From assembly GCA_002841335.1 (NCBI GenBank), contig PHEY01000006.1, positions 97,000-147,440 on the forward strand: a DNA stretch of 50,441 bases. The letters run 5' to 3'. The position numbers were made by a program, and so were the translations under genes. Below, piece after piece: positions 1-50,441 of the stretch (positions are counted from its first letter, which is position 1; each line of letters opens with the position of its first letter). This stretch comes from Actinobacteria bacterium HGW-Actinobacteria-2. GTDB taxonomy: Bacteria; Actinomycetota; Actinomycetes; Propionibacteriales; Propionibacteriaceae. The notes beneath the pieces were generated by a model. The model searched no databases and was not told the origin of the DNA. It was given only the letters and a program-made list of their open reading frames with translations.

Positions 1-1
1 G

Positions 2-3000
2 ATCGACTGGCCGCAGCCCAAACCGCCGATCGACAAGCAGGATCAGAAGGAAGAGACCGGCGCCGACGTCCAGCCCAAGCCGAAGGCCGTCGATGACAAT
101 CTGAAGGCTCGGCCGGAGCGGACCACCGTGTTGCACGTGGTCGACAACGACACCGACACCGTGGGCGGGGTGCTCACCATCCAGTCCCTGGATACGGCCG
201 GGGTGCCCAACGGGGTTGACCTGCAGATCTCACCGGACGGCCAGACGGTGAAGCTGTTCCTGCCGAACGGGGTGTCGGCGGTCAACTTCAACTACACGAT
301 CTCCGATGGGGCCGACTCCTCGGTGGGGCACGTCACGGTGACCGATGCCGGGCAGGCCGAGACCAAGCCCGTGCTGCGTCCGAACTACTCTCCGCCGAAA
401 CTGGCGGTGCCGTCCTTCGGCACGTTGATGATTCCGGTGGTCAGCGACTGGCGCGACGACGAGGGTGACCCGGTGACGGTGGTCAGTGCGCGCACCGACG
501 ACGGCCAGATCGTCCCGGTCACTCCGGACGGCCAACTGAACTTCACCGCCGACGAGGCCGACGCCGACGTGGATCGGACGATCACCTACGAGGTGACCGA
601 CGGCGTGAGCGATGCCACTACCGCTGAGCGCCTCAAGGTGCAGGTGCTCGGCACCAAGGCGACGCGCACGGTGCCCGCAGTCGCGCAGCCGGACAGTGCT
701 CGCGGCGAGGTGGGCAAGCTGATCTCGTTCTACCCGCTGAACAACGACTTCCCTGGGGCGGACCCGACCAACCTCAACGCGAAGCTGGCCCTCAACGGCG
801 AGATCAACCAGAAGGCGCATTTGAAGGTCACCACCGACGAGAAGAGCGGCCGGGTCACGGTGGTCGCCGATCAGCCGGGGCCGTACTTCCTGGACTACAC
901 CGTCGAGTTCGGCAACACCGCTCCGGTGAAGGGCTTGATCCGGGTGGACGCGTTCACCTCCAGCGCGGCGTCCCAGCCGGTGGCGATGCCCGATCAGGTG
1001 GCGATGCGCGGAGCGACCCCGATCTTGGCCGATGTGCTGGCCAACGACTACGACCCGCTGGGCAACTTGCTGACCGTGCAGTCGGCCACGCCGGTGAGTC
1101 GCGGCGAAGTGCAGGTGCAGGTGATCAGCGGTCGCTGGCTGCGGATTCTCCCGTCCAGTGAGCACGTGACCCCGAACCCGCAGGTGATCCACTACACAGT
1201 CTCGAACGGGTCGCAGACGGCCTCGGGTGATGTGCTGGTGACCCAGCTGCCGGCCATCGAACAGGATCGGGCCTTGCCGCACAAGGACGCAGCGACAGTC
1301 CGGGTCGGCGATTCGGTGCTGATTCCGGTGGTGACCAACGACACCTCGCTCTCGGGACGGCCGCTGACCTTGGCTACCGACGATCTGGGCACCGACCACG
1401 ACGGGCAGCTGCCGGTGTTCGACCGGGCCAAGCGGGCCGACGAGGATCAAGGCGATGTCGGTCAGGCGTTCGTTCGCGGCAACCAGATCCGCTATGTCGC
1501 GCCGGCCACCGGCACCACCACCCGACAGGTGGTGATTTCCTACACCGTCCAGACCGCTGCCGGGGACACGGCTGAGAGCATGGCGGTGGTGACGATCAAG
1601 CCGGAGCCGACCGCCGACAAGCCGGACGCGGCACCGGTGGCCAACACCGTCGAGACCCGCGTCGTGTCAGGTAGTCGGGTGAAGATCTCGATTCCGACGT
1701 CGGGCCAGGACCCGGACGGTGACTCGGTCGTGGTCACCGGTATCGCCTCCGCACCCACCCTGGGCCGGGTGGTGGCGATCAGCCCCAACGCGATCACGTA
1801 CGAGGCCTATCCGATCGACGGGATGGTGGGCACGGACACCTTCCGCTACGAGGTCGCCGACAAGTACGGACGCACCGGCACCGGCGTGGTCCGGGTGGCC
1901 GTGACGGCGCCGGGTCAAACGCAGCCGCCGGTGGCCATCGACGATCAGCTCACCACCCGCCCGGGCGCGAACATCCAGCTGAACGTGAAGGCCAACGACT
2001 TCACGGCTCGCGACGACTCGGTAGCCATCGCGCCGCTGACCAAGACCAACAACCCGGTGCCCGCCGGAGTCAGTCTCGCCTCCGACGACGGCCCGCTGCT
2101 GGCCAAGGCGCCGGAGGTGACCGAGCAGCCGGTGGTGGTGAACTACGCGCTGGTCGGCAACGGTGGAACCGGGCCGTCGGCAGTGGTTTCGATCACCTCC
2201 AAGGCCGGCTACAACAACCCGCCGGTGGTCGTCGACCAGGTGGCCGAGGCGTCCGGCAATGTGGGCAAGGTCAACCTGCTCGCCGACGTCTGGGATGTCG
2301 ACGATTCCGTGGAGTCGCTGACCGCAGCGCTCGCCACGCCGGTTGAGGGTGCCACCCTGATCGGCAAAGACCTGACCGTGCCGCTGCTCGACCGACCGCA
2401 GGTGATTCCGTTCACCGTGTCCGATCCGGGCGGGGCGATGAGTGCCGCCGTCGTCTACGTGCCCGCGGCCGGCACCGGTGCCCCGCACCTGAAGGTCGAC
2501 GCCAGCATTCAGATCGCTACCGACACCACCGCGAGCTTCGCCATCGGCGACTACGTCGAATCCCCGCGCGGCAAGCCGGTGCGGATCGCTTCGGCGCGGG
2601 CCGACGCCTCCCCGAGTGAGGATCTCGACGCCAAGGTGGACGATGCCGGTCGGTTCACGCTGACCTCGAAGAACCATTACGTGGGTCCGGCGGCGGTCAC
2701 CTTCGACGTGATGGACGGCACCTCCCAGACCGATGACGGGGTGCTGGTCGCCACGGTGACCATCCCGGTGCAGGTGGGGGCTCCGACCCCGGTGCTGCGC
2801 TGCCCGGACGATCCGCAGACCATCGTCCAAGGTGGCGAGATCAAGAGCCTCGACATCACCTCGCTGTGCCACGTGTGGAGCCCCGATCCGGGATCGTTGG
2901 GCAACCTGACCTACTCGGCGTCCTGGGCCCAGCCGATCGACCAGGTCTCCGCCACGGGTGGTACTCATCAGATCAAGCTGGAGGCTGGTGGTGGGGCTCC

Positions 3001-5041
3001 GGAGAACGGCCGGGGCACGATCACGGTCGGCATCGATGGAACCGCTGCGGCGACCGACACCCTTCAGGTGATCGTCGCCCCGGCTGATCCGCCACGGATG
3101 CGGTCGGTGAGCCTGACCGACATCAAGGCCGCCTCACCGGTGACGGTGCCGATCTCGTTGATCTCGCCGCTGCGTGATGCGCAGACCAAGGTGTTGGAGA
3201 TCAGGCAGACCTCCGGGGGCAAAGCCACCACGAACGTCGATCAGGCCTCAGTCACCATCACCCCCGATGTGGCCACCTTCGGCAAGCTGACCTTCGAAGT
3301 GAAGGCCACCGACCTGGCGTCCGACCCGGGCCGGGACACCCGCTGGGTGACCGGCACCATCTCGATGGTCGTCTACACCCGACCCGATCCGCCCAGTGCT
3401 CCCCAAGACGGTCCGAATGTGCAGTCGCACGCCGCGACCCTGTCGTGGACGCCGGGCAACGCCAACGGCGCCCCGATCGACTCCTATCAACTGAAGATCG
3501 CCTCCGGTCCGGCAGCAGGCAAGATCATCCCCTGCCGGTCCACCCCGTGCCGGGTCACCGGCCTGGACAACGGCAGTGACTACACCTTCCAGGTGCAGGC
3601 GCACAACAAGGCAGACTGGGGTGAGTGGAGCCCAGCCTCTGCCACCATCACTCCCGACATCGCTCCCGGAGCGCCGGCCTGGGTCAAGGTCAGCGATCCG
3701 CAGGATCACTCGGTGCTGGTCAGTTGGGGACCGATCGCCAATGACGGCTCCCCGATCAAGGTGATTCACGTCACCGCCGCCGGCGTCACCAAGGACGTCC
3801 CGGCCGGCACCAACAGCCTTCGGGTCGACACCCCGAGCAACAACTCGCAGTACACCTTCACCGTTGCCGGCGAGAACGACTTCGCGATCGGCCCGGCCGT
3901 CTCCGACCGAGGCCAGTCCTCCGGTAAGCCGGCGGGGCTGTCGGTGGCCGCCCCCAACCCGGGGCCGCTGGTCGGCGCCACCACCAACGTGACCGTCTCC
4001 TGGAGCCTGTCCTCGCCCGAAGGTCCCACCCCGGTCACCTATGACGTCACGCGCAGTGACGACAAGACCATCTGCTCCAACGTCACCCGCGCCAGCTGTG
4101 TCGATGACACCGTCCGCTTCGATGGCACCAGCTACACCTACAGCGTCACTGCCACCAACGCCACCGGCGGTGCGGCGCATTCGACCACCACCCGTTCCAG
4201 CGCCTGGGCCGCGGTGGGCACCCCCGACAACTGGGGAAGCTGGTCGGTCGCCCCGACCGGAGCCAACAGCACGGCGACCATCAGTTACACCGTGCCACCA
4301 TCGCGCGGCGCGCGCTCCACCCTCACCCTGCTCAACAACGGCTCATCGTTCCGGAACCTCACCTCACCGGGCGCGGGTGGCGGTGCGAAGACTGACACCA
4401 TCAGTGGGCTGACCAACGGCACCAGCTACAGCCTCTCGCTGCGCGTGTGCAACGAAGCCAACCGGTGCAGCACCTCGGCGGCCCACAGCGTCACCCCCTT
4501 CGGGCCACTGTCCAAGCCGAACATCACCAGCACCAGCGTCAACAACCGCACCATCACCGCGCGGGGCACCGCGAACGGCAACGGCGCGACCGCCACCTTG
4601 AAGCTCTACATCGGCGGGGAACTGATCGATACCGCTAACGGCAAGGGATCACTCAGCGTCAACGGGTCGAACACCATGGGCTCCTACAGCACCAACTACA
4701 CCGTCCGGCTCGAGCTCAACACCGGTACCACCACTCCGTCCCGCTCCAACCCGGCCGACGACACCGCGACTGTCAGAACCGAAGCGGCCCCGCCGCCGCC
4801 GGTGCGGACGGTGAAGATAGGCTTTTCCGGCTCAAGCCCCTACATCACGACCCGGAATTTCAGCGGTCGCTATCCGTGCCGCTGGAACGCCATCGAGGTC
4901 CCTCCCGGCGGTAGGGGGGTAGGAGGGGGATTCAACCTCACCGGCGATGTCACCAGAGAGCCGTTCGGCATGAGTCTGGCGAATGGCTACGTGATTGTCG
5001 CCTCGTGTGACGGAGTCGACAGCAACACCGCAGGCCCCTAA
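2..5041 (+). CDS. Giant Ig-like / fibronectin type III surface protein (5' partial)
   Basis: The reading frame is open from base 2, so the true start lies upstream of the window; the GTG at 128 is only an internal codon. About 1,680 residues are visible. The first two thirds is a string of roughly 95-residue beta-sandwich repeats with the D-N-D-x-D spacing of bacterial Ig/cadherin-like domains (for example VVDNDTDT, VLANDYDP, VKANDF). From about base 3390 there are fibronectin type III repeats (LSWTPG, YTFQVQAHN, VLVSWGP), then a proline linker near 4790 and a unique C-terminal domain of about 75 residues with two cysteines. No LPXTG signal or C-terminal membrane helix is seen. Proteins of this kind commonly sit upstream of MoxR-DUF58-TgpA genes in actinobacteria. 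An extracellular or wall-associated structural role is inferred. The stop is 31 bases before the MoxR start, consistent with one operon. Confidence 0.85.
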   Translation: MDWPQPKPPIDKQDQKEETGADVQPKPKAVDDNLKARPERTTVLHVVDNDTDTVGGVLTIQSLDTAGVPNGVDLQISPDGQTVKLFLPNGVSAVNFNYTISDGADSSVGHVTVTDAGQAETKPVLRPNYSPPKLAVPSFGTLMIPVVSDWRDDEGDPVTVVSARTDDGQIVPVTPDGQLNFTADEADADVDRTITYEVTDGVSDATTAERLKVQVLGTKATRTVPAVAQPDSARGEVGKLISFYPLNNDFPGADPTNLNAKLALNGEINQKAHLKVTTDEKSGRVTVVADQPGPYFLDYTVEFGNTAPVKGLIRVDAFTSSAASQPVAMPDQVAMRGATPILADVLANDYDPLGNLLTVQSATPVSRGEVQVQVISGRWLRILPSSEHVTPNPQVIHYTVSNGSQTASGDVLVTQLPAIEQDRALPHKDAATVRVGDSVLIPVVTNDTSLSGRPLTLATDDLGTDHDGQLPVFDRAKRADEDQGDVGQAFVRGNQIRYVAPATGTTTRQVVISYTVQTAAGDTAESMAVVTIKPEPTADKPDAAPVANTVETRVVSGSRVKISIPTSGQDPDGDSVVVTGIASAPTLGRVVAISPNAITYEAYPIDGMVGTDTFRYEVADKYGRTGTGVVRVAVTAPGQTQPPVAIDDQLTTRPGANIQLNVKANDFTARDDSVAIAPLTKTNNPVPAGVSLASDDGPLLAKAPEVTEQPVVVNYALVGNGGTGPSAVVSITSKAGYNNPPVVVDQVAEASGNVGKVNLLADVWDVDDSVESLTAALATPVEGATLIGKDLTVPLLDRPQVIPFTVSDPGGAMSAAVVYVPAAGTGAPHLKVDASIQIATDTTASFAIGDYVESPRGKPVRIASARADASPSEDLDAKVDDAGRFTLTSKNHYVGPAAVTFDVMDGTSQTDDGVLVATVTIPVQVGAPTPVLRCPDDPQTIVQGGEIKSLDITSLCHVWSPDPGSLGNLTYSASWAQPIDQVSATGGTHQIKLEAGGGAPENGRGTITVGIDGTAAATDTLQVIVAPADPPRMRSVSLTDIKAASPVTVPISLISPLRDAQTKVLEIRQTSGGKATTNVDQASVTITPDVATFGKLTFEVKATDLASDPGRDTRWVTGTISMVVYTRPDPPSAPQDGPNVQSHAATLSWTPGNANGAPIDSYQLKIASGPAAGKIIPCRSTPCRVTGLDNGSDYTFQVQAHNKADWGEWSPASATITPDIAPGAPAWVKVSDPQDHSVLVSWGPIANDGSPIKVIHVTAAGVTKDVPAGTNSLRVDTPSNNSQYTFTVAGENDFAIGPAVSDRGQSSGKPAGLSVAAPNPGPLVGATTNVTVSWSLSSPEGPTPVTYDVTRSDDKTICSNVTRASCVDDTVRFDGTSYTYSVTATNATGGAAHSTTTRSSAWAAVGTPDNWGSWSVAPTGANSTATISYTVPPSRGARSTLTLLNNGSSFRNLTSPGAGGGAKTDTISGLTNGTSYSLSLRVCNEANRCSTSAAHSVTPFGPLSKPNITSTSVNNRTITARGTANGNGATATLKLYIGGELIDTANGKGSLSVNGSNTMGSYSTNYTVRLELNTGTTTPSRSNPADDTATVRTEAAPPPPVRTVKIGFSGSSPYITTRNFSGRYPCRWNAIEVPPGGRGVGGGFNLTGDVTREPFGMSLANGYVIVASCDGVDSNTAGP

Positions 5042-5072
5042 GTGATTGCACCCAGAAGAAGGAAACCAAGCT

Positions 5073-6038
5073 GTGATTACTACTGACCAAGCTCACTGGT
5101 TCAACCAGACCTTCGAGCAGATCGTCTCCAACGTGGAGATCGCCATCCGCGGCAAGCGGGACGTGATCCGCCTGGCGGTCACCTGCATGCTGTCCGAGGG
5201 CCACCTGCTGCTGGAGGACAACCCCGGCACCGGCAAGACCCAGCTGGCCAAGGCGATGGCCAACTCGGTGCAGGGCAGCCACAGCCGCATCCAGTTCACC
5301 CCTGACCTGCTGCCGTCCGACGTCACCGGCGTGACCGTGTTCGACCAGGAGAAGCGGGCCTTCGAGTTCCACAAGGGCCCGATCTTCGCCACCGTGGTGC
5401 TGGCCGACGAGATCAACCGGGCCAGCCCGAAGACCCAGTCGGCGCTGCTCGAGGTGATGGAGGAGGGCCGGGTCACCATCGATGGCATCGCCCATTCGGT
5501 CGGCAGCCCGTTCATGGTGATCGCCACCCAGAACCCGATCGAGCAGGCCGGCACCTACCGGCTGCCCGAAGCCCAGCTGGACCGCTTCTTGATGAAGACC
5601 TCGATCGGTTACCCCGACCACGAGGTGGCCATGGAACTCATGCTGCAGGCGGCCACCCGCGACCGGTCGGCCACCGTGGCCCCGGTGATCGTGGCCAGCG
5701 CGGTGCAGCAGATGGCCACCTTCGCCAACGACGTCCACGTCGAACCGTCGATCGCGGCGTACGTGTCGCAGCTGGCCATCGAGTCCCGCCGCCACAGCAA
5801 CCTCAAACTGGGCCTGTCGATGCGTGGCGCGCTGGCCTACATTCGCGCGGCCAAGACGTGGGCGATCAGCAAGGGACGCAACCACGTCCTGCCCGATGAC
5901 ATCAAGGATCTGGCGGTGCCGGTGATGAGCCACCGACTGCTGCTCAGCGCCGAAGCACAGTTCTCCGGTGTCACCACCGAGCGCGTGATCGACGAGCTGC
6001 TGGCCAGCGTCGCCGCTCCGGTCCTGCGGGAAGTCTGA
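5073..6038 (+). CDS. MoxR-family AAA+ ATPase
   Basis: This 321-residue protein is a MoxR ATPase, a family thought to act as chaperones maturing metal-containing or envelope complexes. Walker A is DNPGTGKT with Lys55, and Walker B is VLADEINR with Asp112/Glu113. The sensor region ATQNPIEQAGTYRLPEAQLDRF is the family hallmark. I chose GTG 5073 because AAGGA (5059-5063) sits nine bases upstream and the protein then begins just before the conserved helix FNQTFEQIVSNVE. A TTG at 5046 in the same frame would add nine residues but lacks a good ribosome site. The gene lies between the giant Ig-like protein and the DUF58 gene, with only eight bases to the latter. MoxR-DUF58 pairs are a standard functional unit. 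Confidence 0.95.
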   Translation: MITTDQAHWFNQTFEQIVSNVEIAIRGKRDVIRLAVTCMLSEGHLLLEDNPGTGKTQLAKAMANSVQGSHSRIQFTPDLLPSDVTGVTVFDQEKRAFEFHKGPIFATVVLADEINRASPKTQSALLEVMEEGRVTIDGIAHSVGSPFMVIATQNPIEQAGTYRLPEAQLDRFLMKTSIGYPDHEVAMELMLQAATRDRSATVAPVIVASAVQQMATFANDVHVEPSIAAYVSQLAIESRRHSNLKLGLSMRGALAYIRAAKTWAISKGRNHVLPDDIKDLAVPVMSHRLLLSAEAQFSGVTTERVIDELLASVAAPVLREV

Positions 6039-6046
6039 GCTCACCG

Positions 6047-7399
6047 GTGACCACCCAGATCAGACCACTCACGGCCACTCCACAGCCACCCTCGCGTCCC
6101 GCGCGGGTCAAGTGGGGGCGGATGGGCTCGGTGCGTCGTTGGCTGGCAAGCGCCGCAGTCCCACTGCGCCGGGCCTGGTTCGCCACCGGCCCGTTCCGGG
6201 CGGCGATACGCCCGGCGCTGGCCGTGGTGGGCGATGGGTTGCGGGTGGTCTCTGGTCTGGGTTGGACGCTGCTGGGCGCCGGGGTGCTGTTCTCGGTGCT
6301 GGGCGCGCGGCTGGGCTGGCGGGAGTTCAGCTACATGGCCGGTGTGCTGTTCGTCCTGGTGGCCGGCGCGGCGCTGTTCGCGATCGGACGCACGCGGCTC
6401 GAGGTCGGCTTCGACGTGGCACCGCAGCGGATCGTGGTGGGCAACGCCGCGGCGGTGGAGTTCCGGGTGAAGAACATCGGCCGCATCCCGCTGCTGCCGC
6501 TGGGTCTGGAGTTCGGTGTGGGGGAGTCGCTGGCGGCGTTCACCCTGCCGGCGTTGACTCCCGGCGCGGAGTTCGCCGACGTGGCCGTGGTTCCTGGACA
6601 GCGGCGGGGGGTGATCCCGCTGGGTCCGGTGAAGACCCAACGCGGCGATCCCTTCGGCATCGTTCGACGTGAGGTGGTCTGGACCGACCAGGTCGAGTTG
6701 TTCGTCCACCCGCAGACGGTGCCGCTGGAGCCGCTGGGCGCCGGCCTGCTGCGTGACCTGGAAGGCCGCACCACCCAAGACATCTCGATGAGCGACCTGG
6801 CCTTCCACACCCTGCGCGACTACGTGCCCGGTGACGACCGGCGCTACATCCACTGGCGCAGCAGCGCCAAGCACAGCGGCCTGGCCGAAGGTGAGCGCTT
6901 CCTGGTGCGACAGTTCCTCGACACCCGCCGCTCACACATCGCGGTGGTCACCGACGTGGAGCGGTCGTCCTACGACAGTGACGAGGAGTTCGAGTTGGCC
7001 GTCTCGGTCGGCGCCTCGATCGCCATCCGTGCCCTGACCGACGAGATGGACCTCACCCTGGTCTGCGGTGAGCATGCGGCGATCCAGCCGCCCCCGCACC
7101 TGGCACTCGACACCTACTCACGGGCCGACTTCGACGGCTGGACGCTGGCCGCGTCCACCGGGCGGCTGAACCAGCTCGCCCCGGAAGCCTCGGTGGCGAT
7201 CCTGATCACCGGGCCGAATTGTGACTTCGCCGAGTTCCAGCGGGCGCGCTCCTTCCTGCCCCGCGAAGTGAACACCCTGGCCCTGAAAGTGAAGGCCGGT
7301 GGCGGGATCGGCCTGCAGGCCGGCGTGGGCTTGACCATGGTCAGCATCGGTCGGCTGGCCGACCTGCCGCGCGTCCTGGCAGGAGGGCAGTTGGTGTGA
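6047..7399 (+). CDS. DUF58 domain protein, MoxR partner
   Basis: This 450-residue protein has two hydrophobic segments near residues 70-90 and 93-112, followed by a beta-rich region and the DUF58 signature around residues 260-275 (LRDYVPGDDRRYIHWRSSAK). The C-terminal half resembles a von Willebrand A-like fold, as in other DUF58 proteins. Family members are encoded beside MoxR ATPases and are presumed clients or partners at the membrane; the exact function is not known. The GTG at 6047 is the first start after the MoxR stop. The stop overlaps the next start by four bases (GTGA, 7396-7399), which suggests translational coupling. Confidence 0.93.
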   Translation: MTTQIRPLTATPQPPSRPARVKWGRMGSVRRWLASAAVPLRRAWFATGPFRAAIRPALAVVGDGLRVVSGLGWTLLGAGVLFSVLGARLGWREFSYMAGVLFVLVAGAALFAIGRTRLEVGFDVAPQRIVVGNAAAVEFRVKNIGRIPLLPLGLEFGVGESLAAFTLPALTPGAEFADVAVVPGQRRGVIPLGPVKTQRGDPFGIVRREVVWTDQVELFVHPQTVPLEPLGAGLLRDLEGRTTQDISMSDLAFHTLRDYVPGDDRRYIHWRSSAKHSGLAEGERFLVRQFLDTRRSHIAVVTDVERSSYDSDEEFELAVSVGASIAIRALTDEMDLTLVCGEHAAIQPPPHLALDTYSRADFDGWTLAASTGRLNQLAPEASVAILITGPNCDFAEFQRARSFLPREVNTLALKVKAGGGIGLQAGVGLTMVSIGRLADLPRVLAGGQLV

Positions 7400-9780
7400 G
7401 AGTCGTCAATCCTGAAGCGCAACTGGGCCACAGCCGCACCCGTACGCTCACCGAGCGGATCAAGGAGTTGGGCTTCGGTTCAGCGGCCCTGATCGATGCG
7501 GGCTTCGTCCTGTTGCTCGGCCTGGCCGCCCTGGTCGGGCTGATCACCACCTTCGATACCCCGCACTTTCTGCTGGTCGGCACCGTCGGTCTCGTGCTGG
7601 GCATCCTGTTCGCCCATGTGGTCGTCCAGCTGCGCTGGCATGGCGCCTGGCTGGCCGTGATCGTGGTCGGGTTGATCGCACTGATCGGTCCGGGGATCGC
7701 CGCCCGCGACGATGCGTTCGCCGGCTTCCTGCCCTCGCCTGCCTCGCTGGCCGTGGTCTACGACACCCTGGTGAATGGCTGGAAGCAGTTGCTCACCACC
7801 CTGCCGCCGGTGCCCGGTGACGGCAACTACCTGGCGCTGCCGTTCGCCATCACCCTGGTGGCCGGTGCGCTCGGTTTCTTCGTGGCTCGCCGGTCGCGCC
7901 GTCCGGCAGCCGCCCTGGTCACGCCCACGCTGCTGCTGGTGCTGATCACCCTGCTCGGCACCCGCCAGACGTTGCTGCCCGTGGTGCAGGGCCTGGTGCT
8001 GGCTGCGCTGGGCTTCGCCTGGCTGGCTGTGCGGCATCGTCGTCGCCGACACCTCACCACCACCGGACGCTCCCGCGGTGCCGGCCTGCTCACCGGTGCC
8101 GGTCTGCTCGCCGGCGCGCTGGCCTTGGGCGGCCTGCTCGGCGGCGCGCTGCCCGGCGCGGACACCCCGCGGTGGGTGCTGCGCGACTACGTCCAGCCGC
8201 CGGTGGAGGTCAAGGATCTGAGCTCGCCGTTGGTGGGCTTCCGGCGCTACTCCTCCCCGGCCCTCCAACAGCTGTGGGACGCAGAGCTGTTCACCGTCAC
8301 CGGTGCGGCGCCCAAGAGCCTGCTGCGGCTGGCCGTCCTCGACGACTACACCGGACACACCTGGAGTGCCTCAGGTGCCGGCGGCGGATTCCAACGCATC
8401 GGATCGCGGCTGCCCGACGTCGCCGGCACTCCGGTGTCGGTGGTGGTCACTTTCTCCGCCGCCTATGCCAACACTCGCGAGGTAGGCCCCTGGCTGCCGT
8501 CGCTGGGTTCCGACACCTCCATCGCCTTCTCCGGGGCGAACGTGAAGGTGCACAACAGCGCCCTGCGGTACAACGTGTCGACCGGTCAGGGCCTGCTGAC
8601 CGGAGGTGACCGCTTCCACGAAGGCGACATCCTGACGATCTCGTCGGTGCCGGTGCCGGTCGGCTTCGATGCCGGCGCCGTCCCGGTGGGGCAGGGCATC
8701 GACCCGGCCGCCTACGCCTTCCTGGCCAACACCGCCCAGAAGTGGGCCGGTGGTGCCGCCACTCCGGGCGAGCAGGTGCTTCAGCTCGCCCAGCATCTCA
8801 AGGGTGGCTACTGGAGCGATGGCACCGGCAACGGCCAGGCCGACTATCTGCCCGGTCACAGCCAAGGACGCCTGACCAACTTTGTGCTCGGCGATCAGTT
8901 GGTGGGCTCCGACGAGCAGTACGCGTCCACGTTCGCCCTGCTGTGCAATCAGGCCGGCTTCCCGGCCCGGGTGGTGTTCGGCGCGATCGTCCCCGACAAC
9001 GGGGTGGTGAAGGGGCAGAACATCACCGCCTGGGTGGAGGTGGAGACCGATCAGGGCTGGAAGGCGATCAGCCCGGACGTCTTCACGCCCGATCGCAACC
9101 GGGTCCCCGACCAGGTTCCGCAGACCCGGTCGCAGGACAAGAACGCCACTAATGTGCCGCCGCCGAACACGGCGCGCACCGACAGCAACCCGACCGATGT
9201 CGCCGAGGCCGACCTCAGCGGTACCAAGGTGACCCGACCCTGGTGGGACGGCCTGCTGAAGGCTTTCCTGGCGGTGCTGCGGGTGGTCGGGCCGCCGTTG
9301 CTGATGATCGTGGGGTTGCTCACCGCGATCGTGGTGACCAAAGTGGTGCGGCGTCGCCGTCGGCGCACCGTCGGCACGGTGAGTACCCGGGTGGCCGGGG
9401 CCTGGCGGGAAGTCTTCGACCAATGCCGCGATCTGGGCATCCTGGTGCCCCGCGCCGGCACCCGGCTGGAACAAGCCGCGGCCATCGGTCGCAGGGAGGT
9501 CACCGCGTTCGCGGTGTCGGCCAACACCGCCACCTTCGGGCCCGACGATCCCACTGCGGAGGACGCGGCGGCGCTCTGGACGGCCGCGACCCTCACCCGC
9601 AAGCAACTGCTCGGGTCGGTGGGCCGTTGGCGCCGATTCGTGGCCCGCATCAACCTGCGCTCGCTGCTTCCGGAGCGGCTCGCCGTAGCCCAGGTGCCCC
9701 AGCTCGACCTGCGCCGTCCGCATTGGATGGACTCGGCCGGCCGACGCGCGGCGCCACCAGTTGAGGCCGGCCAAGGCTGA
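7396..9780 (+). CDS. TgpA-like membrane protein with degenerate transglutaminase domain
   Basis: This 794-residue protein has a block of about six membrane helices in residues 30-260, an extracellular transglutaminase-like domain at about 440-565, one further helix near 620-650 and a cytoplasmic C-terminal domain rich in Arg. This is the architecture of TgpA-type proteins next to MoxR/DUF58. The core motif is readable (DEQYASTFALL, FPARVVFG, ITAWVEVE, GWKAISPDVF). Compared with active members, the catalytic Cys is Asp506, the His is Thr544, and the Asp of the usual DP is Ser559. The domain is therefore probably non-catalytic and may bind peptide or glycan. The GTG start overlaps the DUF58 stop. 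It is the last gene of the operon; the next gene starts 66 bases later and is metabolic. Confidence 0.88.
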   Translation: MRVVNPEAQLGHSRTRTLTERIKELGFGSAALIDAGFVLLLGLAALVGLITTFDTPHFLLVGTVGLVLGILFAHVVVQLRWHGAWLAVIVVGLIALIGPGIAARDDAFAGFLPSPASLAVVYDTLVNGWKQLLTTLPPVPGDGNYLALPFAITLVAGALGFFVARRSRRPAAALVTPTLLLVLITLLGTRQTLLPVVQGLVLAALGFAWLAVRHRRRRHLTTTGRSRGAGLLTGAGLLAGALALGGLLGGALPGADTPRWVLRDYVQPPVEVKDLSSPLVGFRRYSSPALQQLWDAELFTVTGAAPKSLLRLAVLDDYTGHTWSASGAGGGFQRIGSRLPDVAGTPVSVVVTFSAAYANTREVGPWLPSLGSDTSIAFSGANVKVHNSALRYNVSTGQGLLTGGDRFHEGDILTISSVPVPVGFDAGAVPVGQGIDPAAYAFLANTAQKWAGGAATPGEQVLQLAQHLKGGYWSDGTGNGQADYLPGHSQGRLTNFVLGDQLVGSDEQYASTFALLCNQAGFPARVVFGAIVPDNGVVKGQNITAWVEVETDQGWKAISPDVFTPDRNRVPDQVPQTRSQDKNATNVPPPNTARTDSNPTDVAEADLSGTKVTRPWWDGLLKAFLAVLRVVGPPLLMIVGLLTAIVVTKVVRRRRRRTVGTVSTRVAGAWREVFDQCRDLGILVPRAGTRLEQAAAIGRREVTAFAVSANTATFGPDDPTAEDAAALWTAATLTRKQLLGSVGRWRRFVARINLRSLLPERLAVAQVPQLDLRRPHWMDSAGRRAAPPVEAGQG

Positions 9781-9846
9781 GGCGCGCCAGCTGTCGGGTG
9801 ACCGCGATGTCGGGCACGCCGATGGGTGGAGTGGGACGATGGCGCC

Positions 9847-10956
9847 GTGCGGATCCTGATTGCGCCGGACTCGTTCAAAGAGTCGATGACCGCCGCTGAG
9901 GCTGCGGCTGCAATGGCGCGCGGAGTGGCGCGAGCGCTCCCGGACGCCGAGGTGGTGCTTCGTCCGCTGGCCGACGGCGGCGAGGGCACGCTGGCGGTGT
10001 TGGCCGGGCCGCTGGGCGCCGAGCTGCGCACCGTAGGCACCGTCGACGCCCTCGGACGTCCGGTCACGGCGCGGTACGGCTTGGCCGGCCGCACCGCGAT
10101 CATCGAAGTGGCCGAGGTGATCGGGCTGGGCCTGATCAGCCCCGCCGAGCGTGACATCGAGCGTGCCTCGACGTCTGGCCTGGCAACGGTCGTCACGGCC
10201 GCGTTGGACGCTGGTGCCGACCACCTGATCATCGGCATCGGCGGTACGGCGACCTGTGAGGGTGGAGCCGGGCTGTTGGCCGGGCTGGGCGTCCGGCTGG
10301 TCGACGAACGCCGGCGAGCTCTGCCACCCGATCCCGGTGGGCTACGACGGCTGGCCGCTGTCGACCTCGCTGGGCTCGACCCGCGGCTGGCGCGGGCTCG
10401 GATCGAGGTGGCCACCGATGTCACCAACCCGCTGCTCGGGCCGGACGGCGCCGCAGCGGTCTTCGCGCCGCAGAAGGGTGCGCGTCCTGATCAGCTTCCC
10501 GGACTGGAGGACGGCCTGACCCGGTGGGCGGCCGCGCTGCACGCGGCTGGCGCGCCGGACGTGGCGCATCGGCCCGGCGCTGGGGCGGCTGGTGGCCTGG
10601 GTGCAGGGTTGTTGGCGCTGGGGGCAGTGATTCGCAGCGGAGCTGAACTGGTGGCCGCAGCGGTTGGCCTGGACGAACAGCTCGCCCAGGCCGATCTGGT
10701 GCTGACCGGGGAGGGCTCCCTCGATGCGCAGACCGCGTCCGGAAAGACCATTTCGATGGTGGTGGCGGCCGCTGCCCGTGCCCACGTGCCCGTGCTGGCG
10801 TTCGCCGGCCGGGTGGCTCCCGGTGACTGGCCGGCATTCGGGGTGGCAGCGGCGGTGCCGATCACCCCCAGCGGGCTGCCGTTGGCGCAGGCACTGGCGT
10901 TGGGACCCCAGCTGTTGGAACAAGCCGTGGCCGCCGAGTTGAGTGCTCGGCAGTAG
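9847..10956 (+). CDS. Glycerate kinase
   Basis: This 369-residue protein of the GckA/GarK-type glycerate kinase family phosphorylates D-glycerate with ATP to a phosphoglycerate that enters glycolysis. The N-terminus VRILIAPDSFKES matches the invariant family opening, and the central GIGGTATCEGGAGLLAGLG motif and DLVLTGEGSLDAQT are family signatures. I chose GTG 9847 because it puts that opening at residue 1; an in-frame ATG at 9826 would add seven residues and is less likely. Whether 2- or 3-phosphoglycerate is made cannot be read from sequence. The next gene starts nine bases downstream, so the two may be co-transcribed. Confidence 0.93.
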   Translation: MRILIAPDSFKESMTAAEAAAAMARGVARALPDAEVVLRPLADGGEGTLAVLAGPLGAELRTVGTVDALGRPVTARYGLAGRTAIIEVAEVIGLGLISPAERDIERASTSGLATVVTAALDAGADHLIIGIGGTATCEGGAGLLAGLGVRLVDERRRALPPDPGGLRRLAAVDLAGLDPRLARARIEVATDVTNPLLGPDGAAAVFAPQKGARPDQLPGLEDGLTRWAAALHAAGAPDVAHRPGAGAAGGLGAGLLALGAVIRSGAELVAAAVGLDEQLAQADLVLTGEGSLDAQTASGKTISMVVAAAARAHVPVLAFAGRVAPGDWPAFGVAAAVPITPSGLPLAQALALGPQLLEQAVAAELSARQ

Positions 10957-10965
10957 GCTTCCGGC

Positions 10966-11205
10966 ATGCGTAATCCGAAGACCCTGGCCTGGCTGTATCT
11001 GATCGTCGGGATCCTGGGAATCGTCGCCGGCTCGTTCTACCTACTTGTGGACCTGAGCCGGGGCGGGTCGTGGATGCTGTTCGACGCTGCCATCGTCGCC
11101 ATGGGCGTCTTCGGAGTGGTGCAGGGCGTGCGCAGCTTCGCCCGCCTGAAGCAGTTGGATCAGGCCACGGAGGCCGATCCGCCGGATCTCACCAGCGGCC
11201 CTTGA
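10966..11205 (+). CDS. Small two-helix membrane protein, unknown function
   Basis: The 79-residue product has two clear membrane helices (about residues 7-27, LAWLYLIVGILGIVAGSFYLL, and 36-56, MLFDAAIVAMGVFGVVQGV) and a polar acidic C-terminus. I do not recognise the family. It follows glycerate kinase by nine bases. Its last 17 bases overlap the end of the convergent dihydroorotate-dehydrogenase-like gene. The codon third positions are GC-rich like those of the neighbours, which supports it as a real gene. Confidence 0.7.
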   Translation: MRNPKTLAWLYLIVGILGIVAGSFYLLVDLSRGGSWMLFDAAIVAMGVFGVVQGVRSFARLKQLDQATEADPPDLTSGP

Positions 11206-12109
11206 TCACATCCATGTATTGGGCGCGCTCGTAGATCGAGGCGCCGCGGGTGGACTTCGCGCTCATCTTTCCGCGGGCTGCGGTCACCGAGTCGAAATCA
11301 TGCTTGGCCAGCCAGGTCGACGTCTCGGCGAGCATCTCGGCGACCGCTCCGGCGCCGCGTTGCATCACCGCAGAGGCGGTGCAGGCCACGTCCGCGCCGA
11401 CCAGGATCGCCTTGACCACTTCGGCGCCGGTGTGGACGCCGGACGTGCAGGCCAGCGAAACCTCGGGCAGCTGGGCGCGAAGGATGCCCAGCCAGCGCAG
11501 CGGCAGCCGCTGGTCGGCCGGCGTCGACAGGTCGAGCGAAGCGTGCAGCTCCAAGGTCTCCAGGTCGATGTCGGCGGCGTAGAACTTGTTGAAGAGCACC
11601 AGCCCGTCGGCGCCGGCGTCGACCGCGCGAGCCGCGAATGCCGAGATCGCCGAGTAGTGGCTGGACAGCTTCACCGACAGCGGCACGTCGACCACGATCT
11701 TGACCGCCTCGACGGCAGCCAGGTGTTCCATCTCCACGTCGGCCGAGGCCACGGCCACATCAGCGGTGACGGTGTAGAGGTTCAGTTCCAGGGCGTCAGC
11801 GCCGGCTCCGACGAGTTCCTCGGCGTAGTCCTGCCAGGTGCCCGGACGGGTGGCGTTCAGGCTGGCGATCACCGGGATCTTCAACTGAGCCTTGGCGTCG
11901 GCGACCAGCTTGACCCGCTGGGCCAGCGCATCGGTGGCACCGGCGTGCGCGTCCTCCTCGAACAGCGAGGGCAGCACCACAGCGGACGCACCGGCCGCTT
12001 CGAGCTCGAGCATGGTGTCGACCTGCCGGGTCAACGGCGAGGACGAGGCGATGACCGGGCTGGTCAAGTTCATGCCCAAGTAGGTGGTCGTCAGATCCGG
12101 CTTCGCCAT
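11189..12109 (-). CDS. Dihydroorotate dehydrogenase-like FMN-barrel protein
   Basis: This 306-residue TIM-barrel protein resembles class 1 dihydroorotate dehydrogenases: an N-terminal DLTTTYLGMNLTSPVIASSSP strand, VKLSSHYSA with the FMN-contacting lysine, and the C-terminal phosphate-binding region ACTSGVHTGAEVVKAILVGADV. The class 1 NxSCPN segment is replaced by LELNLYTV, so it belongs to the PyrD-like group whose substrate is not established. A role in pyrimidine synthesis should not be assumed, and no other pyr gene is nearby. The ATG at 12109 is the only sensible start. It is convergent with the small membrane protein gene and divergent from the YbjQ gene. Confidence 0.85.
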   Translation of the reverse strand: MAKPDLTTTYLGMNLTSPVIASSSPLTRQVDTMLELEAAGASAVVLPSLFEEDAHAGATDALAQRVKLVADAKAQLKIPVIASLNATRPGTWQDYAEELVGAGADALELNLYTVTADVAVASADVEMEHLAAVEAVKIVVDVPLSVKLSSHYSAISAFAARAVDAGADGLVLFNKFYAADIDLETLELHASLDLSTPADQRLPLRWLGILRAQLPEVSLACTSGVHTGAEVVKAILVGADVACTASAVMQRGAGAVAEMLAETSTWLAKHDFDSVTAARGKMSAKSTRGASIYERAQYMDVIKGRW

Positions 12110-12383
12110 AAGTCCGAGTCCTCCTCAGCAGGGTCGCGGCGCTTCGACATCAATGGTGCCAGTTCTCAGAGGCTTAGGTGACCGCCGGGGGGAGCTTTTA
12201 CCCCGCGAGTCTCCGATTTCCGCAATGTCGAGCGTCCAGTGACCACCAGACTCGCAGGTGCGGGCGTGGACGCGGGCGCGAAGCGGAATTCATCAGGTTA
12301 AGGAATTGTGCGTACCATCGGCCGTCCGGATCGGGTTCGTGTCGCCGGCCGTGCAGGGTTGCGCCGAACCCTATGGTGGGGGT

Positions 12384-12785
12384 GTGTTGATCGTCACAAG
12401 CAATGACATCCCGGGCTACCGCATCGAAGCGGTCCTCGGTGAAGTGATGGGGATGACCGTCCGCTCGGCCAACATCGGTGCGAACTTCGTAGCCGGGTTG
12501 CGCTCGATCGGTGGCGGCGAAGTCAGCGAGTACACCAAGTTGGTCTACGAAAGCCGCCAGCAAGTGATGCAGCGGATGTGGCAGGACGCTGTCGGACGGG
12601 GCGCGAACGCGATCATCGCGATGCGCTTCGACACCGGCGACATCGCCCAGTCGTTCAGCGAGGTCTGCGCCTACGGCACCGCGGTGATCGCCGAGCCGAT
12701 TCCGCAGGGCCAGCCCGGCGCGACCAAGCAGTCGGCCTCGGTGGCAGCTCAGCCGCCGGCCGCCCCGCCGCCCCCGCCGCAGTAG
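12384..12785 (+). CDS. YbjQ / UPF0145 family protein
   Basis: The 133-residue product matches the UPF0145 (YbjQ-like) family over residues 1-105: LIVTSNDIPGYRIEAVLGEVMG, SANIGANFVAGLRSIGGGE and GANAIIAMRFDT. Family members form small pentameric rings; their function is unknown, and some are linked to metal or stress responses. The C-terminal 25 residues are Pro/Ala/Gln-rich and look disordered. I chose GTG 12384, which places the conserved first strand at the N-terminus behind a G-rich stretch; the TTG at 12387 is an alternative. The gene ends five bases before the convergent PEPCK gene. Confidence 0.85.
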   Translation: MLIVTSNDIPGYRIEAVLGEVMGMTVRSANIGANFVAGLRSIGGGEVSEYTKLVYESRQQVMQRMWQDAVGRGANAIIAMRFDTGDIAQSFSEVCAYGTAVIAEPIPQGQPGATKQSASVAAQPPAAPPPPPQ

Positions 12786-12790
12786 GTCGC

Positions 12791-15700
12791 CTACAGCCGC
12801 TGGCGTCCGACGGTCCCGACGATGCCGGCGCGGTAGGCCGCGCTGGTGTAGCGGGCGTACTCGGCCTCGGCCGTCGCGATCCGGGCGGTGATCCCGAGTC
12901 GTTGGCTCGGTTCCTCGTTGCCCGGGGTGGACACGAACTTCTGCATGGCCACCAAGCCGGCTTTGGCGCGCTCGGACGCGGCCGCCTGCTTGGCGTCCAA
13001 GCGTTCGGCGTACCAGGACGAGCCGAGGATGTAACCGGTGTCGAAAAGGGCGCGGAACTCCGGATCGTCCAGCTGCCAGCCCGCGGCACTGGTGCCGGTG
13101 GCCATGATCTCCAGCAGTGCTTTCAACGGCGGAATCGCCAGCGAGATGGTGCCGTCGTCCAGGTAGGCCTGAGCGACCCGCTGGTGGGTGGTGACCATGG
13201 TGGCCATCGACTCGGCGAAGACCGCCGGATCCTGCAGTTCGGGCCGCAGCATCTTCTCGGTGAACACCACGTGCGGGTGCAGGAAGATCCGGCCGAAGTA
13301 CTTGCGGGCGAACTCCTGGGTCATCCGGTAGCCCAGTCGACTAGCCAGCACCGGCGTGCCCTCGAATTCGAAGTCCTCCAGGCGTTCCAAGGCGCCCTCG
13401 GCGACCAGCGCCGCGGCGTCCCGCTCGGACGGGGTCATCCGGCTGAACACCTCCGGTACCAGCATCGAGATGTCGTGATCCACCCGGACGTGCGGGCCGA
13501 CGTAGCCAGCGCAGGAGACCCAGCCGTCGTAGCCGGTCAGCGCGTAGGACAGCAGCGCGGCGTTCAGGTCGATGATCGCCGGCAGCGCGTTGAACGGGCC
13601 CTTGGTCATCGCGCCTTCGGAGCCGGCGCCGGTGGTGGAGGGTGACTTGCCGGTCATCGAGGAGATGAACTCGGCGAACAGCTCGGGCAACTCCAGGTAG
13701 TGCAGCGGGTTGAACGCGCACAGCGGTGGCACCGGGCCGTCCGGCGGGTTGTTCCGGCGTCCGGCGGCCACGATGTCGACCGGCAGGCTCAGCGTGGCAT
13801 CGGACGGCAGCCGCCGGGCCAGGCGGGAGGCCAGCTCGGCGGTGGCGGTGGCAGCGGCATTGGACAGGTCGGGACGCCGCTGCAGGTAGCGCGGGTTCTT
13901 GCTGGGGGCACCGTCGACCAGTCGCGGGTTGGCCGAGCAGACGAAGTAATCCGGGCCGCTGCCGGGCCCGGCATCGGCGAAGGAGCTGATCAGCGAGCGC
14001 ATCGGCGCGGTGAACTGGCTGAAGCCCACCGCGTCGTCGCGCATCTCGACCGCGTCGGCGTGGGTGAGCGGCTGGAAGTTGGACAAGAAGGTGCCCGGCG
14101 CGGCGATGTCGGCCTCGGCCTGGGAGTCGTAGCCGCGATGAATCGCGTCGTCCGGGCGTTGGAATAGCAACTGCTCGCAGTTCTCCACCAGCTTGTAGGA
14201 CCGATCGGGGTCGAGTCCGAGCATCCGCCCGTTGACCACCACGGAGGCGGTGATGTCGTCCTCGGTCTGCACCTTGACCGCCGGCGCGAAGTCGTGGCGC
14301 AGGCCGAACAGCCGCCAGGAGCCGTCTTCGTCGAAGCCGACCCGCAACATGTTCACGGTGATCTTGGTGCCGTCGAGGCGCAACTGGTTGCCCCGGCGTC
14401 CGTTGATGATGCCGACGGTGAAATGGCTGCGCCAGTCGTCGCCCCACTCGGGCCGATAGAAGCGCTTCACCACGAAGACCAGTTCCTTGACGTGCTGCGG
14501 AATGGTCTCCAGCCAGGCGTTGTAGGCCGGGTTGTACTCCGATTCGGACGGCGTGAGCAGCTTGATCACGCTGCCGATCGAGCGGTCGTCACTGAGCAGC
14601 GGACGCTGGTCGAGGCCGTTGGTCGAGGCCTCGGCGAACCGATCGGAGAAGTCGCGGGCGAGGATCTCGGCGACCGCGTCCAGGTCGTCGTCGATGTCGG
14701 GGCTGTAGGCGTTGCCGAAGATGAAGGCGTCGGTGATCGCCTTGGAGATCTCCGACTTCCCGCCTCCGGACACGGTGCTCGGCTTGTGGCAGCTGGTGGC
14801 GGTGGCGATGGTGCCGACCAGGCTCCACTGGGTGTGATCGGCGGCCTGCTGGACCATGCGCACCTGGTAGCCGTTGGCGCCCAGGTAGGTGGTGTCTGCG
14901 CGCAGCTTGATCCGGCCCTCGCTGCCGTCCGGATTGGTCCAGGTCACCGCGAGGGTGCGCAGTGAGAAGTGAGCGCCCAGCGGCACCAGGACCAGGTGCG
15001 GGTACAACAGGTCGACGGCGTGGCCCTCGGGCTGGGGTGCGAAGCGTTCGGGGTTGCGGGCGACGACATCGCCGAGTTGATAGTCGCGCTCGGCACCGCC
15101 GGTGACGGTGTACTCCTGGCCGAGGTTGTAGCTGGGGAAGACCAGGGCACCACCGGCGTGCTCCTCTTCGGCATTGCCGAACAGGTTGGCCGAGTAGGAG
15201 ATCTGGGTCTTGACCTCCTTCTTGCAGTACCCGAAGTAGTTGTCGGCGATGACGGTGACGATCACTCCCGCGGCGTCCCGGGCGCACACCTTGAACGCCT
15301 GGCCGCCGTTGTAGAGCTCCTCGGGGTCTTCCCAACACATGCCGTCGCGGCGCTGCCGGGCCGTGGCATCGCTGATGTGGGGCAGACCGAGTTCGGCCTT
15401 GGTGACCTTGGTCAGATGCGGAGCCAGAATCACCGCGCCGGTGTGGCCTGTCCAGGTGTGCGGGGCCAGCGACGCGTCGTTCTCGGGCAGGTACGGGTCG
15501 CCGCCGTTGCCGAAGATGCCCTCGACGAAGTCGAGATTGGCCACCAGCCCGCCGGGGACGATGAACCGGATCTCCATCCGCTTCTCATCGATCCAGCCGG
15601 GGACGGCCGGGGCCACCAGCGGGCGCAGCAGCAGGGAGACGAAGCAGGCCGCCGGCTGCTCGGAGGTGGCGGTGTAGGGCAGGGTGAGGTCGGCGGTCGG

Positions 15701-16186
15701 GGGCTGGAAGGCGCGCTCCAGGAGCCGGGCGAAGACGTCTTTGGGTACGGCGAGCTTGTCGTCGGGAATCGGCAGTCCGCCCTCGGCGACGTGGAAGACT
15801 CCGGCGGTGGTGCGGCGATCGTTGGCCGGGTTGTGCAGGACGCCGTTGGCCAGTCGGTAGCTCGACAGCAGTTCGGAGGTGAAGACGTCGGCGTTTCGTG
15901 GCAGGGACAGCTCGCGAGCCAAGCCGGCCTCGCTGAGCACCAGGGTGCGCTTGGGTAGCTGCGGGCTCACGGCCGCGTCGGCGAGGTAGCCGTCCAACCA
16001 GTTCTGGATGCGGGCGTCCGCGGCGCACAGCCGGTCGGCCAGGCGGCGGGTCAGTTCCCGTTGGCGTGCCAGGATCGGGGCGACCAGCGCGGTCGCGGCA
16101 GAGTCCTCATCGTCGGTGTCGACGGGCAGTCCCAGCTGGGCCAGATGGAGGCTGATGGCGGCATGTCTTAACGTCACAACATCCAT
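12791..16186 (-). CDS. PPi-type phosphoenolpyruvate carboxykinase (PEP carboxytransphosphorylase), probable
   Basis: The product is 1,131 residues, far longer than ATP- or GTP-dependent PEPCK (about 530-610). Its size and sequence fit the PPi-dependent enzyme of Propionibacterium and Entamoeba, which interconverts oxaloacetate + PPi and PEP + Pi + CO2. Visible PEPCK-like features are a P-loop-like SGGGKSEIS with Lys477, and upstream a CKKEVK segment (321-326) and AEEEHAGG with His343, which resemble the Lys/His metal-ligand region of classical PEPCK. I assign it from recalled family features, length and metabolic context, not from an alignment. In propionic fermentation this enzyme forms oxaloacetate from PEP and stores energy as PPi. 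The pyruvate phosphate dikinase at 43595 would use or make PPi. Start is ATG 16186, giving MDVVTLRH. If the assignment is wrong, the protein is a large conserved cytosolic protein of unknown function. Confidence 0.75.
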   Translation of the reverse strand: MDVVTLRHAAISLHLAQLGLPVDTDDEDSAATALVAPILARQRELTRRLADRLCAADARIQNWLDGYLADAAVSPQLPKRTLVLSEAGLARELSLPRNADVFTSELLSSYRLANGVLHNPANDRRTTAGVFHVAEGGLPIPDDKLAVPKDVFARLLERAFQPPTADLTLPYTATSEQPAACFVSLLLRPLVAPAVPGWIDEKRMEIRFIVPGGLVANLDFVEGIFGNGGDPYLPENDASLAPHTWTGHTGAVILAPHLTKVTKAELGLPHISDATARQRRDGMCWEDPEELYNGGQAFKVCARDAAGVIVTVIADNYFGYCKKEVKTQISYSANLFGNAEEEHAGGALVFPSYNLGQEYTVTGGAERDYQLGDVVARNPERFAPQPEGHAVDLLYPHLVLVPLGAHFSLRTLAVTWTNPDGSEGRIKLRADTTYLGANGYQVRMVQQAADHTQWSLVGTIATATSCHKPSTVSGGGKSEISKAITDAFIFGNAYSPDIDDDLDAVAEILARDFSDRFAEASTNGLDQRPLLSDDRSIGSVIKLLTPSESEYNPAYNAWLETIPQHVKELVFVVKRFYRPEWGDDWRSHFTVGIINGRRGNQLRLDGTKITVNMLRVGFDEDGSWRLFGLRHDFAPAVKVQTEDDITASVVVNGRMLGLDPDRSYKLVENCEQLLFQRPDDAIHRGYDSQAEADIAAPGTFLSNFQPLTHADAVEMRDDAVGFSQFTAPMRSLISSFADAGPGSGPDYFVCSANPRLVDGAPSKNPRYLQRRPDLSNAAATATAELASRLARRLPSDATLSLPVDIVAAGRRNNPPDGPVPPLCAFNPLHYLELPELFAEFISSMTGKSPSTTGAGSEGAMTKGPFNALPAIIDLNAALLSYALTGYDGWVSCAGYVGPHVRVDHDISMLVPEVFSRMTPSERDAAALVAEGALERLEDFEFEGTPVLASRLGYRMTQEFARKYFGRIFLHPHVVFTEKMLRPELQDPAVFAESMATMVTTHQRVAQAYLDDGTISLAIPPLKALLEIMATGTSAAGWQLDDPEFRALFDTGYILGSSWYAERLDAKQAAASERAKAGLVAMQKFVSTPGNEEPSQRLGITARIATAEAEYARYTSAAYRAGIVGTVGRQRL

Positions 16187-16271
16187 TGTCGGTCACCCGC
16201 CCAGGATCACCCGTCCGTCCCGCCCACGGGACAATCGGTCGCTGACAACGCGTAACCCTGCCGCGAAGGTC

Positions 16272-16787
16272 TCACCAGTGGCGGCGGATGCCTTCCGCGA
16301 CAGCCTCGAAGCGCGGCTTGTCGAGCTTGCCGGCACCCCGGCGGATGGTCGCCGGATCGATCCGCAGGATCCGGTTCACCCGGACTTCGCTGGGACGCCC
16401 GCTGCGATCCCACTCACCAGAACCGATGTCGACCCAGTAGCGACCCTCCTCGGCCTCCTGCGCCGCGTCGCGCTGGTGATCCTTGCTGGTCATGGGCACC
16501 GCCAGCAGCCACGGCTGGTCGCGGCCGACGATCACCACCGGACGGTCTTTGCCCTGGCTGTGGTCCTCTTCGAACGGTACCCAGGTCCACACCACCTCGC
16601 CGGGGTCGGCGACCTCGTCGGGGTGGGGCTCGTAGGTGATCGTGAACGGCCCGGTGAAATCGCCGGGGTAGTCGCCCGGCTTCGGTCGGGGAGCGGCGGG
16701 CCGACGGGAGGCGGTGGGGCGCAGGGCGGCGGCGATGCGTCGGGCGATGCGCTGCCAGCCGGAGGAGTTCGCGGTCACGTCCGGCAC
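16272..16787 (-). CDS. PemK/MazF-like (PF02452-type) family protein
   Basis: A product of about 171 residues. The C-terminal 110 residues carry the PemK/MazF-like barrel: GEVVWTWVPFEEDHSQGKDRPVVIVGRD, then LAVPMTSKDH and WVDIGSGEWD, ending with SEVRVNRILRIDP. The first 50 residues are a basic extension (RIARRIAAALRP, PRPKPGDYPGDF). Classical members are mRNA-cleaving toxins, but no antitoxin gene adjoins this one, and this longer actinobacterial group may not be a toxin. Starts at GTG 16787 or GTG 16778 are both possible. It lies 85 bases upstream of the PEPCK start on the same strand, and 48 bases from the divergent acetyltransferase start. Confidence 0.75.
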   Translation of the reverse strand: MPDVTANSSGWQRIARRIAAALRPTASRRPAAPRPKPGDYPGDFTGPFTITYEPHPDEVADPGEVVWTWVPFEEDHSQGKDRPVVIVGRDQPWLLAVPMTSKDHQRDAAQEAEEGRYWVDIGSGEWDRSGRPSEVRVNRILRIDPATIRRGAGKLDKPRFEAVAEGIRRHW

Positions 16788-16835
16788 GCTACCGTCCCGA
16801 TGAGACGGTGGCAGGGACCCTGCGAAGATGAGTCC

Positions 16836-17417
16836 ATGGCGCTTATTGATCTGTCCTGGCCCCGGCACACCCGACGGCTTACCCTGCGTCCGTTCGAGGC
16901 CGAGGACGTGGCCGCCCTGTGGGCCTGGCAGCGCCTGCCCGAGGTGACCTACTGGATGCCGCGACTCAGCGACGACATCGACAAGTTCACCGCGCACCTG
17001 CTGGCCGTAAAGGACCGGACCCTGGTCGGCCTCATCGACGAACAGCCGGTGGTCTCGGCCAAGGTCGACGTCCAGGACGCCTGGGCGCAGGAGGAGGCGA
17101 CTGACCAGGCAGCGGGCACCATGGCCGAGATCGGCTGGGCGGTGGACCCGGCTTGGCAGGGCAAAGGTCTGGGTACCGAGCTGGCTGCCGAGTTGTTGAC
17201 GATCTGCTTCCAGGAGCTGCACCTGCACCGGGTGGTGGCCGAGTGCTTCGCCGAGAATGCGCCCTCCGCGGCGATCATGGAACGCGTCGGGATGCGTCGA
17301 GAAGCTCACCATGTCGCAGACGCGTTGCACCGCGACGGCACCTGGCGAGACTCCTTCATCTACGCGGTGCTGGCCCACGAGTGGACAGCCTCGAAGACGG
17401 CCCGGCCGATCGACTAG
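16836..17417 (+). CDS. GNAT family N-acetyltransferase
   Basis: This 193-residue protein resembles RimJ/RimL-type GNAT enzymes, which transfer acetyl from acetyl-CoA to an amine. The N-terminal strand RLTLRPFEAEDVAALWAW, the acetyl-CoA loop WAVDPAWQGKGLGTELAAELL (Q-x-x-G-x-G) and the C-terminal ENAPSAAIMERVGMRREAH are typical. The substrate cannot be predicted. It has been chosen to start at ATG 16836 (MALIDLSWP) because the reading frame upstream is non-coding antisense of the PemK-like gene. The next gene, the trehalose fusion, begins 39 bases downstream on the same strand. Confidence 0.88.
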   Translation: MALIDLSWPRHTRRLTLRPFEAEDVAALWAWQRLPEVTYWMPRLSDDIDKFTAHLLAVKDRTLVGLIDEQPVVSAKVDVQDAWAQEEATDQAAGTMAEIGWAVDPAWQGKGLGTELAAELLTICFQELHLHRVVAECFAENAPSAAIMERVGMRREAHHVADALHRDGTWRDSFIYAVLAHEWTASKTARPID

Positions 17418-17456
17418 CTATGGTGGGGGGAAGAGCGAGGAGGCCCGACGGTACCG

Positions 17457-20400
17457 ATGCGCACACCCCAGAGCACCTACCGGCTGCAGATCACCGAAGA
17501 CTTTGACCTGATCGCGGCGGCAAAAACCCTGTCCTACTTGCACGAACTCGGCGTGGACTGGGTCTACCTTTCCCCACTGCTGGCCTCGGAGTCGGGCAGC
17601 GATCACGGCTACGACGTGTCCGACCACTCGGCCATCGACGTGTCCCGTGGTCGGGCCGCAGGCCTGTCCACGCTGGCCACCGAGGCCCGCCGGCTAGGCA
17701 TGGGCATCCTGGTCGACATCGTCCCCAACCACGTCGGGGTGGCTCGTCCCTGGGAGAACGACTGGTGGTGGCACGTGCTCACCCACGGCCAGAACTCCGC
17801 CTACGCTGAGGCCTTCGACATCGACTGGGCCTTCGGTGAGGGCAAGGTGCGCCTACCGGTGGTGGCCGAGGACGACCTGCTGCCGGACGGACGGATCCGC
17901 GGCCTGCAGGTGCTCGGCGGCGAACTGCACTACCGCGATCAGCGCTTCCCGTTGGCGCCGGATTCGGTGCTCGGAGCCAACGACGAGCCCAACCTGGTCC
18001 ACTCCCGCCAGCACTATCAGCTGGTCGGCTGGCGCCAGGCCGACCGGATGCTCAACTACCGCCGCTTCTTCGCGGTGAACTCGCTGGTGGCGATCCGGGT
18101 CGAGGACCCGGTCTGGTTCACCCGCTCGCACGCCGAGATCAAACGTTGGTTCGACGAATGCCTGGTCGACGGGCTGCGGGTCGACCATCCCGACGGGCTG
18201 CGCGATCCCGGCAAATACCTCGACGACCTGGCCGTTCTGACCGGCGGCAGCTACGTCCTGGTGGAGAAGATCCTGGCGATCCGCGAAGGCACCGACGGTG
18301 AACTCGTCCCCGAGGAACTGCCCACCTCGTGGAAGACCGCAGGCACCACCGGCTATGACGCGATGGCGCTGATCGACCGGCTGTTGGTCGACCCGGCCGG
18401 GGAGCCGGGGCTGACCGCCCTGGAAGAGCGGCTGCGCGGACGTCCGGACGACTGGCCGCGACTGGTCCACGACAGCAAGCTGGGCGTGGCCCACGGGCTG
18501 CTGGCCGCCGAGATCGCCCGGATCGCCCGCGACCTGGCCGCGGCCAGCGAGAGCCTGCGTGCGCTCGACCCGAACCAGGTGGCCGAGGCGATCGCCGAGA
18601 TCGTGGCCGACTTCGAGGTGTACCGCACCTATCTGCCGGAAGGTCGGGAGTACCTGGAGCAGGCGTTCGGGCTGGCCTGGGAGCATCGTCCCGACCTGGG
18701 ACAGGTGCTGAACCAGGTCTACGGACTGCTCTCCGACGGCGGTGCCGCGCCCGCGCAGCGCTTCCAGCAAACCTCCGGCATGGTGATGGCCAAAGCCGTC
18801 GAGGACGGCGCCCACTACCGCACGTCCCGGCTGACCAGTCTGAACGAGGTCGGTGGCGACCCCAGCCTGTTCGCGATCGACACCGAGCAGTTCCACGCCG
18901 CGATGGTGCGTCGGCAATCCGAATGGCCCAACGCCATGGTGGCCGGCACCACCCACGACACCAAACGCGGCGAGGGCACCCGGGCGCGCATCTCGGTGCT
19001 GGCCGAGGTGCCTGAGTTGTGGGCCGAGGCGGTGGCCGAACTGCTGGAGCTGGTGCCGGTGCCCGACGCCGGCCTGGCGAACCTGCTGTGGCAGGCGATC
19101 ATCGGAGTGTGGCCGGCCGAGCGGCAGCGGCTGCGCGACTATGCGACCAAGGCCATGCGCGAGGCCGGCGAGCACACCGGCTGGACCGACCCAGATCCGG
19201 TCTTCGAGGCGGCCCTGGCCGCCTGCGTGGACGCCGCCTTCGACCGTCCCGAGGTGACCGCGGTGGTGGAGCGGGTGGTGGCCGCCGTGGTCGGCCCGGG
19301 ACGTAGCAACGCCCTAGCCGCCAAGTTGTTGTCGCTGACCATCCCCGGGGTGCCGGACGTCTACCAGGGCAGCGAGTTGTGGGAGCACAACCTGGTCGAC
19401 CCGGACAACCGACGTCCGGTCGACTTCGCCCACCGCGCCGAGGTGCTCGCCCAGGTGCGGCTGGGTGCCCGTCCGCGGGTGTCCGGTGCGCTGAACGATC
19501 CGGGCGAAGTGAAACTGCTGGTCACCCATCAGGCGTTGACCGCCCGCCGGGACCACCCGGAGTGGTTCACCCGCTACCGTCCGCTGCCCGCCGAGGGGCC
19601 CGCCGCCGACCACCTGGTCGCGTTCAGCCGGGGTGGGGCGATCACCGCGGTCACCCGGCTCCCGGTGGGCCTGGCCACCGCCGGCGGCTGGGGCGAAACC
19701 ACGGTGTCACTGCCCGAGGGCCGCTGGCGCGATCTGATCTCCGGACGGCTGGTCACCGTCGACCAGCGGCGCCTGGTGCGGGTCGGTGATCTGCTCGATC
19801 GCTATCCGGTGGCTCTGCTGGTGCGTGAGCAGCGGCGAGCCGGCGAGCGTGGGCGTTTCGACGTCTGGGCGCCCCTGCCGAAGCGGGTCCGGTTGCAGGT
19901 CGGTGATCGGGTGGTGGCGATGACCAAGGGCATCGACGGCTGGTGGACGCCGGCCGAGCCCGAGCCGTTGGGCCAGGTCGATTACGGCTACTTGCTCGAC
20001 GACGACCCACAGCCGCGCCCCGACCCGCGCAGCCGCTGGCAGCCCAACGGCGTCCACGGACTGTCCCGCAGCTACGACCCCGGTTCCTTCGCCTGGCACG
20101 ACCAGGCCTGGACCGGACGGGCGCTGCCCGGATCGGTGATCTACGAGCTGCACATCGGCACCTTCACCGCCGAGGGCACCTTGGACGCCGCGGTTGGTCG
20201 GCTCGCCGGCCTGGCCGAGCTCGGGGTGGACTTCGTCGAGGTGATGCCGGTCAATGCCTTCGCCGGCGAACGGGGCTGGGGCTACGACGGGGTCGGCTGG
20301 TTCGCCGTTCAGGACGTCTACGGTGGGCCGGACGCCTACCGGCGCTTCGTCGACGCTGCGCACGCCGTCGGCCTCGGGGTGATCCAGGACGTGGTGTACA

Positions 20401-21584
20401 ACCACTTCGGGCCGGTCGGGAACTACCTGACCTTGTTCGGGCCGTACCTGGCTGACGCCGACGGCGCCTGGGGGTCGCAGGTGAACATCGACGGCCCTGG
20501 CAGTACCGAGGTGCGTCGGCTGATCGCCGACAACGTGCGCTATTGGTTTGCCGAGGCTCACGTCGACGCGCTGCGCCTGGACGCGGTCCACGCCCTCTAC
20601 GACGCTTCGCCGACCCACCTGTTGGAGGAGCTGAGCATGGTCACCAGCGACCTGGCCGCGCACCTGCGCCGTCCGCTGGCCCTGATCGCCGAATCCGACG
20701 CCAACGACCCGCGGATCATCACCCCCCGACAGGCCGGCGGCTACGGGGTCGATGCCCTGTGGAGCGACGACCTCCATCACGCGCTGCACGTGGCCCTCAC
20801 CGGGGAGACCGACGGCTACTACGTCGACTACACCGGGCTGGGATCGCTGGCCAAGGCCTGCGAGCGCGGCTTCGTCCACGACGGCAGCTGGTCGAAGTCC
20901 CGCGGACGCCGCTACGGCGCGCCTCTGGACGTCACCCGGGTGCCGGGCTGGCGGCTGGTGGTGGCTGCCACCAACCACGATCAGGTCGGCAACCGACCGC
21001 TGGGGGATCGTCCGCGGCTCACCGCCGACCAGCACGCCGCGGCGGCTCTGCTGACCTTGACCACGGGCAACACTGCGCTGCTGTTCATGGGGCAGGAATG
21101 GGCGGCCAGCACGCCGTTCGGCTACTTCTGCGACTACTCCGACGACCCCGAGTTGGCCGAGGCCATTCGCCGCGGTCGGCGGCAGGAGTTCCCTCCTGAG
21201 ATGGTGGACGGCGAGCTGCCCGACCCGCTGGACGTGGCCACGTTCCACGCGGCCAAGCTGCGCTGGGAGGAGATCGACGAACCCGAACATGCGGTCGTCC
21301 ATCAGGTCTACCGGCAGCTGTTGGCGTTGCGGCGGCAGTATTCGGAGATGACTGATCCGGTGATGGCCCGGACCCGGTGCACTTTCGATGACGAAGCGGG
21401 CTGGTTCCTGATGAGGCGCGGTGGTCTGGCGGTCGCGGTCAACTTCAGCACCACCGAGGTGCGCGTCGATCTGGGCGGACCGCACATGCTGCGGTGGGCG
21501 GGGCCGTCCGGGGCCCGGGCCGAGGCGGACGCGGTGATCCTGCCGCCTGGTGGTGGCGCGTTGCTGCTCCCCTTGGAGCAGTGA
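17457..21584 (+). CDS. treY-treZ: TreY-TreZ fusion: maltooligosyltrehalose synthase and trehalohydrolase in one chain
   Basis: One 1,375-residue open frame holds two enzymes. Residues 1 to about 795 are TreY, which converts the reducing end of maltodextrin to a trehalose linkage: TPQSTYRLQI start, DIVPNHVGVA, GLRVDHPDGLRDP (nucleophile Asp), VEKIL (acid Glu) and AGTTHDTKRGEGTRAR. From about residue 799 (RFDVWAPLPKRV) to the end is TreZ, which releases trehalose: an N-terminal E-set domain, VEVMPVNAF, YDGVGWF, VVYNHFGP, ALRLDAVHALYD, LIAESDAND and NHDQVGNR. All catalytic motifs of both enzymes are present and no frameshift is needed. They are normally separate genes (treY, treZ) near treX; no treX/glgX is in this window. 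ATG 17457 follows GCGAGGAGG at 17435-17443. It ends two bases before the convergent membrane-protein gene. Confidence 0.93.
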   Translation: MRTPQSTYRLQITEDFDLIAAAKTLSYLHELGVDWVYLSPLLASESGSDHGYDVSDHSAIDVSRGRAAGLSTLATEARRLGMGILVDIVPNHVGVARPWENDWWWHVLTHGQNSAYAEAFDIDWAFGEGKVRLPVVAEDDLLPDGRIRGLQVLGGELHYRDQRFPLAPDSVLGANDEPNLVHSRQHYQLVGWRQADRMLNYRRFFAVNSLVAIRVEDPVWFTRSHAEIKRWFDECLVDGLRVDHPDGLRDPGKYLDDLAVLTGGSYVLVEKILAIREGTDGELVPEELPTSWKTAGTTGYDAMALIDRLLVDPAGEPGLTALEERLRGRPDDWPRLVHDSKLGVAHGLLAAEIARIARDLAAASESLRALDPNQVAEAIAEIVADFEVYRTYLPEGREYLEQAFGLAWEHRPDLGQVLNQVYGLLSDGGAAPAQRFQQTSGMVMAKAVEDGAHYRTSRLTSLNEVGGDPSLFAIDTEQFHAAMVRRQSEWPNAMVAGTTHDTKRGEGTRARISVLAEVPELWAEAVAELLELVPVPDAGLANLLWQAIIGVWPAERQRLRDYATKAMREAGEHTGWTDPDPVFEAALAACVDAAFDRPEVTAVVERVVAAVVGPGRSNALAAKLLSLTIPGVPDVYQGSELWEHNLVDPDNRRPVDFAHRAEVLAQVRLGARPRVSGALNDPGEVKLLVTHQALTARRDHPEWFTRYRPLPAEGPAADHLVAFSRGGAITAVTRLPVGLATAGGWGETTVSLPEGRWRDLISGRLVTVDQRRLVRVGDLLDRYPVALLVREQRRAGERGRFDVWAPLPKRVRLQVGDRVVAMTKGIDGWWTPAEPEPLGQVDYGYLLDDDPQPRPDPRSRWQPNGVHGLSRSYDPGSFAWHDQAWTGRALPGSVIYELHIGTFTAEGTLDAAVGRLAGLAELGVDFVEVMPVNAFAGERGWGYDGVGWFAVQDVYGGPDAYRRFVDAAHAVGLGVIQDVVYNHFGPVGNYLTLFGPYLADADGAWGSQVNIDGPGSTEVRRLIADNVRYWFAEAHVDALRLDAVHALYDASPTHLLEELSMVTSDLAAHLRRPLALIAESDANDPRIITPRQAGGYGVDALWSDDLHHALHVALTGETDGYYVDYTGLGSLAKACERGFVHDGSWSKSRGRRYGAPLDVTRVPGWRLVVAATNHDQVGNRPLGDRPRLTADQHAAAALLTLTTGNTALLFMGQEWAASTPFGYFCDYSDDPELAEAIRRGRRQEFPPEMVDGELPDPLDVATFHAAKLRWEEIDEPEHAVVHQVYRQLLALRRQYSEMTDPVMARTRCTFDDEAGWFLMRRGGLAVAVNFSTTEVRVDLGGPHMLRWAGPSGARAEADAVILPPGGGALLLPLEQ

Positions 21585-21586
21585 GG

Positions 21587-22213
21587 TCAGTCCTTGCGGT
21601 AGCGCGGGAGCGGGCCGTAGTAGACCGAGGTCTGCGGTGGTGCGAACGCGGTCTCGGGGTGCCGGTGGGCCTGCCAGGCGTCGAAGAAGCTGCGGGCTTG
21701 CGGCAGCCACAGCAGCCCGGTGCCGATCGCGGCCAGGGGGATGACCGCCCAGCCGATCGGATTGAGTAGCAGCATCAGCAGGCTGAGTGCGGTGGTGATG
21801 ATTCCGGCGATTCGCGTCCAGCGGTGTCCGAACCAGGCGTAGTAGCCGGTGATCACCGCGCCGGTCGCCGGCAACAGCATCGCGACGGTGAGCGCCACGG
21901 CCAGCAGTGCGTCATAGCCGACCTCGATCCGCTCGAAGCGGCTGGTCAGCCAGCTGGAGCCGATGAGGTCCTCGACAGCGATCCAATAGGTCCACAGCAG
22001 CGAGGCGGCAGCGGTGGCCGTGGCCAGCCAGAGCAAGACCGTGGCCACCCGGATCAGCCAGGGCCGCCGGGGCTCGCCGGTGCGTGGATTCACGCCCGCG
22101 CTGGTGGTGTTCGGTAGTGGCGGGAGGGTGGCGATCTCGGCGACTGCCGCCTCGGCGGTGACCGGCGGCGCGGACGCCTCAGCGGTGACCGGCAACGGAG
22201 CTTCGGCCGTCAT
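21587..22213 (-). CDS. Four-helix membrane protein, unknown function
   Basis: A 208-residue product with an N-terminal stretch containing imperfect copies of a VTAEA motif (about residues 1-30: TAEAPLPVTAEASAPPVTAEA), then about four membrane helices (roughly 53-75, 100-120, 132-152 and 155-172) and a polar C-terminal tail with RSFFDAWQAHRHPE. I do not recognise the family. The Ala/Thr/Glu-rich N-terminus is probably disordered and cytoplasmic. The gene is convergent with treY-treZ, two bases apart, and lies 36 bases downstream of the TetR gene on the same strand, so it may be co-transcribed with that regulator. Confidence 0.8.
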   Translation of the reverse strand: MTAEAPLPVTAEASAPPVTAEAAVAEIATLPPLPNTTSAGVNPRTGEPRRPWLIRVATVLLWLATATAAASLLWTYWIAVEDLIGSSWLTSRFERIEVGYDALLAVALTVAMLLPATGAVITGYYAWFGHRWTRIAGIITTALSLLMLLLNPIGWAVIPLAAIGTGLLWLPQARSFFDAWQAHRHPETAFAPPQTSVYYGPLPRYRKD

Positions 22214-22249
22214 TCCACCTCCAAGCTGTCAGGTGTTGGCCAGCATAGG

Positions 22250-22849
22250 TCACCAGTGGTCGGCCAGGTAGAACTGCATCGACGGGCCTATCGCACGCAC
22301 GAGTTGTGCTCGCGACATTCGGCCGATGGATTGCAGCTGCAAGATGTCCCTGGCCAGGACCAACCCCAGAACCACGCTCACCGCCAGATCCCCGCGCTGC
22401 TTGGCATTGGTGTGTCCCAGGCCTTCGGCGACCTTGGAGTAGATCTCCTTCGACAGCAGTTCACTCAGCGGACGTTGCGCGCCCGACTCACTCACCGCCG
22501 CGCGCAGCATCGCGCTGAAACGCTCGCGGGCATCCGGCATCTCCATGATGTCCAGCAGGTTTTCGACAGCCCGCCGTCCGATCTCGTCGTGGGGACCCGC
22601 CAACAGGGCGCTCACCACCACCGACGGGTCACCGAGCGGCAGCGACAGCACCGCCTCGGCGAAGAGTTCGGGCTTGGAGTGGAAGTAGTGGTGCACCAGC
22701 GCCGGGTCGACGTCTGCGGTTCGGGCGATCGCTCGCAAGGAGACCTTCTCGTAGCCCACCTCGGAAAACATGGTCAGGGCGGCAGCGAGGATCTCGCTGC
22801 GTGTATCGGCGCGCCCAGGACGACGACCGCGCGGACGGCTCTCGTTCAT
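22250..22849 (-). CDS. TetR family transcriptional regulator
   Basis: A 199-residue protein with the TetR DNA-binding region at residues 14-60: TRSEILAAALTMFSEVGYEKVSLRAIARTADVDPALVHHYF, followed by a helical ligand-binding domain that resembles the TetR_C type (DIMEMPDARERFSAMLRAAV). The AGGAGGCCAAC before ATG 22849 is a near-perfect ribosome site. It is divergent from the HAD phosphatase gene with only 39 bases between the two starts, so it may regulate itself and that gene, or the membrane-protein gene downstream. The ligand is unknown. Confidence 0.92.
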   Translation of the reverse strand: MNESRPRGRRPGRADTRSEILAAALTMFSEVGYEKVSLRAIARTADVDPALVHHYFHSKPELFAEAVLSLPLGDPSVVVSALLAGPHDEIGRRAVENLLDIMEMPDARERFSAMLRAAVSESGAQRPLSELLSKEIYSKVAEGLGHTNAKQRGDLAVSVVLGLVLARDILQLQSIGRMSRAQLVRAIGPSMQFYLADHW

Positions 22850-22888
22850 GTTGGCCTCCTTCCACTACCCGGTTCTAAGCTTCGGCCT

Positions 22889-23530
22889 ATGACGCGCTGG
22901 CGGTGGGTGCTTTTCGACCTTGATGGCACCCTTGCCAACACGATTCCCCTCATTATTGCCTCCTATGACCACGCGATGCGAAGTGTCTTGGGCGTGCCTG
23001 CTGATCGAAATGAGGCAACTCGCTGGATCGGGCAAACCCTGAAGCACACCTTCGGCACCCTCCACCCCGACCGCGCCGAGGAGTTGATCGAAGCCTACGT
23101 CGAGTTCAACCTGCGTCAGATGGGCGCCCTGATCGAGCGCTATCCGGGCATGGTCGAGCTGGTCGACCAGCTGAGTCTGGCCGGCATCGGGTGCGGGGTG
23201 GCCACGTCCAAGCGGCGCCCGGCGGCCGAACTCACGCTCACCCACGTCGGCCTGGAGGATCACATCGCCATCACCGTGGCCATGGACGACACTGACGTCC
23301 ACAAGCCCGATCCGGCGCCGCTGCGGCTGGCCTTGGCGCGGATGGGCGCCAACCCTGACGAGTCGGTCTACATCGGCGACGCGGTGGTCGACGTCCAGGC
23401 GGCGAAGGCGGCCGGCATGGCCGCCATCGCCGTCACCTGGGGCGCCGGCGAGGTTGACGCACTGCGCGCCGCCGCCCCGACCGCGGTCGCGACCACCACC
23501 GCCCAGCTCCGTGCCCTCCTCCTCCCCTAA
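22889..23530 (+). CDS. HAD superfamily hydrolase (phosphoglycolate phosphatase / PpaX-like)
   Basis: The 213-residue product has all four HAD motifs: FDLDGTLANT (motif I, nucleophile Asp), ATSKRR (motif II), the lysine of VHKPDPAP (motif III) and YIGDAVVD (motif IV). A helical cap lies between motifs I and II. Such proteins hydrolyse small phosphates such as phosphoglycolate, or pyrophosphate; the substrate is not fixed by sequence. The first 30 codons are noticeably less GC-rich than the rest (ATTCCCCTCATTATTGCC). ATG 22889 is chosen because the DLDGT motif then begins ten residues in. It is convergent with the CoA-transferase gene across a 211-base gap containing two hairpins. Confidence 0.9.
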   Translation: MTRWRWVLFDLDGTLANTIPLIIASYDHAMRSVLGVPADRNEATRWIGQTLKHTFGTLHPDRAEELIEAYVEFNLRQMGALIERYPGMVELVDQLSLAGIGCGVATSKRRPAAELTLTHVGLEDHIAITVAMDDTDVHKPDPAPLRLALARMGANPDESVYIGDAVVDVQAAKAAGMAAIAVTWGAGEVDALRAAAPTAVATTTAQLRALLLP

Positions 23531-23583
23531 CCCCACCCCACCCCGAGTTGCGCCCCCGCCACCCGCCTCTGCACCTGGCAATC

Positions 23584-23643
23584 CGCCCCCGAAACGCGCA
23601 GCCGCTACCGAAATTCCGGTAGCAGCTGCGCAATTCGGGGGCG
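23584..23643. repeat. Long imperfect inverted repeat, 27-bp arms
   Basis: Arms at 23584-23610 and 23617-23643 are complementary over 27 positions with three mismatches, around the six-base loop AAATTC. The inner part reads CGCTACCG / CGGTAGCAG. It lies 53 bases after the HAD stop, in the gap between convergent genes. There is no T-run after either arm. It may end transcription in both directions, or be a copy of a dispersed intergenic repeat. Confidence 0.75.
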
Positions 23644-23694
23644 TCCAGGACGGGAGTGGGGGATTTGGGCTGGGGGAGCGGGGGCGGGGACGGC

Positions 23695-23726
23695 AGCGCC
23701 CCCGTCCCGAGAAGGACGAGGGCGCT
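23695..23726 (-). terminator. Hairpin terminator of the CoA-transferase gene
   Basis: AGCGCCCCCGTCC (23695-23707) pairs with GGACGAGGGCGCT (23714-23726) with one mismatch, around the loop CGAGAA. It lies 16 bases past the stop of the minus-strand CoA-transferase gene. There is no clear T-tract, as is common in actinobacteria. Confidence 0.7.
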
Positions 23727-23741
23727 GCGGCGTCAGACTGC

Positions 23742-25250
23742 TCAGGCCTTCATGGTGCCGGTCTCGAGGAACCGGGCGTGCCAGCTGAGGGCCTTGTTCA
23801 GGTCGTGCGGGGTGTGCGCGCTGTTGCTCGCCTTGGCGGCAGCGGCCACGTACTCCTCCAGCTGAGCCTTGTAGTCGGGGTGGGCGCAGTTCTCGATGAC
23901 GACCTTGGCCCGCTTGGCCGGGGACAGGCCGCGCAGGTCGGCCAGACCCTGCTCGGTGATGATCACCATGACGTCGTGCTCGGTGTGGTCGTGGTGGGAC
24001 ACCATCGGCACGATCGAGGAGATCGCACCGCCCTTGGCAGTCGAGGGAGTGACGAAGGTCGAGATGTAGGCGTTACGGGTGAAGTCGCCCGAGCCGCCGA
24101 TGCCGTTCTGCATCTTCGAGCCCATGATGTGGGTGGAGTTCACGTTGCCGTAGATGTCGGCTTCGATCAGGCCGTTGCAGGAGATGACGCCGAGGCGGCG
24201 GATCATCTCGGGGTTGTTCGAGATGTCCTGGGCGCGAAGGATGATCTTGTCGCGGTAGTGCGCGGCATTGTCGTTCATCTTCTGGGCGTACTCGGGGCTG
24301 AGGGAGAACGCGGTCGCCGAGGCGATGGTCATCTTGCCCGAATCGAGCAGGTCGACCATGCCGTCCTGGATCACCTCGGTGTAGGAGGTGAGGTTCTCGA
24401 ACGGGCCCTCCAGCAGGCCGGCGAGCACCGCGTTGGCGATGTTGCCCACACCCGACTGCAGCGGCAGCAGGTTCTCCGGCAGGCGGCCCATCTTCACCTC
24501 GTGCTGCAGGAACTCCAGCAGGTAGCCGGCGATCTTGCGGGACTCGTCGTCCAGCGGCTTGAACGGGGTGTTGCGGTCTTCGGAGTCGGTCTCGACCACC
24601 GCGACCACCTTGGCCGGATCGATCTTGATGGTCTTGCCGCCGATGCGGTCACTGGCCGAGGTCAGCGGGTAGGGCAGGCGGTGCGGCGGCAGCGCGTTGT
24701 GCTCGTACACGTCGTGCATACCGAACAGGTCGATGCTCTGCCAGGAGTTGACCTCCAGGATCACCTTGTCGGCCGCTTCGAGCCACAAGGTGTTGTTGCC
24801 CAGCGACGAGGACGGGATCAGTTCGCCGGTCTCGGTGATGGCGGTGACCTCGATCACGGCCACGTCCAGCTTGCCCAGGAAGCCGGCCCACGTCTGCGGA
24901 CCGGAGTGCGACAGGTGGATGTCCTGGTAGCCGGAGATGCCGGCGTTGATCTTGTTCCGCATGATCGGGTCGGACTGGTACGGCATGCGGTAGCTGATGC
25001 CGTCGACCTCGGCCAGGGCGCCGTCCAGTTCGGGGGCGGTCGAGGCGCCGGTGAGCACACCGATCATGAAGGCCTCGCCCCGATCGTGGGCTTCCTTGAT
25101 CTGGGCGGCCAGGGCGCCAGGCACCGCCTTGGGGTAGCCGGCGCCAGTGAAGCCGGAGAAACCGACGTTCATGCCGTTCTTGATGATCTTGGCGGCATCT
25201 TCCGCACTGCAGACCTTGCTGCGGAACTCCGCGCTCGCGATACGCGACAT
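23742..25250 (-). CDS. Acetyl-CoA hydrolase/transferase family: succinyl-CoA:acetate or propionate CoA-transferase
   Basis: This 502-residue protein belongs to the Cat1/AarC/ScpC family, which moves CoA between succinate and acetate or propionate. Visible family motifs include GMNVGFSGFTGAGYPKAVP near the N-terminus, SSSLGNN, LPLQSGVGNIANAVL, SYTEVIQDGMVDLL with the likely catalytic Glu292, and GIGGSGDFTRNA near the C-terminus. In propionic acid bacteria, succinyl-CoA:propionate transfer closes the Wood-Werkman cycle, which fits the PPi enzymes in this window. The acceptor cannot be settled from sequence. ATG 25250 follows AGGAG by four bases; an in-frame GTG at 25265 lacks such a site. It appears monocistronic: a terminator follows and 355 bases of leader/promoter DNA precede it. 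Confidence 0.92.
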   Translation of the reverse strand: MSRIASAEFRSKVCSAEDAAKIIKNGMNVGFSGFTGAGYPKAVPGALAAQIKEAHDRGEAFMIGVLTGASTAPELDGALAEVDGISYRMPYQSDPIMRNKINAGISGYQDIHLSHSGPQTWAGFLGKLDVAVIEVTAITETGELIPSSSLGNNTLWLEAADKVILEVNSWQSIDLFGMHDVYEHNALPPHRLPYPLTSASDRIGGKTIKIDPAKVVAVVETDSEDRNTPFKPLDDESRKIAGYLLEFLQHEVKMGRLPENLLPLQSGVGNIANAVLAGLLEGPFENLTSYTEVIQDGMVDLLDSGKMTIASATAFSLSPEYAQKMNDNAAHYRDKIILRAQDISNNPEMIRRLGVISCNGLIEADIYGNVNSTHIMGSKMQNGIGGSGDFTRNAYISTFVTPSTAKGGAISSIVPMVSHHDHTEHDVMVIITEQGLADLRGLSPAKRAKVVIENCAHPDYKAQLEEYVAAAAKASNSAHTPHDLNKALSWHARFLETGTMKA

Positions 25251-25333
25251 GTCACTCCTCGACACTGGTTGGAACAGGCACAGGGTACTGATTTTGGGGC
25301 TAGTTGGACGGTGTTGGCTAGATTTTGTCCGAG

Positions 25334-25364
25334 ATTATGCCCACCCCCGTATTTGTCTTATCAA
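25334..25364 (-). promoter_or_regulatory. Possible promoter of the CoA-transferase gene
   Basis: On the minus strand TTGATA (25364-25359) and CATAAT (25339-25334) resemble -35 and -10 hexamers with a 19-base spacer, longer than ideal. They lie in the only AT-rich stretch of the region, 84 bases before the start codon. This rests on sequence resemblance only. Confidence 0.4.
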
Positions 25365-25467
25365 GGGGTTATGCACACAAACTCCCCTCCGGGAGGGGTA
25401 GCGTGGCGGTGCCGGACGGCTGTTGGTGAGGCTGCCGTGCCCGAGGTCGAAATCGGGGGAAACGTCA

Positions 25468-25499
25468 GCGGGTGCCCGAACCTGAGTTCGAACACCCGC
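25468..25499 (-). other. Strand-specific 14-bp RNA stem-loop in the leader region
   Basis: Arms 25468-25481 and 25486-25499 close a four-base loop. Read as minus-strand RNA all 14 pairs form, two of them G-U; read as plus-strand RNA the same two positions are C-A mismatches. The structure is therefore better as RNA from the strand of the CoA-transferase and DUF1015 genes. It could be part of a long leader or a small RNA. Confidence 0.5.
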
Positions 25500-25582
25500 C
25501 GTGCGATGGCAAATGAGTCGCGGAACAGCTCCCCACCTCTGAGTGTGATGTTGCCAGACACTCCCGCCGCCACTGTCGCTAA

Positions 25583-25600
25583 CAAGCGGTTACCCGCTTG
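25583..25600 (-). terminator. Hairpin after the DUF1015 gene
   Basis: CAAGCGG (25583-25589) and CCGCTTG (25594-25600) pair perfectly around TTAC, six bases past the stop of the minus-strand DUF1015 gene. On the minus strand it is followed by TTAGCG, so only a weak T-run. Confidence 0.55.
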
Positions 25601-25605
25601 CCGGG

Positions 25606-26796
25606 TCAGTCCAACGCGGCGGTGGGGCGAATCACCAGGCCGGTGCGCAGCTTGGGGGTGAAGAAGGTCGACTTGGGCGGCATCAGCAGGCCCTCGCGGG
25701 CGGTGCGCTGAATCTCGACCAGCGACGTCGGCCGGATCAGCACCCCCGCGGTGACGGTGCCGGAGCCGACCAGGTGCAACAGCTCGTCCAGGCCGTGCTG
25801 GTAGGTGACCTCGGCGGCCGATCCGGCCAGAGCATGCTCCAGGTAGGCGCCGTCCAGGGACCGGACGCCGTCGAAGGCGCCGGGCTTGGGGGTCAGCCAG
25901 GTGGCCGAGCCGTCCGGCGCGAGCAGGACGAGCCGGCCGTGTTCGACCATCTCGGCCAGCATCGCCGGGGTGGGCGTCGGGGCCGGTTCGAGGTCGAAGC
26001 AGCCGGCCAGATCGCTGCGCAGCTGATCGAGGCTGATACGGGTGTAGACCCGGTGGATGGCCTCGATGCTCAACTGGTCATCGACCAACTCGTTGATGAA
26101 GCACAAGGTGTACTCGGCGTCGGTGTCCGTGCGTCCGACTGCCGCGCGCACCTCGTCGCGGTAGCTGCGGGAGATGGCATAGCGGTGGTGGCCGTCGGCG
26201 ATCAGCACGTCGTCGGCGGCGATGATGGCGGTGATGGCCGCGATTCGTGCCGGGTCGGTGATGCGTTCGGCAGCATGTCGGACGCCGTCGACCACCAACT
26301 CACCGACCGGCTCACCGGGTTCGGCCAGAGCTGCCGTCAGCCCCGCGGCCAGCGACAACCCCCACACCGGAGACAGGTTCGTGGCCGTTGCCCGAGTGAG
26401 GTCCAGCCGGTCGGTGACCGCCTTCGGGGTGGTCCGCTCATGCGGCAGGACGCCGCCGGCGTCCAGATCGACGACCTCCAGTCCGGTCAACACGCCGACG
26501 ATCGTGCGCGCCGTCCCGGTGGCGTCGGTGAAGCTCATCCGGTAGATCGTCAGGCTGGGCTCGGTGTCGACCACCAGGACACCGTCAGCCAGCCACTGAT
26601 CCAGCGTCGCCGCGGCCACCTCGTAGCGATCCTCGCCGCCGACCGGCACGTCCACGTGGACGATGTTGTGCGGATCGCGGGCGCCGAGTTCGGCCACGTC
26701 ATCGGCGGAAAGCACGTCGTACGGCGGTGCGATCACCGCGTCCAGGTCGGTCCCGGCGGCGTAGCGGATGGCGTGAAACGGTGCGATCTTCGGCAT
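25606..26796 (-). CDS. DUF1015 family protein
   Basis: This 396-residue protein matches DUF1015 over its full length: the N-terminal FHAIRY and APPYDVLSADDVAEL, then the central DGHHRYAISRSYRDEV, and a C-terminal region with LRTGLVIRP. The DGHHRY motif is the most conserved element of the family. Some relatives are described as having kinase- or phosphatase-like links, but the function is not established, and I do not assign one. ATG 26796 is the natural start (MPKIAPFHAIRY). It stands alone between a putative terminator of the fucose operon and its own. Confidence 0.9.
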   Translation of the reverse strand: MPKIAPFHAIRYAAGTDLDAVIAPPYDVLSADDVAELGARDPHNIVHVDVPVGGEDRYEVAAATLDQWLADGVLVVDTEPSLTIYRMSFTDATGTARTIVGVLTGLEVVDLDAGGVLPHERTTPKAVTDRLDLTRATATNLSPVWGLSLAAGLTAALAEPGEPVGELVVDGVRHAAERITDPARIAAITAIIAADDVLIADGHHRYAISRSYRDEVRAAVGRTDTDAEYTLCFINELVDDQLSIEAIHRVYTRISLDQLRSDLAGCFDLEPAPTPTPAMLAEMVEHGRLVLLAPDGSATWLTPKPGAFDGVRSLDGAYLEHALAGSAAEVTYQHGLDELLHLVGSGTVTAGVLIRPTSLVEIQRTAREGLLMPPKSTFFTPKLRTGLVIRPTAALD

Positions 26797-26844
26797 GGGG
26801 AAACGCTAGCGGAACCACGCCGCCCCTTGGTCGGAGCCGGCGTC

Positions 26845-26868
26845 GCGCCGCCAGTTGAACAGCGGCGC
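26845..26868 (-). terminator. Hairpin after the gmd-fcl operon
   Basis: GCGCCGC (26845-26851) and GCGGCGC (26862-26868) pair around CAGTTGAACA, in which GTT/AAC can extend the stem imperfectly. It lies 29 bases past the fcl stop on the minus strand. No T-tract follows. Confidence 0.45.
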
Positions 26869-26896
26869 AGCCGCGTGTCGAAACCGCCCGCAGCGC

Positions 26897-27858
26897 TCAG
26901 GCTTGGCGCAGGTGCTCGGCGTTCTCCAGGAACCAGGCGTAGGTCTCGGCCAGGCCCTCGCGCAGCCCGATGTGGGCCTGCCAGCCCAACGCGGTCAGGG
27001 CGCTGGTGTCCAGCAACTTGCGCGGGGTGCCGTCCGGCTTGCTGGGGTCCTGGACGATCCGGCCGCTGTAGCCGACCACCTCGGCCACCAGTGCGGCCAG
27101 TTCGGCGATGCTCACCTCGGCACCACTGCCGACATTGAGGTGCGACAAGCGCTCGGTCGCCGGCGTCCAGTAGCGTTCGGCCGGCAGCTCAGCCACGAAC
27201 ACCGAGGCGGCGGCCATGTCGTCCACGTGCAGGAACTCACGCAGGGGAGTGCCGGTGCCCCAGATCACCACCTCGTCGGCGCCGGAGAGCTTCGCCTCGT
27301 GGAAGCGGCGCAGCATGGCCGGCAGGACGTGGGAGTTGGCCGGATGGAAGTTGTCGCCGGGCCCGTACAGATTGGTCGGCATCACCGAGCGATAGTCGCG
27401 TCCGTACTGGCGGCGGTAGCTCTCGCACAGTTTGATGCCGGCGATCTTGGCGATCGCGTACGGCTCGTTGGTGAGTTCCAATGGGCCGGTCAGCAGCGAG
27501 TCCTCGCGCATCGGCTGCTCGGCCAGGCGCGGGTAGATGCAGCTGGAGCCGAGGAACATCAGCTTGTCGACGCCAGCGGTGTGCGCGGCGTGAATGAGGT
27601 TGGCCTCGATCATCAGGTTCTCGTAGAGGAACTCGGCCGGGTAGGTGTTGTTGGCGCCGATCCCGCCCACCTTCGCCGCAGCCAGGTACACCTCGTCGAT
27701 GGCCCGATCAGCGAAGAAGGCGCGCACCGCCGCCTGATCGATCAGATCGAGCTCGCTGCGGGTCGCGCTGACCACCTCGACATCGTCGGCAGCGCTCAGG
27801 AGGCGGACGATCGCCGAGCCCACCATGCCGCGGTGGCCGGCGACGAAGACCCGGCGCA

Positions 27859-27859
<1 letters not shown>
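26897..27859 (-). CDS. fcl: GDP-L-fucose synthase
   Basis: The 320-residue enzyme is a short-chain (extended SDR) epimerase-reductase that turns GDP-4-keto-6-deoxymannose into GDP-L-fucose with NADPH. It shows [17 protein letters not shown] (nucleotide-binding Gly pattern), [15 protein letters not shown], and the catalytic YAIAKIAG (Tyr-x3-Lys), followed by [12 protein letters not shown]. Start ATG 27859 overlaps the gmd stop (TGATG), which indicates translational coupling; the longer frame upstream runs through gmd. With gmd it supplies activated fucose for the polysaccharide made by this locus. The GDP-mannose-forming enzymes (ManB/ManC) are not in the window. Confidence 0.96.
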
Positions 27860-28980
<1,121 letters not shown>

Positions 28981-29051
28981 GAGTCACTCCTTCGCCGACC
29001 CAACAGGCGCTGGGCGCGTCCAAGCCTACGGCGGATCGCCACCGAAGGCGG

Positions 29052-30215
29052 CTAGCTCAACCTGAGCAGTGCCGATTGCATCCAGGTGATCAGGGTCGAC
29101 GCCAACCCCTTGAACGGCCAGCCGACCACATTCGGTGGGGTGGGGGCAGCGTGCGGAATGCCCCAGACGCTGACGAACAGGATCGCCGAAAGCGGGTTCC
29201 ACAGCTTCGACTCGATCAGGGCCAGGTTGCCGGCGATCATGCAGATGGCCAGCTCGATCACCAGGATGTGAATCCAGCGGCCGTAGTCGATGCCCAGGAC
29301 GAACAGCGGCGCGATCCCGACCAGGGCGAACACCGCCCACCCCCAATAGCGCCGCAGCCACGGGCTGACCACGATCGGCAGCACGGCCAAGGCGAACATC
29401 AGCAGGTAGCCGCTATGCACATCGAGGTTCTGTTGGACCGCCCGCAGGCTGTCGTCGAGACCGCGTCCCATCCAGGCGATCGCACCGGTGCACAGGTTGG
29501 CGCCCAAGCCGTGGTCGGTGACCGCCTGGCACAGGCGCACCGGAGTGCCCGGGTCTCCGTGGGCCACCACGGACGCCCCGAAGGCGACTGCAGCGATGCC
29601 GGTGTAGGTCGCCGCCAACGTCCGGCGCAGAGGAAGGACATCGTCGGCAAAGAGCAGGAAGCCGATGCCGGGCAGCAGGAAAGCCAATGACTCCCAGGAG
29701 AACACGCCCAGGGTCCAGGCGGCCACGGAGGCAGCCAGTAACCCGCCGCGGAGCCACCGGCTCATGCGCCGGCGGGCGACCGCGAGCAGCACCAAAGCGA
29801 GGAAGCCCAGGATCTCCTTGCGGAAGCCGCCGAGAGGGTCCCAGCCGATGAAGGGCAGGGCTGCCGGTGAGCAGGCCAAGGCGATCGCCGACCAGGAGAA
29901 CCGGCTGCGGAACAAGTAGTCGATGAAATAGCCGAACAGTGGCGCGTAGAGCAGCACCTGAATGCCGAACAACACCCACAAAGCCGCCGGCCCCGGTGGG
30001 GTGATGCCGAGCAAGAGCTCACCGAACAGGCCACGGCGAACGAAGGCGCCGGGATAGCTGATCAGCCAGTCGGCGGTCTGATGGTCATTGCCGCCTGCCG
30101 CGATCACCTCGGCGTAGCGCGCGACGGCGGCATAGGAACTGATAGCCAGGATCGCGAAGGCCACGGCCATGCGTGCGCCGAGGCGCCGACGCGCAGTCAA
30201 CCCCGGATTCGGCAT
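29052..30215 (-). CDS. Polytopic membrane protein of the polysaccharide locus
   Basis: A 387-residue protein with about ten hydrophobic segments and little extramembrane sequence. The pattern near the N-terminus (DWLISYPGAFVRRGLFGELLL), the segment GWDPLGGFRKEI and, toward the C-terminus, FVLGIDYGRWIHIL resemble EpsG-like or lipid-linked-sugar glycosyltransferase membrane proteins. I cannot place it in a defined family. Its position between the initiating sugar transferase and gmd argues for a role in assembly or transfer, perhaps as a second polymerase-like protein or a polyprenyl-phosphate-sugar transferase. ATG 30215 has a weak ribosome site; an internal ATG near 30170 is possible. Confidence 0.75.
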   Translation of the reverse strand: MPNPGLTARRRLGARMAVAFAILAISSYAAVARYAEVIAAGGNDHQTADWLISYPGAFVRRGLFGELLLGITPPGPAALWVLFGIQVLLYAPLFGYFIDYLFRSRFSWSAIALACSPAALPFIGWDPLGGFRKEILGFLALVLLAVARRRMSRWLRGGLLAASVAAWTLGVFSWESLAFLLPGIGFLLFADDVLPLRRTLAATYTGIAAVAFGASVVAHGDPGTPVRLCQAVTDHGLGANLCTGAIAWMGRGLDDSLRAVQQNLDVHSGYLLMFALAVLPIVVSPWLRRYWGWAVFALVGIAPLFVLGIDYGRWIHILVIELAICMIAGNLALIESKLWNPLSAILFVSVWGIPHAAPTPPNVVGWPFKGLASTLITWMQSALLRLS

Positions 30216-30239
30216 GGTGGAAAAGGTACCTCAGAAAGG

Positions 30240-30281
30240 CTCGGTGGCGTCGGTCGGGGGATCGGGACCGACGCCACCGAG
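30240..30281 (-). terminator. Strong hairpin terminator after the sugar transferase gene
   Basis: Arms 30240-30255 and 30266-30281 are perfectly complementary over 16 bases (core CGGTGGCGTCGGTC) with a ten-base loop. It starts 12 bases past the minus-strand stop at 30293 and is followed leftward by CCTTTCT. It separates the initiating transferase from the next membrane-protein gene. Confidence 0.8.
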
Positions 30282-30292
30282 GGCTCAGGTGG

Positions 30293-31762
30293 TCAGTACG
30301 CGCCTGACGGCATGGCGACCGCACGAGCGGTCTTCGCCAAGATCACCAGATCCTGCACCATTGACCAGTTGTCCACGTAGTAGATGTCGAGTCGCACGGT
30401 GTCTTCCCAGGACAGATCCGACCGTCCCGAAACCTGCCACAGGCCGGTGAGGCCCGGGCGGACGTCCAGGCGACGCCGTGCATCCGCATCGTAGCGGGCA
30501 ACCTCGCTGGGCAACGCAGGACGCGGCCCAACCAGGCTCATGTCGCCGACCAGCGCGTTCCAGAACTGCGGAATCTCGTCGATGGAGAAGCGCCGGATGA
30601 ACTTACCGACCTTGGTGATCCGCGGGTCATCGGCCATCTTGAACAGCGGGCCTGCACCCTGGTTGGACGCGGTCAGCGCGGCCAGACGCGCTTCGGCGTC
30701 GACCGACATGCTGCGGAACTTCAGGCACTCGAACAGTTCGCCCTTGAGACCAACCCGGGTCTGCTTGAAGAACACCGGGCCGCCGTCCTCCAGCTTGATC
30801 GCCAAAGCGACGATCGCCATCACGGGGGCGCTGAACAGCAGCAACGCTGCGGCTCCGGCCGAGTCGAACGCTCGCTTGATCCAGCGCACCGAGGCCAGCG
30901 CCTGCGGACGCTCCACGTCCACCAGCGGCAAGCCGGCCACCGGACGAACCTCGAGACGCTGCGCGCTGGTGTCGGTGATCGCCGGAACGACGATCATCTG
31001 GATGTCGTGTTCTTCCAGCTCCCACGACATCCGACGGAACTCTGCCGGAGAGGTGAAGGAACCGTCGGCGAAGATCACCGCAGCGGCATTGCGCTCAGTG
31101 ATGACCTCCACGGTCTCGGTCAGCCGACCGAGGACCGGCAGGCCGGCGGGGGTGTAAGCCACCCGATCGCTGGTGATCGCGCCGATCACCTTGTAGCCCA
31201 GCCAGGATTCCCGGCGCAGCACCTTGGCGATCGCATCCACGTGGCCGCTGTCGCCGGCGACGACGACCGGAGTGGCCAGCGCGCCGCGGACGTGGATCGC
31301 GCCCATCACCCGGCGGCGCAGCCAGCGCACCGCGAGCAGGTTGACGGTGCCGAAGACGAACATCAGCACGAACACCGAACGCGGAAAGTCGAACTTCAAC
31401 AGGTAGCTGGTGATGCCGACCGCGGCGGCGGTAGCGCCGGTGGCCATGATCACCCGCTTGTACTCAGTGACCCCGGCTCGCAGGTGGCGCAGCGCGTCGG
31501 CGTTGAACAGCTTCAACATGAGCAGCCAGGCCACCACGATCATCAGACCGGTCTCGCGCATGATCTGCTCGCTGTCGGGCTGGCCCGCGAACGGCAGCAG
31601 GCCACGAGTGAACACCGACAGCAGCATCGTGAAGATGATCACCAGCAGGTCACCGAGATAAAGAGCAGTGAGCTGGACGCGCTTTGACAGCAGCGGAATT
31701 GGAAGTCGTGACTTGGCGGCGGCCGCAGCGACCGCGTCCAAGTGCCCCGAAATTGTGGTCAT
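30293..31762 (-). CDS. Polyprenyl-phosphate sugar transferase (WbaP/CpsE-like initiating enzyme)
   Basis: The 489-residue protein starts polysaccharide synthesis by moving a sugar-1-phosphate from a nucleotide sugar to undecaprenyl phosphate. It has four N-terminal membrane helices (about 25-145), a CoA-binding-like Rossmann domain (VVVAGDSGHVDAIAKVL), a fifth hydrophobic hairpin near residues 295-315 and the C-terminal catalytic domain: FKQTRVGLKGELFECLKFRSM, DPRITKVGKFIRRFSIDEIPQFWNALVGDMSLVGPRPALP and RPGLTGLWQVSGRS. The first sugar (galactose, glucose or other) cannot be read from sequence. Start ATG 31762 is two bases after GGGGGGA. A 400-base leader with regularly spaced G-runs and a hairpin precedes it, and a strong terminator follows, so it is a separate transcription unit. 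Confidence 0.95.
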   Translation of the reverse strand: MTTISGHLDAVAAAAAKSRLPIPLLSKRVQLTALYLGDLLVIIFTMLLSVFTRGLLPFAGQPDSEQIMRETGLMIVVAWLLMLKLFNADALRHLRAGVTEYKRVIMATGATAAAVGITSYLLKFDFPRSVFVLMFVFGTVNLLAVRWLRRRVMGAIHVRGALATPVVVAGDSGHVDAIAKVLRRESWLGYKVIGAITSDRVAYTPAGLPVLGRLTETVEVITERNAAAVIFADGSFTSPAEFRRMSWELEEHDIQMIVVPAITDTSAQRLEVRPVAGLPLVDVERPQALASVRWIKRAFDSAGAAALLLFSAPVMAIVALAIKLEDGGPVFFKQTRVGLKGELFECLKFRSMSVDAEARLAALTASNQGAGPLFKMADDPRITKVGKFIRRFSIDEIPQFWNALVGDMSLVGPRPALPSEVARYDADARRRLDVRPGLTGLWQVSGRSDLSWEDTVRLDIYYVDNWSMVQDLVILAKTARAVAMPSGAY

Positions 31763-31822
31763 GATCCCCCCGGCTCAGACCTATCCTCAGCCAAACCCCC
31801 CGAATGGCTGAAGTGTCACCTT

Positions 31823-31840
31823 GCCCCCCGGCTGGGTAAC
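31823..31840 (-). promoter_or_regulatory. Operator-like site, near-match to the GTCMCCC-N4-GGGGGAC repeat
   Basis: The minus strand reads GTTACCC-AGCC-GGGGGGC, which differs at two of 14 positions from the repeat seen around 42.8-43.4 kb. It is 61 bases upstream of the transferase start codon. The shared motif suggests common control with the glucanase and ppdK region, but with only one near-match here chance is possible in GC-rich DNA. Confidence 0.4.
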
Positions 31841-32125
31841 ACCTCGACTAGTGTGACGTGAATCTCGTACCCGGTGCAAGCCGATGCGCAGTAATCCGTA
31901 GCTGAGACATGCCGATCACGGGTCTGGTCGCAGTTGATGGCAACGGCCATACTGGAGCAAGAGTCCGTGATGCGGCTACTTCCCGGGGGGAGCGGATGGC
32001 ATCACCGGCCCGGCCGACGCTATTCGGCAGTCGTCTCAGTCAATGGGATAGGCGCAGTCACTGCGTCGCTGAGCGACCACCGATCGGGGGGCGTCACAAC
32101 GGGCGGGCCACCTGACTCGAACGTG

Positions 32126-32150
32126 AAGGGGCACCCAGTGGGTGCCCCTT
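32126..32150 (-). terminator. Hairpin terminator of the kinase-phosphatase-GT4 operon
   Basis: AAGGGGCACCC (32126-32136) and GGGTGCCCCTT (32140-32150) pair perfectly over 11 bases around AGT, 13 bases past the minus-strand stop at 32163. The stem is strong, with only a weak T signal after it. Confidence 0.75.
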
Positions 32151-32162
32151 CGACATTCTGTC

Positions 32163-33371
32163 CTAGGCGCGCGCTGCGCGATGCAGGGCGGCGGCCAACC
32201 CGGCCACCGCAGTCGCCGCCGACAGCCGTTCATTGCGGTAGCGACGCCCGGCCGCACCCAGCTCATGACAGCGCTCCGGATCGGCGGCAAGTGTCTCGGC
32301 GGCCGCCAGGAGCGCGGCCGGATCGTCCGGGTCGACCCGGACTCCGCCACCGGAGACCTCGATCTCGCTGGCGGTGACGCTGCCGGCGTCCACAGCGGCC
32401 AACACCGGAAGCCCGGTGTCGAAGTAGGAGGTGAGCTTGCTGGGTACCGACATCTCGGTCATGCCGGGCAGTTCGTTCACCAGCAGAATGTCCGCGCTGT
32501 GCAAGGTCGCGGCGAACCCGTCGTCCGGCAGTGGGTCGATGAACTGCAGGTTGGCGTTGGCTCCCATCGCCTGAAGTGCCTTGCGCTGGTTGCCGTCGCC
32601 GAGCAGGACGAAGCGCACCCGGCTGCCCTGGGCCGCAGCGAGGGCGGACGCACGCACGACGCTTTCCAGGTTCTGTTTGGCGCCGATGTTGCCGGCGTGC
32701 AGGACCACGATGTCGCTATCGCTCCACCCGTGACGCTCCCGGGTGGCAGCGGTGGCGGGGATCACCGGCTGGTTCAGGTGGGTCCAGTTGCGGACGACGT
32801 CCACCCGGGTGGGGTCGACGCCGAGCTGGGAGGTGACGTAGGCGGCGAAGCGGTCGTGGATCACCACGACGCGCGTGGCCCGGCGCAGCGTCCAGGACTC
32901 GACCGCGCGGATCAGGCCGGCCGCTCGGGCGGCCAGCCCGGTTTCGGCGGCGCTGAGGGTGTAGATGTCCTGCACCCACACCACGACCGCGCGTCGGCTG
33001 AGCCGTGCCCGAGCCACCACCATGGCCGTGCTCAGCAATGCGGGAGTGATCGCCAGGGTCACCTCTGGCTTGGACCAGGAGGCAAGACAAGCGCGCAGAC
33101 CGAAGGCGACTTCCATCAGTGAGCGGGCGACCAGTGACCCCGTCCGGGGAACCGGATGGCGCACCCGGTGCACCGGCACCTGGTTGATCGGTTCGCGGCG
33201 CTGCCAGCCGGTGTAGCCATCGGCGATCCGCCACCACGGGTAGTGCGGATACCCGGTGATCACCGAGACTTCTTCTCCGGCAGCGCGGAGGCCTTCAGCA
33301 GCGCCCGCGGTGTACGGGGCGATGCCGGTCGGTTCGGGGGAGTAGTTGATCCCGATGATGGTCAGGCGCAC
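32163..33371 (-). CDS. GT4 glycosyltransferase, WcaI-like
   Basis: The 402-residue protein is a GT-B fold glycosyltransferase close to WcaI of colanic acid synthesis: MRLTIIGINYSPEPTGIAPYT at the N-terminus, VVWVQDIYTLSA, RVVVIHDRFAAYV in the linker region, VVLHAGNIGAKQNLESVV and LPGMTEMSVPSKLTSYFDTGLPVLAAV in the C-terminal nucleotide-sugar domain. It would add a sugar to the lipid-linked oligosaccharide on the cytoplasmic face. Donor and acceptor are unknown. The start is GTG 33371, three bases after the phosphatase stop, so it is the third gene of the operon begun by the kinase-SGNH fusion. Confidence 0.93.
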   Translation of the reverse strand: MRLTIIGINYSPEPTGIAPYTAGAAEGLRAAGEEVSVITGYPHYPWWRIADGYTGWQRREPINQVPVHRVRHPVPRTGSLVARSLMEVAFGLRACLASWSKPEVTLAITPALLSTAMVVARARLSRRAVVVWVQDIYTLSAAETGLAARAAGLIRAVESWTLRRATRVVVIHDRFAAYVTSQLGVDPTRVDVVRNWTHLNQPVIPATAATRERHGWSDSDIVVLHAGNIGAKQNLESVVRASALAAAQGSRVRFVLLGDGNQRKALQAMGANANLQFIDPLPDDGFAATLHSADILLVNELPGMTEMSVPSKLTSYFDTGLPVLAAVDAGSVTASEIEVSGGGVRVDPDDPAALLAAAETLAADPERCHELGAAGRRYRNERLSAATAVAGLAAALHRAARA

Positions 33372-33374
33372 GGG

Positions 33375-33968
33375 TTAGCTGCTTCGCCGTGGCGCTTCCC
33401 GAAGCCCGGTGATCAGGTCGGCCAGCAGGCCGATCGCCGGATCGATGGCGGCGAACGTCGCCGCGAACTGGCGGCGGGGAGCGTTCACCGGATCGATCAC
33501 GTCGTCATCGTCCTGTGCACCGGCCGACAGCCCGCGGTTTCGGCTGGCGAGTTTGGCCAATGCCTCCAGTGGCCCACTGCTGGACATCCGGATCTCACCG
33601 ACCGGATCCAGCTGAATAAGCCGGACGAACTGGCGCAAAGTGAACGTGACGTGGCGGCGTTCGGGGACGAGGCGGGCCACCAGGCGGCGCTGGTCGCGCG
33701 AGGCGGTCAGGATCAACCCGGCCTCCAGCACGCGGTCGGCGGTGAGCTGGGAGGAGACGAAACCGCTGGAGTCGATTCCTCGGCTGCGCAGTTCCACGGC
33801 CACCTCGGGGTGGATCCGGGAGCCGGTGACCGCGTAGGTGCCGGCAGAGGACACCGGCATGCCGACCGCGGCCGTGCCGGCCAGACGGTTGGCCAAAGTG
33901 AGCTCCATGAAGGGTGAGCGGGCGATATTGCCCGTGCACACGAACAGGATTCCGGAACCGTTGCGCAT
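33375..33968 (-). CDS. Low-molecular-weight protein tyrosine phosphatase (Wzb-like)
   Basis: A 197-residue protein with the LMW-PTP P-loop FVCTGNIARSP (Cys11, Arg17) at the N-terminus. A C-terminal acidic stretch with DDDDVIDPV supplies the Asp-Pro that serves as general acid. It is about 40 residues longer than usual LMW-PTPs. Such phosphatases dephosphorylate the Tyr-rich tail of BY-kinases and so control polysaccharide polymerisation. The gene starts three bases after the kinase stop and ends three bases before the GT4 start, which strongly supports it as the partner of the adjacent kinase. Confidence 0.93.
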   Translation of the reverse strand: MRNGSGILFVCTGNIARSPFMELTLANRLAGTAAVGMPVSSAGTYAVTGSRIHPEVAVELRSRGIDSSGFVSSQLTADRVLEAGLILTASRDQRRLVARLVPERRHVTFTLRQFVRLIQLDPVGEIRMSSSGPLEALAKLASRNRGLSAGAQDDDDVIDPVNAPRRQFAATFAAIDPAIGLLADLITGLREAPRRSS

Positions 33969-33971
33969 CGC

Positions 33972-36062
33972 TCAGCCCTTCTTGATCGCCGACAGGATCG
34001 CCGCAGCGAGCTTCTTGTAGCCATCAGCGTTCGGATGGGTTTGGTCGGTATTGAACCACTCGGGGTGGCCCTCCAGGGGGTTACCGACGGCGATGTAGCG
34101 CACGCCGTTGGCCTGTGCGGCCGCCTTGATGTCGGCAGAGGTCTGCTTCAACGCATCGGGGTAGGCGGTGGCCCGCCACAGCGGCGACAGCACGTAGATC
34201 TGGGCGTTGGGTAGGCCCTTCTTCAGGCTGGCGAACAGGCTGTTCGCTGCGGTGCTGACCGAGTTGGTGCCGTCGTTCTCGCCGCCGGAGATCACCACGA
34301 TGTCCGGCTTCTCGGCGATCACCGCATCGGCCATTTCGACGAAGGTGGGGCAGTAGCTCAGCCCACAGCCGTTGGCATCGGAGGAGGTGACATAGCCGGT
34401 CCCGCCGCGACCCAGGTTGACCTCGCTCCAGCCCATTCCCGAGCTCACCAACGACGTCCACTTGGTGCCGCTGCCGCCGGTTCCGGCGACCAGCGAGTCG
34501 CCGATGAAGACCGCCTTCGGGGTGGCCGGGGTGGCCGATGTACTGGGGACGGCAGAGCTCTGCGGGGTGCTGACGCCGCTGGGCTTGGCGGTCTCCTGCG
34601 CGCTGGTCAGCGCCACTGCCGTCATCGTCACCGCGACCGCAGCGACGATCGCCGCCAGCGCCTTGATCACCGGACGCCAGCCCTGCGGCAGCAGGTCGGC
34701 CAGCCGGGTCTGACGATTCCGATCGGAGTAGGCGTAGGCGTACGGCCGCGACGCGTCCTCCTTGGCCAGGTTGAGCACGGTGCCACGGATCGGCACATCG
34801 GCTACGGCCAAGGCGCCCATGGACTGCCGCAGCTCGCTGGTGCGCACCTTGCCACCGCCGACGACCATGATCACGCCGTCGAACTGGCGTCCGATGATCG
34901 CCGCATCAGTGACCGCGGTCAACGGCGGGGTGTCGATGATGGTGACGTCGAACCGGGAGGCGATGGCGCGCAGCGCGTCCTGGCCCCGGCTGGAGCCCAG
35001 CAACTCGCTGGCGTTCGGCGGAATGGTGCCGACCAGGATCACCTGGAGATCGTCGGGGCCCCAGCTTTGGACGGTGTCCTCGATCTGGCATTGCCCCACC
35101 ACGATGTCGCTCAGACCGGGGCCGCCGGTCAGGTCGAGCAGCCCTTCCAGTCGAGGACGGCGCAGGTCGGCTTCGACCAGACAGGTCGACATGCCTTCAG
35201 CCGCGAACGCTGCGGCGATGTTCGCCGCGGTGGTGCTCTTGCCCTCGCCGCTCACCGACGAGGTGACCACGAAGGTCTGGTTCGCTTCGCCGGGAAGGAA
35301 CTTCAAGGCGGTGCGGACGTGGCGGATCGCCTCGGCTCGCAGCGACAGCGGCAAAGCGGTGACCGCGATCGGATGGCGGGAGACCCGACGATCGCGCGGC
35401 ACCGAGGCCAGGACGACCGAGCCGGTCAGCGCCTCCACCTGTTCGGAGGAGTCGACCCGGGCCACGACCAGTTCGACGACCACGAGGTAGGCGATGGCCA
35501 GTACCAGGCCGACCAGCAGGCCGAGCACCGCGTAGAGCGGGATGATCGGCGAGGACGGCTTGTTCGGAACGCCGGCGGCCTCGATCAGTTCGGCGCGAAT
35601 CGGCGCACCCTTCACCTGGTCCACGGTGGGGGTGAGGCTGGCCACAGCCGAGGACAGCTGCTTGGCCACCGCGTTGGCGAGGGCGGCGGCCTGGACGGGA
35701 TCTTTGTCGGTGACCTTGATGGTGATCAGTGAGGTGTTGAGCGGCACCTCGACGTCGACGTTCTTGCGCATGTCGTCGAGGGTGATGTCCAGGCCGAACT
35801 GCTTGATCACCGGCCCGAGGACGACCTCCTTGGTGACCACGGCAGCGAAGTTGCGGGCCTGATCCTGGGAGAACGTGGAGCCTTGGGCGAGGTCGCCGGT
35901 GGACTGGCCACTGGTGACGGTCACGAAAACGTCGGCCGAGGCGGTGTACTTCGGTGCCTGCACCGCGGCGATCACCAAGGCGATGCTGGTGCCCAGCAGC
36001 CCCATCAGGACGATGAGCAGCCACCGTCCTCGGAGCATTCGAAGGACTTCTTGGGTCCCCAT
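33972..36062 (-). CDS. Wzz-BY-kinase (Wzc/CapAB-like) fused to an extracellular SGNH hydrolase
   Basis: One 696-residue open frame combines two known modules. Residues 1-200 are a Wzz chain-length domain with helices at about 14-35 and 173-198. Residues 215-445 are a bacterial tyrosine kinase: Walker A VSGEGKST (Lys275), Walker A' VEADLRRPRL (Asp299), Walker B IIDTPP (Asp377) and a tyrosine cluster RPYAYAYSD (Tyr441, 443, 445). In standard proteins the chain ends there. Here a third helix (about 465-485) and a Ser/Thr/Pro/Ala linker (486-516) lead to an SGNH/GDSL hydrolase: IGDSL (Ser523), GRGGTG, GGENDG (Asn596) and DQTHPNADGY (Asp673, His676), which topology places outside the cell. It probably de-acylates or acylates the exported polysaccharide. 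ATG 36062 follows AAAGGGGGATTG. It heads an operon with its phosphatase and a GT4. Confidence 0.93.
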   Translation of the reverse strand: MGTQEVLRMLRGRWLLIVLMGLLGTSIALVIAAVQAPKYTASADVFVTVTSGQSTGDLAQGSTFSQDQARNFAAVVTKEVVLGPVIKQFGLDITLDDMRKNVDVEVPLNTSLITIKVTDKDPVQAAALANAVAKQLSSAVASLTPTVDQVKGAPIRAELIEAAGVPNKPSSPIIPLYAVLGLLVGLVLAIAYLVVVELVVARVDSSEQVEALTGSVVLASVPRDRRVSRHPIAVTALPLSLRAEAIRHVRTALKFLPGEANQTFVVTSSVSGEGKSTTAANIAAAFAAEGMSTCLVEADLRRPRLEGLLDLTGGPGLSDIVVGQCQIEDTVQSWGPDDLQVILVGTIPPNASELLGSSRGQDALRAIASRFDVTIIDTPPLTAVTDAAIIGRQFDGVIMVVGGGKVRTSELRQSMGALAVADVPIRGTVLNLAKEDASRPYAYAYSDRNRQTRLADLLPQGWRPVIKALAAIVAAVAVTMTAVALTSAQETAKPSGVSTPQSSAVPSTSATPATPKAVFIGDSLVAGTGGSGTKWTSLVSSGMGWSEVNLGRGGTGYVTSSDANGCGLSYCPTFVEMADAVIAEKPDIVVISGGENDGTNSVSTAANSLFASLKKGLPNAQIYVLSPLWRATAYPDALKQTSADIKAAAQANGVRYIAVGNPLEGHPEWFNTDQTHPNADGYKKLAAAILSAIKKG

Positions 36063-36153
36063 CAATCCCCCTTTGCCGGAACCTAGCGCCCAAGAATAGC
36101 GGCTTCGCGCTAATCTGGCGGCGCTGTGAGCCAAGGGTGGGGGGAGGCCGGAC

Positions 36154-37608
36154 GTGTCACAGGGAACCGTGGCCGCTGGCGCGGAGGACACCTGGAGTGC
36201 TGGTGTCCGACTCGTCGCCGTCTCGGCGTCCATCGCCACCTTGGCGATCGCGGTGCCCGCGGGGCTGTTGTTCGCCGTTCCCGACACCGGACGCAGCCAG
36301 GCCTGGACGATCACCTTGCTGATCGCAGTGTGGGGTGGGGTTCGCCTTTCGGTGATGTGGGCCAATGGCGAGGCGAAATTGTTCGACTTCTTCTTCTGGC
36401 TCTATACCTATCTGTTTATGGGGGTTGCGGCCACCGTCCAGATTCGGGCGAATGACATTCCCTACACCACCCCGGGGATGAGTCCCAGCCTCGACATGCC
36501 GACCGCCTGGGTGGTGCTGCTCGGGGTGGCCGGCTACGAACTGGCGCACGGGGTGTATGTCCTGACCCGGCGCAAGTCCGGTCACCGAGAGCTGCGACTG
36601 GCCACGGTCAGTGGCGGACGCACCGCTCTGCTCTATCTGGTCGGGATCGCCTTGTCGGGCTACTACGTTGCCAAGGCCGGACTGGGTTTGGCGGTCGCCA
36701 ACCGCTACGCCGCCGACGCCAGACTCAGCATGATCTGGCCGGAGCCGGCCACTCGTGCGATCTTCGTGGCCTTGGCGGTGTATCCGATCCTGGTCGCGGT
36801 CGGTGCGGTGATCCAAGTGCGCCGAGCCACGCCCAAGGGGGACCCGCTCCGCTGGGTGCTGTGGGTGATGGCCGCTGCCGGCGTGGCGGTGCTGGGGGTC
36901 GTGGCCAGCCCGGTCTCATCGGCCCGCTACACCTTCGGCACGGTCGCCTTCGCGATCCTGGTCTATCTCGGCGTGACCAAGACCCGGTTCCGGACCCGGC
37001 TGGCCACCGGCGGCATGATCGGCGCGATGCTGTTCGTGTTCCCGGTGCTGGACATGTTCCGCGGCGGCTCGAGCGACCTCAGCCGCAAGGGCTCTTTCTT
37101 CTCCGAGTATTCCGGCAATCCCGACTACGACTCGTTCTGGCAGATCGCCAATGCGCTGTCCTACAGCTTGAGCGATTCGATGCAGGCAGGCCGCCAGATC
37201 CTGGGCAGCTTGCTGTTCTGGGTGCCTCGAGTGATCTGGCCGGACAAGCCGACCGACACCGGCGTGATGCTGGCCAACTACCGCGGCTACTCCTTCGGCA
37301 ACCTGTCGGCGCCGATGTGGGCCGAGATGCTCGTCAATGGCGGCGTGATCGCGGTCGGTGTCGGATTCGTGATCCTCGGCGTGGTGTTGGCCAGCCTGGA
37401 TCGGCGGATGGCGAGGGCCCATGCGGTTGGCGGTTGGCTGGGACTGGTCGGGGCGATCCTGCCGGTGTACATGATGATCCTGATGCGCGGATCACTGCTT
37501 CAGGCCACCGGCGCGATCGTGGTGGCGCTCGGCTGCCTGTGGTGGGTCAGGCGGGCAGCGCCGCGCGATACTGAGCTGCGAGCCGGTCCGCAATCGCTGT
37601 CATCGTGA
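36154..37608 (+). CDS. Wzy-like oligosaccharide repeat-unit polymerase
   Basis: A 484-residue protein with about twelve membrane helices and a large external loop around residues 305-365 (DMFRGGSSDLSRKGSFFSEYSGNPDYDSFWQIANAL), followed by FWVPRVIWPDKPTDTG and ANYRGYSFGNLSAPMWAEMLVNGG. This matches the O-antigen/exopolysaccharide polymerase pattern, with the conserved SRKG-like and Pro-Asp-Lys loop residues. It would link flipped repeat units on the outer face. GTG 36154 has GGGGGGAGG at 36139-36147 as its ribosome site. It diverges from the kinase-SGNH gene across 91 bases. Its 3' end overlaps the convergent GT4 gene by 62 bases. Confidence 0.87.
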   Translation: MSQGTVAAGAEDTWSAGVRLVAVSASIATLAIAVPAGLLFAVPDTGRSQAWTITLLIAVWGGVRLSVMWANGEAKLFDFFFWLYTYLFMGVAATVQIRANDIPYTTPGMSPSLDMPTAWVVLLGVAGYELAHGVYVLTRRKSGHRELRLATVSGGRTALLYLVGIALSGYYVAKAGLGLAVANRYAADARLSMIWPEPATRAIFVALAVYPILVAVGAVIQVRRATPKGDPLRWVLWVMAAAGVAVLGVVASPVSSARYTFGTVAFAILVYLGVTKTRFRTRLATGGMIGAMLFVFPVLDMFRGGSSDLSRKGSFFSEYSGNPDYDSFWQIANALSYSLSDSMQAGRQILGSLLFWVPRVIWPDKPTDTGVMLANYRGYSFGNLSAPMWAEMLVNGGVIAVGVGFVILGVVLASLDRRMARAHAVGGWLGLVGAILPVYMMILMRGSLLQATGAIVVALGCLWWVRRAAPRDTELRAGPQSLSS

Positions 37609-38656
37609 GCTCGGTCTGCACGGCCCGACGGCCGTTGCGTCCGCATTCCTCGGCGAGCTGAGGGTCGCTGAGCAACTCGGTGATCGCCTGCACCAACGAC
37701 TCCACGTCCGGTTCGCACACCCGTCCGGCCTGATGATCGCGGACGAAATCGGCCAAGCCGCACTGTGAGGTGATCACCACCGGACGTCCGATGCTCAACG
37801 CTTCCAGCACCGACATCGGATAGGGCTCGGCCACGCTCGGCAGGACGTAGATGCTCGCCTGCGCCATTCGCGCCAAGGAGTGCTCGGGGGCCAACGGGCC
37901 TTCCCAGTCCAGATCGGCCGCGCTGGCTTCGATCGCAGCCCGGACCGCCGGGCCCTCACCCTCATCGGGTCCGACCAGCCGGAAGCGGGTGTCGGGGAAG
38001 CGTGCGGTCAGCGCCGAGGCAGCAGCAATGAACTCCAAGGGGCGCTTGCGGGGTGCCAGCCGCGCCAGGTAGAGGACCTCCGCCGGGGTGGGGCCGGCCG
38101 GCGCCTGCGCGGCTTCGGGCACACCATTGGCCAGTGGGACGAACCGCAACTCGCCGGCGACCAGCCGGAGCTGATCGCGCTCGTGATTGGTGAGGTGGAA
38201 CACCGCTGCGGCATCGCGCAGCACACGCCGGGTCACCAGGGCGTCCAGTGGTCCCGCCAGCGGATTGCGGGACGGGTCGATCATGCCGTGCGACTGGACG
38301 AAGTAGGGCAGCCCGGCGCGACGCACCGCGGCCGCGACCGGCAAGGTGACCAGGTCGCGGGCCAGGTGCAGGTGGACCACATCGAAGTCGGCGAGATGGT
38401 CGCGCACCCACCGGGTCAGTGCGGGGGCGCCGAGGCCGGCAAAGCCGGTTCCCGGCAGGATCGTCCGCGCGGGGAAGAGTCGCACGGGAACCTGATCGAT
38501 CGCGGTCGGTGGGTCGATGAAGCCGCGGGTCGCGGCGGCCACGGTCACCTGATGCCCCGCCTCGATCAGGGCCCGAGCCTGGTTCACCGCGACCCGGACC
38601 GGGCCGCCGTAGGCGCCGTCCGGGCTGATCAGGGTGACGACCGAGAGGATCCGCAT
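37547..38656 (-). CDS. GT4 family glycosyltransferase
   Basis: A 369-residue GT-B glycosyltransferase: SPDGAYGGPVRVAVNQARALIEAGHQVTV at the N-terminus (acceptor domain), FDVVHLHLARD, YFVQSHGMIDPSRN, EVLYLARLAPRKRPLEFI and the donor-site SVAEPYPMSVLEALSIGRPVVITSQCG with the E-x7-E motif. It should transfer a nucleotide-activated sugar to the growing lipid-linked unit; the sugars are unknown. Start ATG 38656 overlaps the stop of the acetyltransferase gene by one base (TAATG), so the two are coupled. Its C-terminal 20 codons are antisense to the polymerase gene. Confidence 0.93.
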   Translation of the reverse strand: MRILSVVTLISPDGAYGGPVRVAVNQARALIEAGHQVTVAAATRGFIDPPTAIDQVPVRLFPARTILPGTGFAGLGAPALTRWVRDHLADFDVVHLHLARDLVTLPVAAAVRRAGLPYFVQSHGMIDPSRNPLAGPLDALVTRRVLRDAAAVFHLTNHERDQLRLVAGELRFVPLANGVPEAAQAPAGPTPAEVLYLARLAPRKRPLEFIAAASALTARFPDTRFRLVGPDEGEGPAVRAAIEASAADLDWEGPLAPEHSLARMAQASIYVLPSVAEPYPMSVLEALSIGRPVVITSQCGLADFVRDHQAGRVCEPDVESLVQAITELLSDPQLAEECGRNGRRAVQTELTMTAIADRLAAQYRAALPA

Positions 38657-39198
38657 TACGACGGATTCTTACGCTGCGCCACCGGAGCCAACACGACTTC
38701 GCCGGGGGCGACGTCCTTCACCACCAGGGCGGTGGCGCCGACGGTGGCGTTGTCGCCGATGGTGACCCCGCGCAGCACGGTGGCACGGGTGGCCACCCAG
38801 GCGCCGTCGCCGATGATGATCGGGGCATTGTCGAACTCGAAGGTGGCCGAGCGGTGGTCATGGCTACCGGTGCACAGGAAGACGTCCTGGGAAATGCAGG
38901 TGTTGGCGCCGATGGTGACCGGTTCGAGGTTCAGGATCCAGGTGCCTTCGCCGACCCAGCTGTGGGCGCCCACTGTCAGCTTCCACGGCCAGTGAATGCG
39001 GACTCGGTGGCGGATCAGGGCGCCGTCGCCGATGGTGGCACCGAAGCCGCGCAGCACGGAGGCGCGCAGCGACGGGGGGCACCACCAGTGGTTCAGGAAC
39101 ACGCCGGAAATGGTCAGCCACGCGATCTGCTTCAGCGCTGAGCCACCGCGGGAGTATCCGGCACCGGTGAATCCGGCCAAGTCGAAGCGCGCAGCCAT
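38656..39198 (-). CDS. WcaF-like hexapeptide-repeat acetyltransferase
   Basis: The 180-residue protein has a left-handed beta-helix made of hexapeptide repeats (GATIGDGALIRHRVRI, VTIGANTCISQDVFLCTGSHDH, IIIGDGAWVATRATVLRGVTIGDNATVGA) and the N-terminal extension typical of WcaF/NodL-like O-acetyltransferases. It would acetylate a sugar of the polysaccharide using acetyl-CoA, which would give the SGNH domain of the kinase fusion a possible substrate. I chose ATG 39198, preceded by AGGA; an in-frame ATG at 39207 is nine bases upstream and adds three residues. Confidence 0.9.
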   Translation of the reverse strand: MAARFDLAGFTGAGYSRGGSALKQIAWLTISGVFLNHWWCPPSLRASVLRGFGATIGDGALIRHRVRIHWPWKLTVGAHSWVGEGTWILNLEPVTIGANTCISQDVFLCTGSHDHRSATFEFDNAPIIIGDGAWVATRATVLRGVTIGDNATVGATALVVKDVAPGEVVLAPVAQRKNPS

Positions 39199-39371
39199 GA
39201 AAGTCATCCTAGGTGGGCGTCCCATCCGGGGTGGCCAAACCACGCCTGTACCGTCCCGGGTCGGCGCCGGAAGGGCACTACTGCGGTGCGGACCCCAAGC
39301 GCGCACAGACACCTATGCCAGAATTGCCGCGCTACCGCCGGGCGCCGCCGCTCAGGTCGGGAAAGGAACGC

Positions 39372-40625
39372 ATGCGGGCCCTGTCCGGGCTGAACAGACT
39401 GATCGGCTTCGGGTTGTCGATGGCCGCCTTGGCTGCTGCTGCCCTCGTGGCGATCCCGTGGATGGTGCGAGCCAGTGGCCCCGAAGCCTTCGGCATGATC
39501 GTGCTGGGGCAGAACTTCGGCGCCATCGGCGCGATGGTGGTGGCCTACGGCTGGGGCATCGCCGGACCGGCCGAGATCGCCCGCGGCACCACCGAATCGC
39601 GCCTGGCCGAGTTCCTGGCTTCGGTGAAGGTGCGAGTGTTCCTGCTGGGCCCGGTGGCGGTATTGACCGCGGCGGCCGCGATGCTGCTGGCCACCGGTCG
39701 CGTCGATCTCGCTGCGGTCGGGGCAGTGGTCGCGGTGCTGCCGGGGTTGACGTCCAACTGGGTGTTCATCGGCCTGGGTCGTCCGTTCGTGCTGATGTTG
39801 ACCGAGACCCTGCCACGAGTCGCGTTCACTGTGGTCGGCATCGTCGCCATGGAGACCGGGTCGGACGCCCTGATCGGGCTGATCTGGCAGGGGGTCGGAT
39901 TGCTGGTGGCCTTCGTCGCGTCCAGCTGGTGGGTGCTGCGCGCCTTCGACTACCGCCACGTCGGGCTCGCGGCGCTGCCGCCGCTGCGGACCCTGCTGCG
40001 CGACTACCGACACGGGGTGGCCTCCAATGTCGGCAGCTCACTGTTCGTCGCTCTGCCATTGGTCCTGGTGACCGTGGTCGCCCCCGCGGCACAACCGGTG
40101 TTCGCGCTGGTCGACAAGCTGGAGCGGCAGGCATTGGTGGCGCTGGTCCCGGTGGTGTCGGTGCTGCAGGGGTGGGTACCTCGCGCAGCCGATCCCGCCA
40201 GCCGTGCCCGCAAGGTGGTGATCGGTGCCTCGATCGGCTCGGTGCTGATCGCGCTGGTGGCGGGGCTGTGGGGCCAGTGGCCGCTGCACGTGCTCGGGGA
40301 CGGCCAGTTGACGCCGTCGGCGGACGTGGTGGCGCTGATGGGCGTGGTGTTGGGCCTGTCGTTTTATGTGATCGCCCTTGCCCACACCGTGTTGGCCACC
40401 TACCGCGAGATGCGGGCGCTGGCGATGTCGACCTTCATCGGCACCGTGGTGATGATTCCGCTGGTGGTGGTGGGGGCGTACTACCTGGGCGCCGCTGGGG
40501 CGCTGGCCGGGATCGCCGGCGGTCTGCTGGTGCGGATGAGCATCAAGTTGGTGGTGACATCCCGGTGTCTGCAGGGGCCGCCGCCGGTCAATGACATGGT
40601 GCTACCCAGCGAAGAGATCGTGTGA
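39372..40625 (+). CDS. Wzx-like polysaccharide flippase (PST/MVF superfamily)
   Basis: A 417-residue protein with about twelve to fourteen membrane helices and charged short loops, typical of Wzx lipid-linked oligosaccharide translocases: LNRLIGFGLSMAALAAAALVAIPWMVRASGPEAFGMIVLGQ at the N-terminus, the central GVASNVGSSLFVALPLVLVTVV and EMRALAMSTFIGTVVMIPLVVVGAYYL near the C-terminus. It would move undecaprenyl-linked repeats to the outside for the polymerase at 36154. I chose ATG 39372, which follows GGAAAGGAACGC; the frame is open back to 39213 but without membrane-like sequence. The start is 173 bases from the divergent acetyltransferase gene. Confidence 0.9.
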   Translation: MRALSGLNRLIGFGLSMAALAAAALVAIPWMVRASGPEAFGMIVLGQNFGAIGAMVVAYGWGIAGPAEIARGTTESRLAEFLASVKVRVFLLGPVAVLTAAAAMLLATGRVDLAAVGAVVAVLPGLTSNWVFIGLGRPFVLMLTETLPRVAFTVVGIVAMETGSDALIGLIWQGVGLLVAFVASSWWVLRAFDYRHVGLAALPPLRTLLRDYRHGVASNVGSSLFVALPLVLVTVVAPAAQPVFALVDKLERQALVALVPVVSVLQGWVPRAADPASRARKVVIGASIGSVLIALVAGLWGQWPLHVLGDGQLTPSADVVALMGVVLGLSFYVIALAHTVLATYREMRALAMSTFIGTVVMIPLVVVGAYYLGAAGALAGIAGGLLVRMSIKLVVTSRCLQGPPPVNDMVLPSEEIV

Positions 40626-40648
40626 GTGGCGGGGGCCCTGAAACCGAA

Positions 40649-40686
40649 GCGGGCCCGGGAGTCAGAAGCCTGACCCCCGGGCTCGC
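40649..40686. terminator. Bidirectional hairpin terminator between flippase and glucanase genes
   Basis: Arms 40649-40665 and 40670-40686 pair over 17 bases with two mismatches around AAGC (core GCCCGGG/CCCGGGC). It lies in the 72 bases between the convergent stops at 40625 and 40698, so it can serve both genes. Confidence 0.7.
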
Positions 40687-40697
40687 CCATCCCCCGG

Positions 40698-42647
40698 CTA
40701 GCGGCCGGCGACCACAGCGTGATAGCTGAGGTCTTGCTGCGACGTGGTGTCGAAGCTGGCCGCGTCTTTGGTTGTGACGGTGAGAACCGTCGCGCCGGAC
40801 CTGGAGGCGGTTGCGGTGAAGTAACCGGGCTGCAGGTCATACGACTTGGTGAAAAGGCCCGCCTGAGCGGTGTAGCTGTAGGTGGAGCCGGCGATGGTGA
40901 CCGTCACGGTTGCGTCCTGCTTGAGCAGCGTGACGATCTGCACCTTGTTACTGGGGCCGGTCAGACCGGTCCGAGACATCGTTCCGGAGTAGGTGACCGG
41001 GGTGGAGGTGTGCTGGATCCGATGGACGATCATCAGCTTCTCGGTGCCGACCGAGGTCGAACCGCGCTGGAACCTGTTGACGAAGTACTCGTTCAGGTCG
41101 AGGAACGCCCAGCCGTGATCGGCTGACGGGGCGAAGCTGGTCGACTCGGAGTAGTCGTTCCAGGTCGTCATCAGTGCGAGGTCGGCCTTCTGGCTGATCG
41201 CGCGATTCCAGGTGGCCGCCAGGGTGTCGGTGTTGACCGCCTCGGTGTAGAGCTTCTGATTGGGGCGGACGTCCTGCACGGCGACCGGTTCCATCCACAG
41301 CTTGCCCAGACTGTGAGCCTTGGCCGCCCAGTTGGTCCAGGTCGCGGCGGCCTGAGGATCACGGATGCCCCAGTTGCCGAAGCCGATGCTGATCGAGGCG
41401 TAGCTGGACATGTTGGAGGCGTCCAGGAACAGCGGGAGCATCACGGCGTTGACGTTGTAGTTGGACTTCAGCACCTTCAGCATGTCGGCGTACCACGACG
41501 GGGTCTTCGCCTCAGTGTAGAAGGGGGAGATCACCACGGCGCCGTTGCTGTCACGGTAGGTGGAGCCGTAGCCGGCCAGCGAAGCGATCGCCGCAGCGAA
41601 GCTGCTGGTGCTGACGCTGCCGAGGGCGGTCATATCCGGCTGGAGCATCACCTTGAACTGGCCGTCGGCCTCCGCAGCGCGGAGCAGCTTGACGGTCAGC
41701 TGCCAGTTACGGTCAGCGGTGTTGAAGCTGAGGATGTCGACGGCGAAGCCGTTGATCCCGGCCTGCTTGGCCTGGCTGACCTCGGTCTTCATGTCGGTGT
41801 ACTGGAAGTCACCGCTGAGCGGGCTGCGCGGCAACGGACGGTCGCGGAGCAACCCACCGACGCTGGCGAACTTGCCGTTCTCACCGGACGGGAGCAGGTA
41901 CTGGGTGGCGTAGTAGTCACCGGTCCCGTTCACGTTGTCCAGCGAGATCGGGTACGGCGGGAAGTAGTGAGCGAACACCGGGTGGCCGGCAAGGGTGGAG
42001 TTGTTCACGGCCGGTGCCGGTGCAGGCCGTGCCTGCGGCTCGGTGAGGGCGCTGGCGGCACCGATGGTGTAGTCGATGTGCGCGCTGCGGGCGATGATCT
42101 TGGCGGTGTACTTGGTGCCGACCCGGGTGATCCGAAGGCCGCTGCCGGCGGCCAGGTAGGAACTCGCGCTCGGGCTGAGCGAGATCGCGACCACGCCGTT
42201 CTTCTTCAGCTTCGCGGTACCGATGACCGGTCCGACCTGCGGGCGGGACTTGTAGGTGACCTTGGCACCGGACCAGCCGCTGAGGACCGGACGGACGCTC
42301 AGCGAACCCTTGGAGGCGTGGCTGACGCCCTTCACGGTGACGTACAAGGTGGATTGGGTGACCGCTTCGCCGCTGTTGAGTGCGATTCCGGGGAAGGCGA
42401 GGTAGGCGGCGAACCGCTTGCTCACCTTGAGAGTGCCCGTGGTCACGTGGCTGGACTTGCGGTGCTTGGTGTCGGTGAAGGCGCCGGCTGTAGCGCCAAC
42501 CTGACCGGTGCGCGCGGTCACATCGATCGCGGCACTTGGTGTGGCTGTGGGCAGCGAGCTCACGAAGGTGAGCGTGATAACTGCCAATGCGGAGGCAACC
42601 GAGGTGAGGGCACGTCGGATGCGGAGTCCGCCAAGCATGGGGGGCAT
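40698..42647 (-). CDS. Secreted GH71-like endo-alpha-1,3-glucanase with N-terminal DNRLRE-like domain
   Basis: This 649-residue protein has a signal peptide (residues about 12-45, RRALTSVASALAVITLTFVSSLPTATPSAA), a beta-rich DNRLRE/CBM-like domain to about residue 195, a Pro/Ala linker and a GH71-like catalytic domain from about 205 (HPVFAHYFPPYPISLDN, GFAVDILSF, FKVMLQPDM, MTTWNDYSESTSFAPS). A beta-sandwich domain ends the protein. Known GH71 enzymes cut alpha-1,3-glucan. Here it may trim or release the product of the surrounding polysaccharide genes, or degrade foreign glucan. ATG 42647 has AGGAAG immediately upstream. Repeated operator-like sites lie 136 to 270 bases before the start. Confidence 0.85.
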   Translation of the reverse strand: MPPMLGGLRIRRALTSVASALAVITLTFVSSLPTATPSAAIDVTARTGQVGATAGAFTDTKHRKSSHVTTGTLKVSKRFAAYLAFPGIALNSGEAVTQSTLYVTVKGVSHASKGSLSVRPVLSGWSGAKVTYKSRPQVGPVIGTAKLKKNGVVAISLSPSASSYLAAGSGLRITRVGTKYTAKIIARSAHIDYTIGAASALTEPQARPAPAPAVNNSTLAGHPVFAHYFPPYPISLDNVNGTGDYYATQYLLPSGENGKFASVGGLLRDRPLPRSPLSGDFQYTDMKTEVSQAKQAGINGFAVDILSFNTADRNWQLTVKLLRAAEADGQFKVMLQPDMTALGSVSTSSFAAAIASLAGYGSTYRDSNGAVVISPFYTEAKTPSWYADMLKVLKSNYNVNAVMLPLFLDASNMSSYASISIGFGNWGIRDPQAAATWTNWAAKAHSLGKLWMEPVAVQDVRPNQKLYTEAVNTDTLAATWNRAISQKADLALMTTWNDYSESTSFAPSADHGWAFLDLNEYFVNRFQRGSTSVGTEKLMIVHRIQHTSTPVTYSGTMSRTGLTGPSNKVQIVTLLKQDATVTVTIAGSTYSYTAQAGLFTKSYDLQPGYFTATASRSGATVLTVTTKDAASFDTTSQQDLSYHAVVAGR

Positions 42648-42782
42648 GGCTTCCTGCCTTTGTGCGGTCGTACACGTTGTGTCATACGACCCGCGAATGG
42701 CGAGTGGGTGGCTCGCCGTTCCCCCCGAACGGGTATAACCACACGCTATCACCGCCTGGGTAGTCTTGCCACCCGAATTTCC

Positions 42783-42800
42783 CACTCCCTGAGAGGGGAC
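42783..42800. promoter_or_regulatory. Operator-like repeat, degenerate copy
   Basis: CACTCCC-TGAG-AGGGGAC matches the GTCMCCC-N4-GGGGGAC pattern at 10 of 13 fixed positions, with the same 7-4-7 spacing. It starts 25 bases before the perfect copy at 42808. Confidence 0.45.
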
Positions 42801-42807
42801 CTGATCA

Positions 42808-42825
42808 GTCCCCCACAAGGGGGAC
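42808..42825. promoter_or_regulatory. Operator-like inverted repeat GTCCCCC-ACAA-GGGGGAC
   Basis: A perfect 7-bp inverted repeat with a four-base centre, about 160 bases upstream of the glucanase start. It has the size and symmetry of a dimeric repressor or activator site. Two further copies with the same spacing occur at 42900 and 43342. Confidence 0.65.
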
Positions 42826-42899
42826 CCCTAGTCAGCGGCGGGTTCCAGTGCCCGGAGGTCAAAGAAATAGGAGAAATGGGGCGGATATTGAGCGCAATT

Positions 42900-42917
42900 G
42901 TCACCCGCACGGGGGAC
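42900..42917. promoter_or_regulatory. Operator-like inverted repeat GTCACCC-GCAC-GGGGGAC
   Basis: This copy extends outward to CAATTGTCACCC (42895-42906) and GGGGGACAATTG (42911-42922), arms of 12 bases with one mismatch. It is the longest symmetrical copy, and its right arm runs into the AT-rich tandem repeat. Confidence 0.65.
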
Positions 42918-42936
42918 AATTGAAATCAATTGAAAT
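42917..42936. repeat. Tandem 10-bp repeat CAATTGAAAT x2
   Basis: Two perfect copies (42917-42926 and 42927-42936), unusually AT-rich for this genome. The first copy shares its CAATTG with the right arm of the adjacent operator-like site. Confidence 0.8.
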
Positions 42937-43018
42937 AAGCCGGGGTTCGGTTGCTGGTTCGGCGCCTGAGGGGCGTCCCGGTGGCCTGGGGTGATCCGCT
43001 GTCTGGGCAAGTGGGCAC

Positions 43019-43034
43019 TCCCGATCGGTCGGGA
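43019..43034 (-). terminator. Hairpin after the small exported-protein gene
   Basis: TCCCGA (43019-43024) and TCGGGA (43029-43034) pair around TCGG, 12 bases past the minus-strand stop at 43047. The stem is short, so it may be weak. Confidence 0.45.
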
Positions 43035-43046
43035 CGCCCTCTGGGC

Positions 43047-43235
43047 TCAGCGGTGTGTGGCGAACTGGCTCGGCGGTGCTGCCGTGGGGGCGCTCGGGGC
43101 TGGCATCGGCGGGTCGGCCAGCACGGTCACCGGCGGTAGGAGTGCGGTGATCAAGGTAGTCAGTGCGATCGCGGCCGCGGCGGCGATCGGGCCGCGAGCG
43201 AGTCCGAGTTGAGAGTCGTGACCCGTGGAAGACAT
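43047..43235 (-). CDS. Small exported or membrane-anchored protein, unknown function
   Basis: A 62-residue product with a short polar N-terminus (MSSTGHDSQLGLARG), one hydrophobic segment (PIAAAAAIALTTLITALLPPV) and a Pro/Ala-rich tail ending PPSQFATHR. It may be a signal peptide with a short mature peptide, a single-helix membrane protein, or the remnant of a longer secreted protein. ATG 43235 is preceded by GGAGGGG. An operator-like repeat lies about 107 bases upstream and a hairpin follows. I do not recognise the family. The codon use is GC-rich at third positions as in real genes nearby. Confidence 0.6.
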   Translation of the reverse strand: MSSTGHDSQLGLARGPIAAAAAIALTTLITALLPPVTVLADPPMPAPSAPTAAPPSQFATHR

Positions 43236-43594
43236 GTCCCCTCCGAAGCTGTGCCGAATGTGTCCCTGTGCGGAGGTGGGATGTCCGCGCTTACCCCCCG
43301 GTGGGTCGGCGAGCCCGACGTTAGTGGTTTTCCGGCCTGCTGTCACCCGAATGGGGGACCCGTCCGTTTGGTGGACGTCGACCTGACCGGATGCGGACGT
43401 TTTGCGTCCAATCCGTGGGCGGGTGTCTGTCCGGGCGCGAGGGGTCGGCTTGTGCGGGTACCCTCAGGCCTAGGCGTTCGCGCGTCGGATGCGCTCCAGG
43501 CGACGCGCGCGGCACTCAGATCAGGGTTGATCTTTGATCTCTCGTCCGCCGATTGCTGACCTGGAGCGAAGGACTAAGGAGATTCGGAGTCACG
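43236..43594. other. 359-bp divergent control region of the small exported protein and ppdK
   Basis: No gene is supported. It holds an exact operator-like repeat (43342-43359), a degenerate one at 43290-43307 (CTTACCC-CCCG-GTGGGTC) and, close to ppdK, the ribosome site AAGGAG (43576-43581). Both genes could be controlled from it. Confidence 0.6.
43342..43359. promoter_or_regulatory. Operator-like inverted repeat GTCACCC-GAAT-GGGGGAC
   Basis: Third clear copy of the 7-4-7 repeat, in the divergent region between the small exported-protein gene (start 43235) and ppdK (start 43595). A related half, CACCCGAAT, also occurs at 42770-42778. Confidence 0.6.
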
Positions 43595-46228
<2,634 letters not shown>

Positions 46229-46236
46229 TCAAGGAT

Positions 46237-46269
46237 CAAGAGGCCCGGTCGATCCGACCGGGCCTCTTG
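46237..46269 (+). terminator. Strong hairpin terminator of ppdK
   Basis: Arms 46237-46251 and 46255-46269 pair perfectly over 15 bases (core AGGCCCGGTCG) around ATC. It begins eight bases after the ppdK stop and is followed by TCTTGCTC. Confidence 0.85.
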
Positions 46270-46329
46270 TCTTGCTCGGGGCAGGTGTCGCTACGGTCGG
46301 CAGAGGCTGCTGCGAGCGACACTGGATCG

Positions 46330-47217
46330 GTGGACCGACGATCACTGTTGATGGGCGCCTCGGCGCTGCTGTTGGCCGGCTGTGCCCGGGTTGAACCAAC
46401 GTCGCCGACAGCCTCATCGACGCCGTTGCTTTCGCCGAGTCCCGGTGCGGACGGTGTCGGCGTCGCTGTTGAAGCTACCGCGACCGGCACCCTGCTGGGA
46501 GCCCTGTTGGTGGGTGCCGTGGCCAAGCTCGGCACGGTGGCGTCCGCACAGCCGGCGCCGGCGGACGTCGTTTCCGCGTTGCAGAACCGGGCTGTGGTGA
46601 CTGCGCCGGTATGGGCGAGCACCATCTGGGCGCAACTCAGTGACGATGAAGAACTGCCCGAAGACGTCGTCACCGAACTGGCCGGCCTGCTCCCGCCGGA
46701 AGTCAACGTGCTGTCCCCAGGGCTGGTGGACGGCGGGCTGGTGTGGATGGCGTCGGCAGCCTCCGGGATGAAGTCTTTGGAGGACCTGTCGGAGTGGTCG
46801 AAGGGGAAGTCTGCCGCCGTTCCCGCGATGGCCATCGAGCGCAGTGACGGGATGGGGGCACTGAACGCGATCTACCGGACGAACTTCCAAGCGCTCACCC
46901 TCGACGACCCGGTGGCTCGCGCGGCCGCAGTTGCCTCGGGGCAGGCGGGGATCGGGGTCTTCCGGCGGACCGAGTACCTCGGCGGCGCCGCGCTGGTGGA
47001 GTTGATCGACCCCGATCAGATGTGTGTGTCCGATCAGCTCGTGCTGCTGGTCAACGCCGCCTACGCAGACGCCTCACCGCAGCAGGTGCTGGCGCTGAAC
47101 GCTGTGGTGCAGGGATTGAACACCGAGCAGGTGGTCGCCCTCTCCGGTCAGGTGGCCCAAGGAGCGCCGGTCGCCGACGTGGCACACGGCTGGCTGGCGA
47201 GCCACCAGCTCGCCTGA
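46330..47217 (+). CDS. Lipoprotein resembling OpuAC-type substrate-binding proteins
   Basis: A 295-residue protein with a lipoprotein signal: RRSLLMGASALLLAGC, with Cys21 as the lipidated residue. The body has features of glycine-betaine/choline/osmoprotectant binding proteins (ABC family OpuAC): MASAASGMKSLEDLSEW, AIYRTNFQALTLDDPVARAAAVASGQAGIGVFRRTEYL, LVLLVNAAYADASPQQVLALNAVVQGLN and the C-terminal DVAHGWL. No permease or ATPase gene is next to it, so a partner must be elsewhere or its role differs. Start GTG 46330 gives the shortest n-region and is my choice; the ribosome site is weak. It is convergent with deoC, two bases apart. Confidence 0.78.
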   Translation: MDRRSLLMGASALLLAGCARVEPTSPTASSTPLLSPSPGADGVGVAVEATATGTLLGALLVGAVAKLGTVASAQPAPADVVSALQNRAVVTAPVWASTIWAQLSDDEELPEDVVTELAGLLPPEVNVLSPGLVDGGLVWMASAASGMKSLEDLSEWSKGKSAAVPAMAIERSDGMGALNAIYRTNFQALTLDDPVARAAAVASGQAGIGVFRRTEYLGGAALVELIDPDQMCVSDQLVLLVNAAYADASPQQVLALNAVVQGLNTEQVVALSGQVAQGAPVADVAHGWLASHQLA

Positions 47218-47219
47218 AC

Positions 47220-47891
47220 TCAGTAGCCGGTCGACGTCCCGCCGGCCAGCACCGCGGCGGTGCCGGACAGGCCCAGTCGGGTGGCTCCGGCCGCGATCAT
47301 CGCGGTCGCGGTAGCCCAGTCGCGGATTCCACCGGACGCCTTGACGCCCAGCCGTCCGCCGACGGTGGCGGCCATCAGTTCCACGGCGTGCACCGACGCG
47401 CCGCCGGCGGGGTGGTAGCCGGTGGAGGTCTTCACGAAGTCGGCACCGGCAGCCTCGGCAGCCTGGCAGCAGGCCACGATCTCATCGTCGGTGAGGGCGG
47501 CGGATTCGATGATCACCTTCAGCACCTTGCCGGCCGGCACGGCCGCACGCACTGCGGCGATCTCGGCCTGGGTGTCGGCGAAGCGTCCGGCCTTGGCCAG
47601 GCCGAGGTCGATCACCATGTCGACTTCGTCGGCGCCGCGAGCAACCGACTCGGCGGCCTCGTGGGCCTTGGCGCCGGGAGTGTGCTTGCCGGAGGGGAAT
47701 CCGCAGACCGTGGCCACCTTGACCTGGCCGAGGTCGGCGGTCACCGGCAGCATGGCCGGGGAGACACAGATGGAGTAGGTGCCCAGCTGCACTGCTTCGG
47801 CGGCCAGCGCAGCGACATCGGCGTCGGTGGCGGTGGGCGAAAGCAGGGTGTGGTCGACGTAGCGGGCCAGTTCGGCCGGTGTGATGCTCAT
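47220..47891 (-). CDS. deoC: Deoxyribose-phosphate aldolase
   Basis: This 223-residue class I aldolase splits 2-deoxyribose-5-phosphate into glyceraldehyde-3-phosphate and acetaldehyde in nucleoside catabolism. It has [15 protein letters not shown] at the N-terminus, [41 protein letters not shown], the Schiff-base region [14 protein letters not shown] and [13 protein letters not shown] with its catalytic lysine. ATG 47891 overlaps the stop of the AraC-type regulator by one base (TAATG), so both are probably translated together. Confidence 0.96.
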
Positions 47892-48883
47892 TACTCGACC
47901 TTATCGGCTGGTGGGGTGGGGCGAAGTGAGAACTGCTGGCGGTAGGCCTGTGGGGCGACGCCGGTGATCCGGCGGAAGTGATCGCGCAGCACCACGGCGG
48001 AGTTGAAGCCGACCAGGCCGGCGATGTGTTCGACCGGCTCGTCGGTGGTCTCCAGCAACTCCCGGGCGGCCAGGACGCGCTGCTGGGTGAGCCACTTGTG
48101 CGGCGTGGTGCCGGTCTCGGCGGCGAAGCGGCGGGCGAACGTCCGCTCGCTCTGGTGGGACTGGGCGGCCAAGGTGGCCACCGTGTGCGGCTGGTCGAGG
48201 CGTTCCTTGGCCCAGTCGAGCAGGTCGGCGAAGCCGTCGGACTGGCATTCGGGTACCGGGCTGGGGACGTACTGCTGCTGGCCGCCGTCGCGCTGCGGCG
48301 GCACGACCATGCGGCGGGCGATCTGGGCCGCCGCGGCAGCTCCGAGCTCGCGGCGCACCAGGTGCAGGCTGGCGTCGATGCCGGCTGCGGTGCCGGCGCT
48401 GGTGATGATCTGGCCGGTGTCGACGTAGAGCACGTCGGGGTTGACCACAGTGGCGGGGTAGTCGCGTTGCAGCCGTGCGGTGTACTTCCAATGAGTGGTG
48501 CACTCCAGGCCGTCGAGGAGTCCGGCGGCGGCGAGCGGGAAGGCGCCGGAGCACATGCTCATGATGATGCTGCCGGCTTTGTGTGCGGCTCGAATGGCCT
48601 CGAGTGCGGCCGGCGGATACTCCGGGTTCGGGACGATCTTGGTGGCCGCCACCACCACCAGATCGCTGCCGGCGACCTGGTCCAGGCCGTGGGGCGCCAC
48701 GACCTGCATGGCTGAGGTGGTGTTGGTCCGCAGGGGCTTGCCAGGCTCGGCCGCGCAGACGCGGAAGTCGAACAAGGGGAGGCCGTCCTCGGTGCGGTCG
48801 ATGCCGAAGACTTCCACCGGAACGCCGAACTCGAAGACGGCGACCGGCTCGATCAGGATCACGCTGATGCGCTGGAGTGCCAT
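47891..48883 (-). CDS. GlxA-family AraC transcriptional regulator
   Basis: A 330-residue protein with an N-terminal DJ-1/PfpI-like domain ([23 protein letters not shown], the nucleophile-elbow [17 protein letters not shown], then [14 protein letters not shown]) and a C-terminal AraC pair of helix-turn-helix motifs ([26 protein letters not shown] and [22 protein letters not shown]). GlxA-type regulators usually sense small metabolites; the ligand is not known. Start ATG 48883 is used because [13 protein letters not shown] fits the family start. It overlaps deoC and is likely its operon partner and regulator. Confidence 0.92.
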
Positions 48884-48967
48884 CGCAGCAGTGTATGGCA
48901 GGAATCCTTTGAATAGTGGCTTTCCGGCCACTGGTGGCAAGGAAGCTTCGCTAGAAGGATTACTGCC

Positions 48968-49315
48968 ATGGTTGAAGTGATCGTCGTGATCTTGTTGGCA
49001 GCGGCCGCGCTGGCCGCCTTCCAGCCTGCGCACCGCCGCACCTGGCGGCCGGGGCTCGACACCCGCTTCGACCGAGACCGGGCTCGGCTGATCGACGAAC
49101 TCGCCCTTCTGGAGTCGTTCGACGAACCGCAGCCTGCGCCGCCGGTGGCGCGGTTCGATGGGGAGTGCCAGGAACTCTCCCCATCGAACGCCGGCGCCGA
49201 TCCCTATCGCCGGTTCATCAGCAGCCGCAGTGACAGGAACCGCAACAACGTGGCCGCAGCATTGGCCGCCACCAGTACCGCCAGTTCGACCCAGCGTCCG
49301 GCGGTCGGGGCGTAG
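48968..49315 (+). CDS. Small membrane-anchored protein, uncertain 3' end
   Basis: The frame of 115 codons starts at ATG 48968 with AAGGA eight to nine bases upstream. It encodes one N-terminal helix (VEVIVVILLAAAALAAF) followed by an Arg-rich segment (AHRRTWRPGLDTRFDRDRARLIDELALLESFDEP). To about residue 60 the codon use looks coding. Beyond that it enters a strong hairpin and then runs antisense to the end of the GT2-GtrA gene for 112 bases, where the protein is of low complexity. The functional product may be only the first part, or the frame may be chance. No family is recognised. Confidence 0.45.
   Translation: MVEVIVVILLAAAALAAFQPAHRRTWRPGLDTRFDRDRARLIDELALLESFDEPQPAPPVARFDGECQELSPSNAGADPYRRFISSRSDRNRNNVAAALAATSTASSTQRPAVGA
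49153..49189. terminator. Hairpin between convergent genes
   Basis: GTTCGATGGGGAG (49153-49165) and CTCCCCATCGAAC (49177-49189) pair perfectly over 13 bases with an 11-base loop. It lies 15 bases past the minus-strand stop at 49204 and inside the putative small plus-strand gene. It most likely terminates the GT2-GtrA transcript. Confidence 0.75.
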
Positions 49316-50418
49316 GTCGACAGCAACCACAGCGAACCGGACGTCAGGCCCAGGGCCAGCCCGAACGCGGCGAGGCCGCCCAGGTGGTGCTTCAGTGCGC
49401 CGGACGATCCGGAGATGCCGAAGGTGAAGCGACGGTTGGCTGCGGTGTTCAGCACCGCGGTGATCAGCAGGGCCGCGAGGTTCGCCGCCTGCGCCCCGAA
49501 CGGGCGCAGCAGCAGGTAGATCACGAAGTAGGCCAACGTGCTTGCCACCCCGACCGCGGCGAACCGCAGCATTTGGGCCAGCATGCCGTTGGGCACCCCG
49601 GGCACACTGGCCGGAATGTCGTCGCGGGCGAGTTCGGCGCGCAACCGGGCCACCGGGATCCGTCCGGTGGCGAACCCGCGCAGCAGTCGCCACACACCTT
49701 TGAGGTCCTCGACGGCGGTGTCGATGATGTTCACCGTCGAGCCGGGATCGTCGACCCAATCGACCGGCACCTCGTGAATGCGCAGTCCGGCGCGTTCGGC
49801 CAGCACCAACAACTCGGTGTCGAAGAACCAGTTGTTGTCCTCCACCAGCGGCAGCAGCCGGTCGGCGACATCGCGACGGATGGCCTTGAAGCCGCACTGG
49901 GCATCGGAGAAGGACGCCCCCAGGCTGGCCTTCAGGATGAAGTTGTAGCTGCGCGAGATGAACTCCCGCTTCGGCCCGCGCACCACCCGCGAACCACGGC
50001 TGAGCCGAGTGCCGATGGCCAGATCGGAATGCCCACTCACCAATGGCGCGACCAGCGGCAACAGCGCCTTCAGATCGGTGGACAGGTCGACGTCCATGTA
50101 GGCCACCACATCGGCGTCGGAATCCAACCAGACCTGCCGCAGGGCGCGTCCGCGTCCCTTGGCATCGAGGTGGACGGCCCGGATGTGGGGGTGCCGGTCC
50201 TCCAGTCGCCGAGCGATCTCGAAGGTGGAGTCGGTCGAGGCGTTGTCGGCGATGATCACCCGGTAGTCATAGGGGAAGGAGTCGGCCAGGTAGTGGTCGA
50301 GCCGCAGCACCGACGCGGACAGGTCCAGTTCCTCGTTGTAGACCGGGATGATCACATCGACGACGGCGGTGCGCAGGGTCTGGGCGGTGGCGGCCGGGGC
50401 CGGCATGAGAGTGCTCAT
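49204..50418 (-). CDS. GT2 glycosyltransferase with C-terminal GtrA domain
   Basis: A 404-residue protein. The first 240 residues form a GT-A glycosyltransferase of the dolichyl-phosphate sugar synthase type: VDVIIPVYNEELDLSASV, IIADNASTDST, VVAYMDVDLSTDLKALLP with the metal-binding Asp residues, and DAQCGFKAIRRDVADRLLPLVEDNNWFFDTELLVLAERAG. Residues about 280-400 are a four-helix GtrA-like domain (LRFAAVGVASTLAYFVIYLLLRPFGAQAANLAALLITAVLNTAANRRFTFG). Such fusions make and help flip polyprenyl-phosphate-linked sugars used to decorate surface polymers. ATG 50418 follows GTGAGGTTGCG. The promoter lies outside or at the very edge of the window. Confidence 0.93.
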   Translation of the reverse strand: MSTLMPAPAATAQTLRTAVVDVIIPVYNEELDLSASVLRLDHYLADSFPYDYRVIIADNASTDSTFEIARRLEDRHPHIRAVHLDAKGRGRALRQVWLDSDADVVAYMDVDLSTDLKALLPLVAPLVSGHSDLAIGTRLSRGSRVVRGPKREFISRSYNFILKASLGASFSDAQCGFKAIRRDVADRLLPLVEDNNWFFDTELLVLAERAGLRIHEVPVDWVDDPGSTVNIIDTAVEDLKGVWRLLRGFATGRIPVARLRAELARDDIPASVPGVPNGMLAQMLRFAAVGVASTLAYFVIYLLLRPFGAQAANLAALLITAVLNTAANRRFTFGISGSSGALKHHLGGLAAFGLALGLTSGSLWLLSTYAPTAGRWVELAVLVAANAAATLLRFLSLRLLMNRR

Positions 50419-50441
50419 CGCAACCTCACTTCGCCGTCGTC

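Follow-up and report, generated by a model that had tools for sequence, protein, structure and literature searches.

A single gene in the window, the 50,441-nucleotide stretch of Actinobacteria bacterium HGW-Actinobacteria-2 DNA that was analysed, encodes a Wzc-type co-polymerase/tyrosine kinase (BY-kinase) that continues into an SGNH hydrolase domain predicted to lie outside the membrane. Sequence comparison establishes this architecture, its place in an exopolysaccharide (EPS) locus, the repeated loss of the catalytic histidine among orthologues and purifying selection on the SGNH domain. There is, in our estimate, about an even chance that this domain forms an external, esterase-derived glycan-recognition head on the co-polymerase/kinase, that the window copy is probably still an esterase and that the proteins go back to a single ancestral fusion. 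To our knowledge, how Wzc-type kinases sense polymer outside the membrane is not settled, and a fusion tying an esterase-derived, possibly glycan-binding outer domain to a phospho-tail would be a concrete candidate polymer sensor. No description of a BY-kinase joined to an SGNH domain was found in the open-licence literature, among the matches listed (titles and abstract beginnings), in agreement with the preliminary description of this DNA, which knew of no example.

The gene extends over positions 33972-36062 of the minus strand, a strand that the preliminary description left unstated, with the ATG at 36062 and the stop codon at 33974-33972, and its translation gives one 696-residue protein whose 696 codons contain no internal stop. 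The unbroken frame from Wzz through kinase, third helix and linker to SGNH domain was correctly placed in the preliminary description, and Tyr441, Tyr443, Tyr445, Ser523, the GRGGTG motif, Asn596, Asp673 and His676 all stand where it had located them, leaving the four SGNH blocks of the window protein intact (Ser523/Asn596/Asp673/His676). Assignment of the fusion relies on translation, Pfam, NCBIfam and full-length frames in 10 genomes. All of its parts are encoded on the minus strand. The Wzz (chain-length determinant) region comprises residues 5-205 (35448-36050) and includes the membrane helices TM1 and TM2, as identified by a Pfam Wzz match at residues 5-88 (33.1 bits, cut-off 25.5), hydropathy and model helices. 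The BY-kinase domain, residues 245-443 (34734-35330), is recognised by alignment, by the tyrosine autokinase family TIGR01007 over the same residues (NCBIfam; 149.4 bits, cut-off 108.05), by a P-loop of ParA type at residues 261-433 (Pfam) and by its solved structural relatives BceF, CapAB, Etk and Wzc. The Tyr cluster Y441, Y443, Y445 (34728-34742) lies within the chain as a strap instead of forming a free C-terminus. It precedes TM3 (residues 468-486; 34605-34661), a Ser/Thr/Pro/Ala-rich linker (residues 487-515; 34518-34604) and the SGNH domain (residues 516-696; 33975-34517), which is matched by Lipase_GDSL_2 at residues 519-683 (Pfam, E 1.3e-19). Within this domain lie the codons of Ser523 (block I, GDS; 34494-34496) and Asn596 (block III; 34275-34277) and block V, Asp673-Gln-Thr-His676 (34035-34046).

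The kinase half is well preserved, the motifs SGEGKST, E[AS]DLRRP and IDxPP being aligned in all ten fusions described below, together with Y443 and Y445; Y441 is found in 8/10. Walker A' usually carries Asp, whereas the fusions have Glu297 at that place. Features of PCP-2 BY-kinases, namely Wzz with two flanking membrane helices, Walker-type motifs and an operon phosphatase, are all present except for the free C-terminal Tyr-rich tail, since 251 residues follow the Tyr cluster.

Hydropathy identifies three hydrophobic segments (residues 16-34, 178-196 and 468-486), the third of which is seen in 10/10 fusions. TM3 is flanked by three Lys/Arg within the 15 residues before it and one within the 15 after it, while the charges around TM2 are at odds with the positive-inside rule (15 flanking residues tested). 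The layout with the kinase inside and the SGNH domain outside, as proposed earlier, is supported as a predicted topology, in which the kinase and Tyr cluster would be cytosolic and the SGNH head external. The full-length model contains helices at 14-34, 174-200 and 460-486, the last with low confidence; with a pTM of 0.49 it is uninformative on domain placement, and pLDDT falls below 50 at 437-469 and at 478-511, the latter covering most of the linker. The model of the SGNH domain by itself (pLDDT 92.5, pTM 0.90) displays an SGNH fold, so that the earlier assignment held up in structure prediction. Foldseek matched it to solved SGNH esterases with E-values down to 5.8e-9, including structures of CE2, and the fold is close to the carbohydrate esterases CE2 and CE3.

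The surrounding genes are those of an EPS locus. Immediately downstream lies a low-molecular-weight, Wzb-like tyrosine phosphatase (33375-33968, minus strand; LMWPc, 61.8 bits), which adjoins the fusion in nine other loci, and the divergent neighbour (36154-37608, plus strand), in the same place in nine other loci, is tentatively a Wzy-like polymerase (TIGR04370, 28.3 bits, below the cut-off of 40). A polyprenyl glycosylphosphotransferase (30293-31762, minus strand; Bac_transf, TIGR03025) also belongs to the locus. The WcaF-like hexapeptide acetyltransferase noticed previously (38656-39312, minus strand; NF007797, 185.3 bits, just below the cut-off of 192) recurs in each of the nine other fused loci.

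Full-length orthologues were identified in 10 of 198 family genomes, in two genera and with the genome of the window included, and all ten fusions sit in the same colanic-acid-like EPS locus. A frameshift, sequencing artefact or assembly chimera was ruled out by the full-length frame in ten genomes; neither a stop or frameshift between residues 445 and 517 nor a constant division into two genes, either of which would have spoken against a fused protein, was found. The ten fusions group as a single clade in the SGNH tree (SH-aLRT 99), where the three outgroup rows are not on one side of any branch, and as one clade together with G045 in the kinase tree (SH-aLRT 99), some forks of which are weak; both trees are quick searches without bootstrap. 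G045 has lost the SGNH domain and retains only TM3 and a short tail, and the head is thus dispensable there. In the fusion alignment, L010 is represented without its first 13 residues, and L014 and L015 without their first residues. Beyond the family, an SGNH profile search of 391 order genomes and 394 class genomes, with at most eight candidates scored per genome, gave, among the matches listed, no kinase in frame in the 30 order/class loci inspected, and no fusion among 25 further listed frames of at least 480 residues (3 in-family, 22 out-of-family); shorter frames from the order/class search were counted as unfused by length. With the full-length profile, 396 phylum genomes (two candidates per genome, E <= 1e-60) yielded a full-length match only in the genome of the window itself. 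These searches are blind to independent fusions with unrelated SGNH domains.

The kinases nearest outside the clade of fusions plus G045, those of L139 (G389) and L133 (G106), lie in related loci where an adjoining gene of its own encodes the SGNH domain. Matches of four stand-alone SGNH proteins begin at residues 467, 472, 482 and 447 of the window protein; the first two cover most of TM3, while the last runs through a stop. Most simply, a membrane-anchored SGNH protein, composed of an anchor helix, a Ser/Thr/Pro stalk and the SGNH domain, would have been fused once to the kinase. A Wzz/BY-kinase frame lies within ~1.5 kb in 14 of the 20 in-family stand-alone loci first examined (divergent in 13 of the 14), or in 14 of 23 when three weaker in-family matches are included, from 32 places listed. 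The corresponding figure is one in 30 for the order/class control loci, which are not free of EPS genes (G416 and G534 have a BY-kinase ~8-27 kb from the SGNH match on the same contig), and none of 22 further out-of-family long-frame loci has a kinase frame beside the SGNH gene. Thirteen degenerate stand-alone relatives constitute a clade with invariant residues of its own. The wider set of SGNH-like proteins that lack catalytic residues and are encoded beside kinases points to an accessory component of the EPS machine in these Actinobacteria, for which no name was found.

The SGNH catalytic residues are not conserved among the ten fusions: Ser523 is present in 10/10, Asp673 in 9/10, Asn596 in 7/10 and His676 in 4/10. 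The complete Ser/Asn/Asp/His set is found in the window, L003, L005 and L010, Ser523, Asn596 and His676 being conserved among "intact" members by construction. His676 was lost about five times, by a Fitch count on the kinase-tree topology with no regain assumed, and the replacement codons are at least two changes from CAT; parsimony over all 39 rows of the SGNH tree gives seven changes of His state. L002, 91% identical to the window copy, has Thr replacing His676. Histidine is completely absent from the SGNH part of L004, L006 and L013, and in L002, L014 and L015 it occurs at other SGNH positions, where it could provide an alternative base. Close sister genomes with and without the catalytic histidine represent a natural experiment parting catalysis from binding. 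A dependence of His state on the presence of the acetyltransferase was ruled out, the WcaF-like gene being found in 10/10 loci.

In the explanation that we favour, a Wzc-type co-polymerase/BY-kinase would have absorbed an SGNH protein of the kind encoded beside the kinase in related colanic-acid-like EPS loci, and the head would stand on the outer side, at the presumed site of polymer assembly by Wzy and the Wzz domain. Its lasting role would be recognition or docking of nascent acetylated EPS through the esterase-derived pocket, and the head would accordingly be expected to bind glycan. The WcaF-like gene, kept in every fused locus regardless of His state, argues for recognition; other lineages have dropped the histidine but kept the domain. 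Against recognition alone stands the intact triad of the window, so catalysis may be the whole story for this copy, which would retain residual esterase activity and probably still removes ester groups; conservation of Ser523 in all ten proteins is likewise more than binding alone requires. As the Tyr cluster is a strap between kinase and TM3, binding outside could change access to the tail, and external polymer might in this way alter the octamer cycle inside. Carried further, the protein would be a receptor-like tyrosine kinase whose glycan-binding head reads growing or acetylated EPS and pulls the Tyr strap via TM3, gating phosphorylation, octamer cycling and chain length. This extension is unlikely; signalling through TM3 is speculative, and the low model confidence between kinase and SGNH domain lends no support to a rigid signalling path. 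If it were true, the His-less SGNH-like proteins encoded beside BY-kinases of the family would represent a two-gene form of the same sensor.

A different reading, to which we attach a rather low though appreciable probability, is that of an active de-O-acetylase on the co-polymerase, which would strip acetyl groups, attached in the cytosol by the WcaF-like enzyme, from the polymer during its synthesis and thereby couple chain length to acetylation. The four intact fusions, the WcaF-like gene and the CE2/CE3-like fold would all fit such an enzyme, as would the intact stand-alone SGNH protein of G389 (L095, L139), whose EPS locus likewise includes a WcaF-like gene. However, the histidine is gone from 6/10 fusions despite that gene, Ser, Asn and His occur together in only one of the 20 aligned in-family stand-alone homologues (L048), and replacing the corresponding Ser, Asn or His by Ala left a Streptomyces SGNH lipase inactive (PMC10779480). 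Coupling of deacylation to chain length, as first suggested for this protein, is therefore weakened as a general function, because His676, and in three fusions Asn596, was lost while the acetyltransferase gene and purifying selection persist; it could still apply to the window copy.

That the SGNH domain became purposeless after fusion and is now eroding, with the His losses and the G045 deletion as steps of its decay, is improbable. The roughly five independent His losses, the Asn losses and G045 would agree with such a passenger, and in each of the four close pairs dN is higher for the SGNH part than for the kinase. However, SGNH dN/dS in these pairs (three His+/His-, one His-/His-) is 0.12-0.19, no fusion has a stop or frameshift, and Cys566/Cys571, Gly593/Gly594 and Asp597 are present in 10/10. 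The changes are moreover concentrated on His676 among family-conserved columns, with five on the fused tree against 14 across the 32 other such columns, although the 15 fastest of the 173 SGNH columns change at least as often as His676. A fast-changing surface module, exposed and swapped between strains with, for example, phage or predator pressure driving the loss of catalysis, would be compatible with the other readings and is very unlikely. It draws on L005 and L006, whose SGNH parts are 0.85-0.87 identical compared with 0.91-1.0 in the remainder of the 11.6 kb that they share, with a dS of 0.56 in SGNH versus 0.22 in the kinase; yet this is one pair only, the divergence peak being absent in window/L002 and not clear in L003/L004, and dN/dS remains low. 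Least probable is the acyltransferase raised in the preliminary description. On this reading, a membrane partner would hand acyl groups to the head for transfer to the polymer, in the manner of OatA, PatB or AlgX. The fold matches include PatB (rank 24) and OatA (rank 42), and such SGNH domains work outside the membrane (PMC9487903), but no donor is visible, with no AT3 gene closer than ~85 kb on the contigs of the ten fused genes as far as these reach (two span only 11.6 and 14.9 kb, and a partner beyond would be unseen) and no AT3 or MBOAT among window ORFs from 23.4 kb rightward (Pfam), and transfer would rely on the same catalytic residues.

The fusion shares with Wzc/CapAB a Wzz domain with two membrane helices, a P-loop kinase with Tyr cluster, an adjoining Wzb-like phosphatase and a Wzx/Wzy-type EPS locus. 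In Wzc/CapAB proteins the chain stops with the Tyr-rich tail, which extends into the adjacent subunit (PMC8285477), whereas in the fusion a third helix and the external SGNH domain come after the cluster. With the SGNH/GDSL hydrolases of CE2 and CE3 it has in common the fold and, in the window copy, all catalytic blocks; it differs in being membrane-tethered on a kinase, in the His missing from 6/10 and in the extra Cys pair 566/571. It also lacks the N-terminal jelly-roll domain that PMC2661963 gives as a feature of CE2, a low-confidence Ser/Thr/Pro-rich linker preceding the SGNH domain instead. Acyltransferases of the OatA/PatB/AlgX type likewise have an extracytoplasmic, membrane-linked SGNH domain acting on cell-surface polymers, as predicted here, but in the fusion the domain is attached to a co-polymerase/kinase instead of an acyltransferase, no AT3 partner being seen near the fused genes. 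EcpK and HfsB, BY-pseudokinases that partner a polysaccharide co-polymerase and for which a scaffold role is proposed, are a precedent for lost catalysis (PMC12004946), although it is the kinase that is dead in them; in the fusion, the kinase motifs are intact and it is the outer SGNH domain that loses catalytic residues. A precedent for an SGNH esterase site binding glycan without catalysis is provided by CtCE2 of Clostridium thermocellum, whose active site also binds cellulose non-catalytically, although CtCE2 belongs to a plant cell-wall degrading enzyme and keeps its esterase activity (PMC2661963).

The gene at 36062-33972 (reverse strand) encodes a 696-residue protein. It opens with a Wzz domain bearing two membrane helices; the BY-kinase and Tyr441/443/445 come next, followed by a third hydrophobic helix (TM3, residues 468-486 by hydropathy) and, past a Ser/Thr/Pro linker, the SGNH domain. 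The translation displays no interruption, in agreement with the single kinase-to-SGNH frame of the preliminary description. The kinase matches the solved structures of BceF, CapAB, Etk and Wzc. The predicted fold of the SGNH domain (pLDDT of 92.5, pTM of 0.90) matches solved SGNH esterases, namely 7e16, a GDSL esterase from Geobacillus thermodenitrificans (E value of 5.8e-9), EstL5, CE2, CE3, PAF acetylhydrolase and TesA, with PatB and OatA at lower ranks (24 and 42, respectively). Lys and Arg residues are more abundant before TM1 and TM3 than after them, a distribution consistent with the kinase lying in the cytosol and the SGNH domain outside; the expected bias is absent in the 15 residues around TM2, which keeps this topology at the level of prediction.

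The fusion gene is located within an exopolysaccharide (EPS) locus. Family matches identified Gmd, an epimerase-family gene labelled here Fcl, a polyprenyl glycosylphosphotransferase and two GT4 glycosyltransferases, the first of them WcaI-like. They also identified a Wzb-like phosphatase as the next gene downstream of the fusion and, at the locus edge, a GH71 glycoside hydrolase (40698-42818, reverse strand). The WcaF-like acetyltransferase scored just under its model's cut-off and the Wzy assignment (36154-37608) also fell under its own, while the candidate Wzx, a 470-residue ORF at 39213-40625 with no match in the family search, was labelled from position and coding-like composition. All ten fusions occupy this same locus: in the nine others as in the window, genes for the phosphatase, the Wzy-like protein, GT4, the WcaF-like enzyme and GH71 can be recognised; GH71 is present in two copies in L128, from the L005/L006 pair of fusions, and in L139, from genome G389. 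A 387-residue hydrophobic protein without family match (29052-30215, reverse strand) has its gene in EPS loci L125-L129, and it was not recognised in L130-L132. Between L125 and L126, the loci of fusions L003 and L004, ~2.7 kb from the WcaF-like to the GH71 gene are unalignable; this stretch of L126 holds a presumed flippase, none was recognised in L125 or L127, and replacement of the flippase gene between L125 and L126 is possible. Elsewhere in the window, a 668-residue frame (47891-49897, reverse strand) shows DJ-1/PfpI and AraC-type HTH domains in the C-terminal half; because its first 340 residues match nothing, the true start of the gene probably lies downstream.

The whole-protein query found some match in 177 of 198 family genomes, at full length in only 10. 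Two genera account for these ten fusions: that of the window, with 8 of its 30 genomes (among them L004, genome G145, labelled Propionicimonas sp.), and a second, with 2 of 39. An SGNH profile matched 37/197 family genomes (E <= 1e-8), 10 of them fused. With few candidates scored per genome in the order, class and phylum searches, no fusion was found outside the family in 30 loci drawn from 391 order and 394 class genomes, and the full-length profile matched over its length only in the window's own genome among 396 phylum genomes. The kinase was absent from the SGNH frame in 25 more long-frame SGNH matches (three in-family). No recognisable description of a BY-kinase and SGNH/GDSL fusion appeared among the matches listed from the open-licence literature, and a term count on the main text of an SGNH review (PMC9487903) returned neither "kinase" nor "Wzc". 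The fusion initially noticed is confirmed; its domain architecture is new, though assembled from parts already known.

The fused SGNH domains form one clade (SH-aLRT of 99), as do the ten fusions and the G045 kinase (L132) in the kinase tree (99). L132, nested with two fusions (92), displays TM3 and a short external tail with no SGNH domain, so the head was most simply lost in G045 by natural deletion. The closest kinases outside the fused clade, L133 (genome G106) and L139 (another family), adjoin a separate SGNH gene in a recognisably related EPS locus. Stand-alone SGNH proteins carry an N-terminal anchor and a Pro/Ser/Thr stalk of their own, and matches of four of them to the window protein begin at residues 467 and 472, covering most of TM3, at 482, near the TM3 end, and at 447, read through a stop. 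TM3 and the linker may thus be read as anchor and stalk of a former stand-alone SGNH protein.

The unexpected pattern is that the outer domain repeatedly loses its catalytic His yet is retained. Ser523 is present in 10/10 fusions, Asn596 in 7/10, Asp673 in 9/10 and His676 in only 4/10 (window, L003, L005 and L010), the replacements being Thr (L002, L006), Arg (L004, L013) and Ala (the twins L014/L015). Three of the copies that lost His have a sister that kept it. His676 changes five times on the fused tree, against 14 changes in all for 32 other columns conserved in at least 9/10 intact members, a set defined by Ser, Asn and His, whose conservation there is by construction. Five or more changes are seen in 15/173 columns, and His676, though catalytic, changes no more slowly than the fastest columns. 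Substitution of Ala for the equivalent Ser, Asn or His of an actinobacterial SGNH lipase was reported to abolish activity (PMC10779480). SGNH dN/dS values are 0.126 (window/L002), 0.117 (L003/L004) and 0.155 (L005/L006), each averaging one intact and one broken copy, and 0.191 for L014/L015, the sole broken/broken pair, of small divergence; the kinase values, in the same order, are 0.046, 0.035, 0.021 and 0.163. At the sequence level, the SGNH part stays under purifying selection despite the His loss. Slow decay of the domain would also fit, as it changes faster than the kinase. Single sequencing errors do not account for the loss, since codon 676 is CAT in keepers and ACC, CGC, ACC, CGG or GCC in losers, each at least two substitutions away. 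In the L005/L006 pair (loci L143 and L128), SGNH segment identity is 0.85-0.87 versus 0.91-1.0 around it, which suggests local allele exchange or diversification in that pair only.

Ser, Asn and His are all kept in one of 20 aligned in-family stand-alone domains (L048) and, from elsewhere, in L095, L096, L097, L098 and L101, plus three outgroup rows; Cys566 and Cys571 are present in 36/39 aligned domains and missing in three outgroups. A Wzz/BY-kinase frame lies within ~1.5 kb at 14 of the 20 in-family stand-alone loci fetched first, divergently transcribed in 13, and each of these 14 kinase-neighbouring domains lacks the catalytic His. Three weaker in-family matches had no such frame nearby, bringing the count to 14/23 examined loci, from a list of 32. 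In the order and class sets, one of 30 loci had a nearby kinase frame (L095, the locus of L139), a further 22 out-of-family SGNH loci gave none, and in G416 and G534 kinases lie ~8-27 kb from SGNH matches. Because kinase frames neighbour stand-alone SGNH genes, the BY-kinase association of this SGNH family is wider than the fusion itself. L101 (genome G542), a 412-residue open frame, contains two SGNH matches (C17:1147-1701 and 1717-2289).

A membrane-anchored clade of 13 stand-alone proteins (L051, L053-L064), for which no name was found, adjoins a BY-kinase gene in 12/13 cases, lacks the block V His and has Ala for Asn in 12/13. Its own invariant residues include Ser525, Arg555, Phe592, Asp599, Tyr609 and His641 (window numbering), by which the clade looks like a case of new function rather than decay, apparently neofunctionalised; relatedness by itself could also keep residues alike.

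The preliminary description had proposed a coupling of chain-length control to (de)acylation of the exported polymer, with the WcaF-like enzyme as a possible acetyl source. This interpretation is half right. Ester hydrolysis would probably be kept by some lineages, window copy included, while the lasting role of the head would be recognition of the nascent polymer. Against recognition count the intact SGNH copy of the window, the unchanged Ser523 in all fusions and G045, which manages without the head.

In Wzc, the Tyr-rich C-terminus is described as extending into the adjacent subunit, and phosphorylation as dissolving the octamer (PMC8285477), whereas the Tyr cluster of the fusion sits in a strap of ~30 residues between kinase core and TM3. 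Owing to this position, the Tyr-bearing tail would be tied at both ends, with one SGNH head outside per subunit; signalling via TM3 is speculation. For a polymer-recognising head, the SGNH-side precedent is CtCE2, whose active site reportedly binds cellulose non-catalytically (PMC2661963). On the kinase side, a corresponding precedent is EcpK, a BY-pseudokinase proposed to act as a scaffold (PMC12004946).
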